This document shows, one piece after another, positions 1-39,102 of a stretch of 39,102 bases of DNA. The notes beneath the pieces were generated by a model. It was given only the letters and a program-made list of their open reading frames with translations, made no database searches and was not told the DNA's origin. This DNA comes from a virus. Position 1 is the first letter of the stretch. Each line of letters begins with the position of its first letter. The stretch is from the IMG/VR virus record IMGVR_UViG_3300028025_003168, positions 1 through 39,102 of that record; one strand, 5' to 3'. The translations under genes were made by a program, and so were the position numbers.

Positions 1-96
1 GACATTCCAAACAGCCTCAGCCTCTTCCTCAGAATTGGCTCGCACATAATACGACTCACCGCTAACGATGAAGTATGTTCCCATTTTCTTTTCCAT
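1..96 (-). CDS. small phage protein, cut by the left window edge
   Basis: Only the first 32 codons are inside the window. The protein begins MEKKMGTYFIVSGESYYVRA and becomes acidic (NSEEEAEAVW). The start at 96 is chosen because the -10 hexamer CATACT of the upstream promoter (103-126) is followed by exactly 6 nt and then this ATG, which predicts a leaderless mRNA. Function not recognised. Confidence 0.7.
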   Translation of the reverse strand, partial: MEKKMGTYFIVSGESYYVRANSEEEAEAVWNV

Positions 97-102
97 ATCC
101 TA

Positions 103-126
103 AGTATGACAGCAACCACTGACATT
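103..126 (-). promoter_or_regulatory. shared-motif promoter (copy 1), leaderless
   Basis: Read on the - strand: -35-like TTGCAA just upstream, 17-nt spacer starting ATGTCAGTGG, -10 CATACT, 6 nt, then the ATG at 96. Confidence 0.7.
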
Positions 127-157
127 TGCAAGCTCCAGAGGGGTATTTTGGTGTATC

Positions 158-173
158 GTAACCTATTTGTTAC
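158..173. promoter_or_regulatory. paired RTAAC half-sites, 11-bp spacing
   Basis: GTAAC, 6 nt, GTTAC: an inverted pair. The same 5-6-5 geometry recurs near other left-arm promoters and at 10991-11028. Confidence 0.4.
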
Positions 174-186
174 ATGTTGAGATCGA

Positions 187-197
187 GGGCGCCCCCC
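187..197. repeat. GGCGCC palindrome unit a
   Basis: GC-rich run GGGCGCCCCCC in the gap between units. Candidate hairpin or transcription-end signal without a clear T tract. Confidence 0.4.
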
Positions 198-206
198 ACG
201 AGGAAA

Positions 207-252
207 CCCCCTATGTTTACCAGCAATCTATCCAGACGCTTCACATAGGGGG
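207..252 (-). terminator. candidate stem-loop terminator
   Basis: Ten-base arms CCCCCTATGT (207-216) and ACATAGGGGG (243-252) form an inverted repeat about 40 nt beyond the stop codon of the 148-aa gene. On the - strand the stem is followed by TTTCC. The loop is long (26 nt), so it could also be a processed or structured RNA. Confidence 0.4.
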
Positions 253-291
253 CTTGAGCAGTTTACTTAGACATACTCAGGTCATTTTCCA

Positions 292-738
292 TTAGAGGAG
301 TTCCATTACCGTGTTATAGGTGGAGGCATTGACTTCCTCTTGGTTGGTCATATTGAGAACCTTGAGGTTCTTCTTCAGCAAGTCCAACTTAGTCGTGTAG
401 TCACGACCATAGTAGGTGCGGTCATTAGGGTTAGAGGGTGCGTCAGGCTTCTGTGGGAATCCAAGAGCGTCACCGTCTACCTCAATCTGAACGGAGTTGC
501 CACGATACCCTGTGGACACACGAATAGGCGAGCCGTATTCAGTTCCAATAAGGTCAGACTTCTTGACAGCCTGAATAGTCAGTTGGACAATCTTCTCGTT
601 GTAAGCCTTGAGTTCAGCACGATACTTTTCAGTAAGGGCAGGGTAGTTAGCAACATCTTCCTCAATCTTAGCAATAGTAGCCTCGACATCAGCAATAAGA
701 GTTGCGGTGGGAATCTTCACAGAGAGTGAGCGAGCCAT
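292..738 (-). CDS. conserved-looking phage protein, coiled N-terminal half
   Basis: 148 aa. The N-terminal half is alpha-helical and charged (residues about 10-60), consistent with a short coiled coil; the middle contains GDALGFPQKPDAPSNPND, and the end is again helical. The start MARSLSV at 738 is preferred over upstream codons because it has an AAGGAAA ribosome site at the right distance. Probably co-transcribed with the 47-aa gene at 810-953 from the promoter at 1018-1040. Function not recognised. Confidence 0.75.
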   Translation of the reverse strand: MARSLSVKIPTATLIADVEATIAKIEEDVANYPALTEKYRAELKAYNEKIVQLTIQAVKKSDLIGTEYGSPIRVSTGYRGNSVQIEVDGDALGFPQKPDAPSNPNDRTYYGRDYTTKLDLLKKNLKVLNMTNQEEVNASTYNTVMELL

Positions 739-809
739 TAGAGTTTCCTTTTCTTTAGTGGTTTGTTTGGGTGGGCAGTTTACGGTGATGCCCAGCACAA
801 TTAGTCAGA

Positions 810-953
810 CTACTTTACGGTAGTCCAACGGTCTGAACCGTTTACCTCAAGCAGTACACGGCTAGTGCCGTTTGCGTTCTTGATAATGTCCTTGACAATA
901 CCCGATACGCCAGACTTCTGCGTGGTGAAGGTTTCTCCGATTGTTGCGGTCAT
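810..953 (-). CDS. 47-aa small beta-rich protein
   Basis: Begins MTATIGETFTTQKSGVSGIV and ends with a beta-rich stretch (VLLEVNGSDRWTTVK). The start at 953 follows GAGGAAG. The pattern (G...G-I-V-x-D-I, then a hydrophobic strand, then NGS) resembles the proteins at 7342 and 8481 and suggests a tiny SH3-like barrel. That is inference. First gene of the unit driven by the promoter at 1018-1040, with a leader of about 55 nt. Confidence 0.65.
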   Translation of the reverse strand: MTATIGETFTTQKSGVSGIVKDIIKNANGTSRVLLEVNGSDRWTTVK

Positions 954-1017
954 TTGCTTCCTCATTTCTGTTGGCGAGCCAGCCAACTTATTTACCAGCG
1001 GTCTTGCTGATATATCA

Positions 1018-1040
1018 AGTATGACAGTAACCACCGACAA
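1018..1040 (-). promoter_or_regulatory. shared-motif promoter (copy 2)
   Basis: Spacer TTGTCGGTGGTTACTGT (17 nt) and -10 CATACT. The leader to the ATG at 953 is about 55 nt and contains a small TTGGC/GCCAA hairpin. Confidence 0.6.
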
Positions 1041-1072
1041 ACGCAAGTCCAAAACGGCTTTTCGGGGCTATT

Positions 1073-1088
1073 GTTATCATTTCGTAAC
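1073..1088. promoter_or_regulatory. paired RTAAC half-sites, 11-bp spacing
   Basis: GTTAT, 6 nt, GTAAC, about 35 bp upstream of promoter copy 2. Confidence 0.4.
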
Positions 1089-1104
1089 CTAATTTTTTGG
1101 GGCA

Positions 1105-1120
1105 GGGGGGGGCGCCGCCC
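1105..1120. repeat. GGCGCC palindrome unit b
   Basis: G-run followed by GGCGCCGCCC immediately after the stop codon of the GP88-like gene; candidate GC hairpin. Confidence 0.4.
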
Positions 1121-1124
1121 TCCG

Positions 1125-1847
1125 CTACTTTTTAGTAGCAGAAAACAGAATGTCATTGCGTTGGAAGATACATTGCCCACAGGTAACACAGGCACTACCC
1201 TTTTCGCTAATCATGGGAAGTTTCTTATTATTTTCGGGGCATGGGATAGCACTCTCACCAGTAATCTCAAGAATGTCAGCCTTACCAATAGCGAATGTCT
1301 GAGCAAGGTAAGCCAACTTGATACCGTGAGTCTCTTTGAGACTGATAGCCAATTCTTTGTTAGCACTATCGGTTGAGAAGTAGAAACCAAGATTAGGAAT
1401 GTCAATCAGAATCGGCACAGCAAAATCGCTTCGTGTGTATGCCCAGAATTGCACATCCTGAAAATCACAAATCACATCACGCCATGCGATAGTGTAGTCT
1501 TCGTTGAAGAAGTCACCATCCCAGTGGATACGGAATAGTTTGTCTGCACCACGACGCTCGCAATCAGAAACAAAATCGGTAATCATCTCATGGATAAGGT
1601 TATACATGGTTAGGTAGTCTGCGTCTTTGACTAATGCCCAGTTGTGTTCGAGGTTGATACGCACACCCTTGAAGACTTTTTCCAACTTACCAGCATAGCA
1701 AATTGTCTCGCATACGCTAGTAGCACCTGGACATGAGAATGCAGTTCCCGAGGGTAGTCCGAAAGTATTAGCAATACTAGCCTGCTTACCATTAGGAGTT
1801 ACAGCGTTAGTTACTTTACGGTCTTTACTACGAATCAACTTTGTCAT
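1125..1847 (-). CDS. GP88-like phage protein with cysteine clusters
   Basis: 240 aa. Resembles the phage GP88 family (named after mycobacteriophage L5 gene 88). Visible marks: CPGATSVCETICYAG near residue 45, RIHWDGDFF in the centre, FWAYTRSD, and a C-terminal CP...CVTCGQC. The seven or so conserved cysteines suggest metal binding. The molecular function of the family is not established to my knowledge. The start MTKLIRS at 1847 is chosen because it lies exactly 6 nt after the -10 TATAGT (leaderless); the alternative ATG at 1862 would sit inside the promoter. Single-gene unit. Confidence 0.8.
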   Translation of the reverse strand: MTKLIRSKDRKVTNAVTPNGKQASIANTFGLPSGTAFSCPGATSVCETICYAGKLEKVFKGVRINLEHNWALVKDADYLTMYNLIHEMITDFVSDCERRGADKLFRIHWDGDFFNEDYTIAWRDVICDFQDVQFWAYTRSDFAVPILIDIPNLGFYFSTDSANKELAISLKETHGIKLAYLAQTFAIGKADILEITGESAIPCPENNKKLPMISEKGSACVTCGQCIFQRNDILFSATKK

Positions 1848-1853
1848 AGTCTT

Positions 1854-1877
1854 ACTATACATTGACCCACCGACATT
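1854..1877 (-). promoter_or_regulatory. shared-motif promoter (copy 3), leaderless
   Basis: Spacer ATGTCGGTGGGTCAATG, -10 TATAGT, 6 nt (AAGACT), ATG at 1847. Confidence 0.7.
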
Positions 1878-1902
1878 GAGGGTAATTTTCGCATATCTTA
1901 AT

Positions 1903-1918
1903 GTAAAGGTTTGATAAC
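1903..1918. promoter_or_regulatory. paired RTAAC-like half-sites (degenerate)
   Basis: GTAAA, 6 nt, ATAAC upstream of promoter copy 3; one half-site has a mismatch. Confidence 0.3.
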
Positions 1919-1923
1919 AGATC

Positions 1924-1938
1924 GGCGCCCCCGAAGGG
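1924..1938. repeat. GGCGCC palindrome unit c
   Basis: On the - strand CCCTTCGGGGGCGCC: a UUCG-capped mini-hairpin adjoins the palindrome, after the stop of the 164-aa gene. Confidence 0.4.
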
Positions 1939-1970
1939 TTGTGCGTTATCGAGTCGCACCCCTCGTCACG

Positions 1971-2465
1971 CTACCAGGAAGCCTGATAGGTGAAACTCAC
2001 GCTGTCATCACCGAATGTCTGAATCAGAACACGGTCTAACTCTTTAGCGGTATCCTCTAAGTCTGACCAATACCACTCGTCATACTCAGTTGAGCCAAAG
2101 AAGAAGCCTGACGAAGTAGGCAGAGCCACAGGTGCTTTCTCACGGTGAATGAGAACATCCTTTACCAAGTCACGCAAGTCCTCTAAGTCCTTGCGACGGA
2201 CATAGATAGGCTGACACTCGTCTACACCGTTGGCGAGATTGTCCACAAACCATTGGTGGATGCAGTTCACCTTACGCCAATAGATAGCGGTAGCAGTTAC
2301 AGAAACGCTGTAATTGTTCTCCTCGCTAATGAAGTTTTTGAGTCCAGCAGTCTCAAGAATAGCCAAGCCCTCTGGCACATCCTTTTTGACGATGTCGCCA
2401 TTCTCCTGAATCCAATCAGAAGTACGAACGTTCTTGCGAACCTCAAGATACATATCCAAGCCCAT
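1971..2465 (-). CDS. phage protein of the MGLDMYL type
   Basis: 164 aa. The N terminus MGLDMYLEVRK, the central IYWRKVNCIHQWFVDNLANG and the late aromatic block FFFGSTEYDEWYWSDLEDT are features I associate with a hypothetical protein widespread in phages. Function unknown. The start has a good ribosome site (AAAGGA, 8-9 nt upstream). Transcribed from the promoter at 2491-2513 with a leader of about 20 nt. Confidence 0.8.
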   Translation of the reverse strand: MGLDMYLEVRKNVRTSDWIQENGDIVKKDVPEGLAILETAGLKNFISEENNYSVSVTATAIYWRKVNCIHQWFVDNLANGVDECQPIYVRRKDLEDLRDLVKDVLIHREKAPVALPTSSGFFFGSTEYDEWYWSDLEDTAKELDRVLIQTFGDDSVSFTYQASW

Positions 2466-2490
2466 TAGTTTATCCTTTCGTTTCTTTTTA

Positions 2491-2513
2491 TCTTATCAGT
2501 ACCCACCGACATT
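2491..2513 (-). promoter_or_regulatory. shared-motif promoter (copy 4)
   Basis: Spacer ATGTCGGTGGGTACTGA, -10 TAAGAT. The stop codon of the upstream 35-aa gene lies in its first bases. Confidence 0.65.
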
Positions 2514-2619
2514 ACTTGCAGTTGTGGAACACATAACTGCTTGCGATATCGGTAAAGCCACACTCAACACATTCGCACATCATGCCTGCACGAGTCGGGG
2601 TAATTATCATTTTCGTCAT
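2512..2619 (-). CDS. 35-aa cysteine-rich microprotein
   Basis: MTKMIITPTRAGMMCECVEC continues to GFTD...HNCK. C-x-C-x2-C plus a late H-x-C could bind one zinc ion. Below the usual length cut-off for gene callers, but strongly framed: the -10 TATAGT is followed by 6 nt and the ATG at 2619, and the stop overlaps the next promoter. Function unknown. Confidence 0.65.
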   Translation of the reverse strand: MTKMIITPTRAGMMCECVECGFTDIASSYVFHNCK

Positions 2620-2625
2620 AAAGTA

Positions 2626-2649
2626 ACTATAACAGCACCCACCGACACT
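2626..2649 (-). promoter_or_regulatory. shared-motif promoter (copy 5), leaderless
   Basis: Spacer GTGTCGGTGGGTGCTGT, -10 TATAGT, 6 nt (TACTTT), ATG at 2619. Confidence 0.7.
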
Positions 2650-2664
2650 GGGGGGCGCCGCCCC
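2650..2664. repeat. GGCGCC palindrome unit d
   Basis: GGGGGGCGCCGCCCC directly after the stop of the 43-aa membrane gene and touching promoter copy 5. Stem of about 6 G-C pairs; candidate terminator. Confidence 0.45.
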
Positions 2665-2666
2665 TC

Positions 2667-2798
2667 CTAGTCGTCAGCTATCTGATCAACCCTGTTCCCA
2701 AACCGATACCCTAATGTCTCAAACCAATAAGACACATTGGCTATCAGGGGGAATAGAATAATGAATGTCAGGATGCCAAGTGCAACGAATAGCACCAT
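2667..2798 (-). CDS. 43-aa single-span membrane microprotein
   Basis: MVLFVALGILTFIILFPLIA is one N-terminal transmembrane segment, followed by a short soluble tail ending VDQIADD. Its ATG overlaps the stop of the 68-aa gene (TAATG), so it is translationally coupled. Last gene of a four-gene unit. Confidence 0.65.
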   Translation of the reverse strand: MVLFVALGILTFIILFPLIANVSYWFETLGYRFGNRVDQIADD

Positions 2799-3004
2799 TA
2801 TGGAATCACCTCATACCTAGGCTTAGAGTATTCGCCATTGACTTTGATAGAATCCTCAAACATTCTGAATCCTGTTTGCCAAGTGTCTGCTTCGTCTACG
2901 AATAGGTCAAGTGCTTCCAAGATATCGCTACCCTCGCTAGGGTCAAACTCTTTGGGTAGCCAGACATAAGTTGTTAGCTCAGTAGTGATTTTATAGTTAG
3001 GCAT
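2798..3004 (-). CDS. 68-aa small acidic phage protein
   Basis: Begins MPNYKITTELTTYVWLPKEF, then a helical acidic middle (EGSDILEALDLFVDEADTW) and a beta-like end. The start follows AAGGAGT. Third gene of the unit from 3283. Function not recognised. Confidence 0.75.
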   Translation of the reverse strand: MPNYKITTELTTYVWLPKEFDPSEGSDILEALDLFVDEADTWQTGFRMFEDSIKVNGEYSKPRYEVIP

Positions 3005-3012
3005 TTTACTCC

Positions 3013-3156
3013 TTAGAGAAACTCGAATGGGTCACGGTCTTGGAAGATATCCTCGAATGCCTGCATAGAATAGGATTGTGGATTCTCATACCAGTCTCGC
3101 AATGCCTCTAGGATTTCCATACCCTGCTCGTCATTTTCCCAATTACTCTTAGCCAT
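3013..3156 (-). CDS. 47-aa small acidic phage protein
   Basis: MAKSNWENDEQGMEILEALR..., ending RDPFEFL; aromatic and acidic. The start at 3156 is chosen over the longer reading because GGAGG sits 7 nt upstream. Overlaps the end of the upstream 44-aa gene by 8 nt in another frame. Function unknown. Confidence 0.7.
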   Translation of the reverse strand: MAKSNWENDEQGMEILEALRDWYENPQSYSMQAFEDIFQDRDPFEFL

Positions 3157-3283
3157 TTGATACCTCCGTGTATTTGACGATAAACTCACGAACACTTGGA
3201 ATGTGGTCGAAGTTTGCTTCCTTATTTAGTGCCATATCCAACAGGTCACCAGCTACTATTGCGAGAAACTCTTTTTCTGTCAT
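3149..3283 (-). CDS. 44-aa leaderless phage microprotein
   Basis: MTEKEFLAIVAGDLLDMALN..., ending KYTEVSNG. First gene of the four-gene unit. The ATG lies 6 nt after the -10 CATACT. Amphipathic helix likely; function unknown. Confidence 0.65.
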   Translation of the reverse strand: MTEKEFLAIVAGDLLDMALNKEANFDHIPSVREFIVKYTEVSNG

Positions 3284-3289
3284 ATAGAT

Positions 3290-3313
3290 AGTATGACATA
3301 GGGGTACGACAGT
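3290..3313 (-). promoter_or_regulatory. shared-motif promoter (copy 6, degenerate), leaderless
   Basis: The spacer keeps TGTC and the 17-nt length but loses GGTGG (CTGTCGTACCCCTATGT). -10 CATACT, 6 nt, ATG at 3283. Confidence 0.55.
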
Positions 3314-3344
3314 GTGCAAGTTTAGGAGTGGTTTTGAACACTTC

Positions 3345-3360
3345 GTAACTGATTTGTTAT
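3345..3360. promoter_or_regulatory. paired RTAAC half-sites, 11-bp spacing
   Basis: GTAAC, 6 nt, GTTAT, upstream of promoter copy 6. Confidence 0.4.
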
Positions 3361-3367
3361 AAGGTTT

Positions 3368-3378
3368 GGGCGGCGCCC
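3368..3378. repeat. GGCGCC palindrome unit e
   Basis: GGGCGGCGCCC just beyond the 3' end of tRNA-Asn; likely end of the tRNA transcript. Confidence 0.4.
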
Positions 3379-3386
3379 TCAGATCC

Positions 3387-3461
3387 TGGCTCCCCCTCTT
3401 GGATTCGAACCAAGAACCTACGAGTTAACAGCTCGTTGCTCTGCCGTTGAGCTAAAGGGGA
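3387..3461 (-). tRNA. tRNA-Asn (GUU), CCA encoded
   Basis: The acceptor arms pair (UCCCCUU with AGGGGGA), the D stem, anticodon stem ACGAG/CTCGT and T arm GGTTCGAATC are intact, and the anticodon loop CTGTTAA carries GTT. Discriminator G is followed by encoded CCA. It lies one nucleotide downstream of tRNA-Asp in the same transcript. Confidence 0.95.
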
Positions 3462-3462
3462 T

Positions 3463-3539
3463 TGGCGACTCTGACCAGACTTGAACTGGCGACCCCTACC
3501 GTGACAGGGTAGTGCTCTAACCAACTGAGCTACAGAGCC
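3463..3539 (-). tRNA. tRNA-Asp (GUC), CCA encoded
   Basis: 77 nt. The acceptor GGCUCUG pairs with CAGAGUC (one G-U). Anticodon stem CTACC/GGTAG, loop CTGTCAC with anticodon GTC. T loop GTTCAAGTC. Discriminator G then CCA is encoded. Starts 7 nt after the stop of the 51-aa gene, so it is probably processed from that mRNA. Confidence 0.95.
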
Positions 3540-3545
3540 ATTGTT

Positions 3546-3701
3546 TTAGTTATTGTAGGCGTAAGCCCAATCAGGCACTTCCGTCTGGACATTGACCTCA
3601 AAGTAGTCAAAGTCACAAAGACCAGCAAACTCTTTTGCCAACTCTTCAGATGCGAACACACCCTCGTAGTGATTACAGCAAGAGTTTATTACAACCCACA
3701 T
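3546..3701 (-). CDS. 51-aa small phage protein
   Basis: MWVVINSCCNHYEGVFASEE..., ending DWAYAYNN. A CC pair followed by H near the N terminus, then a helix and a beta-rich acidic end. Its ATG directly follows the stop of the 53-aa gene (TAA ATG). Followed by the two tRNAs. Function not recognised. Confidence 0.7.
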   Translation of the reverse strand: MWVVINSCCNHYEGVFASEELAKEFAGLCDFDYFEVNVQTEVPDWAYAYNN

Positions 3702-3863
3702 TTATGCATACTCCTTGATTGCTTGAGCCTTGACTGCTGAACGAGTCCTCTGACGGTTAGGTCGGTTGTCGTGAGTGGTAGCCGCATTAGAAGAACGCAG
3801 ACCACGCATAGCAATAATGTATGCGGTGTTTTGAATCTTTTGAGGCTTTGCTTTCTTTTTCAT
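3702..3863 (-). CDS. 53-aa strongly basic leaderless protein
   Basis: MKKKAKPQKIQNTAYIIAMR..., rich in K and R, ending KAQAIKEYA. The ATG is 6 nt after the -10 TAATCT. The charge suggests nucleic-acid or ribosome binding, but no family is recognised. First gene of the tRNA-containing unit. Confidence 0.65.
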   Translation of the reverse strand: MKKKAKPQKIQNTAYIIAMRGLRSSNAATTHDNRPNRQRTRSAVKAQAIKEYA

Positions 3864-3870
3864 AATACAA

Positions 3871-3893
3871 GATTAGCACAGACCACCGACATT
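3871..3893 (-). promoter_or_regulatory. shared-motif promoter (copy 7), leaderless
   Basis: Spacer ATGTCGGTGGTCTGTGC, -10 TAATCT, 6 nt (TGTATT), ATG at 3863. Confidence 0.65.
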
Positions 3894-3917
3894 TTCAGGC
3901 GATTTCGTAAGGTTTTC

Positions 3918-3933
3918 GTAACAGAATGATAAC
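3918..3933. promoter_or_regulatory. paired RTAAC half-sites, 11-bp spacing
   Basis: GTAAC, 6 nt, ATAAC as direct repeats, upstream of promoter copy 7. Confidence 0.4.
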
Positions 3934-3938
3934 GAATC

Positions 3939-3956
3939 GGGGCGCCGATCCACCCC
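3939..3956. repeat. GGCGCC palindrome unit f
   Basis: CGGGGCGCCGATCCACCCC after the stop of the 42-aa membrane gene; candidate hairpin. Confidence 0.35.
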
Positions 3957-4085
3957 CTAGAAGGGTGGTCGGTTTAGCAATGCCTCATATTTGGATTCTT
4001 TGTATTTGGCATACAGGTACAGAATCACGACGGTATCAAACACAATAACGCCTAGCATTACAGCGAACAATGGGAACAGGCTCAT
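3957..4085 (-). CDS. 42-aa single-span membrane microprotein
   Basis: MSLFPLFAVMLGVIVFDTVV is a membrane segment continuing to ILYLYAKYKES, followed by a short basic and proline tail. The start overlaps the stop of the 63-aa gene (TAATG) after a GAGGGA ribosome site. Confidence 0.65.
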   Translation of the reverse strand: MSLFPLFAVMLGVIVFDTVVILYLYAKYKESKYEALLNRPPF

Positions 4086-4276
4086 TAGTGTCCCTCCTGG
4101 TGGTTGTAGCAAGCGTCAATGAAAATACTGCGAGAGAATCGTGGATTGTCTGCCTCAAACATATTGGCAAACTGTTCTACCAGTTCATAGCATTCTTCTT
4201 CATACTTGATGGGCATATCACCGATAAAGTTATCAAGAATCTCAGCGGTTGATACATAGTCTTTGCGTGTCATCAT
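4085..4276 (-). CDS. 62/63-aa small acidic phage protein
   Basis: MMTRKDYVSTAEILDNFIGD..., then a helical acidic middle and a His-rich end (CYNHQEGH). Two adjacent ATGs (4276, 4273); AAAGGA lies upstream of both. Transcribed from the promoter at 4308-4331. Function unknown. Confidence 0.75.
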   Translation of the reverse strand: MMTRKDYVSTAEILDNFIGDMPIKYEEECYELVEQFANMFEADNPRFSRSIFIDACYNHQEGH

Positions 4277-4307
4277 TTTAGTGTGTCCTTTTCGTTGTTG
4301 TTTGTTT

Positions 4308-4331
4308 AGTTTAGCAGTACCCTACGACACT
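4308..4331 (-). promoter_or_regulatory. shared-motif promoter (copy 8)
   Basis: Spacer GTGTCGTAGGGTACTGC, -10 TAAACT. Overlaps the stop of the upstream 56-aa gene. Confidence 0.6.
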
Positions 4332-4500
4332 ACGAGCCGTAGACGGTCAGAAGTGTGCGGTAGCCATTGGCACGACCCTCGCACCACGAAGCCATTCCCT
4401 CTATACCAGCCTCACGGTACATCAGAACATCAGCCTCGTTTTGCTCGATAAGCCACTCAAGCGACTCGACTGGGATAGTAATCGTATTTTCGTTTTCCAT
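4330..4500 (-). CDS. 56-aa small phage protein
   Basis: MENENTITIPVESLEWLIEQ..., ending NGYRTLLTVYGS; helical, acidic. The start follows AAAGGCAAACT. Sole gene between promoters 4524 and 4308; the stop TAG lies in the next promoter. Function unknown. Confidence 0.7.
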   Translation of the reverse strand: MENENTITIPVESLEWLIEQNEADVLMYREAGIEGMASWCEGRANGYRTLLTVYGS

Positions 4501-4523
4501 AGTTTGCCTTTCGTTGTAATACT

Positions 4524-4547
4524 AGTGTAGCGTGACCCACTGACATT
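4524..4547 (-). promoter_or_regulatory. shared-motif promoter (copy 9)
   Basis: Spacer ATGTCAGTGGGTCACGC, -10 TACACT, then a leader of about 18 nt with an AAAGG site. Confidence 0.65.
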
Positions 4548-4572
4548 CAGGGGCATTTAGAGGGTGTTTCTT

Positions 4573-4588
4573 ATAACAAATTGGTAAC
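4573..4588. promoter_or_regulatory. paired RTAAC half-sites, 11-bp spacing
   Basis: ATAAC, 6 nt, GTAAC. The whole 16-19 bp closely matches 11013-11030. Confidence 0.4.
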
Positions 4589-4592
4589 AGTC

Positions 4593-4607
4593 GGGGGCGG
4601 CGCCCCC
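4593..4607. repeat. GGCGCC palindrome unit g
   Basis: GGGGGCGGCGCCCCC directly after the stop of the 73-aa gene: a strong GC stem, candidate terminator. Confidence 0.45.
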
Positions 4608-4609
4608 TC

Positions 4610-4831
4610 CTAGCAGTAGCCCTCGACCATAGTTCCCTCTTCTGCTAATGAGTCTACATAGTCAGCAAAGCCACAGCGATATGCGATTGGGTCACACTCT
4701 TTGAGTACCGTTGATGGGTAGAACTCTGAGTAACCAATAGACACGATAGGGTAGCACTCGTCTAGTAGTGCGTCGTAGTTGGCTTTCGCTTCTTCTTCGG
4801 ACAGGATTTCGAGGGTATCGTATTCGTTCAT
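4610..4831 (-). CDS. 73-aa acidic leaderless phage protein
   Basis: MNEYDTLEILSEEEAKANYD..., with DECYPIVSIG and CDPIAYRCGFADYVDS. Looks like a small hypothetical protein seen in several phages; function unknown. The ATG is exactly 6 nt after the -10 TATAGT, and no ribosome site is present. Confidence 0.75.
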   Translation of the reverse strand: MNEYDTLEILSEEEAKANYDALLDECYPIVSIGYSEFYPSTVLKECDPIAYRCGFADYVDSLAEEGTMVEGYC

Positions 4832-4837
4832 ATAATG

Positions 4838-4861
4838 ACTATAACACGAGCCACCGACAGT
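4838..4861 (-). promoter_or_regulatory. shared-motif promoter (copy 10), leaderless
   Basis: Spacer CTGTCGGTGGCTCGTGT, -10 TATAGT, 6 nt (CATTAT), ATG at 4831. The -35 position (CGATCA) is poor. Confidence 0.65.
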
Positions 4862-4865
4862 GATC

Positions 4866-4877
4866 GGCGCCCCCCCC
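4866..4877. repeat. GGCGCC palindrome unit h
   Basis: GGCGCCCCCCCC abutting the stop codon of the 12-aa micropeptide. Confidence 0.35.
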
Positions 4878-4915
4878 TAGTGACCACAGCAAGGGAAGTC
4901 TTCACACTTACACAT
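4877..4915 (-). CDS. 12-aa cysteine-rich micropeptide MCKCEDFPCCGH
   Basis: The reading frame ATG...TAG encodes MCKCEDFPCCGH: four Cys and one His in 12 residues. Its ATG overlaps the end of the 77-aa gene (ATGTGTAA), so coupled translation is possible. I recall similar short PCCGH-type peptides in actinophages but cannot verify this. A metal-binding peptide is a plausible guess. Confidence 0.45.
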   Translation of the reverse strand: MCKCEDFPCCGH

Positions 4916-5141
4916 AGTCGTCACCTGCGTAGAAACCGTAGTCCTCGTCAGTGCCCCAGCCAGCAGAGGCAAGAGCATCGGCATCCATCCAGCCCTCTGA
5001 GTCAAACTCAGTACGCTCGAATGGGTTGCCACCAGCAATCTCGAAGTAGGCATCTGCCTCCTCAAGAGTCCACTCGTTGCCGAGGTCGTCTGTCCAAGCA
5101 ACGATTTCGTTGTCTTCACCGAAGATAGGGTCGAAGTTCAT
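4908..5141 (-). CDS. 77-aa acidic phage protein
   Basis: MNFDPIFGEDNEIVAWTDDL..., very acidic, ending DYGFYAGDDYV. The start at 5141 is preferred to upstream codons because GAAAGGAAA precedes it; the longer reading would run through the promoter. High negative charge is a feature of DNA-mimic proteins, but this is only suggestive. Confidence 0.75.
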   Translation of the reverse strand: MNFDPIFGEDNEIVAWTDDLGNEWTLEEADAYFEIAGGNPFERTEFDSEGWMDADALASAGWGTDEDYGFYAGDDYV

Positions 5142-5170
5142 AGGTGATTTCCTTTCGTGATGTAATACAA

Positions 5171-5193
5171 GATTAGCACTAGCCACCGACATT
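5171..5193 (-). promoter_or_regulatory. shared-motif promoter (copy 11)
   Basis: Spacer ATGTCGGTGGCTAGTGC, -10 TAATCT; leader of about 25 nt with AAAGGA. Confidence 0.65.
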
Positions 5194-5249
5194 CGGGACA
5201 AAATCTCAGGCGTTTTTAATGCATATCGTAAATGGGTCGCCAACGGATC

Positions 5250-5260
5250 GGCGCCGCCCC
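5250..5260. repeat. GGCGCC palindrome unit i
   Basis: GGCGCCGCCCC between the 43-aa gene and promoter copy 11. Confidence 0.35.
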
Positions 5261-5277
5261 TGCGAGGGTATGTCAAG

Positions 5278-5291
5278 CGACACGCCGATTA
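5278..5291. repeat. CGACACGCCGATAA-type repeat 1
   Basis: CGACACGCCGATTA, preceded by TGTCAAG; overlaps the stop of the 43-aa gene. Confidence 0.6.
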
Positions 5292-5420
5292 CGGATAAAA
5301 AGCAGCCCAATACAGCAAGATAAGCCAATACGCACCAACCAACACAGCACTAGCGATTGCTAGTTGAGTCAGGAAGCGACAGATGCCACGAACTACATAG
5401 TAGGCTTTAGAGTGTTCCAT
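5289..5420 (-). CDS. 43-aa single-span membrane microprotein
   Basis: MEHSKAYYVVRGICRFLTQL then a long hydrophobic stretch (AIASAVLVGAYWLILLYW) and AAFYP. Starts immediately after the stop of the 31-aa gene (TAA ATG). Confidence 0.6.
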   Translation of the reverse strand: MEHSKAYYVVRGICRFLTQLAIASAVLVGAYWLILLYWAAFYP

Positions 5421-5516
5421 TTATCGGCTCATTTCCATTAGGATAATCGGGAACCAGTACCCAGCGAAGGCAATGGCGAGAGCAATCGCTCCCCAGATGA
5501 AGGTGTGAGAATACAT
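5421..5516 (-). CDS. 31-aa single-span membrane microprotein
   Basis: MYSHTFIWGAIALAIAFAGY continues WFPIILMEMSR: essentially one membrane helix. The start follows ACGAAAGGAAAACT. First gene of a two-gene membrane-peptide unit. Confidence 0.6.
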   Translation of the reverse strand: MYSHTFIWGAIALAIAFAGYWFPIILMEMSR

Positions 5517-5537
5517 AGTTTTCCTTTCGTTGATTTG

Positions 5538-5561
5538 AGTATAGCGTGACCCACCGACACT
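5538..5561 (-). promoter_or_regulatory. shared-motif promoter (copy 12)
   Basis: Spacer GTGTCGGTGGGTCACGC, -10 TATACT; leader of about 20 nt with AAAGGA. Confidence 0.7.
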
Positions 5562-5730
5562 AGTCGGCTATTGGGAAGATGTCCAGAATCGGGAAGGCAG
5601 TTTCCAATTCGTCACAGACAATAGCGTCGTGGCACTGTTGGCAGACAGCCACAAATTCCAATTCGGCAATGTCGGTGTCGTACTGAAGTACCTCAAGAGC
5701 GAGACGGTGGTCGCAGATTTCACATTCCAT
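5560..5730 (-). CDS. 56-aa zinc-ribbon-like microprotein, MEC family
   Basis: MECEICDHRLALEVLQYDTD..., with C-x2-C at residues 3-6 and C-x2-C (CQQC) near residue 30: a four-cysteine zinc ribbon. Paralogue of 6390-6536 and 7876-8016 by its MEC-x2-C start and spacing. The start at 5730 follows AAAGGAAAACTAAA. The stop overlaps promoter copy 12. Confidence 0.75.
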   Translation of the reverse strand: MECEICDHRLALEVLQYDTDIAELEFVAVCQQCHDAIVCDELETAFPILDIFPIAD

Positions 5731-5756
5731 TTTAGTTTTCCTTTCGTTTGATTTGA

Positions 5757-5779
5757 TTCTAACAGCACCCACCGACACT
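5757..5779 (-). promoter_or_regulatory. shared-motif promoter (copy 13)
   Basis: Spacer GTGTCGGTGGGTGCTGT, -10 TAGAAT; overlaps the stop of the 36-aa gene. Confidence 0.7.
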
Positions 5780-5888
5780 AGTCGGTTTCGTCTGCCATCA
5801 GAGCGACCTGAAGACCGAGCAACTGCTCAACCGTCATAGTCTCAATGTCCTGTACACCCTCAGCGGTGATGATTTTCATAAATCCCAT
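5778..5888 (-). CDS. 36-aa phage microprotein
   Basis: MGFMKIITAEGVQDIETMTV..., ending LMADETD; a single amphipathic helix is likely. A very good ribosome site (AAGGAGAG) precedes the ATG. Function unknown. Confidence 0.65.
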   Translation of the reverse strand: MGFMKIITAEGVQDIETMTVEQLLGLQVALMADETD

Positions 5889-5915
5889 TTGGACTCTCCT
5901 TTCTTCGTTACCCTC

Positions 5916-5939
5916 ACTCTAGCAGTACCCACCGACATT
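5916..5939 (-). promoter_or_regulatory. shared-motif promoter (copy 14)
   Basis: Spacer ATGTCGGTGGGTACTGC, -10 TAGAGT. A CGGCGTGTCG repeat lies just upstream (5948-5961). Confidence 0.7.
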
Positions 5940-5947
5940 CAAGGGTG

Positions 5948-5961
5948 CGACACGCCGATTA
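5948..5961. repeat. CGACACGCCGATAA-type repeat 2
   Basis: CGACACGCCGATTA next to promoter copy 14, with an A/T-rich run beside it. Confidence 0.6.
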
Positions 5962-5984
5962 CGTAAAAAATTTTTGGGAGTAAT

Positions 5985-6014
5985 TTATCCACATACGTAA
6001 AGAAGTTATCCACA
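5985..6014 (+). promoter_or_regulatory. two DnaA boxes
   Basis: Exact TTATCCACA at 5985-5993 and 6006-6014, 21 bp apart (two helical turns). Confidence 0.7.
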
Positions 6015-6015
6015 G

Positions 6016-6035
6016 GCGGGGCGCCGATTTTTTCG
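6016..6035. repeat. GGCGCC palindrome unit j
   Basis: GGCGGGGCGCCG then a GCCGA/TCGGC mini-hairpin with a T5 loop. Directly follows a DnaA box. Confidence 0.4.
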
Positions 6036-6047
6036 GCATTGTCAAAC

Positions 6048-6060
6048 CGACACGCCATAT
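6048..6060. repeat. CGACACGCCGATAA-type repeat 3 (degenerate)
   Basis: CGACACGCCATAT, preceded by TGTCAAAC. Confidence 0.5.
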
Positions 6061-6078
6061 ATGTCAAAATTGGAATAT

Positions 6079-6094
6079 CTTCGGGATCCCGAAG
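6079..6094 (-). terminator. perfect palindrome CTTCGGGATCCCGAAG
   Basis: 16-bp perfect palindrome about 10 nt after the stop of the 45-aa gene; candidate transcription end. No T tract follows. Confidence 0.4.
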
Positions 6095-6104
6095 GGTAGT
6101 TTAC

Positions 6105-6242
6105 CTATGAGGCAAACTCACCCTCAAGACGCATAAGGTAGAAACGCTCAGAGATGAGACAAGGCTTGCAAATAAGCCACTCGCTCTCAGCGGATACGAA
6201 CACAGTCTCTACAGACTTTTCGCAAACTTCACAGATTTTCAT
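6105..6242 (-). CDS. 45-aa zinc-ribbon-like microprotein
   Basis: MKICEVCEKSVETVFVSAES..., with C-x2-C at 4-7 and C-x2-C (CKPC) near residue 25, then a helix ending LRL-type (FYLMRLEGEFAS). Its ribosome site AAAGGAAAACT lies inside the 3' end of the 33-aa gene, so the two are coupled. Confidence 0.7.
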   Translation of the reverse strand: MKICEVCEKSVETVFVSAESEWLICKPCLISERFYLMRLEGEFAS

Positions 6243-6244
6243 AT

Positions 6245-6346
6245 TTAGTTTTCCTTTCTTTGTTCACACTTTTGAGTGTGGTTAGTGTACTCCCACGGAG
6301 TCCAAATGTAGGACAATCCGCAGTATGTGCATTTGTGATATTTCAT
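6245..6346 (-). CDS. 33-aa zinc-finger-like microprotein
   Basis: MKYHKCTYCGLSYIWTPWEY..., ending HTQKCEQRKEN. C-x2-C and H-x3-C fit one classical zinc finger. The start follows AAAGGCAAACTA. First gene of a two-gene zinc unit. Confidence 0.65.
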   Translation of the reverse strand: MKYHKCTYCGLSYIWTPWEYTNHTQKCEQRKEN

Positions 6347-6366
6347 TAGTTTGCCTTTCTTGATTT

Positions 6367-6391
6367 GATTCTAGCACTACCCACCGACATT
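6367..6391 (-). promoter_or_regulatory. shared-motif promoter (copy 15)
   Basis: Spacer ATGTCGGTGGGTAGTGC, -10 TAGAAT; overlaps the stop of the 48-aa gene. Confidence 0.7.
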
Positions 6392-6536
6392 AGACGAGGG
6401 CGGTATCCAATTCTGCTACGACATAGTGACCAACAAGGCTAGCCTCGCAACGGTCACACACTACAGTCTCAACAGAGTTCATGAACAGCATGACGGCTAC
6501 AGTAGCCTCATAGTATTCGCAGAATGTACATTCCAT
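6390..6536 (-). CDS. 48-aa zinc-ribbon-like microprotein, MEC family
   Basis: MECTFCEYYEATVAVMLFMN..., with C-x2-C at 3-6 and CDRC near residue 27. Paralogue of the 56-aa protein at 5560. The start at 6536 follows AAAGGAAAACTAAA. The frame stays open upstream and contains two copies of an MSLANK-encoding leader; those upstream starts lack a good ribosome site. Confidence 0.75.
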   Translation of the reverse strand: MECTFCEYYEATVAVMLFMNSVETVVCDRCEASLVGHYVVAELDTALV

Positions 6537-6628
6537 TTTAGTTTTCCTTTCTTTAGGGGATTTATTTGCTAGGCTCATACGGTTTCCCGTCTTATTTGCT
6601 AGGCTCACTCCCTTGTGCTTACAAAGTA

Positions 6629-6652
6629 AGACTATCAGTACCCACCGACATT
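6629..6652 (-). promoter_or_regulatory. shared-motif promoter (copy 16)
   Basis: Spacer ATGTCGGTGGGTACTGA, -10 TAGTCT; leader of about 85 nt containing the duplicated GAGCCTAGCAAATAA. Confidence 0.6.
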
Positions 6653-6667
6653 GGAACGCAAATATGC

Positions 6668-6752
6668 CCTATTTTCTAGGGGTTTTACCCTATTCTTAAG
6701 TAAACATAAGTATAAAATCTATCCACAGAGTTATCCACAGGGGGCGCCGCCC
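6668..6752. repeat. long direct repeat, copy A
   Basis: About 85 bp nearly identical to 7745-7830: a TTTTACCCTATTCTTAAG block, two DnaA-type boxes and GGCGCC. Non-coding. Confidence 0.85.
6719..6739 (+). promoter_or_regulatory. two DnaA boxes
   Basis: CTATCCACA (one mismatch) at 6719-6727 and exact TTATCCACA at 6731-6739. Confidence 0.65.
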
Positions 6753-6755
6753 CCC
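6740..6755. repeat. GGCGCC palindrome unit k
   Basis: GGGGGCGCCGCCCCCC: strong GC stem directly after a DnaA box and near the stop of the endonuclease gene. Confidence 0.45.
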
Positions 6756-6777
6756 TCCGACATTTGTCAAATCCTGG

Positions 6778-7137
6778 CTAGGCGTTTCGCAAATATTCCA
6801 TTGCCCTAGCGATACGGTCTAGGTCGTCTTGGAACACACCCAAGCCACGGTTACAGTTGTGGCAGATGTGTCCACGGAAAGCACCTGTACCGTGGTCGTG
6901 GTCTACTACCCACACAGAGGCGTTGCCACCTGTTCCCTTTAGTTCATCTTCTGACTTTAGGCAGATAGGGCAGGTGTGTCCCTGTTCGGGGTAGCCAAAC
7001 TCTTTACGCAGAGCACGACGCTCACTAGACAACTTGCGACCACAGTCACGGCACTCAGGTCGTAGGTACTTGCCACCAGAGGCAGGGGAGAACGAAGCGT
7101 GAGGGAGTGACTCTTGGCACTTGGAGCAGGTTTTCAT
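6778..7137 (-). CDS. recombination endonuclease VII-like HNH nuclease
   Basis: 119 aa. The N-terminal zinc ribbon has C-x2-C at 4-7 and a second C-x2-C (CRDC) near 29. The nuclease core has CPIC, then [20 protein letters not shown], which is the hallmark of the endonuclease VII (HNH, beta-beta-alpha-metal) family. Such enzymes resolve branched DNA or act as phage homing-type nucleases. The ATG lies 6 nt after TAAAGT of a degenerate promoter (7143-7167), so it is probably leaderless. Confidence 0.9.
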
Positions 7138-7142
7138 AGTTT

Positions 7143-7167
7143 CACTTTACTGTAGGGGTCTGACATT
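7143..7167 (-). promoter_or_regulatory. shared-motif promoter (copy 17, degenerate), leaderless
   Basis: Spacer ATGTCAGACCCCTACAG, -10 TAAAGT, 6 nt (GAAACT), ATG at 7137. Confidence 0.5.
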
Positions 7168-7175
7168 CTGCTAGG

Positions 7176-7189
7176 CGACACGCCGATAA
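7176..7189. repeat. CGACACGCCGATAA repeat 4
   Basis: Exact copy, upstream of promoter copy 17, beside a T-rich run. Confidence 0.65.
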
Positions 7190-7230
7190 ATCATAAAAAA
7201 GTTTGAGGCATTTTTTTGGATCTACGTAAT

Positions 7231-7249
7231 TGTGCATAAGTTATCCACA
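7231..7249. promoter_or_regulatory. inverted pair of DnaA boxes
   Basis: TGTGCATAA (reverse box, 7231-7239) and TTATCCACA (7241-7249), back to back. Confidence 0.7.
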
Positions 7250-7250
7250 G

Positions 7251-7269
7251 GCGGCGCCGATTTTTTCGG
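7251..7269. repeat. GGCGCC palindrome unit l
   Basis: GCGGCGCCGATTTTTTCGG directly after the DnaA pair. Confidence 0.4.
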
Positions 7270-7280
7270 GTATGTCAAGC

Positions 7281-7294
7281 CGACACGCCGATAA
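7281..7294. repeat. CGACACGCCGATAA repeat 5
   Basis: Exact copy preceded by TGTCAAGC; followed by an A run. Confidence 0.65.
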
Positions 7295-7341
7295 ACTGAA
7301 AAAATCTTTATGGGAGATCTCACAGGGTAAGGACAAAGACT

Positions 7342-7542
7342 CTACAGAATCTCTATCTTGTTACCAAGTGAGACATAGGCGGTCTTTCCACCTACGAAGG
7401 TAATGAAGGCGGTATCGCCATTCAATCCCTTTACAGACTCAATCACACCAGTGTAGTGAAACACTGGTCCGAATGGTCGGGGCTTGTTGCTAAACGCAAC
7501 ACGCTTTCCGACTAGGGCTTTTACTTTTTGAGTGAAGGTCAT
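7342..7542 (-). CDS. 66-aa small SH3-like protein
   Basis: MTFTQKVKALVGKRVAFSNK..., then YTGVIESVKGLNGD and FVGGKTAYVSLG. Alternating strands with G-x-I-x-S-x2-G-x-NG, then a GGK turn, match the 92-aa protein at 8481 (TGRIKSATGTNGS, FTNGKSAKLTL). A small beta-barrel is inferred. The start at 7542 follows GGAAGTG; an upstream in-frame start encodes an MSLARANK extension. Confidence 0.7.
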   Translation of the reverse strand: MTFTQKVKALVGKRVAFSNKPRPFGPVFHYTGVIESVKGLNGDTAFITFVGGKTAYVSLGNKIEIL

Positions 7543-7619
7543 ATTGACACTTCCTTTCTTTTTAGTGAGAGTCTTATTTGCTCTTGCGAGGCTCATACTC
7601 TCTGTTTGTTTATATTACT

Positions 7620-7648
7620 ATCTAATCACACATTTTTCGATTTGTCAA
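7620..7648 (-). promoter_or_regulatory. consensus-like sigma-70 promoter without the shared spacer
   Basis: -35 TTGACA (7643-7648), 17-nt spacer, -10 TTAGAT (7620-7625). The spacer lacks TGTCGGTGG, unlike the 24 other left-arm promoters. The -35 falls inside the end of the 21-aa frame. Confidence 0.6.
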
Positions 7649-7710
7649 GTCGACACGCCGTATATGTGAAAAAATCTTTTCACTTTTTTGGTGTTTCTTT
7701 CTTGATTCAT
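7645..7710 (-). CDS. possible 21-aa leaderless micropeptide
   Basis: MNQERNTKKVKRFFHIYGVS-T, basic. Supported only by the -10 TACACT placed 6 nt before its ATG. Its 3' end is shared with the CGACACGCC repeat and with the next promoter's -35, so it may be non-coding. Confidence 0.35.
   Translation of the reverse strand: MNQERNTKKVKRFFHIYGVST
7651..7664. repeat. CGACACGCCGATAA repeat 6 (degenerate)
   Basis: CGACACGCCGTATA; upstream of the promoter at 7620-7648. Confidence 0.5.
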
Positions 7711-7715
7711 ACCTT

Positions 7716-7740
7716 CAGTGTAACAGTACCCACTGACATT
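7716..7740 (-). promoter_or_regulatory. shared-motif promoter (copy 18)
   Basis: Spacer ATGTCAGTGGGTACTGT, -10 TACACT, 6 nt, ATG at 7710. Confidence 0.65.
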
Positions 7741-7744
7741 ATGA

Positions 7745-7830
7745 CCTATTTTTATAGGGGTTTTACCCTATTCTTAAGTAAACACAAGTATAAAATCTAT
7801 CCACAGAGTTATCCACAGGCGGCGCCGCCC
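7745..7830. repeat. long direct repeat, copy B
   Basis: Second copy of the 6668-6752 block, with a few substitutions and one inserted base. Confidence 0.85.
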
Positions 7831-7849
7831 TGTGCATAAGTTATCCACA
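7798..7849. promoter_or_regulatory. cluster of four DnaA boxes around GGCGCC
   Basis: CTATCCACA 7798-7806, TTATCCACA 7809-7817, TGTGCATAA (reverse) 7831-7839, TTATCCACA 7841-7849. Confidence 0.7.
7818..7829. repeat. GGCGCC palindrome unit m
   Basis: Perfect 12-bp palindrome GGCGGCGCCGCC between DnaA boxes. Confidence 0.5.
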
Positions 7850-7875
7850 GTTTGATGATCTCGGCGGTACTGTGG

Positions 7876-8016
7876 TTAGCCTCTCACATCTGCCTCTGCC
7901 ATCACTAACCAAGACTCACCAAGAGCCTCAGAGCAATTAGCACAGACAGAGAATTGGTATGCACCATCGCTAACCAATTCGGTAGCCAGACGGTAGTCAC
8001 AAAGTTCGCATTCCAT
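7876..8016 (-). CDS. 46-aa zinc-ribbon-like microprotein, MEC family
   Basis: MECELCDYRLATELVSDGAY..., with C-x2-C at 3-6 and CANC near residue 25. Paralogue of 5560 and 6390. The ATG overlaps the stop of the 48-aa membrane gene (TAATG), so the pair is translationally coupled. Confidence 0.7.
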   Translation of the reverse strand: MECELCDYRLATELVSDGAYQFSVCANCSEALGESWLVMAEADVRG

Positions 8017-8162
8017 TACTTAGCACCTTTCTTGTTGTAGTAGATACCAACAGCGACCATAGCCATAAGGCACAGGAACACAAACCCACAAAGGCTACTA
8101 CCAATAACCAGAGTCATCTGGTTCAGGTATTCGATTCGTTCATCTGACATTTTGTTATCCAT
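8016..8162 (-). CDS. 48-aa single-span membrane microprotein
   Basis: MDNKMSDERIEYLNQMTLVI followed by a membrane span (GSSLCGFVFLCLMAMVAVGI) and YYNKKGAK, so the C terminus is probably cytoplasmic. The alternative start at 8150 would give MSDERIEY. No strong ribosome site distinguishes them. Confidence 0.65.
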   Translation of the reverse strand: MDNKMSDERIEYLNQMTLVIGSSLCGFVFLCLMAMVAVGIYYNKKGAK

Positions 8163-8182
8163 TCTTTTTGTTTGTTAGTTAC

Positions 8183-8206
8183 AGTATGACACTAGCCACC
8201 GACATT
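8183..8206 (-). promoter_or_regulatory. shared-motif promoter (copy 19)
   Basis: Spacer ATGTCGGTGGCTAGTGT, -10 CATACT; overlaps the stop of the 38-aa gene. Confidence 0.65.
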
Positions 8207-8321
8207 AGAACAAACGGTTAGGCTTGTTCTTTCCCTTGACCGTGATAACGATGAAGACGATGCTACCTACGATTACGAAGAGCGAGGTGATTACTGTTGC
8301 AATTGCTGTGATGTTTTCCAT
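8205..8321 (-). CDS. 38-aa single-span membrane microprotein, copy 1
   Basis: MENITAIATVITSLFVIVGS... then IVFIVITVKGKNKPNRLF. One membrane helix and a basic KNKPN tail. Same length and pattern as 8812-8928. The ATG is 6 nt after the -10 TTAGAT. Confidence 0.7.
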   Translation of the reverse strand: MENITAIATVITSLFVIVGSIVFIVITVKGKNKPNRLF

Positions 8322-8327
8322 ACCTTT

Positions 8328-8351
8328 ATCTAATCAGTAGCCACTGACATT
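8328..8351 (-). promoter_or_regulatory. shared-motif promoter (copy 20), leaderless
   Basis: -35 TTGCAA, spacer ATGTCAGTGGCTACTGA, -10 TTAGAT, 6 nt, ATG at 8321. Confidence 0.7.
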
Positions 8352-8358
8352 TGCAACG

Positions 8359-8372
8359 CGACACGCCGATAA
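8359..8372. repeat. CGACACGCCGATAA repeat 7
   Basis: Exact copy just upstream of the -35 of promoter copy 20. Confidence 0.65.
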
Positions 8373-8384
8373 GCGTAAAAATAC

Positions 8385-8414
8385 TTATCCACATATTAGT
8401 CAAAGTTATCCACA
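8385..8414 (+). promoter_or_regulatory. two DnaA boxes
   Basis: Exact TTATCCACA at 8385-8393 and 8406-8414, again 21 bp apart. Confidence 0.7.
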
Positions 8415-8432
8415 GGCGGCGCCGATTTTTTG
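8415..8432. repeat. GGCGCC palindrome unit n
   Basis: GGCGGCGCCGATTTTTTG following a DnaA box. Confidence 0.4.
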
Positions 8433-8446
8433 GGGGTATGTCAAAC

Positions 8447-8460
8447 CGACACGCCGATAA
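8447..8460. repeat. CGACACGCCGATAA repeat 8
   Basis: Exact copy preceded by TGTCAAAC, close to the stop of the 92-aa gene. Confidence 0.65.
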
Positions 8461-8480
8461 GTGGGATCTCCACCTATAGG

Positions 8481-8759
8481 CTAGTCAGTGAACTCACTCA
8501 GTACCATTTCATCGGATACCGATTCGGCAACCTCTAGTACTGACTGTAGTGTAAGTTTGGCAGACTTGCCATTGGTGAATGTTACTACACACTCACTACC
8601 GTTAGTACCAGTAGCAGACTTGATTCTACCAGTAGACACAATCAACTCAGGGTAGCGTGAACGCCAATCCCTAGTACGGATAGTTACCAACTTACCAATG
8701 TTGTTGTTAGCAATCATTAGAGGAGTAGTAGTAGCAATTCCAATTTGTATCTTTTTCAT
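8481..8759 (-). CDS. 92-aa small SH3-like protein
   Basis: MKKIQIGIATTTPLMIANNN..., then GKLVTIRTRDW, STGRIKSATGTNGS, VTFTNGKSAKLTL, and an acidic tail. The barrel part matches the 66-aa protein at 7342. The start follows AGGAAATATAGAAA, in a leader nearly identical to that of the 28-aa gene at 9113. Confidence 0.75.
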   Translation of the reverse strand: MKKIQIGIATTTPLMIANNNIGKLVTIRTRDWRSRYPELIVSTGRIKSATGTNGSECVVTFTNGKSAKLTLQSVLEVAESVSDEMVLSEFTD

Positions 8760-8789
8760 TTTCTATATTTCCTATTCTTTATTACTTAG

Positions 8790-8813
8790 AGTGTATCAGG
8801 GGGTACTGACATT
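8790..8813 (-). promoter_or_regulatory. shared-motif promoter (copy 21)
   Basis: Spacer ATGTCAGTACCCCCTGA (GGTGG lost), -10 TACACT; overlaps the stop of the 38-aa gene copy 2. Confidence 0.6.
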
Positions 8814-8928
8814 AGAACAAGCCATTAGGCTTGTTGTTGTCTTTGACCGTGATGATGATGAAGATTACTCCACCAACGATTACGAATACTGAGGTAGCGA
8901 TTGATGCGATTGCGATTACTGTTTCCAT
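8812..8928 (-). CDS. 38-aa single-span membrane microprotein, copy 2
   Basis: METVIAIASIATSVFVIVGG... then VIFIIITVKDNNKPNGLF. Aligns without gaps with the 38-aa protein at 8205, and the flanking DNA is also similar, so the whole unit was duplicated. The ATG is 6 nt after TTAGAT. Confidence 0.7.
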   Translation of the reverse strand: METVIAIASIATSVFVIVGGVIFIIITVKDNNKPNGLF

Positions 8929-8934
8929 ATCTAT

Positions 8935-8958
8935 ATCTAATCAGCAACCACTGACATT
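8935..8958 (-). promoter_or_regulatory. shared-motif promoter (copy 22), leaderless
   Basis: -35 TTGTAA, spacer ATGTCAGTGGTTGCTGA, -10 TTAGAT, 6 nt, ATG at 8928. Confidence 0.7.
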
Positions 8959-8965
8959 TACAAAC

Positions 8966-8979
8966 CGACACGCCGATAA
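8966..8979. repeat. CGACACGCCGATAA repeat 9
   Basis: Exact copy just upstream of the -35 of promoter copy 22. Confidence 0.65.
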
Positions 8980-9030
8980 ACGCAAAAGTTTTTTGGGGAA
9001 ATTTTGGATCTTCTTATAAGCCATACAGGG

Positions 9031-9081
9031 TGTGTATAAGTTATCCACAGGCGGCGCCAAATTGTGGATAAGTTGTCCACA
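9031..9081. promoter_or_regulatory. cluster of four DnaA boxes around GGCGCC
   Basis: TGTGTATAA (reverse) 9031-9039, TTATCCACA 9041-9049, TGTGGATAA (reverse, exact) 9063-9071, TTGTCCACA (one mismatch) 9073-9081: two back-to-back inverted pairs. Confidence 0.7.
9050..9058. repeat. GGCGCC palindrome unit o
   Basis: GGCGGCGCC between the two inverted DnaA-box pairs; the rightmost copy seen. Confidence 0.4.
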
Positions 9082-9094
9082 GGTTTGGGGATCT

Positions 9095-9137
9095 CTGCTA
9101 CTGGCAGACTGGTTAGCGACCTGACCACCAGTAGCAG
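9095..9137 (-). terminator. stem-loop overlapping the end of the 28-aa gene
   Basis: Ten-base perfect arms CTGCTACTGG (9095-9104) and CCAGTAGCAG (9128-9137). One arm is coding, the other just after the stop. Possible transcription end. Confidence 0.4.
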
Positions 9138-9199
9138 AATGCAATGTATGCAAATGGAGCCATTGACAGTACTGCGAGAATGATTACTACGATTTCCAT
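9113..9199 (-). CDS. 28-aa single-span membrane micropeptide
   Basis: MEIVVIILAVLSMAPFAYIA then FCYWWSGR: one hydrophobic helix with an aromatic, basic end. The start follows AGGAAATAGAAAA. Confidence 0.55.
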   Translation of the reverse strand: MEIVVIILAVLSMAPFAYIAFCYWWSGR

Positions 9200-9231
9200 T
9201 TTTCTATTTCCTATTCTTTGTTGTTAGTTAG

Positions 9232-9255
9232 AGTGTATCAGTAGTGACTGACACT
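9232..9255 (-). promoter_or_regulatory. shared-motif promoter (copy 23)
   Basis: Spacer GTGTCAGTCACTACTGA, -10 TACACT; leader of about 25 nt with AGGAAA. Confidence 0.6.
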
Positions 9256-9259
9256 TAGG

Positions 9260-9376
9260 TTAGGCAATGCCAGTGATAAGGTGAGCAAGTGCTGAACGGA
9301 AAGTCTTGTGACCAACCTTAGTGGAAGTTCCAACCTTGACCCAGTAGTAGCCTTCTGACTTTGTGATTCCGAACAT
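9260..9376 (-). CDS. 38-aa basic phage microprotein
   Basis: MFGITKSEGYYWVKVGTSTK..., then FRSALAHLITGIA. Beta-rich first half, short helix at the end. Weak ribosome site (GAGAAAC). Leader of about 40 nt from promoter copy 24. Function unknown. Confidence 0.6.
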   Translation of the reverse strand: MFGITKSEGYYWVKVGTSTKVGHKTFRSALAHLITGIA

Positions 9377-9423
9377 TTTGTTTCTCTTTTCTTTGTTGTT
9401 GTTTGTGTTTCTCTCTATGTATA

Positions 9424-9448
9424 TATCTAATCAGTAGCCACCGACATT
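9424..9448 (-). promoter_or_regulatory. shared-motif promoter (copy 24)
   Basis: -35 TTGCTA, spacer ATGTCGGTGGCTACTGA, -10 TTAGAT. Rightmost copy seen. Confidence 0.7.
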
Positions 9449-9455
9449 AGCAATG

Positions 9456-9469
9456 CGACACGCCGATAA
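9456..9469. repeat. CGACACGCCGATAA repeat 10
   Basis: Exact copy upstream of promoter copy 24, followed by an A/T run. After this the repeat family stops. Confidence 0.65.
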
Positions 9470-9641
9470 GTGAAAAAATAAATAAGAATTTTTTTACTAG
9501 GGGTGGGCAGTAGTGTGCGGACTAATTTGGTATGCTTTACGCTATAAAGTGTGCATCGTTCACAAATACAAAATATTCAGATTTTTGTCAAATCGAAAAT
9601 AAAAAATTTTTCAGATTTTCCAGGGTATCAAAATACGCAGA
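9470..9641. other. AT-rich non-coding boundary segment
   Basis: No convincing gene. Contains long A and T runs (around 9480-9500 and 9600-9612). It separates the repeat-rich left arm from an operon that uses a different promoter type. Confidence 0.5.
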
Positions 9642-9722
9642 TCAAACCAACCCTGATAGATAAACAATCAAAGCAAAGATACCTATGATACCTAATAGAC
9701 CAGAGAAGATATCTCCGATCAT
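9642..9722 (-). CDS. 26-aa single-span membrane micropeptide
   Basis: MIGDIFSGLLGIIGIFALIV then YLSGLV. The ATG overlaps the TGA of the 57-aa gene (ATGA), a typical coupled operon junction. Confidence 0.55.
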   Translation of the reverse strand: MIGDIFSGLLGIIGIFALIVYLSGLV

Positions 9723-9892
9723 AAGAAACCTAGATATTCAGAGAGATTCTCTTTGGTATCTAATTTGAAATTGTATACAGTAGTAGCGATTACCGAGGGG
9801 TATGTATCACAATACTCAGCAATCTCTTCAACAGACATACTCTGATACTTATCTTTAAGCCATATATAATTCATATAGTCTGTTCGTAACAT
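9719..9892 (-). CDS. 57-aa helix-turn-helix-like protein
   Basis: MLRTDYMNYIWLKDKYQSMS then VEEIAEYCDTYPSVIATTVY. The SVEEIAEYCDTYPSVI pattern looks like a small HTH (helix, turn, recognition helix). Good ribosome site AAGGAG. It could be a transcriptional regulator, but no close family is recognised. Confidence 0.65.
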   Translation of the reverse strand: MLRTDYMNYIWLKDKYQSMSVEEIAEYCDTYPSVIATTVYNFKLDTKENLSEYLGFL

Positions 9893-9959
9893 ATTAACTC
9901 CTTAAGGTTTATCAATTTTGGACGGTATATCAGCAACGAAGTTGCTCCTGAAAGGGATA

Positions 9960-10169
9960 TTACCATTTATGCACAGGACACTTAGCCTGTTCAAGAGAAG
10001 TCTTAAGCTTCATAAAACATCCACACTTGGAGCAACGCTTTGATCCCTTTAAGAAGAAAGGACATTCAGCACATATAGCTAACCTTGACTCCATAAGTTC
10101 TCGCGTACTTCTAGGCATATTAGGATCCAATAAATCCCAGATGCTTACATCATCTCCAACTTTTCCCAT
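9960..10169 (-). CDS. 69-aa zinc-ribbon phage protein (DUF6171-like)
   Basis: The C-terminal half has C-x2-C (ICAECPFF), C-x2-C-x-C (CSKCGCFMKLK) and CPVHKW, a pattern I associate with small phage zinc proteins of the DUF6171 type; function unknown. The ATG lies 6 nt after a consensus TATAAT. First gene of the three-gene unit 10169 to 9642. Confidence 0.8.
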   Translation of the reverse strand: MGKVGDDVSIWDLLDPNMPRSTRELMESRLAICAECPFFLKGSKRCSKCGCFMKLKTSLEQAKCPVHKW

Positions 10170-10175
10170 ACAAAC

Positions 10176-10181
10176 ATTATA
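10176..10181 (-). promoter_or_regulatory. TATAAT promoter, leaderless
   Basis: On the - strand TATAAT, 6 nt (GTTTGT), ATG at 10169. No TGTCGGTGG spacer. Confidence 0.6.
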
Positions 10182-10206
10182 GCAAACAATATTTTGTTAA
10201 AGAAAA

Positions 10207-10249
10207 GTCCCCTAGCTACGAATTGGAATGATATCCATAGTTAGGGGAC
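10207..10249. other. stem-loop in the divergent region
   Basis: Arms GTCCCCTA and TAGGGGAC, loop of 27 nt. No T tract. Purpose unknown. The rest of 10182-10542 holds no gene I can support; it is AT-rich with several GATAT motifs. Confidence 0.4.
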
Positions 10250-10542
10250 AGTCTGTTTTGCTGGTTTCCGATTTACCTAGATAGAATACCTGCTTGGCAT
10301 ACTTGACTGGGGTCATACAAATCATATCACAGTATCTTCGATATGTTCATCAAACATGAACTAAGCAAAGCTATATCACAAAAATCCGATATTGGGGATA
10401 TATCGTTATTTTCCGATATCATACATATCTCCCATTTTGGGTATTTGGTATTTGGAATCTCTATATCGCCGCCGAATTTTCCGCCGAGTATAATGAGCAT
10501 AGTTAGTTATTCATATGTATAAACTTAGTTTAAAACTTACGA

Positions 10543-10548
10543 TATAAT
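10543..10548 (+). promoter_or_regulatory. TATAAT promoter
   Basis: TATAAT followed by 8 nt and the ATG at 10557: leaderless or nearly so. Faces away from the left arm. Confidence 0.5.
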
Positions 10549-10556
10549 TGATTGTT

Positions 10557-10868
10557 ATGACAATTGAAGAATGGCAATCCATCATAGGGATAATTATTGG
10601 GGTATCAGCAGTAGCTGGAATACTTTTTGCAATTCTTAGATTCTATATAAAGACTTTTGCTAAAGAACAGTTTGATGAAATCAGACATGAGTTAAAACCT
10701 AATGGAGGATCATCAATAAAGGATCAGGTAACGAGACTCGAAGAAAAGCAAAAGCAAATTGCTGAACGCCAACATGAAGATGATGTAAAGTTTGAACAAA
10801 GACTTGACAAACTTGAAAAGAAGATAGATGATGTATTTAGAATAATACTTGATAAACTATCGAAATAG
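10557..10868 (+). CDS. small membrane protein with coiled coil (holin-like topology)
   Basis: 103 aa. One N-terminal membrane span (IIGIIIGVSAVAGILFAILR, residues about 9-28), then a charged helical region with heptads (KDQVTRLEEKQKQIAERQ; DKLEKKIDDVFRIILDKL). This topology is common in phage small membrane proteins and some holins, but a separate r1t-like holin is present at 23469, so lysis is only one option. The start ATG at 10557 is preferred to TTG at 10548, which overlaps the -10. Confidence 0.75.
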   Translation: MTIEEWQSIIGIIIGVSAVAGILFAILRFYIKTFAKEQFDEIRHELKPNGGSSIKDQVTRLEEKQKQIAERQHEDDVKFEQRLDKLEKKIDDVFRIILDKLSK

Positions 10869-10884
10869 ATATACTATTCCCCCA

Positions 10885-10905
10885 AATCCTACGGATTGTT
10901 TTTTC
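10885..10905 (+). terminator. intrinsic terminator
   Basis: AATCC, loop TAC, GGATT, then GTTTTTT, shortly after the stop of the 103-aa gene. A second small hairpin (CTCT/AGAG with TTTTC) follows at about 10926-10940. Confidence 0.6.
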
Positions 10906-10990
10906 TTGTATTGAAGAGCTATCTCTAAGCGAGAGTTTTCTTAGTATCTATTATCTTTATATACAGTAGCACACTGTCAAGCACTATTTG

Positions 10991-11028
10991 ATAACGTTTC
11001 TATAACGATTGTATAACAATTTGATAAC
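10991..11028. promoter_or_regulatory. 11-bp-phased ATAAC array (four copies)
   Basis: ATAAC begins at 10991, 11002, 11013 and 11024, exactly one helical turn apart. A reverse-oriented pair (GTTAC 11061, GTTAT 11072) follows with the same 11-bp step. Probable operator for a phage or host regulator. Confidence 0.6.
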
Positions 11029-11082
11029 GGTGTGTATTTAGGCGGAACTTATTGATGATCGTTACCTAATCGTTATATATGT

Positions 11083-11088
11083 TATACT
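11083..11088 (+). promoter_or_regulatory. TATACT promoter before the right arm
   Basis: TATACT with the expected transcript start at about 11095, exactly where the 13-bp hairpin begins. It lies just downstream of the ATAAC array. Confidence 0.45.
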
Positions 11089-11094
11089 ATTCAT

Positions 11095-11142
11095 GGCTGG
11101 CATTCGAGCGTCTCTCATACCCACTATTTTCGAGTGCCAGCC
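11095..11142 (+). other. long stem-loop at the start of the right-arm transcript
   Basis: Arms 11095-11107 (GGCTGGCATTCGA) and 11130-11142 (TCGAGTGCCAGCC) give 13 pairs with one G-U; loop of 22 nt. Could be a 5' mRNA stabiliser, an attenuator or a small RNA. Confidence 0.55.
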
Positions 11143-11154
11143 TTATTAGTAGTG

Positions 11155-11160
11155 TATAAT
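11155..11160 (+). promoter_or_regulatory. TATAAT promoter
   Basis: TATAAT 9 nt before the ATG at 11170; very short leader. Confidence 0.45.
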
Positions 11161-11169
11161 TATATTACT

Positions 11170-11547
11170 ATGACTACTACTGCTGAAATTTTTGGTGCAA
11201 ATCCACACAGCATGAAATGGACTGTCGTCAGAGGCGACACATCTGTACTTCGCGTAGAATTTTTTGAGAATGACGAAGTTACAGAATATGATACATCAGA
11301 TTGGGAATATGCTTCTTATGCATATGATTTTAAAGGTGATGTATTAGACGAGCTTGAAACATCTTCAGGAGATGGATATGTCGAAATTACTGCTCCTGCA
11401 GATACCACGAAATTCTGGGGAACTGGATATAAAGCAGTAGTAGCAGAATTAGCTTTCGATCTCCAAGTAACTATTGACAATACAGTATGGACACCTGTTA
11501 TTGGTACGATTACCGTTATCGGAGACGTAACAGGAGGAAGTTTATAA
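11170..11547 (+). CDS. tail-associated protein, BppU-N-like
   Basis: 125 aa. Contains MKWTVVRGDTSVLRVEFFEN and, later, a beta-rich half ending TPVIGTITVIGDVTGGSL. The W-TVVRGD-x-x-FRV-type motif is shared with the 136-aa protein at 14504 and resembles the N-terminal domain of phage baseplate upper protein (BppU). The start MTTTAEIF at 11170 was chosen because longer readings run into the stem-loop. The stop overlaps the next ATG (TAATG). Confidence 0.65.
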   Translation: MTTTAEIFGANPHSMKWTVVRGDTSVLRVEFFENDEVTEYDTSDWEYASYAYDFKGDVLDELETSSGDGYVEITAPADTTKFWGTGYKAVVAELAFDLQVTIDNTVWTPVIGTITVIGDVTGGSL

Positions 11548-12263
11548 TGCCAACAATTAAGATTGTTCCATTCCCTGGATCAGCTGGACAAACAGGACCA
11601 GCAGGACCATCAGGAAGTCAGGGACCAACAGGACCAGCAGGTCAAAATGCACTTTGGTCTTTTTCTGGTCCTTACAATAATTCAGCCACATATTCAATCG
11701 GTAGTGTTGTTACCTACAATGGTTCAACATGGTATCGTAATGCAACTGGTACAGCTGGACAAATTCCACAAACTGGATCAGCCGTATGGCAATTGGTTGC
11801 AGCAAGTGGAAGTGGTGTTCCAGCAGGAGGATCCACTGGTTACTATTTAGGAAAAGAGTCTGCAACAGATTATGCAGTAACCTGGATAGATCCAAGCATT
11901 CTTAAGATTAAAAAGGTATCTGAAACTTTTACAACTATCAATGCAGCAACAGGTGTAGTTACACACAACTGCTCACTTGGTCACATTTTTAGTCACACAA
12001 ACTTGTCAGCAAACTTTACAGCAAATCTTACTAACCTAGCCCTTGACTCTGGTTCAGCAACTACTGTGACTCTTATTTTGAATCAGGGTGGTACTGCAAG
12101 AATTCCAAGTGCTGTTCAGATTGCTGGTTCTGCCCAGACAATTAACTGGCAGGGAGGTAGTGTCCCACCAGGAAATGCTAATAAGAAGGACATTGTTAGC
12201 TTTAGTATTCTAAACAATGGAGGGGCATACACTGTCTTCGGTCAGCTTGTATCATTTGGATAA
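11547..12263 (+). CDS. collagen-like tail fibre protein with carbohydrate-binding-like segment
   Basis: 238 aa. Residues about 10-35 are Gly-X-Y repeats (GQTGPAGPSGS, GPTGPAGQ). Next comes WSFSGPYNNSATYSIGSVVT and YNGSTWYRNATG, like a chitin/carbohydrate-binding module, then a beta-rich C-terminal part with NWQGGSVPPGNANKKD, seen in tail proteins. Ribosome site AGGAGGAAG. Likely a trimeric receptor-binding or accessory fibre. Confidence 0.75.
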   Translation: MPTIKIVPFPGSAGQTGPAGPSGSQGPTGPAGQNALWSFSGPYNNSATYSIGSVVTYNGSTWYRNATGTAGQIPQTGSAVWQLVAASGSGVPAGGSTGYYLGKESATDYAVTWIDPSILKIKKVSETFTTINAATGVVTHNCSLGHIFSHTNLSANFTANLTNLALDSGSATTVTLILNQGGTARIPSAVQIAGSAQTINWQGGSVPPGNANKKDIVSFSILNNGGAYTVFGQLVSFG

Positions 12264-13015
12264 TGTTTAGTTCATTTACAGGATCATTTCAAGCAGGTAA
12301 GAGAGCTGGAACAGTTGAGCCTTTTACTGCAAACATTGTTCAGTCTGGTTTATTTTCACACTACGAATCTAGCTACCCAGACTCATACCCTGGAACTGGA
12401 ACATCATGGTTTGATCTAGAAACTAATAATGGTCCAGCAATTCTTCAAAACGGTACAGAGTATAGTCTTGTAAACAATGGTGTATTTGTGTTAGATGGAA
12501 TTGATGATTACATTACCGTTCCAGATGCAGCACCAATGCGTGGACAGGTTAATGTACCTTTTACTATTCAGCTATGGGTAAATGTTCAGTCATTCAATGA
12601 CAAAGATAGGCTTTTTGAAAAAATCACATTCGGTGCAGGGTACTCATTACAGCTTAGAAATGAAGGACAGCTAGCACTTGAAATGAATGGTGCATCTACT
12701 GATTCATACGTTATCGCTGGATCTACAATTCCACTAAACACTTGGGTATTTGTTACAGCAGTAATTGCATTTAATGGAAGAAGCTCAGTACCAAGCAAGG
12801 TTTACGTAAATAAGGTACAGCATATTTATCTAGAAAATACTGAGACCAGTACAAACTCAAACAACTCTGCACTAAAGATTAACTCTGGTCAAACACCAGG
12901 TTCTCGTGAACCAATTTCAAGAATCGGTGCGGTATATGTTTATAGCAAGGCTTTGACACTTGCTGAAGTAGAAGAAAACTTTGATGCAACGAAGGGAAGA
13001 TTTGGCGTAGCTTAG
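12263..13015 (+). CDS. LamG-like (concanavalin-type) tail protein
   Basis: 250 aa. FVLDGIDDYITVPD, FTIQLWVNVQSF, ALEMNG, NTWVFVTAVIAF, VYVNK and IGAVYVYSKALTLAEVEENF give the typical order of a LamG/jelly-roll lectin domain (residues about 60-245). Probably binds host surface sugars. The start overlaps the previous stop (TAATG). Confidence 0.85.
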   Translation: MFSSFTGSFQAGKRAGTVEPFTANIVQSGLFSHYESSYPDSYPGTGTSWFDLETNNGPAILQNGTEYSLVNNGVFVLDGIDDYITVPDAAPMRGQVNVPFTIQLWVNVQSFNDKDRLFEKITFGAGYSLQLRNEGQLALEMNGASTDSYVIAGSTIPLNTWVFVTAVIAFNGRSSVPSKVYVNKVQHIYLENTETSTNSNNSALKINSGQTPGSREPISRIGAVYVYSKALTLAEVEENFDATKGRFGVA

Positions 13016-13022
13016 GCTATGA

Positions 13023-13028
13023 TATAAT
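13023..13028 (+). promoter_or_regulatory. extended -10 promoter TGATATAAT
   Basis: TATAAT with TGN, before the ATG at 13044. Confidence 0.5.
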
Positions 13029-13043
13029 CTAATTGGTGACAAA

Positions 13044-13616
13044 ATGACAGAATATACTCCTGAAGGTGGAAATGGTTTTACAGCAACTATTCCAGCATCC
13101 AGCGAACCTGCAGACATTGTTAAAGCATTTTCAGATTATCACGATGACATTGATGATCATTTAGGGTCTTTGCTAAAAAAATCAAGTGAATCATTACAAA
13201 CTGTTTCTAGTCCACTTACTTTTTCTGGTGCAGTAACAATCTCTGGATCATCAATTTCAATTTCTGCAGCTACGGTTACAATATCTAGTGCAGCATCCTT
13301 TACATCTACACTTACTGCTACTGGTCAAGTAGTTGCAAATGGTGGTGTCAGGGGTGACCTTTATGGAAATGATGGCACAACAAAAATTTTAGAAAACGGT
13401 ACTGGCGGAAGCTTGTCAATGACAAGTGCTTCAGTTCAGACAACACCAAAAGATACTACATTTTCTGGAATATCAGAAACTGCAAGAGCATCAGTAATTT
13501 ATAAGTCTACTTCTGGTGGAGACTACACTACACCAACAGGGTTTAGAAGAGTATTTATTGGACAGACACAGCCAACTGGTCCAGGTCTCCAGGCTGGCGA
13601 TATTTGGATGTGGTAG
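13044..13616 (+). CDS. phage tail fibre/appendage protein
   Basis: 190 aa. N-terminal region ends in a helix (DIVKAFSDYHDDIDDHLGSL), then a serine/threonine-rich beta region with GAVTISGSSISISAATVTI, typical of beta-helical fibres. The C-terminal RRVFIGQTQPTGPGLQAGDI-WMW resembles the short end motif seen in other adhesins here (1130-aa protein: GDVWMVYV). Confidence 0.65.
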   Translation: MTEYTPEGGNGFTATIPASSEPADIVKAFSDYHDDIDDHLGSLLKKSSESLQTVSSPLTFSGAVTISGSSISISAATVTISSAASFTSTLTATGQVVANGGVRGDLYGNDGTTKILENGTGGSLSMTSASVQTTPKDTTFSGISETARASVIYKSTSGGDYTTPTGFRRVFIGQTQPTGPGLQAGDIWMW

Positions 13617-13619
13617 CAG

Positions 13620-14483
13620 ATGCCTACTACCATTACTCTTCCTGGTGGCACAACTGGAACATTTGGTCCAACATCTGGTGTAAATACCTCATCATTTTAC
13701 ACAAATCAAACAAGTGTTATATTTCCAAATGCAGCAGCTGGCGTTAGGCAAAACTTGGATGGCAACTACATCATAAAAATTCATGCTATTAGTCCAGATA
13801 GGCTTACTGGTAGCCCAATCGTTGGTATTACTTATGCTGGATCAAACTGGTATCCTGGTGAAACAATCTCGTCTGCTACAAATCCATCAACATCTTCTGA
13901 ACTAAGAATATTCTATAATGGTAGTCAGCCAACTTGGTACAGAAATAATGATGGATTGGGTAGATGTACAGACAGGAGCATTAGTACAGGGTCCGTTGTT
14001 TACACATATAGCGGATCTATCGCTGGTACTTGGAGCTGGTATACCGTTCCAACAACCCCATCAAGCATTAGTGTTTCAGTAAATGGAACAACCGCAACAA
14101 TCACAAGAGGAACCTCTACAAGCGATGCCTCTTATCCTGTTACCAGCTATACATTGCAAAGAAGACAGTCTAGCAATGGAACAACTTTTGGCTCATGGGC
14201 GACAGTTGTTAGCAGTATGGGGACAAGCTATACAAATACAGGACTTACACCAGCACAATATTACCAATACAGGGTCTATGCAAATAACAATGCAGGTACA
14301 TCTCAAGCTGTTACATCTAGCACGGTATTTATTGCAGCATTGACAATTTTCAAGGGAACAGCTTTTGCTGTGCCAACCAATCTTAAAAAGTACGATGGGT
14401 CATCCTGGGTTAGCCTAACAAGTGGACTTTATAGGTATGATGGCACAACTTGGATAAAGATCGATACCACTGGTATCACGTAA
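13620..14483 (+). CDS. tail protein with fibronectin type III domain
   Basis: 287 aa. Beta-rich, Thr/Ser/Gly-rich N terminus. Residues about 145-235 form an FN3 domain: PSSISVSVNGTTATITRG, YTLQRRQSSNG, TNTGLTPAQYYQYRVYANNN. The end (KKYDGSSWVSLTSGLYRYDG) is a small repeated YDG-x-W motif. Starts 3 nt after the previous stop; the ribosome site is weak. Confidence 0.8.
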   Translation: MPTTITLPGGTTGTFGPTSGVNTSSFYTNQTSVIFPNAAAGVRQNLDGNYIIKIHAISPDRLTGSPIVGITYAGSNWYPGETISSATNPSTSSELRIFYNGSQPTWYRNNDGLGRCTDRSISTGSVVYTYSGSIAGTWSWYTVPTTPSSISVSVNGTTATITRGTSTSDASYPVTSYTLQRRQSSNGTTFGSWATVVSSMGTSYTNTGLTPAQYYQYRVYANNNAGTSQAVTSSTVFIAALTIFKGTAFAVPTNLKKYDGSSWVSLTSGLYRYDGTTWIKIDTTGIT

Positions 14484-14491
14484 CCTTGTGA

Positions 14492-14497
14492 TATAAT
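14492..14497 (+). promoter_or_regulatory. extended -10 promoter, leaderless
   Basis: TGATATAAT, 6 nt (CTTATT), ATG at 14504. Confidence 0.65.
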
Positions 14498-14503
14498 CTT
14501 ATT

Positions 14504-14914
14504 ATGGCAACTACAAGAAGTTCTGGGTATTCTATTGGAAATACCCCACCATTTATCACATGGACAGTTGTCCGTGGTGACTCTGCATCATTTCGTGTTT
14601 ATGTAACAGACGATGCAAAGGTTCCACTCAATATTGATAACTGGAACATTGAGATGGAAATCAAAAGACCAACAGTTGCACAAACTACTCCAACAATTAC
14701 AGATGCTGCGACACTAATTGTCACACTGTTACCAGAAGCCACAGCTGCTGATGATGATGGAGAGTTTACAGTAAATCTTGAACCAGAACAGTCTGTACTT
14801 CTTCAAACTGGAGATATTTTTGACATTGAGCTTTCAGATGCCACACGAGTATGGACAGTTGCCCAGGGTAGCATGATTATTCTAGAGGATGTTACTAACT
14901 CAGTGGTGTCATAA
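14504..14914 (+). CDS. tail-associated protein, BppU-N-like (paralogue of 11170)
   Basis: 136 aa. FITWTVVRGDSASFRVYVTD matches WTVVRGD in the 125-aa protein; later NWNIEMEIKRP, LEPEQSVLLQTGDIFDIEL and a strand VWTVAQGSMIIL. The pattern suits a BppU N-terminal domain that anchors fibres. No ribosome site: predicted leaderless. The stop overlaps the next start (TAATG). Confidence 0.7.
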   Translation: MATTRSSGYSIGNTPPFITWTVVRGDSASFRVYVTDDAKVPLNIDNWNIEMEIKRPTVAQTTPTITDAATLIVTLLPEATAADDDGEFTVNLEPEQSVLLQTGDIFDIELSDATRVWTVAQGSMIILEDVTNSVVS

Positions 14915-15225
14915 TGGCTACCGTAACAATAATCGATAACAATTCTGGGGTAGCTCGTAGAACTAAATCGGTTGACTACGCCAAGACATCATTTGACGAT
15001 ATTCAGCCAACAACAAAAGTATCAGACATTGTTGTAAACAAAAAGATTATTGGTGCTGTAGACTACTCAATCTTTGATCTTGAAGATCTAGCACCAATGC
15101 CATCTGTGCAAAATATCGGTACATATAGAATAAGATTTTCTAATATCGGAATTATCGGGTATCCAGAAGGATACGCAGCACCAATTGGTATTGCAATTAT
15201 AGGTTATAATAATCTAATCTTATAA
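14914..15225 (+). CDS. 103-aa tail-region protein, function unknown
   Basis: MATVTIIDNNSGVARRTKSV..., then beta-rich, ending GIAIIGYNNLIL. Coupled to the BppU-N-like gene. The location suggests a small adhesin or baseplate component. Confidence 0.65.
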   Translation: MATVTIIDNNSGVARRTKSVDYAKTSFDDIQPTTKVSDIVVNKKIIGAVDYSIFDLEDLAPMPSVQNIGTYRIRFSNIGIIGYPEGYAAPIGIAIIGYNNLIL

Positions 15226-15230
15226 TCTGA

Positions 15231-15236
15231 TATACT
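15231..15236 (+). promoter_or_regulatory. extended -10 promoter, leaderless
   Basis: TGATATACT, 6 nt (TTTATT), ATG at 15243. Confidence 0.65.
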
Positions 15237-15242
15237 TTTATT

Positions 15243-15683
15243 ATGGCTAGAATTGATATCAATGCACTAAAATCAAAGTTTGAGACTGGTGATATTCCTG
15301 TTGGTGCAGACTATGTTGATTTGATTGATACCCTAATTCAGCAGAGCACTGATCTTGGTTCATTTGGAAACAATGAGCACACCATAAGTGGAATTTCTTC
15401 ACCAACAATAATTGATAGTTTTGTTGCAAGTCAATGGAGAGTTGCAAAATATCTTGTTTCTATTTCAAAAACAGACGGTGCAAATAATAAATTCTATGCC
15501 ACAGAACTAACAGTCCTTGTAGACAAAAACAATGTTAGTGTCACAGAGTATGGAATATTAGATAATGATGGAACTCTTGGAACGATTAGTGTTTCTCAAA
15601 GTTCTGGGAACATTAATCTAACTGTTACACCATCCGTAACGCCAGTTACTGTTCGATTTTCTCGAATAGGACTTAAGGCATAG
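15243..15683 (+). CDS. phage tail fibre-associated protein
   Basis: 146 aa. The N terminus LKSKFETGDIPVGADYVDLI is a segment I associate with phage and prophage tail fibre proteins. The rest is beta-rich with regular strands (VRFSRIGLKA at the end). Leaderless by the -10/ATG spacing. Confidence 0.65.
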   Translation: MARIDINALKSKFETGDIPVGADYVDLIDTLIQQSTDLGSFGNNEHTISGISSPTIIDSFVASQWRVAKYLVSISKTDGANNKFYATELTVLVDKNNVSVTEYGILDNDGTLGTISVSQSSGNINLTVTPSVTPVTVRFSRIGLKA

Positions 15684-15697
15684 TATAGGAAGAATTT

Positions 15698-18600
15698 ATG
15701 GCAGTCGAAGATAAAAATTTTAAGGTAAAGAAGGGCATTGACCTAAATGGTCCCATTGGTGTTGGACCAACTGGTAATTATGGAAATGCTGGACAAATCT
15801 TAACATCTCAGGGATCTTCTTCACCAATATGGACTGACTCAGCAACTGGTCCCACTGGACCAACAGGACCAACAGGTGCTGCTAGCACAGTTACAGGTCC
15901 AACTGGTCCTACAGGAGCAACAGGTGCTACAGGTAGTGCATCTACTGTTACAGGTCCAACTGGACCAACTGGTTCTACAGGACCAACAGGTAGTCCTGGA
16001 TTTATCGGCTCTGACGGAGCAACTGGTCCCACTGGTCCTACTGGAGCCACAGGACCACAGGGTGCTTTAGGACCACAAGGTGCTCAAGGAATTCAAGGTG
16101 TTCAAGGAGTTCAGGGTATTACAGGTCCTACAGGAGCAACAGGCTCGCTAGGACCAACAGGACCAACAGGAGCTACAGGAACTCAGGGTCCTACAGGTCC
16201 TCAAGGTAGTCAAGGAGTTATAGGTGCAACAGGTCCGATAGGTGCAACAGGTGCAACTGGATCAACTGGAGCACAAGGAGATATCGGTCCTACAGGTCCA
16301 CAAGGTACTCAAGGTGTTCAGGGTATTCAAGGAGAGCAAGGTCCAACTGGATCTACTGGTTCTGTAGGAGCCACAGGAGCTACTGGTCCTCAAGGTAATG
16401 TTGGAGCGACAGGTCCCACAGGTAGCATAGGTGCTACTGGACCACAAGGAAATACTGGTGCTACTGGACCACAAGGAGAGATTGGGGCTACTGGACCACA
16501 GGGAGTTCAGGGTATTCAAGGCATTCAAGGTGCTACTGGTGCGACAGGACCTCAAGGCTCAACTGGACCTACAGGAAGCCAAGGTCCTACTGGACCAACA
16601 GGAAGCACTGGACCTACAGGTCCTCAAGGAGCCACTGGTCCGCAGGGTGAGTCGGGACAATTCGGTGGTGCAGTATTCACATATAACTATTTGACCAACA
16701 CCACAAACTCTGATCCTGGTGCTGGAAACTTAAAGCTAAACAACGCTAACTTTGCGTCTGCTACTTCGCTTTACATTGACCTTTTAGATCTCAATTCTAC
16801 AAATAATGAGGCATACCTAGACACAATTGATGATTCAACATCAACCATTAAGGGTCACTTCAAAATGGAACAGGTTGGCAACTCTGCTAACTTTGCTTAC
16901 TATGCTATCAACGGATCGCATACTCACTCAACTGGATATTTTGCTGTTCCAATTGTGTATTTGTCTGGTTCTGTAACATCATTTGCTGACGGTACTGATG
17001 TAAACGTTACATTTGTTCGTACTGGTGATAAGGGTGACCCTGGTCTTGGCGGTACCGTTGCAAACTGGGGTTCATTCTGGGACAGCACCACTCAGATAGC
17101 AACAACAGCTGGCACACCTTATGCAATGACTTTGAACAGTTTTGATCCCGATGGAATTGGGGTAACAGTTGTTTCGGGTAGCCGAATTACTATTGCAAAT
17201 GCTGGTACATATAACTTACAGTTTTCTGCACAGCTAGATAAAAATACAAACGGAACGCACCAAACTAATATTTGGTTAAGGAAAAATGGCACAAATGTTC
17301 CAGATTCTGACGGTGAAGTAACTATTGAAAAAGATGCAAAAATTATTGCTGCTTGGAACTACGTTTTTGAGGCAGCAGCAGGAGACTATTATGAATTAAT
17401 GTGGGCAACTGAAGACGCTGGGCTAAGACTTTTGGCTCAGGCAGCCATTACTTCACCTGTTGTAAGACCAGCAATTCCTTCTATTATTGTTACAGTAACT
17501 CAAGTTACTTATACTCAGATTGGTCCGACAGGACCTACAGGTGCAACAGGAACTACAGGTACAGCAGGAGCGACAGGACCTACTGGTGCAGCAGGAGCAA
17601 CAGGTGCAACAGGTCCCACTGGACCTCAAGGTGTTATTGGTGCTACAGGACCTCAAGGTATACAAGGTATTCAGGGAATTACTGGACCACAAGGTGAAAT
17701 TGGACCAACTGGACCAACAGGTGCTGCTAGCACAGTTGCAGGTCCAACAGGTCCCACAGGAGCACAGGGATCGATTGGGGCAACAGGAGCACAGGGTCCA
17801 ACTGGTCCTCAAGGAGAAGTCGGTCCTGCTGGAGCAACTGGACCTCAAGGTGTTCAAGGTGAGCAAGGCATTGCTGGAGATACAGGTCCTACAGGAGCAA
17901 CTGGCTCGCTAGGACCAACAGGAGCAACAGGAGCTACAGGACCACTTCCTTGGAATCTTGTTGGCGCATATGATAATGGATATTATTACGGTATTGGTGA
18001 TGCAGTTACCTATCAAGGTGGATTCTACTATCGAACTGGAAACCCAGGAAATCCTGGATACCCCCCAAATCCAGGATCAATAAATGCTTCTTGGACACCA
18101 GTTGCTGACGGTGGAGCAACTGGACCTACAGGTAGCACAGGACCAGCTGGTGATACAGGTCCAACTGGACCTCAAGGTCCTACAGGCTCAACAGGCAACA
18201 TTGGACCAACAGGAGCTACTGGTGCTCAAGGTCCTACAGGTGCTCAGGGTATTCAGGGTATTCAGGGTAATACAGGACTAACTGGAGACACAGGACCTAC
18301 AGGACCTACAGGTAGCACTGGTCCAACTGGTCCAACAGGTCCTGCAGCTATTGTAAGTGCAACAGCTCCAATTACTGTGACTGGTCCAACTGGATCACAA
18401 ACAGTTGGTATTACTGTTGGCTCTACTGGAGGAGTACAAGCTTGGGATGCTGATTTAGATACCCTTGCTGCTCTTAATGGTACAGTTACTGGTCCCGCTT
18501 TCTTGAAAAACTCCTACGCTGGTGGCTGGGAACTTGGAATCACTGATGCAGGTATTACGTCTTTGACTGGTACAACAGACATCTCTTTTACTGGGATTTT

Positions 18601-19090
18601 AGGAGTTACATCATCCGTAACTCTTAGTGGTTCTGGAGCCACCTCCGTAACTCGCAGTAGTGCCACTCAGCTCACGATCTCTAGTACCGACACAAACACC
18701 GTTACTAGACTGCAAGGTACTGGTGGGACACTAGTATCTGGAGATGTGGTAGTTCAAGGTACTGGAACAATATCAACTTCTCAGTCTGGACAAACAATTA
18801 GTATTGCTTCATCTCAAAATGCATTTACAACTATTGCAACAACATCAGGAACAAGTCCAGTTGCCGATAGTTCATCAGATACTTTGACAATTTCTGCAGG
18901 TACTGGAATAACGGTAACTGGTGATTCTTCAACTGACACAGTTACAATTGCAACAACAGGACTTGTTTCACAAACTAACGGTACTGTAACTACAGCTGCT
19001 TCTGGATCTGGTGTTGTAAGAAACATTTATACTTCTACCTCCGCACCTTCTGGAGGTAGCGATGGCGATGTGTGGATGGTTTACGTCTAA
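15698..19090 (+). CDS. giant collagen-like fibre with embedded globular domains
   Basis: 1130 aa. Three Gly-X-Y tracts (residues about 51-321, 607-747, 805-882; mostly GPTGPTG, GATG, GPQG, GIQG) alternate with globular parts: a beta domain (about 325-445), a C1q/TNF-like beta-sandwich (about 450-605; [35 protein letters not shown]), a carbohydrate-binding-like insert (about 748-804; [20 protein letters not shown]), and a beta-rich tail ending [12 protein letters not shown]. Probably a trimeric, flexible receptor-binding fibre. The repeats make it prone to length change by recombination. Ribosome site AGGAAG. Confidence 0.9.
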
Positions 19091-20208
19091 TGCCAAGTAC
19101 TAAAGTCTCTGGAACATGGCGTAACGTTCTTGACTATTCCGTTTCTACTAAAGTTTCTGGAACATGGCGACCTGTTGCTGAAGGCTATACAAAAGTTTCT
19201 GGTGTTTGGCGTAAGTGGCTAGGTCCAAAGGATGTTGCAGTTGCCCATAATACAACACCATTTGTTTCTACCTATCCCTGGTCGAATGGTTTTGGAACTA
19301 AGTATGCTGATCCAGGAACGCTTCCATCTAGCACTGGCAATGGAGTATCTTTTTCTCCTAGTGGTGCTCATATTGCAGTTGCACACAGTATAACTCCTTT
19401 TATTTCCACCTATCCTTGGTCAAATGGTTTTGGCACAAAATACTCTAATCCAGGAACAGGAATTCCTACTGGAGGAGGGGCAACTGGTGGAAATGCAGTA
19501 CGATTTTCACCAAGCGGTTCTCATATTGCAATTGGTCATTATGTTACCCCCTTTGTTTCTACCTATCCCTGGTCCAACGGTTTTGGAAGCAGGTATTCTA
19601 ACCCAGGAACTCTTCCAGCAGGAAACGTTTTTGGAGTAGATTTTTCTCCTACTGGATCTCATATTGCACTTTCTCATGCTACAACTCCATTTATTTCTAC
19701 CTATCCCTGGTCCAACGGTTTTGGAAGCAGGTATTCTAACCCAGGAACACTTCCAGCTGGTACTGGCAACGGTGTCTCCTTTTCTCCTAGTGGTGCTCAT
19801 ATTGCAGTTGCCCACGGTACTACGCCTTTTATTTCTACCTATCCCTGGTCTAACGGTTTTGGAACTAAGTATGCTGATCCAGGAACACTTCCAGCTGGCA
19901 CTGGCAATGGTGTTGATTTTTCACCTAATGGGAATCACATTGCAGTTGCTCATTTAAATTCTGGTGGTTCTCGTGTTTCTGCCTATCCTTGGTCTAATGG
20001 TTTTGGAAGTAAGTATGCTGATCCAGCAACAATTCCAACTGGTGCTGGGCAATCTGTAAAATTTTCTAGTAGTGGTGCTCACATTGCTGTTGCTCATACC
20101 GTCTCTCCAACTATTTCTGTTTATCCTTGGGACAATGCATTTGGAACAAAGTACGGTAATCCAGTTGGTCTTCCAACATCACAGTCTAATGGAGTAGCAT
20201 GGAATTAA
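19090..20208 (+). CDS. seven-repeat beta-propeller-like tail protein
   Basis: 372 aa. N-terminal part has three TKVSGTWR-type motifs (residues about 4, 20 and 34). From about residue 48 there are seven repeats of about 45 aa, each with YPWSNGFGTKY-x-x-PGT, then FSPSGAHIAVAH. Seven blade-length repeats imply a seven-bladed propeller of the WD40/PD40 type. Repeats 3-5 are very similar at the DNA level, pointing to recent duplication. The start at 19090 overlaps the collagen gene's stop (TAATG). Confidence 0.85.
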   Translation: MPSTKVSGTWRNVLDYSVSTKVSGTWRPVAEGYTKVSGVWRKWLGPKDVAVAHNTTPFVSTYPWSNGFGTKYADPGTLPSSTGNGVSFSPSGAHIAVAHSITPFISTYPWSNGFGTKYSNPGTGIPTGGGATGGNAVRFSPSGSHIAIGHYVTPFVSTYPWSNGFGSRYSNPGTLPAGNVFGVDFSPTGSHIALSHATTPFISTYPWSNGFGSRYSNPGTLPAGTGNGVSFSPSGAHIAVAHGTTPFISTYPWSNGFGTKYADPGTLPAGTGNGVDFSPNGNHIAVAHLNSGGSRVSAYPWSNGFGSKYADPATIPTGAGQSVKFSSSGAHIAVAHTVSPTISVYPWDNAFGTKYGNPVGLPTSQSNGVAWN

Positions 20209-20250
20209 AACATGGTGTAAACTATAAATAACAATATAAGGAGTGGTAAA

Positions 20251-20640
20251 GTGATAGAAATAATTAGCAATGCAGAAAAGCTTGCATCACTAGCAGACAA
20301 TATCGTGGCTCGTACATACGAGGTACATTCTTATGAAGTAAATGTAACTAACTACGAAGCAATACTTGAAAACATTGGAAGCATAGAAATCTCTGAGCGT
20401 ATGCAAGAGCTACGAACAATGTCTCCAGAGGAAGCTGCAAATCAGGCAACAACTGAAGAGCTAGAACTTCTTGGACAGGTTCAGCAATTTGACCGTATAT
20501 CGTTTCTTGTAAAAACAGAAAAGATTGAAATGGCAAAAGCACAAAGCGTTCTGGACGTTCTTGTTTCACAGTTGCCATCTGGTTCTGTTGGTGACGCAGC
20601 AATTCAGGCAGCAATTGATCGTCGTAACTCACAGGTATAA
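20251..20640 (+). CDS. 129-aa helical protein, tail region
   Basis: MIEIISNAEKLASLADNIVA..., then helical and acidic (MQELRTMSPEEAANQATTEE), ending AIQAAIDRRNSQV. Starts with GTG after AAGGAGTGG. Helical content suggests a chaperone or a small structural protein for the fibres upstream; unproven. Confidence 0.65.
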   Translation: MIEIISNAEKLASLADNIVARTYEVHSYEVNVTNYEAILENIGSIEISERMQELRTMSPEEAANQATTEELELLGQVQQFDRISFLVKTEKIEMAKAQSVLDVLVSQLPSGSVGDAAIQAAIDRRNSQV

Positions 20641-20652
20641 AATTAGCTAACA

Positions 20653-21708
20653 ATGAAAATAGCAGTTTATACTATAGCCTTAAATGAAGAACAGTTTCTA
20701 GAAAAGTGGTACGAGTCTGCAGAGGATGCTGACTACTTACTTATTGCAGATACTGGTTCTGCTGACAGTACCGTTGAAAAAGCAAAAGAGCTTGGAATTA
20801 ACGTTGTCAGCATCTCAGTAAAGCCCTGGAGGTTTGACGTAGCAAGAAACGCATCTCTTGCATATATCCCAGCAGACATTGACTACTGTATTGCTCTTGA
20901 TATGGATGAAATCCTTATTCCTGGATGGAGAAAAAAACTTGAGGGTATGCTTGAAAAAGGTATTACTCGTCCTAGATATAAATATACTTGGTCATGGAAT
21001 GCAGATGGTACTCCTGGATTACAATATGGTGGGGACAAGATTCACGCTAGGCATGGATATGTTTGGAAGCATCCTGTTCACGAAGTAATAGTAGCTGATA
21101 GAATCAATGAGGTTCAGGAATGGACAGGTCTTGAAATTCATCACCATCCAGATAACTCAAAATCTAGAGGTCAGTATTTGCCACTACTTGAACTATCAGT
21201 AAAAGAAGATCCACTAGATGATAGAAACGCATACTACTATGCTCGTGAACTATTTTTTGTCGGGGAATACGAAAAGGCAAAAGAAGAATTTAAGAGACAT
21301 CTATCTTTACCAAAAGCAGTCTGGAAACCAGAACGTGCAGCATCAATGAGGTACATTGCAAAGTGTGACCTTGAGAACAAAGAGTATTGGCTAAACCTTG
21401 CAATAGAAGAAAGCCCTGGAAGAAGAGAGCCACTTGTTGAACTAGCCACATTACATTATGAAAACAAAGAGTGGCAAAAGTGTATAGACGCATGTCTTGA
21501 GGCACTAAAGATCAAAGAAAAGCCATTAGATTATTTATGTGAAGAGTTTGCATGGGGATATGTTCCTTATGATTTACTTGCAATTTCGTACTATCAGCTA
21601 AAACTTTTTAAAGAGGCACTAACATATGGTGAATTGGCAGTAGTCCTTAATAAAAAAGATAAAAGACTTTTAGATAATCTTGAGTTTTATAAGCTTGCAA
21701 ACAATTAA
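20653..21708 (+). CDS. glycosyltransferase family 2 with TPR-like C terminus
   Basis: 351 aa. GT-A start MKIAVYTIALNEEQFLEKW, nucleotide-sugar region IADTGSADSTVEKAKELGI, and the metal-binding acid motif in IALDMDEILIPGW (residues about 75-90). Residues about 180-340 are paired helices (YYARELFFVGEYEKAKEEFK, YYQLKLFKEALTYGELAV) typical of TPRs. Would transfer a sugar to a phage protein, a wall polymer or a surface receptor. Its place between fibres and lysis genes suits modification of the phage's own adhesins; target unknown. Confidence 0.9.
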   Translation: MKIAVYTIALNEEQFLEKWYESAEDADYLLIADTGSADSTVEKAKELGINVVSISVKPWRFDVARNASLAYIPADIDYCIALDMDEILIPGWRKKLEGMLEKGITRPRYKYTWSWNADGTPGLQYGGDKIHARHGYVWKHPVHEVIVADRINEVQEWTGLEIHHHPDNSKSRGQYLPLLELSVKEDPLDDRNAYYYARELFFVGEYEKAKEEFKRHLSLPKAVWKPERAASMRYIAKCDLENKEYWLNLAIEESPGRREPLVELATLHYENKEWQKCIDACLEALKIKEKPLDYLCEEFAWGYVPYDLLAISYYQLKLFKEALTYGELAVVLNKKDKRLLDNLEFYKLANN

Positions 21709-21742
21709 ATATTCTGATATATTAGAATGATATGTTATAAAA

Positions 21743-21758
21743 AGAAGCCATAGCTTCT
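21743..21758 (+). other. small hairpin before the M23 gene
   Basis: AGAAGC, loop CATA, GCTTCT, ending just upstream of the TTGGAG ribosome site; may modulate translation. Confidence 0.4.
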
Positions 21759-21773
21759 GATTGGAGTATCATT

Positions 21774-22358
21774 ATGTTAAATCTTATTGTTGCAAACTTA
21801 TTAATTGCCCCTACTATTTTTGCTCCTCCCACATATTTTTGCGGTACAGTATCAGAGTTACAAAACTATAAGTCGTACAGTAATGCACAAACACTTACTG
21901 CTACAGGACTAGAAATAGATGTAACCAGAGAGCGAGGAATTTATGTTCCTAGCTTTATTTGGTCTGTAGATCACAGCAGAACTGGAGAGGGCTTTGGCAT
22001 ACCAAGACCAGAAACCAATAGCATTCATATGGGTTTTGATATTTTTCCAGGTGAAGGAACGCCAATTCTTGCCTCTACATCAGGTACTGTAATAAAGGTT
22101 GAATATGGCATTGGATCATACGGCTACATGGTTGAAATCTATGACGGCTATCAGTACTCAACACTTTACGCACACATGATTGCTGGATCTTTTGAAGAAT
22201 ACGGAATTTCTCTGGGTACAGAGGTAACTCAGGGTCAAGTAATCGGTCTTGTAGGAAATACTGGTAGATCAACTGCTCCACATCTTCATTTTGAAATTAA
22301 GAGTTTTGGGGTACAGGTTGATCCAGAGCCAATAATGGCAAAATATGCTGTTGGCTAG
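21774..22358 (+). CDS. M23-family peptidoglycan peptidase
   Basis: 194 aa. Complete zinc site: H85-x3-D89 (HMGFD), H134 (LYAHM), and H170-x-H172 (HLHFE). Conserved GTPILASTSGTVI and GQVIGLVGNTGRS are present. The hydrophobic N terminus (residues 1-18) could be a signal or membrane segment. Zinc endopeptidase that cuts peptide cross-links of peptidoglycan. Lies directly before the second M23 enzyme and the holin, so it is part of lysis or of virion entry. Confidence 0.9.
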   Translation: MLNLIVANLLIAPTIFAPPTYFCGTVSELQNYKSYSNAQTLTATGLEIDVTRERGIYVPSFIWSVDHSRTGEGFGIPRPETNSIHMGFDIFPGEGTPILASTSGTVIKVEYGIGSYGYMVEIYDGYQYSTLYAHMIAGSFEEYGISLGTEVTQGQVIGLVGNTGRSTAPHLHFEIKSFGVQVDPEPIMAKYAVG

Positions 22359-22364
22359 ACATGC

Positions 22365-22370
22365 TATAAT
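22365..22370 (+). promoter_or_regulatory. extended -10 promoter TGCTATAAT
   Basis: Upstream of the endolysin; the leader carries AGAGGAGAG. Confidence 0.5.
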
Positions 22371-22394
22371 TGTAAAAGAGGAGAGTGATTTTTT

Positions 22395-23459
22395 ATGGGA
22401 ATGCCAAATCCATTTGCAGCTTATCGTATAAGTGACGGTTGGGCTGCACACAGAGCCAGAGGCTCGCTTGGTGGAATTGACTGGGCAACACCAGTTGGAA
22501 CACCAATTACTGCACCAAATCCAGGGCAGGTAGTTTATGAAGCAGGAAAAGGTAGTGGTGGATACATCATTACTCTTCATCTTGCAAATAGTCCAGGGTA
22601 CAAGATGCAGTTCTTACACTGTTCATCATTCAATGGTGGAAACAGAACAGTAAAAGAAGGAGAACTTCTTGGATATACAGGTGGTGCAGCAGGTGCTCCT
22701 GGAGCAGGTAGCTCAACAGGTCCACACGTACACGTACACATGGTTGATCCAAATGGAGTAAGAGAAGATCCACTACCGTGGTTTGCTAACTCAGCTCCAG
22801 CACCTAGTGGTCTTTCAGTAGATGGAGATTTTGGACCAAGCACAAAGAGAGCACTTCAGTCTGCACTTGGTGTAGCTGTAGATGGTGACTTTGGACCAAA
22901 TAGCACAAGAGCACTTCAGGGTTTCTTGGGTATTACTCAAGATGGTAGCTGGGGTCCAGCAACAACTCGTGCATTGCAAGGATTTCTTGGAGTGCCAGCC
23001 GATGGGAGCTTTGGTCCACAAACAGTCCGTGCTCTTCAGGCAAGCCTAAACGCAGGAACATTCAAGAAAGTTGTTGCTCCTGCACCTAAGCCACCAGTAG
23101 TTGTCCCACCAACCACACCAACGCCACCTAAGCTAACAACAGGTTTGACACCTGCTAAGCAAAAGAGGCTAGAGAAGTTGACAGCTCTTAAAAAGGAAGC
23201 AGAAACAAAACTTAAGGATGAAAAGTCCAAACTACCAATCCTTGTCAAGACTCAGGAATCTATTCAGAAGACAATTGAAAAGGCAACTGTTGTTTTTGAT
23301 AAGGCAAAGGCAGCACTAGATAAAGTTACAGGAGATCTTGTTAAAGCAAAAAATGACAAGGTTAATGCAGACAAAGGTGTTGTTGCACTACAGAGTACCA
23401 TTGCCACTCTTGAAAAAGAGATTGCAAAGTACTCAGATCAAATAAGCAAGATAAAATAA
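22395..23459 (+). CDS. endolysin: M23 peptidase, four peptidoglycan-binding repeats, coiled tail
   Basis: 354 aa. M23-like domain (residues 1-130) with D29 (GGIDW), H75 (FLHCSS) and H111-V-H113-V-H115. The canonical H-x-G-x-D histidine is replaced by Leu25; His19 in WAAHRARGS may be the alternative ligand. Residues about 140-220 hold four short repeats (VDGDFGPSTKRALQ, VDGDFGPNSTRALQ, QDGSWGPATTRALQ, ADGSFGPQTVRALQ) of the peptidoglycan-binding type. A proline-rich linker leads to a Lys/Glu coiled coil (about 250-354). Confidence 0.9.
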   Translation: MGMPNPFAAYRISDGWAAHRARGSLGGIDWATPVGTPITAPNPGQVVYEAGKGSGGYIITLHLANSPGYKMQFLHCSSFNGGNRTVKEGELLGYTGGAAGAPGAGSSTGPHVHVHMVDPNGVREDPLPWFANSAPAPSGLSVDGDFGPSTKRALQSALGVAVDGDFGPNSTRALQGFLGITQDGSWGPATTRALQGFLGVPADGSFGPQTVRALQASLNAGTFKKVVAPAPKPPVVVPPTTPTPPKLTTGLTPAKQKRLEKLTALKKEAETKLKDEKSKLPILVKTQESIQKTIEKATVVFDKAKAALDKVTGDLVKAKNDKVNADKGVVALQSTIATLEKEIAKYSDQISKIK

Positions 23460-23468
23460 GGAGAAAAA

Positions 23469-23687
23469 ATGACTATTTTCACACGAGCCTTTTGGCACTA
23501 CGCAGGAGAGCGAGCAATCAAAACTTTTGCTCAGGCTCTTATTGGTGGTCTAACAGCCACTGGTGTAATGGGTATTCTTGACATTGCATGGATTGCAGTT
23601 CTTTCATCTGCAGCACTAGCAACTGTCGTATCTGTTCTTACCAGTATTGTTGCTGTTAAGCCAGCTACTCCAGAACCACTTCAGTAA
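23469..23687 (+). CDS. r1t-like holin
   Basis: 72 aa. FWHYAGERAIKTFAQALIGG, then two membrane spans (about 20-40, 44-64) separated by DIAWIAVLSSA, ending in SIVAVKPATPEPLQ. The ERAIKTFAQ and LTS motifs fit the phage r1t holin family. Forms membrane lesions so the endolysins reach the wall. 9 nt after the endolysin stop, with ribosome site AAGGAGA. Confidence 0.9.
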   Translation: MTIFTRAFWHYAGERAIKTFAQALIGGLTATGVMGILDIAWIAVLSSAALATVVSVLTSIVAVKPATPEPLQ

Positions 23688-23704
23688 TAAATACTGACAA
23701 GATC

Positions 23705-23736
23705 TACCCTCAGAGAAATCTGGGGGTATTTCTTTT
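23705..23736 (+). terminator. strong intrinsic terminator after the lysis cassette
   Basis: 10-bp stem (TACCCTCAGA/TCTGGGGGTA, one G-U) with a GAAA tetraloop, followed by TTTCTTTT. Confidence 0.9.
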
Positions 23737-23747
23737 GCCCACTGTGC

Positions 23748-23753
23748 TAAAAT
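23748..23753 (+). promoter_or_regulatory. extended -10 promoter TGCTAAAAT
   Basis: Directly after the terminator and before the 1000-aa gene. Confidence 0.45.
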
Positions 23754-23768
23754 GTATTAGGAGAACTG

Positions 23769-26700
23769 ATGGCAACAAACATATATGCAAACAAGGTATA
23801 CAAAGAAAACCCTTGCGGTCTTTGGGTGCTTGACGAAGATCTTTCTGTAGGACTAATCGATCTTCCAGACACAATTAATTTATCAACAGATGTTGCTACG
23901 ACACTTAGAGGTGTCCCTGCGGACTCATATGGTCTTGAGTCAGACTATGGATACTACATACATCTTTCTGGTATTCCACCAACAAGAGATTTATGCTTTA
24001 ACGATGGACTACCAATTGTTTATGGATCAGTAAACTCAACAAGCATTTATAGTGGTGAAGGCTATATTGCAAACTATTCAGAGATTCCATCATTAATTAT
24101 TCCTGGCAAAGGATTCATGCATGATTTTGGTAAAAATAAAAACATTACTGTTGAGTTTTGGACAAAGATATTCTGTAATGACAACGTAATAGAAAAAAAG
24201 ATTTTTGGTCCAATCAATTCAACAGATGGGCTATATGTTAATGATGGATTCCTAACTTTAAAAATTGCAAATGCTGTTAGATCGCACTATGTTGGCGAAT
24301 GGGGAAGACCAATGCTTATTGGAATTTCTTATAATAGCGAAAAGGTCTCTATGACAATCAATGGAGCACAGGTTATGCTATTAGATTTTGATATAGCTCG
24401 TGCAACATTCAATACTGATGCAGAAGACGACTGGCTAGGATTCTATGCAGATGCAGATATTCCAGTTATATCAGTTGACTGTATATCTATATACCCTTAC
24501 AATCTTTCTGTTAAGCAAGCAAAGCTACACTTTATTTATGGACAAGCTATCGAAGAGCCAGAATCAAAGAATACAGAAATCAATGATTTACCAATAATTA
24601 TTGACTATGAGATGTCAAAAAATGCTGGAAACCATAATTATCCAGATCATAGTTCTTGGTCAGATGGATACTTGACAAATCTATCTATTAATAATAAGCA
24701 GCTATGTTCTCCAAACTTTGAAATACCAAGGGTATCTTTTAATAACAAGGATGCAAATGAAGCAGACTGGCTGTATGCAAATAAGCTCAATAATATAATT
24801 AACGAAGATCTTAACCCATCGCAAACAGATCTTTTCTTTAGACTGAAGCCACGAGACTATGATGAATATGCTTCTGGTGGACCAGAATACTTATCAACAT
24901 ATTGGACAGACCAGGCAAACTTTTTAGTAGAAGACTTTAAGATTGGCTCAAGAAGGGCAGATGCCTTCTATCTGACTGGCATGGCAGATAGGTTTATAGC
25001 GAGCACAACTGAGACTATAGTTGATATTGTTGATGATTTAGATAATCGTTTTTCAATACAGATTGTCTATCCAGCAAGTGGTCCAAATGCAACAATTCAG
25101 TATGTATACAACGGAACCGTATTTGACGGCACACCTGAACCAAACATTAGCTTTACAGTAACTGCGTCCACAATGTTCTCGGTTGGACTAAATATTAGAC
25201 AGTTTACAGATTTTGTTGATAATCAAGATGTTGAAGAATTTTTTGCAGATCCAGAATCACTAACTGTATATTTTGGTGGTAGCTACAACTACTCGTCCAC
25301 ATTCTCTGGAAGAGTATATTCATTTGGACTATTATCTTCTACAGATATTCAAAACATAGAGGGTGTTATTAGTGATGCATCTATCTTTTCAAATGGAACA
25401 CTAAATAGTGGTGTTCTTGGCTCCTCTATCGAAAGCCTAATAACTTTTGTAGGTGGATTCACAATTAAACCAACAGTAACATTTGATGTGTTCGATATTG
25501 ATGCTTCGTCCGTTGGCTATTGGTCAGATATAGTTCCACTAAAAATACTATCCAAAGAAGTAGATGAAGACTATGTGATTGATTATATTCAATTAAACAT
25601 TGACTACCCAGATTTTGAAACAACAACAGATGCAGCTGTTAGATCATACATTACATTTTTAAACATAGACGAGACAGAAACTATGCCTACAGACCTTATC
25701 GATGTTTCTGTACCAGCAAACGGAATTATAGATGCAACCAACTGGGCTACAAGAAGGTATGAATTTGTAAATGGAAACATAGTGAAAGTGCCACAGGCAG
25801 GATCTGTTGACTCAGAGCTATCTATGAAGATTGAATTGGAAATAGTCAATGTAGACATTTCCAGAAATCCACTAAAAATTAGAAGAGTAGAAATTTCTTC
25901 ACGAGCATTTGATACAGCAGAAATAATTGGGACTAGATCTGGGAAAGATGTTTCTGTAAATGGAGCAAACTCATTCGCAAGACTTTATAAAAGAAGTAGT
26001 CCATACCTATATCTATCAAAGAATTCTGGCATCAAACTAGTAAACTCTGCAAACACATATGATGGTACATCCCACATTATGATTCCAATTAATGATTTTT
26101 TTGCAGAGAATTACTTTATTACGGCAATACAGTTTGCTTTTAGATCAGGATTTGAACTTGAACAAGACGAGGTATACCAAGTAGCAAAGTTTTCTATGCC
26201 AAATGGAGATGTGTACGACATGACTCTAACAGGAGACAATAATGGCTTACCAATAGCAACAATAGATCTTGATGCAGTTCCAAGCACAGTAACAACCATC
26301 CTTATTAATGGACAGGATACCGATGTCGTCAAACCATATGAGTGGAACATGATTACTATTGCATTTGACTATCCATTAAACTTTGGTAATTTGAATTCAT
26401 CAGCAACCTATGGAATAAAGCTAACTGGAAACTTTTCGTACGACAATGTTTCGTTTTACCAGATCCCAGATCAAAAACTTTCTCAGGTAGTTATCTATGA
26501 TACCTGGAGTGAATACGATACTGAACGAAATTGGAACAATCTTGATGGTGACAACAATGCTCTAACCACTGCAACTTGGGAAGAGGTTGCTGTTGACGCA
26601 GTTATTCCAGGTGGAAATGTTTCTTTTGATGCAGAAGCTGTATATTTAAGCTATATTGGTGGACTTAGGTTATCAAATGATCCTATAACAAACATCATTG

Positions 26701-26771
26701 TGTTCCCAGGGAGCAATTGGTCATCTTATAATGGATACAACCAGACAGTCTCTACATACAAACCGCTATAA
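23769..26771 (+). CDS. large minor tail protein with LamG-like domains
   Basis: 1000 aa. Residues about 110-265 look like a concanavalin/LamG domain (NITVEFWTKIF, GPINSTDGLYVNDGFLTLKI, VSMTINGAQVMLLDF, ISIYPYNLSVKQAKLHF). A second related region lies at about 755-910. Between are beta-rich parts with TDQANFLVEDFKIGSRRADAF-type segments. Probably a baseplate or tail-tip protein that contacts the host surface. Ribosome site AGGAG. Confidence 0.75.
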   Translation: MATNIYANKVYKENPCGLWVLDEDLSVGLIDLPDTINLSTDVATTLRGVPADSYGLESDYGYYIHLSGIPPTRDLCFNDGLPIVYGSVNSTSIYSGEGYIANYSEIPSLIIPGKGFMHDFGKNKNITVEFWTKIFCNDNVIEKKIFGPINSTDGLYVNDGFLTLKIANAVRSHYVGEWGRPMLIGISYNSEKVSMTINGAQVMLLDFDIARATFNTDAEDDWLGFYADADIPVISVDCISIYPYNLSVKQAKLHFIYGQAIEEPESKNTEINDLPIIIDYEMSKNAGNHNYPDHSSWSDGYLTNLSINNKQLCSPNFEIPRVSFNNKDANEADWLYANKLNNIINEDLNPSQTDLFFRLKPRDYDEYASGGPEYLSTYWTDQANFLVEDFKIGSRRADAFYLTGMADRFIASTTETIVDIVDDLDNRFSIQIVYPASGPNATIQYVYNGTVFDGTPEPNISFTVTASTMFSVGLNIRQFTDFVDNQDVEEFFADPESLTVYFGGSYNYSSTFSGRVYSFGLLSSTDIQNIEGVISDASIFSNGTLNSGVLGSSIESLITFVGGFTIKPTVTFDVFDIDASSVGYWSDIVPLKILSKEVDEDYVIDYIQLNIDYPDFETTTDAAVRSYITFLNIDETETMPTDLIDVSVPANGIIDATNWATRRYEFVNGNIVKVPQAGSVDSELSMKIELEIVNVDISRNPLKIRRVEISSRAFDTAEIIGTRSGKDVSVNGANSFARLYKRSSPYLYLSKNSGIKLVNSANTYDGTSHIMIPINDFFAENYFITAIQFAFRSGFELEQDEVYQVAKFSMPNGDVYDMTLTGDNNGLPIATIDLDAVPSTVTTILINGQDTDVVKPYEWNMITIAFDYPLNFGNLNSSATYGIKLTGNFSYDNVSFYQIPDQKLSQVVIYDTWSEYDTERNWNNLDGDNNALTTATWEEVAVDAVIPGGNVSFDAEAVYLSYIGGLRLSNDPITNIIVFPGSNWSSYNGYNQTVSTYKPL

Positions 26772-26776
26772 TATGG

Positions 26777-26782
26777 TATACT
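26777..26782 (+). promoter_or_regulatory. extended -10 promoter TGGTATACT
   Basis: 7 nt before the ATG at 26790; near-leaderless. Confidence 0.5.
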
Positions 26783-26789
26783 TGTGGTT

Positions 26790-27173
26790 ATGAAAGATGA
26801 AGAAGCAGATCCAATTGAGCAAGCCCTTGGTAAGGCAAAAGTACAGGTTATTGAAGAAGAGTTTTCAGATTTTGGCACATACATCTGGGTAAAGGCAAAT
26901 GGTAAGGCTTTTACAGATGGAGACGGTAACGTTTTGTCAATTGAGTCAATGAAGAACGACCACGAGCGAGTAAAGAAGTTGCAGGATGCTGCTGCATATT
27001 ACGGAGAGGCAGACGGAAAGCCAGTGTTCTATCCTGGTACTCGTCAGATTTCAGATGAAACACACTCTGAACAAGTAGACAGAATGAAGCAAGGTCTTAT
27101 CCCAAACATGAATGATCTTGGTGCAGTTATTGCTGCTAAAAAGACATTAGAGCTTTATGGAGATGAGGGCTAA
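26790..27173 (+). CDS. 127-aa protein preceding the portal
   Basis: MKDEEADPIEQALGKAKVQV..., then FSDFGTYIWVKANGKAF and GVIAAKK-type helical end (AVIAAKKTLELYGDEG). The start at 26790 is preferred to GTG at 26784. Overlaps the portal start (TAATG). Head-assembly role inferred from position only; I see no terminase signature. Confidence 0.65.
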   Translation: MKDEEADPIEQALGKAKVQVIEEEFSDFGTYIWVKANGKAFTDGDGNVLSIESMKNDHERVKKLQDAAAYYGEADGKPVFYPGTRQISDETHSEQVDRMKQGLIPNMNDLGAVIAAKKTLELYGDEG

Positions 27174-28762
27174 TGTCAGATATCATTAGAGTAAAAACTG
27201 ACAGGATTCAGGAGTCAGAAAATGAATTTAAAGGTCTTGACCCATTCTCTAAAAACTGGCAAGACATTAAGCTATACAAGGGTTTAGACAATAACTTTAA
27301 GCGTCGTGCTACAAGGATGTCAAAGGTTGACACAACAGAAGCTTACCTAGATAGTGCAATGGCTGTAGCTGCTGGTAAGAATGGGGCAAAGTCAAAAGAG
27401 ATTAACCCTGGAACAGTTTATGTTAATGGCTACAGTCTTTTTGATGTAATTACACCGCCATGGAACTTATACGAACTTGCAAATTACTACGACACATCTT
27501 TCGCTAATCACGCAGCTATTGATGCCAAGGTAGAAAACATTGTAGGTCTTGGTTATGACTTCCACGTTTCAGATCGTACCATGCTCAAGCTAGAGCAGGT
27601 AATGAATGAGACACAAAGAGATAACGCACGTAAGCGTATTGAACGTGCAAAGATTGAGCTACGTGATTGGATGGAGTCACTCAACGATGATGACTCATTT
27701 ACCCACACACTTATGAAGGCTTACACAGATTATGAAGCGACAGGAAATGGCTACTTAGAAATTGGTAGAACTGTAACTGGAGAGATTGGGTATGTGGGAC
27801 ACATTCCTGCAACAACAATGCGTGTACGTCGTCTAAAGGATGGTTACGTCCAGATCATTGGGAACAAGGTAGTTTACTTTAGAAATTTTGGGGCAAAGAA
27901 TCCAAATCCAATTACTGAAGATCCTCGTCCAAACGAAATCATTCACCTAAAACAGTACTCACCATTAAACACATACTATGGTATTCCAGATATTATGTCT
28001 GCAATTAGTGCTCTACATGGAGACCAGTTGTCTTCACAGTACAACATTGACTACTTTGCTAATAAGGCTGTGCCACGTTATGTGATTACAACAAAGGGAG
28101 TACAGCTCTCTGACGAGTCAGAAGACAAGATGTTTAAGTTCTTGCAGACAAACCTAAAGGGGCAGTCTCACAGAACACTCTACATTCCTTTACCAGGAGA
28201 CACAGAGTACAACAAGGTTGAGTTTAAGATGGAGCCAATTGAGACAGGTGCTCAAGAGGCATCGTTCCGTGAGTACAGCAGACAGAACAGAGACCAGATC
28301 CTTATTGCTCACCAAGTACCACTTTCAAAACTTGGCGGTAGCGATGCATCAAACATTGCAGCTGCACTAGCACAAGATCGTACATTCAAGGAACAGGTAG
28401 CTAGACCACAGCAACGCAACATTGAAAAACAGATTAACAAAATCATTCGTGAGAAGACAGACGTTCTTGAGCTTAAGTTTAATGAGCTTACACTTACAGA
28501 TGAAATTGCACAGTCACAGATCATTGAACGCTATGTGAAGACACAGGTATTAACACCTAACGAAGCTCGTCAACAGCTTGGGCTTCCACAGCGTGAGGAT
28601 GGAGATCAGCCATTCCAAATGAGTTCAAGGCAGGCGACAGATATGAGAGCTAACACTGCACAAAATAGGCAGCGTGACGCAGATCGTACAAACAACAACT
28701 CCGATAGCCCATCTACCGTTGCTGGTAGAAATGCTCAAGGAGAAGGTCAATCTTCTGAATAA
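27173..28762 (+). CDS. portal protein
   Basis: 529 aa. Portal-type features: INPGTVYVNGYSLFDVITPP and YELANYYDTSFANHAAIDAK near the start, YEATGNGYLEIGR-like region, HLKQYSPLNTYYGIPDIMSA, then FREYSRQNRDQILIAHQVPL and helical end (QIIERYVKTQVLTPNEARQQ). Forms the dodecameric ring at the capsid vertex. Disordered Gln/Asn/Ser tail. Length is normal for the SPP1/PBSX-type portals. Confidence 0.95.
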   Translation: MSDIIRVKTDRIQESENEFKGLDPFSKNWQDIKLYKGLDNNFKRRATRMSKVDTTEAYLDSAMAVAAGKNGAKSKEINPGTVYVNGYSLFDVITPPWNLYELANYYDTSFANHAAIDAKVENIVGLGYDFHVSDRTMLKLEQVMNETQRDNARKRIERAKIELRDWMESLNDDDSFTHTLMKAYTDYEATGNGYLEIGRTVTGEIGYVGHIPATTMRVRRLKDGYVQIIGNKVVYFRNFGAKNPNPITEDPRPNEIIHLKQYSPLNTYYGIPDIMSAISALHGDQLSSQYNIDYFANKAVPRYVITTKGVQLSDESEDKMFKFLQTNLKGQSHRTLYIPLPGDTEYNKVEFKMEPIETGAQEASFREYSRQNRDQILIAHQVPLSKLGGSDASNIAAALAQDRTFKEQVARPQQRNIEKQINKIIREKTDVLELKFNELTLTDEIAQSQIIERYVKTQVLTPNEARQQLGLPQREDGDQPFQMSSRQATDMRANTAQNRQRDADRTNNNSDSPSTVAGRNAQGEGQSSE

Positions 28763-28816
28763 TATGTTATAATGGGAAGATCGTTATAATATTGTAATAT
28801 TTATCAAAACGCAGTA

Positions 28817-28822
28817 TATAAT
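28817..28822 (+). promoter_or_regulatory. TATAAT promoter before the protease gene
   Basis: 9 nt before the ATG at 28832; two further TATAAT sequences lie within 60 bp upstream. Confidence 0.45.
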
Positions 28823-28831
28823 TGTATTAGT

Positions 28832-30082
28832 ATGACTATTCAAAAAGCCCATTGGAATACTGAAGGCGATAACGTTCGCCTCTCAATGCCGTTCTCAAAA
28901 GTAGACAAAGAGAGACGTATCGTCTCTGGTTTTGCTACATTAGACAATGTTGACAAGCAGTCAGACATCGTTACATCAGAGGCATCTTACAAGGCATTCT
29001 CAAAGTTCCGTGGCAACATCCGTGAGATGCACCAGCCACTAGCAGTTGGTAAGATGATCTCATTCAAGGAAGATAAATACTTCGACCCAGAAACAAAGAA
29101 ATTTTACAATGGCGTTTACGTTTCTGCATATGTTTCAAAGGGTGCTCAGGATACTTGGGAAAAGGTTTTAGATGGAACACTTTCTGGTTTTTCCATTGGC
29201 GGTAAGATGAACAAGTGGGACGATGGCTATGACGAGACCATGGATTCCAAGATCCGTATTATTAAGGATTATGACTTGGTTGAGCTTTCTCTTGTTGATA
29301 CCCCTGCAAACCAGCTAGCAAACATTCTTTCAGTCGAAAAGGTTGGTGGAGTTGATGTCTTTAAAGGCGTTGGCATAGATGCTGAAATTGAAAATGTTTT
29401 CTGGGATGACGAAAACGGTATCGTAATGGTTTCTGAAAAAGAAGAAGAGCTAAGCCCAACTACTGGTTTACCAATGAAGAACATTGGCTTTGTAGAAAAG
29501 CTAGACTCTGAAAAGGTAGACATGATAAAGTTCTTAGTTGATAGTGCTAAAGGCATTGATACAATTAAGATAACAAAGGAGGTAAGTCCTATGACTGACG
29601 AAACAACAACAGTCACAGAAGCAACAGAAGAAGTCGTTGCTGATGTAGAGGTCGCTCCAGAGGTTGAAACTATTGAAGAAACTGTAGAAGAGGATGCTGA
29701 AGAGGCTACTGAAGAAGTAGACGAAAAGGCAGACTCAGTTGAGGTTACAGAAGACTCACTAGCGAAGTCAGATGAGGTTCTTGTTGATGCAGTTGCTGAT
29801 ATCAAGGATAGCCTCACCTCAGCCTTTAGCGATCTTGCTGATACTGTAAAGTCTCTATATGAGCACGTATCAGAACTAACTAAATCACTCGATTCTGTGA
29901 AAGCAGAAGTTGCAGATGCAAAGGGTGACTTTAATGAATTTGGAAAGAGAGTAGATGCTGTTGAAGCAGATACAGCTTTCCGCAAATCTGGCGATCTAGG
30001 CGAGATCGTTCAGGATATTCAATCAGAACAGATTGAAAAATCCCTATGGGGCGGACGTTTCCTCAAAACTGCCGATCTATAA
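28832..30082 (+). CDS. capsid maturation protease fused to scaffold
   Basis: 416 aa. Residues about 1-170 resemble the XkdF/U35-type prohead serine protease: RIVSGFATLDNVDKQSDIV, REMHQPLAVGKMISF, GVYVSAYVSKGAQDTWEKVL, GFSIGG, LVELSLVDTPANQLANI. Residues about 255-416 are acidic and coiled (EEVVADVEVAPEVETIEETV; SALYEHVSELTKSLD-type heptads), typical of a scaffold. Cleaves scaffold and capsid during maturation. Confidence 0.9.
   Translation: MTIQKAHWNTEGDNVRLSMPFSKVDKERRIVSGFATLDNVDKQSDIVTSEASYKAFSKFRGNIREMHQPLAVGKMISFKEDKYFDPETKKFYNGVYVSAYVSKGAQDTWEKVLDGTLSGFSIGGKMNKWDDGYDETMDSKIRIIKDYDLVELSLVDTPANQLANILSVEKVGGVDVFKGVGIDAEIENVFWDDENGIVMVSEKEEELSPTTGLPMKNIGFVEKLDSEKVDMIKFLVDSAKGIDTIKITKEVSPMTDETTTVTEATEEVVADVEVAPEVETIEETVEEDAEEATEEVDEKADSVEVTEDSLAKSDEVLVDAVADIKDSLTSAFSDLADTVKSLYEHVSELTKSLDSVKAEVADAKGDFNEFGKRVDAVEADTAFRKSGDLGEIVQDIQSEQIEKSLWGGRFLKTADL
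29591..30082 (+). CDS. internal-start scaffold protein, in frame with the protease
   Basis: 163 aa from Met254 of the protease reading frame. A perfect ribosome site AAGGAGGT (29576-29583) lies 7 nt before ATG 29591, in frame (759 nt = 253 codons). The product is only the acidic coiled scaffold part, the same principle as lambda C/Nu3. Confidence 0.75.
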   Translation: MTDETTTVTEATEEVVADVEVAPEVETIEETVEEDAEEATEEVDEKADSVEVTEDSLAKSDEVLVDAVADIKDSLTSAFSDLADTVKSLYEHVSELTKSLDSVKAEVADAKGDFNEFGKRVDAVEADTAFRKSGDLGEIVQDIQSEQIEKSLWGGRFLKTADL

Positions 30083-30111
30083 ATACAAAAAATCACTTAG
30101 GAGGTGACAAT

Positions 30112-31206
30112 ATGTCGGAAGAAATTATTAAAAACTATCCAGGTGCTGGTGCTAACGAAACTAATGGTGAAGGTGCATTCGCGTCTGGTGGAATTGGTGG
30201 TGTAAGTAACCCTGGTGCAGATACACTTGGTAACATCCCAACAGCCAACTTTGGTGTTACAACTGGTTCTAACGCCGTTAACCCTTCGGGCGATGCAGGC
30301 AGTGGAATCCTACGTCCAGAGCAAGCACGTCGTTTTATCGACTACGTTTGGGATGGAACAGTTCTCGCTAAAGATGGTCGTAGAGTTACAATGAGAGCCA
30401 ACACAATGGAACTCGAAAAGATCAACGTGGGTGAGCGTGTCATTCGTGCCGCAAACCAGGCTGATGCCACATATACAAATGCAGGTGCTACATTCGCAAA
30501 GATTGAGCTTACAACAAAGAAGCTCCGTCTTGACTGGGAGGTTTCTGCAGAAGCACTCGAAGACAACATCGAGGGTGCTGCTCTAGAAGATCACCTAGTT
30601 CGTCTTATGACAAACGCATTTGCTAACGACCTTGAGGACCTTGCCATTAATGGTACAGGTACAGGAGGCAACAACTTCCTCAACATTATGGAAGGTTTTG
30701 TCCGCAAGGTTCGTTTTGGTGGAGACGCTCACGAGTACTCAGCAACAGTTACATCTGGTGCTTGGACTCCAGAGGTTCTTCAGGGTGTTATTTCAGCACT
30801 ACCACGTAAGTACCGTGCTCTAAAGAACGGACTCAAGTTCTACGCAAGCACAGACACATTTGCTGACATTGTTAAGCAAAATGGTACTGCAGCAAACAAC
30901 ATCTGGACAGAGCAATACCGTAATGCATACCTTGCAGGTACTGACCAGATTATGGGAGAGGCTCGTACGACTCGTGTACTAGGAATTCCAGTAATGGAAG
31001 TTCCTTACTACCCAGACAACTACATCGATCTCACCTTCCCATCAAACCGTATCTGGGGCTTCCAGCGTGATATCACGGTCAACCGTGAATACGTTGCGAA
31101 GAAAGACACAATCGAGTACACAGTATTCGTTCGTTTCGGAATCCAGTTCGAAGAGGAAGATGCAATCGCATGGGTTGACAGCGACAGCCAAGACTCATCC
31201 TCATAG
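30112..31206 (+). CDS. major capsid protein, HK97-fold type
   Basis: 364 aa. GILRPEQARRFIDYVWDGTV, ERVIRAANQADATYT, LTTKKLRLDWEVSAEALEDN, AFANDLEDLAINGTG, then LKFYASTDTFADIV, ILGIPVMEVPYYP-like region and KDTIEYTVFVRFGIQFEEED: typical of HK97-like capsid proteins. Glycine-rich N-terminal arm. The start at 30112 follows GGAGGTGACAAT. Codons are more C-ending than in neighbours, fitting high expression. Confidence 0.95.
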   Translation: MSEEIIKNYPGAGANETNGEGAFASGGIGGVSNPGADTLGNIPTANFGVTTGSNAVNPSGDAGSGILRPEQARRFIDYVWDGTVLAKDGRRVTMRANTMELEKINVGERVIRAANQADATYTNAGATFAKIELTTKKLRLDWEVSAEALEDNIEGAALEDHLVRLMTNAFANDLEDLAINGTGTGGNNFLNIMEGFVRKVRFGGDAHEYSATVTSGAWTPEVLQGVISALPRKYRALKNGLKFYASTDTFADIVKQNGTAANNIWTEQYRNAYLAGTDQIMGEARTTRVLGIPVMEVPYYPDNYIDLTFPSNRIWGFQRDITVNREYVAKKDTIEYTVFVRFGIQFEEEDAIAWVDSDSQDSSS

Positions 31207-31221
31207 CATAAGCTATACATT

Positions 31222-31258
31222 AGAGGGGGCAGGGGTTTCGACTCCTGCCCTCTTTATT
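31222..31258 (+). terminator. terminator after the capsid gene
   Basis: AGAGGGGGCAGG pairs with CCTGCCCTCT (small bulge) and is followed by TTTATTT. Confidence 0.8.
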
Positions 31259-31265
31259 TATCTGA

Positions 31266-31271
31266 TATAAT
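31266..31271 (+). promoter_or_regulatory. extended -10 promoter TGATATAAT
   Basis: Restarts transcription after the capsid terminator; leader with CAGGAGG. Confidence 0.55.
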
Positions 31272-31291
31272 TATCTTCAGGAGGTTTTCTT

Positions 31292-31726
31292 ATGTCAACA
31301 GAAACAGATAACATTGCCATGCTTTCAGATGGCGAAGCTTTAATTTCATTAGAGCAAGCAGAATCATTTTCAACCGTAAAAGATAAAATCAAGGGTATGC
31401 CAGAAACAGACGAAGGCAATGTAATTGGATCATCAAGAACAACAGCTTCGGGTGGCAAAAAGAAAGCAGCAATTGGACCAGTAACTAATGGAGCTATTGG
31501 TACAACGAAAATAGATGTTAATAAAAAGACAAACCAAGAATCAAAGCCTGGAATTGAGGCAGATATGGTTGCAGTCTTTTCAACAAAAAATGTATTGTGG
31601 CAGGGTGTTGGATCAATTTCCAAAGGCTACAATATCTTTAGCAAGTCGGAAGCCGACCAATGGCTTACTCGTGGACATGTTAGACTTGCTACGCCACAAG
31701 AAGTGGCTCAGGAGTATGGATTATAA
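31292..31726 (+). CDS. 144-aa head-associated protein
   Basis: Acidic N terminus, a Lys/Gly/Thr-rich low-complexity middle (TASGGKKKAAIGPVTNG), and a compact C-terminal part (VLWQGVGSISKGYNIFSKSE; WLTRGHVRLATPQEVAQEYG). Looks like a decoration or head-completion protein; not identified. The stop overlaps the next start (TAATG). Confidence 0.7.
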   Translation: MSTETDNIAMLSDGEALISLEQAESFSTVKDKIKGMPETDEGNVIGSSRTTASGGKKKAAIGPVTNGAIGTTKIDVNKKTNQESKPGIEADMVAVFSTKNVLWQGVGSISKGYNIFSKSEADQWLTRGHVRLATPQEVAQEYGL

Positions 31727-32637
31727 TGCAAGTTTTAAGGCTGTCATCATATCAAGACATAGAGATTGAGTTTACAATTCCAGCAGGGTACGCTACAAAT
31801 GAAACATTTACAGCTACTATTACGGATATGACAGACCTTTCTACTACAACACAGACTGTTACAGATAATACAGCATATGTGTGGACAATAGAACTTCCTG
31901 GTAAGTACGACACTGACTACCGCATAGTTATTACGGATGCTTCTGGAGACATCATTCACGACGATACATATGAAGTACGTAGACCATATGTAGACCCAAA
32001 TACACTAGGTACAACAGCATCGGATATTGAGACTGCGACATCAAACGAGGAGCTTGCAAGGGCAATCATTGATTCGGCAATACCTCAAGGATTTTACTAC
32101 AAAAAGGTAGTACTAGAAACTACAGGTTTGGGGGCAGACTACCTACCACTATGGATAGATGCAAAAAAGATTTTAAGTGTCTACGAGAACAATGTTCTTG
32201 TTTATGACTCTTCAAGCCCCTCTAGCTATGTAACTAATTTTGAAATTACAAAAGATAAGACTGCTATAACACAGACATATTCTGGTGAAGTAAACAGAAG
32301 AGAGTCAGCAGATCTTGTTCTTCCAGCTGGAGGTACTGATTATTTAGACCTAAACTATGTTGCTTTTGGCGTATTCCCAAAGACATATGACTACAAGATA
32401 TACGTAGAGGCAGGATATACAAGTGTTCCATCAGACATTGTGAAGGCAACAAACCTATTGATCACAGACATATCATGTGGAAAGCTTGACTACTATAAGC
32501 GTTACGTTTCTGATTATAAGACAGATCAGTATAATCTAAAGTTTGACTCACGAGTATTTGAGGGGACAGGGAACATTATTGTAGACAAGATACTGTCTAA
32601 GTATCGTAAGTCTATTACAAGATTAGGGGTGCTGTAA
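31726..32637 (+). CDS. head-tail connector region protein with Ig-like start
   Basis: 303 aa. Residues about 1-85 form a beta-sandwich-like module (IEIEFTIPAGYATNETFTAT, YRIVITDASGDIIHDDTYEV); the rest is mixed and ends with a helical ILSKYRKSITRLGVL. Position between capsid and tail tube suggests an adaptor. Function inferred. Confidence 0.7.
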   Translation: MQVLRLSSYQDIEIEFTIPAGYATNETFTATITDMTDLSTTTQTVTDNTAYVWTIELPGKYDTDYRIVITDASGDIIHDDTYEVRRPYVDPNTLGTTASDIETATSNEELARAIIDSAIPQGFYYKKVVLETTGLGADYLPLWIDAKKILSVYENNVLVYDSSSPSSYVTNFEITKDKTAITQTYSGEVNRRESADLVLPAGGTDYLDLNYVAFGVFPKTYDYKIYVEAGYTSVPSDIVKATNLLITDISCGKLDYYKRYVSDYKTDQYNLKFDSRVFEGTGNIIVDKILSKYRKSITRLGVL

Positions 32638-32639
32638 AA

Positions 32640-33092
32640 ATGCTTTGCGACACATGCCCTGATTTTTTATTCCCTCTGAAGGCTGACGTTTATTATGCCG
32701 TTAGTGATACTACCGCTTACGGAACAATCGCAAAAACCTGGGTACTTGATAAGACAGTAGTATGCAGTGTAGAGCCAGCATCAAAGCTAAATAAAGAAGA
32801 CATGAAGGCTGTAAGGTCTGTATACGAACACACAGAGCTTTTATCTGGAAGAGTAAAGACAGACATTAGAAAGTCTGTACGTGAAATAGATAATGCTTTC
32901 TCAAACGTAATTGTTACAAACATTAGAGATGTTAATGATACTCCTATCTACGTCGAGACTTCTGGACCACGAGCTAACAAGTCAACAATCTATGAGATTG
33001 CAGCACAGACACCTTTCCTGAGTCCATTTGGAGACATTGAGCACTTTTCGATTGTATTCAGAAGATCTGAAAATCAGGGGGTAGATGTATAA
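32640..33092 (+). CDS. head-closure-like protein
   Basis: 150 aa. MLCDTCPDFLFPLKADVYYA, then a beta-rich core (TVVCSVEPASK; VVSDTP-type strands), ending SIVFRRSENQGVDV. Size and position fit a stopper/head-completion protein; family not proven. Overlaps the next ATG. Confidence 0.65.
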   Translation: MLCDTCPDFLFPLKADVYYAVSDTTAYGTIAKTWVLDKTVVCSVEPASKLNKEDMKAVRSVYEHTELLSGRVKTDIRKSVREIDNAFSNVIVTNIRDVNDTPIYVETSGPRANKSTIYEIAAQTPFLSPFGDIEHFSIVFRRSENQGVDV

Positions 33093-33769
33093 TGATAGGT
33101 ATCCAGTTTAATGATAAGCAGTTCTTAAAGGACATTAATAACATCGTAAACTACACAATAGGTTTCGCAGATGGTGTAAAAAAGGGTAGAGACGTATTCC
33201 TAAATGCCCTAGGTGCAAAAGCCGTAGAAAGTGCAAAAGAATTCATAGACTCCTATGCAAGAGTAAATCCAGAAATGTTACACCATGTTTATGAGTGGCA
33301 AAGAACAGGTAGCCCAGACGCAAGACTCTTTGATATTTCATATCGACCATATGGAAACAGAGTCTTTATTTTTAACGAGTTTTCTCAATCACAGAGTATC
33401 AAACAGGGATCAAATGCTCCATTTACAAATAAGGCGTGGGTAATGGAAGATGGTCTAGCACTAACTATTAAGACAAAGAACGGAGAGAACCTAGTATTTG
33501 ATGTAGACGGAGAGACAGTGTTTACACGAAACCCAGTAACGGTTCAGAACCCAGGTGGAGAAATGGTAGCTGGAGGATTCGAAAGAGCCTTTGATCTATT
33601 CTTTAATAAATATTTTTCACAATCATTCCTAAAGGCAAGTGGAATACTTGACTATCTAAATAAACCAATAGCGTACAAGACTAAGCTTAGGGCTGGGAAA
33701 ACTGGTGGTAGACAAGTGGGTATTTCTACTGGTTATAAATGGGTTGTGGGAGCAGGAGGAAACTTTTAA
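33092..33769 (+). CDS. HK97-gp10-like neck protein
   Basis: 225 aa. Helical start with AKAVESAKEFIDSYARVNPE, then YEWQRTGSPDARLFDISYRP, typical of the neck proteins that join head and tail. C-terminal end Lys/Gly-rich and overlapping the next start. Confidence 0.65.
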   Translation: MIGIQFNDKQFLKDINNIVNYTIGFADGVKKGRDVFLNALGAKAVESAKEFIDSYARVNPEMLHHVYEWQRTGSPDARLFDISYRPYGNRVFIFNEFSQSQSIKQGSNAPFTNKAWVMEDGLALTIKTKNGENLVFDVDGETVFTRNPVTVQNPGGEMVAGGFERAFDLFFNKYFSQSFLKASGILDYLNKPIAYKTKLRAGKTGGRQVGISTGYKWVVGAGGNF

Positions 33770-34341
33770 TGGCTATTTACTATCCACCAGTATTTATAAA
33801 TAAATACATACAAGAAAAACTTGCACTAAAAGGTTATGGGGCTATACCGATTTTCCCAACATATCCAAATGACTTTAGCGTTGCTACAGATTTTGTTTTA
33901 GACGTATCTGTAAATAATTCTGTACAAAGATACTCGTTTGGTGGTCAGGTTGGCGTATACGACAGAATGATGAAGAAGCGTCGTATGGCGTTCCCACACA
34001 TTAAGTGTGAACAAGCACTATACTACTTCTATGCAATTCAGGAGTCTGCGGTAATCAACATCCTTGAAATATCACAGGTAATTCAGGATCTTTTCGACGG
34101 TAGCGATGAGTCTGCACAAGAACTTAATAGCTGGATTAGAGATAAAGCTAGTGGTACAGTTACCATAGATGGTAAAGAATACAAAAAGGTCACATTTGAT
34201 AACAAAGACTTCCTAATTCCATTCTTCCACTATACAAATGTATACCAGCTTGAAGAAACAAGAGATGCGATTACTACTAATAGTGTTAGAACTTATGCAG
34301 GAGTAAAACTGATTCTAGATTACGACTGGCATAAGTCTTAA
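33769..34341 (+). CDS. tail completion/terminator-like protein
   Basis: 190 aa. MAIYYPPVFINKYIQEKLAL, PIFPTYPNDFSV, FGGQVGVYDRMMKKRRMAFP. Mixed alpha/beta with HIKCEQALYYFYAIQESAVI. Position just before the tail tube suits a tail terminator. The start at 33769 follows GGAGGAAAC. Confidence 0.65.
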   Translation: MAIYYPPVFINKYIQEKLALKGYGAIPIFPTYPNDFSVATDFVLDVSVNNSVQRYSFGGQVGVYDRMMKKRRMAFPHIKCEQALYYFYAIQESAVINILEISQVIQDLFDGSDESAQELNSWIRDKASGTVTIDGKEYKKVTFDNKDFLIPFFHYTNVYQLEETRDAITTNSVRTYAGVKLILDYDWHKS

Positions 34342-34359
34342 AATAGACAAAACTGATGC

Positions 34360-34365
34360 TATAAT
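34360..34365 (+). promoter_or_regulatory. extended -10 promoter TGCTATAAT
   Basis: About 50 nt before the tail tube gene; leader with AGAGGTGA. Confidence 0.5.
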
Positions 34366-34413
34366 TAATTGAGGAAACAGCCCCTTATTCTATAAGAAAA
34401 AGAGGTGAATAAT

Positions 34414-35076
34414 ATGGCATATACTCGTGGTACAAGTGCAAACATCATTATTGGTGCTGCCGCACTTTTCACATTCGAAGATGGCGAACTAACTGACGCT
34501 GATCTTCCGAGCCTTAACACAGGCACAAACGAAACAAAGTCACTCAAGGAAATCCTTTCCGACGATGTTGACTTCCGTAACGTTGGTTACACAATGAACG
34601 GTCTTGAACTCGTTTTCCAGCCAGATTTTGGTGAGGTACAGGTTGACCAGATTCTTGACGTTGCTAAGCTCTACAAGCAGGGTATGCAGGTTAACATGAA
34701 CACTGCATTCGCTGAGGCTACTCTAGAGAACCTTCTCTTTGCTATTGCTGGTGAAGATGCAGACCTTACTCCAGCAAATGGAACAGGTAGTGCATGGGCA
34801 CGACAGAAGACTCTAAACCTTGCTTCAGGTACACTCGGTGAGTGTCCAGTTGAGCGTGGTCTTGTTGCTGTTGGTCCAGGTACAGGTGACTGTGCTCCAA
34901 CAGAGCAGATTGAGCGTATCTACGTTGCATACCGTGCTCTCTCAATTGAGAGTGTTACAGTATCAGCTAAGCGTGAAGAGGCTACAATGTTTGAGGTTTC
35001 ATTCCGACTCCTTCCAAACGACTCTGGTTCATACGGTAAGATTGTTGACCGTGTAATCGAGAACACAGCTTCCTAA
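34414..35076 (+). CDS. major tail tube protein
   Basis: 220 aa. MAYTRGTSANIIIGAAALFT, then VDFRNVGYTMNGLELVFQPD, VDQILDVAKLYKQGMQVNMN, ALSIESVTVSAKREEATMFE, VSFRLLPNDSGSYGKIVDRV: typical of tube proteins (beta-barrel with a long loop). Followed by a strong terminator and then the chaperones, as usual. Codon use is again of the high-expression type. Confidence 0.9.
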   Translation: MAYTRGTSANIIIGAAALFTFEDGELTDADLPSLNTGTNETKSLKEILSDDVDFRNVGYTMNGLELVFQPDFGEVQVDQILDVAKLYKQGMQVNMNTAFAEATLENLLFAIAGEDADLTPANGTGSAWARQKTLNLASGTLGECPVERGLVAVGPGTGDCAPTEQIERIYVAYRALSIESVTVSAKREEATMFEVSFRLLPNDSGSYGKIVDRVIENTAS

Positions 35077-35099
35077 TCTAAGCTATAACTTAATATAAG

Positions 35100-35130
35100 G
35101 ACTGCTCAGCTTCGGCTGGGCAGTCTTTTT
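35100..35130 (+). terminator. strong intrinsic terminator after the tail tube
   Basis: GACTGCTCAGC, TTCG tetraloop, GCTGGGCAGTC, then TTTTT. Confidence 0.95.
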
Positions 35131-35132
35131 GT

Positions 35133-35138
35133 TATACT
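35133..35138 (+). promoter_or_regulatory. TATACT promoter, leaderless
   Basis: TATACT, 6 nt (ATATGT), ATG at 35145. Confidence 0.65.
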
Positions 35139-35144
35139 ATATGT

Positions 35145-35837
35145 ATGGCAACAAAAATTTACGAAACGACAAGTGTCGAATTACTGGACGGTACAGTGCT
35201 TTATATTACACCGCTTAAGCTAAAATACTATCGAGAGTTTATGGATATTATCTTAACTGCTACAAAGAATGGGCAAAGGCTAGACATAGACAACGGACTC
35301 ATGGAAGCAGGCGTAGTGTGCATGAAGCAATACTATCCAGAAATAAAAACAAAGGATCAACTAGAAGATCTTGTTGACATCAAAACCATATATCAAATTA
35401 TAAAATTTGGTGGCAATATAACTTTAGGTTCAAATGAAGAAGAGCCAGAACAGCCACAAGGCAATGCTCAAGATAGGAATAACTCTTGGGAAAATATTGA
35501 TTTAGCAAAGATTGAGTCAGAGGTATTTTTGCTGGGTATCTATAAAGACTATGAAGATTTAGAAACATCGCTATCACTACAAGAGTTAATTTCCATAATC
35601 AATATGAGACGAGATCTTGACTATGAAGAGAAAAAGTTCTTGGCAAGTATCCAGGGCATTGATATAGAAGGTAAGAGTGGGAAGAAAGAGGTAGATCCTT
35701 GGGAAGCAATGAAGGCAAGAGTGTTTAGTGGTGGCAAAACAACTGATCCAAACGACATTACATCATTCCAGGGACCAAAAGCTGCAAAGGTTGGCTTTGG
35801 TGTAGGTATGGGTCTTGACTACGTAGATATGAGATAA
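35145..35837 (+). CDS. tail assembly chaperone, long form (G plus T-like parts)
   Basis: 230 aa. N-terminal part (1-95: MATKIYETTSVELLDGTVLY, KLKYYREFMDIILTATKNG, DIKTIYQIIKFGG) resembles the 105-aa gene at 35890. The C-terminal part (ESEVFLLGIYKDYEDLETSL, LISIINMRRDLDYEEKKFLA) is like the T extension of gpGT chaperones. Encoded in one frame without a frameshift. Predicted leaderless. Confidence 0.8.
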   Translation: MATKIYETTSVELLDGTVLYITPLKLKYYREFMDIILTATKNGQRLDIDNGLMEAGVVCMKQYYPEIKTKDQLEDLVDIKTIYQIIKFGGNITLGSNEEEPEQPQGNAQDRNNSWENIDLAKIESEVFLLGIYKDYEDLETSLSLQELISIINMRRDLDYEEKKFLASIQGIDIEGKSGKKEVDPWEAMKARVFSGGKTTDPNDITSFQGPKAAKVGFGVGMGLDYVDMR

Positions 35838-35856
35838 AACAAAAACCCTTTTGTGA

Positions 35857-35862
35857 TATAAT
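35857..35862 (+). promoter_or_regulatory. extended -10 promoter TGATATAAT
   Basis: Before the short chaperone gene; its leader has AAGGAGGAAAC. Confidence 0.55.
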
Positions 35863-35889
35863 TTAATAAGCCAAACAAGGAGGAAACAA

Positions 35890-36207
35890 ATGGCAACAAC
35901 CGTTTATGAAGTACAAGAATTACAGTTGATCGATGGAACAACAATTACTGTTCGACCACTAAAGATTTCACTACTACGTGACTTCTTAAAGAAGTTTGAA
36001 TCAATTGCAGAAGTTTCTACAGATAACAACAAGTCAATGGATGTTTTAATGCAGTGTGTGCAGATTGCTATGAAGCAGTACAAGCCAGAGCTTGCTGAAG
36101 ACATTAAGAATATTGAGGACAATATTGACCTACCGACAGTCTATGCGATTGTTGAGGCTGCATCTGGTATCAAGATGTCAGATATTGCAAATGCCACTGG
36201 TATTTAA
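35890..36207 (+). CDS. tail assembly chaperone, short form (G-like)
   Basis: 105 aa. MATTVYEVQELQLIDGTTIT, VRPLKISLLRDFLKKFESI, ending VYAIVEAASGIKMSDIANAT. Paralogue of the first 100 residues of the 230-aa protein. Own promoter and ribosome site. Followed by the tape measure gene, the usual place for chaperones. Confidence 0.8.
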   Translation: MATTVYEVQELQLIDGTTITVRPLKISLLRDFLKKFESIAEVSTDNNKSMDVLMQCVQIAMKQYKPELAEDIKNIEDNIDLPTVYAIVEAASGIKMSDIANATGI

Positions 36208-36232
36208 AAAATAAAATAAGGAGTATGGATGA

Positions 36233-39102
36233 ATGGCTGAAGATGTAAATGCTAGTATAGGCATAGATATTGATGCATCCCAAGCTATTGCTGCGATTCG
36301 TCAACTATCCGCAGAGATCTCAGCCTTTCACCAACTTCATTCTAAAAGAGGTGCTGCTGTCGCTAAAGACCTTGCAGCCCAAACTCAAAACTTAACTCAC
36401 CTAATTAATCGTACTGGTTCTTATCGTGCGAGTATGACAAGTGTTGCATCTGCAACAGAGTCGTTTACAAACGCACTTGAAAAGAACAAGCTCACAATGG
36501 GTGAGACTATGCGTTACGCAATGGGGTCTGTAAGACCATTCTCAAAGATGTTTAAGTCTGAATGGGAAATGGTTTCAAAGGTTGCTCGTGAAAGAGTCAA
36601 GGACCTACAGACACAATACGTTCGTCTTGGTAGAGATGCCAATGGTGCTGTTCAGGCAATTAAGATTAGACCACTAACTCTTGACATGGATAATCTCCAG
36701 ACTAAGACAATGCTTGCTGCTCAAAGAATGCAGGTATTGAACAAGCTTGTTCAGCATGGTTCTACACAGCTTCTAAACTGGGGTAAGAATACACAGTGGG
36801 CTGGTCGCCAGCTTATGGTTGGTTTTACTATTCCAATAACAATGCTTGGTGCTGCATCTGCAAAAACGTTCATGGACATGGAAAAGCAGATCATCAAGAT
36901 TCAGCGTGTTTATGGTGACTTCTCTACAACTGTAGAAGAAACCAAGAATATGACAGACTCCTTGAAGGAGCTTTCCTTAGAGTTTACTAAGTGGGGTGTA
37001 TCTGTAGACAAGACTCTTGGTCTAGCTGCAGACGCTGCTGCAACAGGTGCTATGGGGGCAGACCTTATTAACCAGGTCACAAACGCTACAAGACTTGCTG
37101 TTCTCGGTAACGTAGAGCAGGCACAAGCACTTGAGACAACAATGTCTGTTACAAACGCTTTTGGTATTGCGACTGAAGATCTTGCTAAAAAGATTGACTT
37201 CCTTAACGCAGTTGAAAACCAATCCGTAACAAGTATTGAAGACCTAACTACTGCTATTCCAATTGCTGCACCAGTTGTTAAACAACTCGGCGGTAGCGTA
37301 GAAGATCTAGCATTCTTTATGACCGCTATGAAAGAAGGTGGAATTGATGCTGGTGAAGGTGCTAACGCACTAAAGTCTGGTCTTGCGTCAATCATTAACC
37401 CAACCGAAAAAGCATCTCAGATGCTTGCCCAATACGGAATTAATATTAAAGATATTGTGGCATCAAACAAGGGTGACGTAAAGTCTATTGTTATTGATTT
37501 TGCTGAAGCACTTGATAAACTCGATCCACTAAATAGAGCACAAATGATTGAACAACTATTTGGTAAGTTCCAGTTCTCTCGTATCTCTACACTCTTCCAG
37601 AACGTTATTAAAGAGGGTACTCAGGCTCAGCGTGTTCTAGAGCTTTCGCAATCAAGTACAGAACAGCTAGCAGTTCTATCACAGCGAGAGCTTGCAAAGG
37701 TAGAAGAGTCTACAACATATAAGTTTGAAGCAGCGATGCAAAGATTCCAGGCATCTCTTGCTCCTGTTGGTGAAGAGTTCCTAAAAGCTGTTACACCACT
37801 TCTTGATTTTGGAACACAGCTACTTGAGCAGTTTAACAGCTGGGATCAGGGTGCGAAAACATTTGCAGTAGTTCTAACTGGCGTAATTGGCGGTATTGGT
37901 CCAGTGCTACTTATGACCATTGGTCTAATTGCTAACGGTGTTGCAAACCTTATCAAGCTATTTGGATTTATTGGTGGATCTATTTCTGGTGCTGCCAACA
38001 GCACAAATGTTCTGGGTATGCAAACAGGCTATATGACTCAGGATATGATTGAGGCTTCAGCAGCAGCAGCATCACTTGGTCAGACACACAGTAATCTAAC
38101 ACAGGTTTATACAAGCGAAGCATCAGCACTTGCAAAACTTGCTGGTGCATTAGGACAAGCAGCAGCAGCCCAAAGGCAGATGCAGGCTACAGCACCAGTT
38201 ATTGGAAGAACTCCAGTAGCAAAGAAATACTCTAAAGGCACTATGTCTGTTCCAGGATATGCTTCTGGCGTAGTGTCAGTTCCAGGACCAAAGGGTAAGG
38301 GCGATGTTGTACCAGCAATGCTATCTCCAGGAGAGGCTGTAATCCCTGCTGAAATGGCAAAAAAGTATGGTCCACTAATTCAGGGAATGGTTGCAGATAA
38401 TATTCCTGGATATCAGGATAGCAATGTTGATGTCTCTGGAGCTAGACCAAGAGTAGGTCAAGATACTGGAAGACAGAAGTCTCACTTACAACTTCCACTA
38501 GATATTGTTAATGATGTTCAAGCCTTAGAAGCAGTTTCGAAAAGATTTAAGAATATTGACCTTGTTCCGCCAGAAGTTTTGAAAAGATTAATGTTTACAG
38601 GATCTATTGTTGCCAACTTAGGATCAGAGCTAAATCAAGCACTAAAGGGTGGTGGTCAGGTAGATCCTGCAAAGTTTGAACTAGCATGGTCCTCAATAAA
38701 AGATAAACTCCTTGGAACTGCAGTGGCAGGAGGACTAGATGTAACTGATCCACAAGCAAGGCAAGCACTAAAAGAAATTGAAGTTGAGGTTGGAAAACGT
38801 GCAACTGTATTAGCCAGAGCAGCAGGAACTGGTGTAACGGATGCAATTCTCGCATCTGCTCTACAAGAGGTAAACAGAGAAGCCATTTCTGCTGGTGGCG
38901 AAAAAGCAAAGGTAGCTTCTCAAATAGAGTCTAGAAGATATGTTCTTGGAGACATAAGAAGTACCTACATAAAGAAAGAGCTACAGGCTGGTCTAGACGA
39001 TGGAAGCTTTGTTCAAACTGGTCAACAAATCAAAGAAGCTAAAAGTGGCATTGTTGTAGGAGATAATAGACGCAGCTATTCTGGAAAAGACCCAGGACCT
39101 AA
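36233..39102 (+). CDS. tail tape measure protein, incomplete (runs off the right edge)
   Basis: 956 codons are visible with no stop. Starts MAEDVNASIGIDIDASQAIA after AAGGAG; the ATG at 36225 gives only a few codons. Long alpha-helical N-terminal half; residues about 190-480 show the tape-measure core (WGKNTQWAGRQLMVGFTIPI, FMDMEKQIIKIQRVYGDFS, GGSVEDLAFFMTAMKEGGI, GKFQFSRISTLFQ). Hydrophobic segments lie near 545-590. A later stretch SKGTMSVPGYASGVVSVPGP and VPAMLSPGEAVIPAE is common in tape measures. Sets tail length and helps DNA delivery. Confidence 0.95.
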   Translation, partial: MAEDVNASIGIDIDASQAIAAIRQLSAEISAFHQLHSKRGAAVAKDLAAQTQNLTHLINRTGSYRASMTSVASATESFTNALEKNKLTMGETMRYAMGSVRPFSKMFKSEWEMVSKVARERVKDLQTQYVRLGRDANGAVQAIKIRPLTLDMDNLQTKTMLAAQRMQVLNKLVQHGSTQLLNWGKNTQWAGRQLMVGFTIPITMLGAASAKTFMDMEKQIIKIQRVYGDFSTTVEETKNMTDSLKELSLEFTKWGVSVDKTLGLAADAAATGAMGADLINQVTNATRLAVLGNVEQAQALETTMSVTNAFGIATEDLAKKIDFLNAVENQSVTSIEDLTTAIPIAAPVVKQLGGSVEDLAFFMTAMKEGGIDAGEGANALKSGLASIINPTEKASQMLAQYGINIKDIVASNKGDVKSIVIDFAEALDKLDPLNRAQMIEQLFGKFQFSRISTLFQNVIKEGTQAQRVLELSQSSTEQLAVLSQRELAKVEESTTYKFEAAMQRFQASLAPVGEEFLKAVTPLLDFGTQLLEQFNSWDQGAKTFAVVLTGVIGGIGPVLLMTIGLIANGVANLIKLFGFIGGSISGAANSTNVLGMQTGYMTQDMIEASAAAASLGQTHSNLTQVYTSEASALAKLAGALGQAAAAQRQMQATAPVIGRTPVAKKYSKGTMSVPGYASGVVSVPGPKGKGDVVPAMLSPGEAVIPAEMAKKYGPLIQGMVADNIPGYQDSNVDVSGARPRVGQDTGRQKSHLQLPLDIVNDVQALEAVSKRFKNIDLVPPEVLKRLMFTGSIVANLGSELNQALKGGGQVDPAKFELAWSSIKDKLLGTAVAGGLDVTDPQARQALKEIEVEVGKRATVLARAAGTGVTDAILASALQEVNREAISAGGEKAKVASQIESRRYVLGDIRSTYIKKELQAGLDDGSFVQTGQQIKEAKSGIVVGDNRRSYSGKDPGP

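Follow-up and report, generated by a model that had tools for sequence, protein, structure and literature searches.

Phage use of the host replication initiator DnaA is known from a few loci, e.g., those of lambda and of the plasmid-like P1. Among actinophages, the L5 stoperators and the Cluster K start-associated sequences are short repeats that recur close to gene starts in numerous intergenic gaps; on the bacterial side, datA needs IHF and acts by DnaA-ATP hydrolysis. As described in part of the lambda literature (PMC3985674 and papers cited there), host DnaA binds boxes near phage promoters and affects transcription near the origin. In Escherichia coli, datA and other titrating loci, at which DnaA boxes are clustered away from the origin, have a large capacity for DnaA (PMC5835720), and the injection stop signal of T5 combines repeats, palindromes, and DnaA boxes in the left arm of the phage (PMC13250531). 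We found no paper on DnaA boxes of actinobacteriophages.

Here, we analyze clustered DnaA boxes in a 39,102-nt stretch of viral DNA (hereinafter, the window). Like the lambda ori region, it has host DnaA boxes near putative phage promoters; however, the couple of boxes known in lambda belong to a single locus, whereas in the window arrays in helical register stand before separate small operons in six gaps. Like datA-type loci, the window has DnaA-box clusters outside an origin, but those loci are chromosomal and the arrays considered here are on phage DNA. With the dispersed operators of actinophages it shares short repeated intergenic sites near gene starts, although the L5 and Cluster K sites are phage-specific and the repeated site of the window is the host DnaA box. 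The bacterial oriC, with its basal unwinding system, features the same box and tandem boxes one helical turn apart, but also DnaA-trios, whereas the window arrays contain no trio-like motif after the box and mostly adjoin GC-rich blocks. The joint presence of DnaA boxes, repeats, and palindromes, described for T5, raises the question of whether boxes and palindromes pause DNA entry here as well; we consider this very improbable, as the T5 signal is one non-coding block of 1 kb with few boxes, a single one of them exact, whereas the boxes of the window are spread over six gaps and form no such block.

Results

Judging from its sequence, the window represents part of the genome of a Stanwilliamsviridae-related actinophage. 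The portal and capsid proteins are 47% (over 99% of the length) and 42% (over 76%) identical to those of Streptomyces phages, respectively, and the gene order, with minus-strand genes and tRNAs on the left followed by structural genes, is Stanwilliamsviridae-like. No close isolates were found by megablast for the left 12 kb of the window.

Six intergenic gaps between positions 5985 and 9081 hold ten exact TTATCCACA boxes, nine on the plus strand and one, at 9063, on the minus strand, along with three TTATNCACA boxes on the minus strand (7231, 7831, and 9031) and three one-mismatch boxes (CTATCCACA twice and TTGTCCACA once; Table 1). The box positions and pair spacings listed in the first-pass annotation were all reproduced. 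By chance, 0.50 exact boxes (sd 0.76, maximum 3) would be expected in the whole 39 kb according to 100 dinucleotide shuffles. All 16 boxes lie outside called genes; since about 44% of positions in this stretch are non-coding, the probability that all ten exact boxes would be non-coding is P ~3e-4. The statement that boxes are exclusively intergenic holds for 5985-9081, but not for one further TTATGCACA at 9967, which is within a called gene. The box density is markedly unequal: the remaining 36 kb of the window contain no exact TTATCCACA, and the closest relative (92 kb) has seven of its eight exact boxes within the matching 3.6 kb.

Table 1. Box clusters, GGCGCC blocks, and putative promoter motifs of the window.
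Feature	Position	Strand	Comment
Cluster 1: TTATCCACA 5985 and 6006, 21 bp apart	5985..6014	+	Upstream of 36-aa gene 5778-5888 (-)
Cluster 2: CTATCCACA 6719 and TTATCCACA 6731, 12 bp apart	6719..6739	+	Upstream of gene 6390-6536 (-)
Cluster 3: TTATGCACA 7231 (-) back-to-back with TTATCCACA 7241 (+)	7231..7249	both	Upstream of endonuclease VII-like gene 6778-7137 (-)
Cluster 4: CTATCCACA 7797, TTATCCACA 7809 (+), TTATGCACA 7831 (-), TTATCCACA 7841 (+)	7797..7849		Upstream of gene 7342-7542 (-)
Cluster 5: TTATCCACA 8385 and 8406, 21 bp apart	8385..8414	+	Upstream of gene 8205-8321 (-)
Cluster 6: back-to-back pairs TTATNCACA 9031 (-)/TTATCCACA 9041 (+) and TTATCCACA 9063 (-)/TTGTCCACA 9073 (+), flanking GGCGCC	9031..9081		Upstream of gene 8812-8928 (-)
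GGCGCC	6020..6025		Between preceding gene's end and cluster 1
GGCGCC	6743..6748		Core of GC-rich hairpin adjoining cluster 2; folding z -3.1
GGCGCC	7253..7258		Adjoins cluster 3; no stable hairpin
GGCGCC	7821..7826		Within cluster 4, inverted-repeat center; folding z -3.1
GGCGCC	8418..8423		Adjoins cluster 5; no stable hairpin
GGCGCC	9053..9058		Within cluster 6, inverted-repeat center; folding z -4.8
Putative promoter motif TGTCGGTGG, cluster 1	5929..5937	-	-10-like TAGAGT at 5916-5921
Putative promoter motif TGTCGGTGG, cluster 2	6642..6650	-	-10-like TAGTCT
Weak putative promoter motif TGTCAGACC, cluster 3	7157..7165	-	-10-like TAAAGT
Putative promoter motif TGTCAGTGG, cluster 4	7730..7738	-	-10-like TACACT
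Putative promoter motif TGTCAGTGG, cluster 5	8341..8349	-	-10-like TAGATA, -35-like TTGCAA
Putative promoter motif TGTCAGTGG, cluster 6	8948..8956	-	-10-like TAGATA, -35-like TTGTAA

The palindrome GGCGCC occurs 15 times in the window (1.9 expected), with approximately one copy to each longer gap between 188 and 9053; of these copies, nine (188-5250) have no box. Thus, it marks gaps rather than boxes, which contradicts the earlier claim that the boxes are tied to it and rules it out as their obligatory partner. The composite TTATCCACAGGCGGCGCC has exactly four occurrences; a 73% G+C contig with the same composite (L007) apparently reflects chance or convergence. Boxes are inverted around GGCGCC at 7809-7839 and 9031-9081, where the outer arms of strong hairpins (at 7821 and 9053, respectively) consist of boxes, as would be expected if boxes were by-products of GGCGCC-based RNA hairpins acting as terminators. 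This origin of the boxes is highly unlikely, given that hairpins are not significant at clusters 1, 3, and 5 (z from -1.1 to 0.3), most boxes are unpaired across GGCGCC, nine blocks are box-free, and in many relatives boxes are present while GGCGCC is absent. A role of boxes as hairpin arms was likewise rejected: significant hairpins are seen at three out of six clusters only, and the cluster 2 box lies outside the stem core.

In the direction of the genes, the box-bearing gaps are organized as the previous stop codon, the GGCGCC block, the box array, the putative promoter, and the next gene. The promoters, as predicted, comprise a TGTC(G/A)GTGG element between -35-like and -10-like hexamers, with boxes 44-125 bp upstream of this element (56 and 77 bp in cluster 1). 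A single helical phase, picked out post hoc and not fixed beforehand, is common to clusters 1, 2, 4, and 5 and to homologous sites in three relatives, while clusters 3 and 6 are offset from the other four by approximately half a turn. Because the in-phase clusters stem from approximately two homologous families, the phase evidence does not constitute six independent points. The box-to-promoter sequence is divergent between homologous clusters, and their lengths differ by one turn, with an 11 bp indel between clusters 1 and 5 and a 10 bp indel between clusters 2 and 4. At 105 loci of relatives, same-strand boxes are spaced with a period of 10.65 bp (R 0.81, n=112, under a stricter overlap limit), or 10.95 bp if spacings of at least 18 bp are considered (R 0.75, n=69), that is, in helical register (~10.7-11 bp), as for cooperative DnaA arrays. 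The DnaA-responsive control of small operons, one of the options listed in the first-pass annotation, gains support from the box-to-promoter phasing and the one-turn indels, the off-phase clusters 3 and 6 being the exception.

In 131 non-redundant loci of relatives, TTATCCACA occurs 298 times versus 23.8 expected (12.5-fold), whereas each of its single-base variants is at most 2.3-fold enriched. Close relatives differ in the number of boxes (about 10, 7, and 4), but the box position relative to promoters is kept; orthologues of the gene at 5778 in three genomes have a box pair 97-126 bp upstream, with differing box spacing, and the arrangement of cluster 6 recurs in the relative L005 at 1087-1138. 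For genes at 292-5516, no upstream box was observed in any relative compared. Two Streptomyces isolates contain three and eight TTRTCCACA per ~130 kb (reversed controls, one and two); being little enriched, with mostly TTATCCACA, they do not support the possibility that boxes follow the host consensus in Streptomyces relatives, and they also count against a control function of the boxes via host DnaA.

The likely hosts are freshwater actinobacteria, as we infer. A scan of genome contigs yielded two matches only, one in a bin labelled as a cyanobacterium and a weak one in a bin of actinobacterial origin; as both may be phage contigs that were misbinned, the scan was discarded as a source of host assignment. 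The surroundings of dnaA in 30 small actinobacterial genomes of low GC content are dominated by TTATCCACA (96 copies versus nine of TTGTCCACA), with pairs at 10-12 bp and a preceding G, both features common to the phage loci; the window 9-mer is identical to the dnaA-region consensus of the presumed host order. This box is also read by the DnaA of E. coli K-12. Pfam domain IV of DnaA (PF08299) was found in none of 16 whole relatives, which speaks against a phage-encoded DnaA. Since DnaA binding here is putative, and there are phage regulators whose sites are numerous and dispersed, some other phage-encoded or host protein might bind TTATCCACA; we regard this as quite unlikely, as the site coincides with the host dnaA-region box down to the pair spacing and the preceding G, and the preference of an unrelated protein for an identical 9-mer would be a coincidence.

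Exact boxes number only 5-15 in each of the likely host genomes (mostly 1.2-1.5 Mb), several lying close to dnaA, versus ten in 3.1 kb of the window, a number suitable for a titration locus. This makes the earlier option of a decoy numerically plausible, while its effect on the host stays putative. In such a case, the arrays would mainly titrate host DnaA, blocking host initiation during phage replication, as boxes carried on plasmids do in E. coli (PMC5835720), and the adjacency of the arrays to promoters would be incidental. We consider it unlikely, since the number of boxes varies among close relatives while their position relative to promoters is kept, and since a single compact array, not phased with any promoter, would be enough for a pure decoy.

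Distinct from such arrays is an oriC-like element that relatives carry in single copy, formed by a box, 6-9 bp, and TTACTGA, with one match per genome in eight out of 16 relatives' records and none in the reversed control; it resembles the box, spacer, and DnaA-trios of the likely host (TTACTACTACTAC). In the closest relative, a variant of this element is at 19.3 kb, ~5 kb left of the window's start. In the window, the 36 bp following each TTATNCACA box contain no TTACT(G/A), TACTGA, or run of four trio-like triplets. The dispersed origin is therefore the least supported of the earlier options. DnaA on the arrays could still open phage DNA here, at one or several origins, given that origins typically feature DnaA-box arrays in helical register and that those of the window, as well as of the closest relative, lie near the strand switch and a minimum of the cumulative GC skew; but the GC skew tracks the gene strand, GC-rich DNA follows most arrays, the boxes are distributed over six gaps and not at a single locus, and the relatives' element is elsewhere and of a different kind, so we deem an origin at this location unlikely.

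Discussion

The boxes may bind host DnaA and thereby control small leftward operons of the phage, a reading to which, from the sequence evidence above, we would give roughly an even chance. In this scheme, cooperative binding of host DnaA to the arrays would lead to contact with the promoter or to its bending, making the operons sensitive to how much host DnaA is present or to its nucleotide state. With the multiplication of phage DNA, these sites would also draw DnaA off the host origin; thus, DnaA titration is likely a side effect of the control sites. We infer host DnaA binding to the boxes, and likewise activation or repression and the timing of the operons. The virus may read or capture host DnaA, as 3 kb of its DNA have about the same number of perfect boxes as the whole chromosome of a likely host, placed upstream of promoters of small genes.

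A broader arrangement, possible but doubtful, is a large family of freshwater actinophages under the host initiator, with the single-copy oriC-like element recruiting host DnaA for phage replication, a DnaA-controlled regulon of small genes with box arrays at their promoters in the window's lineage, and DnaA being drained from the host origin along the way.

If the DnaA-responsive control is correct, the host initiator would be a signal or a target of a phage, acting via dispersed promoter-phased box arrays and the oriC-like element of the relatives, and this would allow for a direct test of whether the virus stops host replication by soaking up DnaA. If the regulon exists, both expression and replication of the phage would follow the initiation state of the host.

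Origin of the Window and the Likely Host

The window comprises an entire virus record in IMG/VR, 39,102 bases long; records of this kind are frequently fragments, and its best relatives are 66–128 kb. Among its PHROGs matches are portal, head maturation protease, capsid, tail fibre, endolysin, and glycosyltransferase families, and the nearest portal and capsid proteins belong to Streptomyces phages of ~120–133 kb. The matching part of the annotation of one of these, the Stanwilliamsviridae phage Blueeyedbeauty, is similarly organized, with small minus-strand genes and tRNAs on the left, followed by structural genes. A WhiB gene was found in 12 out of 15 relatives, but among 14 control genomes only in that of Corynebacterium glutamicum, itself an actinobacterium. 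Taking the WhiB genes, the portal and capsid similarity, and the gene layout together, we conclude that the window is an actinophage, probably with a freshwater host.

Around dnaA in 30 genomes, mostly of 1.2–1.8 Mb and belonging to the same order as an actinobacterial bin with a weak link to the phage, the DnaA box is TTATCCACA, with 96 copies over 91 kb versus nine of TTGTCCACA. From their size, G+C content, and habitat, we infer that these genomes are Nanopelagicales, whose phages have been isolated (PMC10202952).

Features of the window and of relatives (L and G handles, fetched loci and genome records)
Feature	Location	Strand	Contents or box-to-motif distances
Small genes	~0.3–10 kb	minus	two tRNA genes among them
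Structural and other phage genes	~10.5–36 kb	plus	
Box cluster 1	5985–6014		56/77
Box cluster 2	6719–6739		77/89
Box cluster 3	7231–7249		
Box cluster 4	7797–7849		67/79/101/111
Box cluster 5	8385–8414		44/65
Box cluster 6	9031–9081		
oriC-like non-coding element, single-copy	L252:3450–4000 (G005 23.45–24.0 kb)		DnaA-box array, TTACTGA, AT-rich tract, AAACC repeats
oriC-like non-coding element, single-copy	L262:3200–3700		DnaA-box array, TTACTGA, AT-rich tract, AAACC repeats
oriC-like non-coding element, single-copy	L246:19150–19550		DnaA-box array, TTACTGA variant, AT-rich tract, AAACC repeats

Distribution of DnaA Boxes

The dense DnaA boxes reported at 5985–9081 by the first-pass annotation were fully reproduced on recount, and they are not equally dense elsewhere, being confined to the zone adjoining the strand switch. 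In G001, the closest relative (92 kb; endonuclease VII 99% identical), seven out of eight exact boxes fall within 3.6 kb matching this zone, the eighth being part of another element at 19.3 kb. Between window 5500–9700 and G001 30–33 kb, the order of small genes and box-bearing gaps is reshuffled, as though the gaps served as recombination cassettes.

At least two exact boxes occur in 98 of the 205 fetched loci, retrieved mostly via three window proteins; in 131 non-redundant loci, the exact 9-mer is found at 12.5 times the expectation, versus at most 2.3 times for every one-mismatch variant. Same-strand spacings group at 11–12, 21–24, 31–34, 41–45, and 52–57 bp, with the best-fitting period of 10.65 bp (10.95 bp without the common 11–12 bp pairs); as this period was picked as the best among many and box pairs are non-independent, the Rayleigh p-values are descriptive rather than exact probabilities. 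Streptomyces phage Daubenski (L245, record positions 122283–122315), otherwise box-poor, has two exact TTATCCACA boxes in inverted orientation 24 bp apart.

GGCGCC, previously thought to be tied to the boxes, is about eightfold enriched in the window (15 versus 1.9 expected), with approximately one copy in each longer gap; nine of these gaps lack any box, so this association did not hold. In most of these nine gaps (188–5250), GTAAC/GTTAC or GTTAT half-sites occur as pairs spaced by about one helical turn, in the same gap position as the boxes further right; the same pairs are seen in locus L005, once adjoining a box pair. An apparently unrelated 73% G+C contig (L007:3973–4003) carries GTTATCCACAGAGTTATCCACAGGCGGCGCC, near-identical to window 7796–7826.

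Box Arrays and Predicted Promoters

In gene direction, box-bearing gaps run from a stop codon through the GGCGCC block, the boxes, and a promoter motif to the next gene. TGTC(G/A)GTGG, flanked by –35-like and –10-like hexamers, precedes most small genes (window 124–9446, minus strand), and TTATCGGCGTGTCG lies upstream of several; these repeated motifs probably constitute a phage-wide operator.

Clusters 1, 2, 4, and 5 and the homologous sites of relatives (box-to-motif distances 66/78, 45/67, 66/78/100/110) share a single phase on a 10.9 bp turn, and clusters 3 and 6 (back-to-back pairs) and one site in locus L009 are about half a turn off. This pattern is weakened in that the clusters form approximately two homologous families, the phase was spotted post hoc, and the promoters are motif calls. 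In alignments, the box–promoter interval differs by 11 bp between clusters 1 and 5 and by 10 bp between clusters 2 and 4, and in locus L006 the box–promoter sequence has diverged with its length unchanged.

An oriC-Like Element in Relatives

In many relatives, several in-register boxes are followed, after 6–9 bp, by TTACTGA, an AT-rich tract, and repeats. The collection scan for the box and TTACTGA pattern yielded at least 120 stretches; in eight out of 16 whole records this pattern has a single match, with none for the reversed control. In several likely host genomes, the box is followed by GGTTACTACTACTAC, a motif of the DnaA-trio kind known from bacterial origins (PMC8287927). The phage motif has successive triplets with T at their centre, yet it forms no clean trio repeat, and hence we call the element oriC-like only.

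The proposed dispersed origin at 5985–9081 is thus disfavoured, as the oriC-like element of relatives lies separately and its motif is missing after the window boxes. G001 has a variant at 19.3 kb, with TGACTGAATATATAA after three boxes (two imperfect); since the left end of the window corresponds to G001 24.4 kb, the element may simply lie outside it.

Proposed Regulation Versus Titration

DnaA is titrated by plasmid-borne boxes and by datA (PMC5835720), and in lambda, host DnaA acts on promoters close to the phage origin (PMC3985674). The injection stop signal of T5-like phages reportedly contains DnaA boxes (PMC13250531); in T5 we found one exact box there and two in the gap at 6.1 kb between divergent pre-early genes (L383:6121–6202), a position comparable to the strand switch of the window. 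No publication joining actinobacteriophages and DnaA boxes was found in a literature search, which, given its partial coverage, is weak evidence for novelty.

The suggested decoy for host DnaA is likely as a consequence of the arrays, likely host chromosomes having only 5–15 exact boxes; as their sole function it is disfavoured, because box numbers differ from relative to relative and the box–promoter relation is fixed. Together with the box pair retained, at differing spacing, upstream of orthologues of the 36-aa gene at 5778–5888 (minus strand, downstream of cluster 1), these features lead us to favour the DnaA-responsive control also suggested earlier over a pure decoy. Speculatively, the two phase classes might correspond to activation and repression.

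Follow-up and report, generated by a model that had tools for sequence, protein, structure and literature searches.

The closest described systems come from cyanophages and from the genes of actinobacteria. In marine cyanomyoviruses, between 1 and 16 predicted sites for the host regulator NtcA were found in all 16 genomes (PMC3037559, partial text). In cyanophage S-PM2d, the host PhoB protein binds phage promoters in gel shift experiments (PMC10976474, partial text). In actinobacteria, the published GlnR boxes read GTnAC-n6-GTnAC and t/gTAAC-n6-Gc/aAAC (PMC10704036, partial text), and the MtrA consensus reads GTAACC-N5-GTAACC (PMC12323332, partial text). The phage locus described here shares with these boxes the RTAAC-like half-sites and the 11-bp period; the boxes were published for bacterial genes, whereas here up to four repeats occur in phage promoters (PMC10704036 and PMC12323332, partial texts). 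A literature search covering titles and the openings of abstracts, outside subscription papers, returned no GlnR/MtrA boxes in phages and no hairpin of the kind reported below.

How does this locus compare with the cyanophage systems? As in the cyanomyoviruses, sites of a host global nitrogen regulator appear to lie over phage promoters; however, the host phylum is a different one, and NtcA sites have the form GTA-N8-TAC (PMC3037559, partial text). The likeness to S-PM2d is a host response regulator of the OmpR/PhoB family at phage promoters, with binding shown there and predicted here, whereas control in S-PM2d is by phosphate and through single boxes at some genes (PMC10976474, partial text). 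In contrast to the NtcA case, the sites here form 11-bp direct-repeat arrays of a putative OmpR-type regulator, placed in a conserved late-promoter module together with a hairpin. NtcA is a different type of protein from the OmpR-type regulators. On the best reading, the array system would be to actinophages what the predicted NtcA sites are to cyanophages. The sequence suggests that the virus may read the nutritional state of its host through host nitrogen-switch tags at both its early and its late genes.

Half-site arrays in the window

The DNA analyzed, called the window, is the entire 39,102-base virus record IMGVR_UViG_3300028025_003168. Its left side consists of small leftward genes and two tRNAs. 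Its right side carries rightward tail, lysis, portal, protease, and capsid genes and ends, by eye, inside a tape-measure-like ORF. Collagen-like Gly-X-Y repeats occur among the structural genes (15698-19090 and 11563-11642). The original prediction described four ATAAC repeats at exact 11-bp steps followed by a reversed pair, and both were read directly from the window: the repeats start at 10991, 11002, 11013, and 11024, and the pair GTTAC/GTTAT lies at 11061/11072. It also placed the repeats in a divergent control region, which is wrong. The gene to the left of the array (10548/10557-10868) is rightward, and an inverted repeat resembling a terminator comes after its 3' end (at about 10880-10905, judged by eye). 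The strand switch is located at about 10200-10550 and not at the array. Between the array and the structural genes, a promoter (P1) is followed by a conserved hairpin whose tail is rich in T, and then by a second promoter (P2) with a leaderless ATG. The features of this region are as follows.

10991..11028, plus strand: four RTAAC half-sites arrayed with an 11-bp step and resembling GlnR/MtrA boxes; predicted positions from the P1 start -102, -91, -80, and -69
11061..11076, minus strand: reversed 11-bp pair GTTAC-N6-GTTAT, overlapping P1, predicted at -32 and -21
11080..11088, plus strand: P1, extended -10 element TGTTATACT; 52 of 55 related loci have the TGn form
11095..11142, plus strand: hairpin with a 14-bp stem and the constant loop UCUCUCAUACCCAC, where the P1 transcript is predicted to begin
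11155..11160, plus strand: P2, with the -10 element TATAAT and a leaderless ATG 9 nt farther on; P2-like element in 55 of 55 related loci
11170..11547, plus strand: 125-aa gene that comes first in the rightward structural cluster, weak match to phrog_1084 (E=0.029)

Half-sites, counted as RTAAC or GTTAY, recur at the same period across the left arm. At a spacing of 11 bp, positions 1-11170 contain 6 half-site pairs on the same strand and 9 in any orientation, as well as 2 triples and 1 quadruple. Block shuffles of this segment (2000) gave means of 0.13 same-strand pairs, 0.26 any-orientation pairs, and no triples or quadruples, and none of them reached the observed counts. The nine pairs start at 158, 1073, 3345, 3918, 4573, 10991, 11002, 11013, and 11061. 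The right arm (11171-39102, 27.9 kb) has no 11-bp half-site pair. The left-arm pairs lie about -75 to -46 relative to the predicted starts of several leftward promoters and are listed here without strand assignment.

158..173: pair GTAACCTATTTGTTAC, lying upstream of the leftward promoter located around 110-124
1073..1088: pair GTTATCATTTCGTAAC, about -75/-64 of a leftward promoter at 1039
3345..3360: pair GTAACTGATTTGTTAT, lying upstream of a leftward gene whose start was placed by eye at about 3283
3918..3933: pair GTAACAGAATGATAAC with a degenerate third repeat at a distance of 11 bp, together at about -68/-57/-46 of a leftward promoter at 3891
4573..4588: pair ATAACAAATTGGTAAC, about -69/-58 of a leftward promoter at 4545

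The last of these pairs had been described as almost the same sequence as 11013-11028, and the two stretches indeed differ at only 2 of 16 bases. The further claim, that one regulator could link the left-arm and late promoters, holds in part. The same pairs lie upstream of both sets of promoters, and an early-late link by one regulator is supported to that extent; the likely regulator would be a GlnR/MtrA-type protein of the host and not a phage protein.

The left arm has other repeated elements. About 18 leftward promoter-like places on the minus strand of 1028-9446 carry TGTCGGTGG just upstream of the -10 element, and with up to 2 mismatches the motif TACCCACCGACA gave 19 matches at such places against 1.8 expected. 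Several of the leftward promoters are leaderless, with an ATG 6 nt after the -10 element. Repeated AAGTTATCCACAGGCGGCGCC blocks span 6003-9083, each containing a DnaA-box-like TTATCCACA, and CGACACGCCGATAA repeats are found near them.

The late promoter module in related phages

A DNA similarity search of positions 9000-13000 against phage records returned one short match of about 65 bases, which two records annotate as head fibre protein. Relatives were found through the 125-aa gene that follows the array, which has 16 relatives in viral contigs. Upstream of these relatives, the order is RTAAC repeats, P1 extended -10 element, hairpin, P2, and close ATG. This module is common to most of the 16 upstream regions; two (L015 and L018) lack it. 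The hairpin with the constant loop UCUCUCAUACCCACC between two late promoters was observed in the window and as 55 other distinct hairpins. The resulting set of 56 distinct hairpins came from 178 loop matches in 218 loci with identical hairpins merged; near relatives were kept, and the loci are thus not independent. Four of the 56 were dropped from the spacing count for short upstream DNA, leaving 52, and one was dropped from the promoter count, leaving 55. An ATG follows P2 at a distance of 6-9 nt in 53 of these 55 loci.

A search for the array in related phages had been proposed as a check, and it came out in favor of the array: the 52 late-promoter regions contain 60 half-site pairs at 11 bp compared to 0.4 in shuffled sequence. 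There are also 21 pairs at 22 bp and 12 at 33 bp. With 200 bp upstream, these regions hold 183 half-sites in all versus 64 in shuffles. At least one 11-bp pair is present in 35 of the 52 regions and absent from the other 17.

The direct repeats in the relatives cluster about -38, -49, -60, and -71 from the predicted P1 start. Because the repeats end about -38 to -50 from that start in most relatives, their position suits an activator. The window array, at -102 to -69, lies at a greater distance from P1 than the arrays of most relatives. With a direct array far upstream and a reversed pair over P1, activation, repression, or looping could all operate in the window.

Putative hosts and the probable reader of the boxes

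Which bacterium does the virus infect? Streptomyces phages make up 127 of 252 records of portal relatives, including all of the best 20, and Mycobacterium and Streptomyces phages account for at least 369 of 371 records of GP88 relatives. WhiB is encoded in 4 of 9 phage records examined; the window does not encode it. The relatives of WhiB, like those of GP88, belong almost exclusively to actinophages. Because the portal, GP88, and WhiB relatives point to actinophages, an actinobacterium, probably from freshwater, is the likely host. Similarity of the tRNAs (82-87% at best) is unspecific for host. A putative host order was reached via one Actinomycetota MAG with a distant GP88 relative. Its genomes are streamlined and measure about 1.0-2.2 Mb, as in 'Ca. 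Nanopelagicales', which is the probable name of the order. In lakes, such bacteria reach very high abundance, according to a paper whose available part makes no mention of GlnR (PMC10202952, partial text).

The half-site and the 11-bp period of the array agree with both the GlnR and the MtrA box consensus, and the two kinds of box are indistinguishable by sequence. Eight phage records contained 62 RTAACN6RTAAC sites versus 7 for the backward control, and 13 of the 15 sites in G003 and G004 lay outside predicted ORFs. Genome G001 showed no enrichment of RTAACN6RTAAC (11 versus 13 control). Among isolated actinophages, no RTAACN6RTAAC was present in 50,000 of the 130,473 bases of Blueeyedbeauty or in 49,527 of the 53,526 bases of Trixie. 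In 101 genomes of the putative host order, the strict, phage-derived form RTAACNNTTTGRTAAC occurred 37 times compared to 5 for the control and was absent from 75 genomes. Of 34 such sites read in context, 31 were located between ORFs, and many sites in the order adjoin genes for ABC-transporter binding proteins. Three putative host genomes (loci L236, L237, and L238) have a triple 11-bp RTAAC array between an N-acetylglucosamine/amino-sugar operon and a sugar ABC transporter.

GlnR classically controls glnA and amtB, and these two genes were examined in 12 putative host genomes for that reason. Within 250 bp upstream, a strict GTAACN6GTAAC was present at 12 of the 21 glnA loci and at 7 of the 17 amtB loci; the second amtB copy lacked it in all five cases. 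For six genomes the gene places were known, and there glnA or amtB accounted for 13 of the 20 strict sites counted by hand over the whole genome. All three strict sites of genome G015 were at its two glnA genes and amtB, and neither of the two in G065 was at either gene. The N7 spacing is nearly as common as N6 in seven host genomes (21 versus 23 sites, hand count), so spacing alone is unremarkable there and it is the gene context that stands out. A GlnR-like protein is encoded in putative hosts (L278 and others); its best PDB match is 8hih, and 4o1h, named GlnR, also matches. MtrA-like proteins are likewise present (L287-L293 and L295).

The explanation that we regard as fairly probable is that the array is a multi-copy site of a host-encoded OmpR/PhoB-type regulator, most likely GlnR, by which the nitrogen state of the host would feed into early and late phage transcription. 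The next candidate regulator would be MtrA, which is present in the putative hosts. Reportedly, MtrA also binds GlnR boxes. If host MtrA, a cell-envelope and growth regulator, were the main reader, the phage would sense growth or envelope state, and the consensus GTAACC-N5-GTAACC fits the repeats equally well (PMC12323332, partial text). However, the same box is found at glnA, amtB, and ABC transporter genes of the putative hosts, a GlnR-like target set, and we consider MtrA an unlikely main reader. It is quite unlikely that the repeats are bound by a phage-encoded regulator unlike the OmpR proteins and resemble the host boxes by convergence. Repeats at many phage promoters would suit such a regulator, as would the WhiB genes of the related records and their many uncharacterized small proteins. 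Against it stand the enrichment of the spacer-inclusive motif in host genomes, the finding of the OmpR-type DNA-binding domain (PF00486) in none of the nine phage records, some of which may be fragments, and the weakness of the HTH matches of left-arm proteins (E of 0.016 or worse among the matches listed, the window being a fragment).

Direct repeats at the helical period, together with the DnaA-box-like repeats of the left arm, would also be expected of an origin, an iteron set, or a DNA-bending element that is no transcription operator. Recurrence of the repeats at several promoters at a similar distance and at host nutrient genes argues against this, the neighborhood of the array showed no replication gene, and such a role is highly improbable. 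The control region is AT-rich (34% G+C), which could favor accidental half-sites, but the counts reached in none of the 2000 shuffles and the conservation of the array in relatives rule out a chance origin.

To return to host GlnR, the phage promoters appear to carry its box arrays, and through them host nitrogen state would feed into phage transcription. In the mechanism that we infer, with respect to binding, sign of control, host, and promoter use, regulator monomers would sit side by side on one face of the DNA, one per 11-bp repeat. Boxes upstream of the left-arm promoters and P1 would then bring phage transcription, early as well as late, under the nitrogen or nutrient-status circuit of the host. 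The likely hosts are nutrient-limited and hard to culture. If this mechanism is correct, infection by phages of these hosts would follow nitrogen supply, and the use of a host nutrient regulator as a phage switch would have arisen in both cyanophages and actinophages with unrelated regulators.

The hairpin at the predicted P1 start

The window hairpin folds at -31.6 kcal/mol over 77 nt (z -5.7). Further evidence for the structure comes from covariation in 43 of the 56 hairpins, hand-chosen by leaving out near-duplicates and some other stem lengths. In these relatives, 14 of 15 stem pairs change on both sides, and pairing holds in 98.8% of stem cells, a result that none of the shuffles or slides approaches. 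The loop core ATACCCAC is invariant among relatives, an invariance that is partly built in because the core belonged to the search pattern. The hairpin had no Rfam match above the gathering score, and the window gave weak matches. It is a widespread, structurally supported RNA element that now has a promoter and a context.

At least five T residues occur in the eight bases after the stem at 49 of 55 loci, as in an intrinsic terminator; the T tail of the window, TTATTAGT, is weaker. The hairpin and the T-run after its stem suggest that P1 may be a small RNA promoter and P2 the promoter of the structural mRNA. P1 would give a short RNA that begins as the conserved hairpin, often with the T-run after it, and the structural genes would be transcribed from the leaderless P2 or by read-through. 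A late promoter of this kind is familiar from phage lambda, where the RNA made from pR' is short and stops at a terminator. Unlike pR', P1 has at +1 a hairpin whose loop is constant, and a second, leaderless promoter comes after it; no antiterminator was identified here. A more specific proposal is tentative and, though possible, doubtful: P1 would produce a terminated hairpin RNA of roughly 50 nt whose stem drifts while its loop UCUCUCAUACCCACC, constant in numerous phages of freshwater actinobacteria, binds a protein or RNA. The host nitrogen regulator would gate P1 via the array, so that the RNA would switch between early leftward and late rightward expression according to nitrogen.

An antisense target of the loop in the host was rejected as a candidate: TCTCATACCCAC had 8 matches compared to 5 for the control in 61 genomes, with no conserved target. 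Within the window, contiguous complementarity to the loop of at least 9 bases was at chance level, the hairpin itself aside. The complement of the loop shares the 8-mer GGTGGGTA with the left-arm promoter motifs; this 8-mer has four exact copies there on the minus strand.
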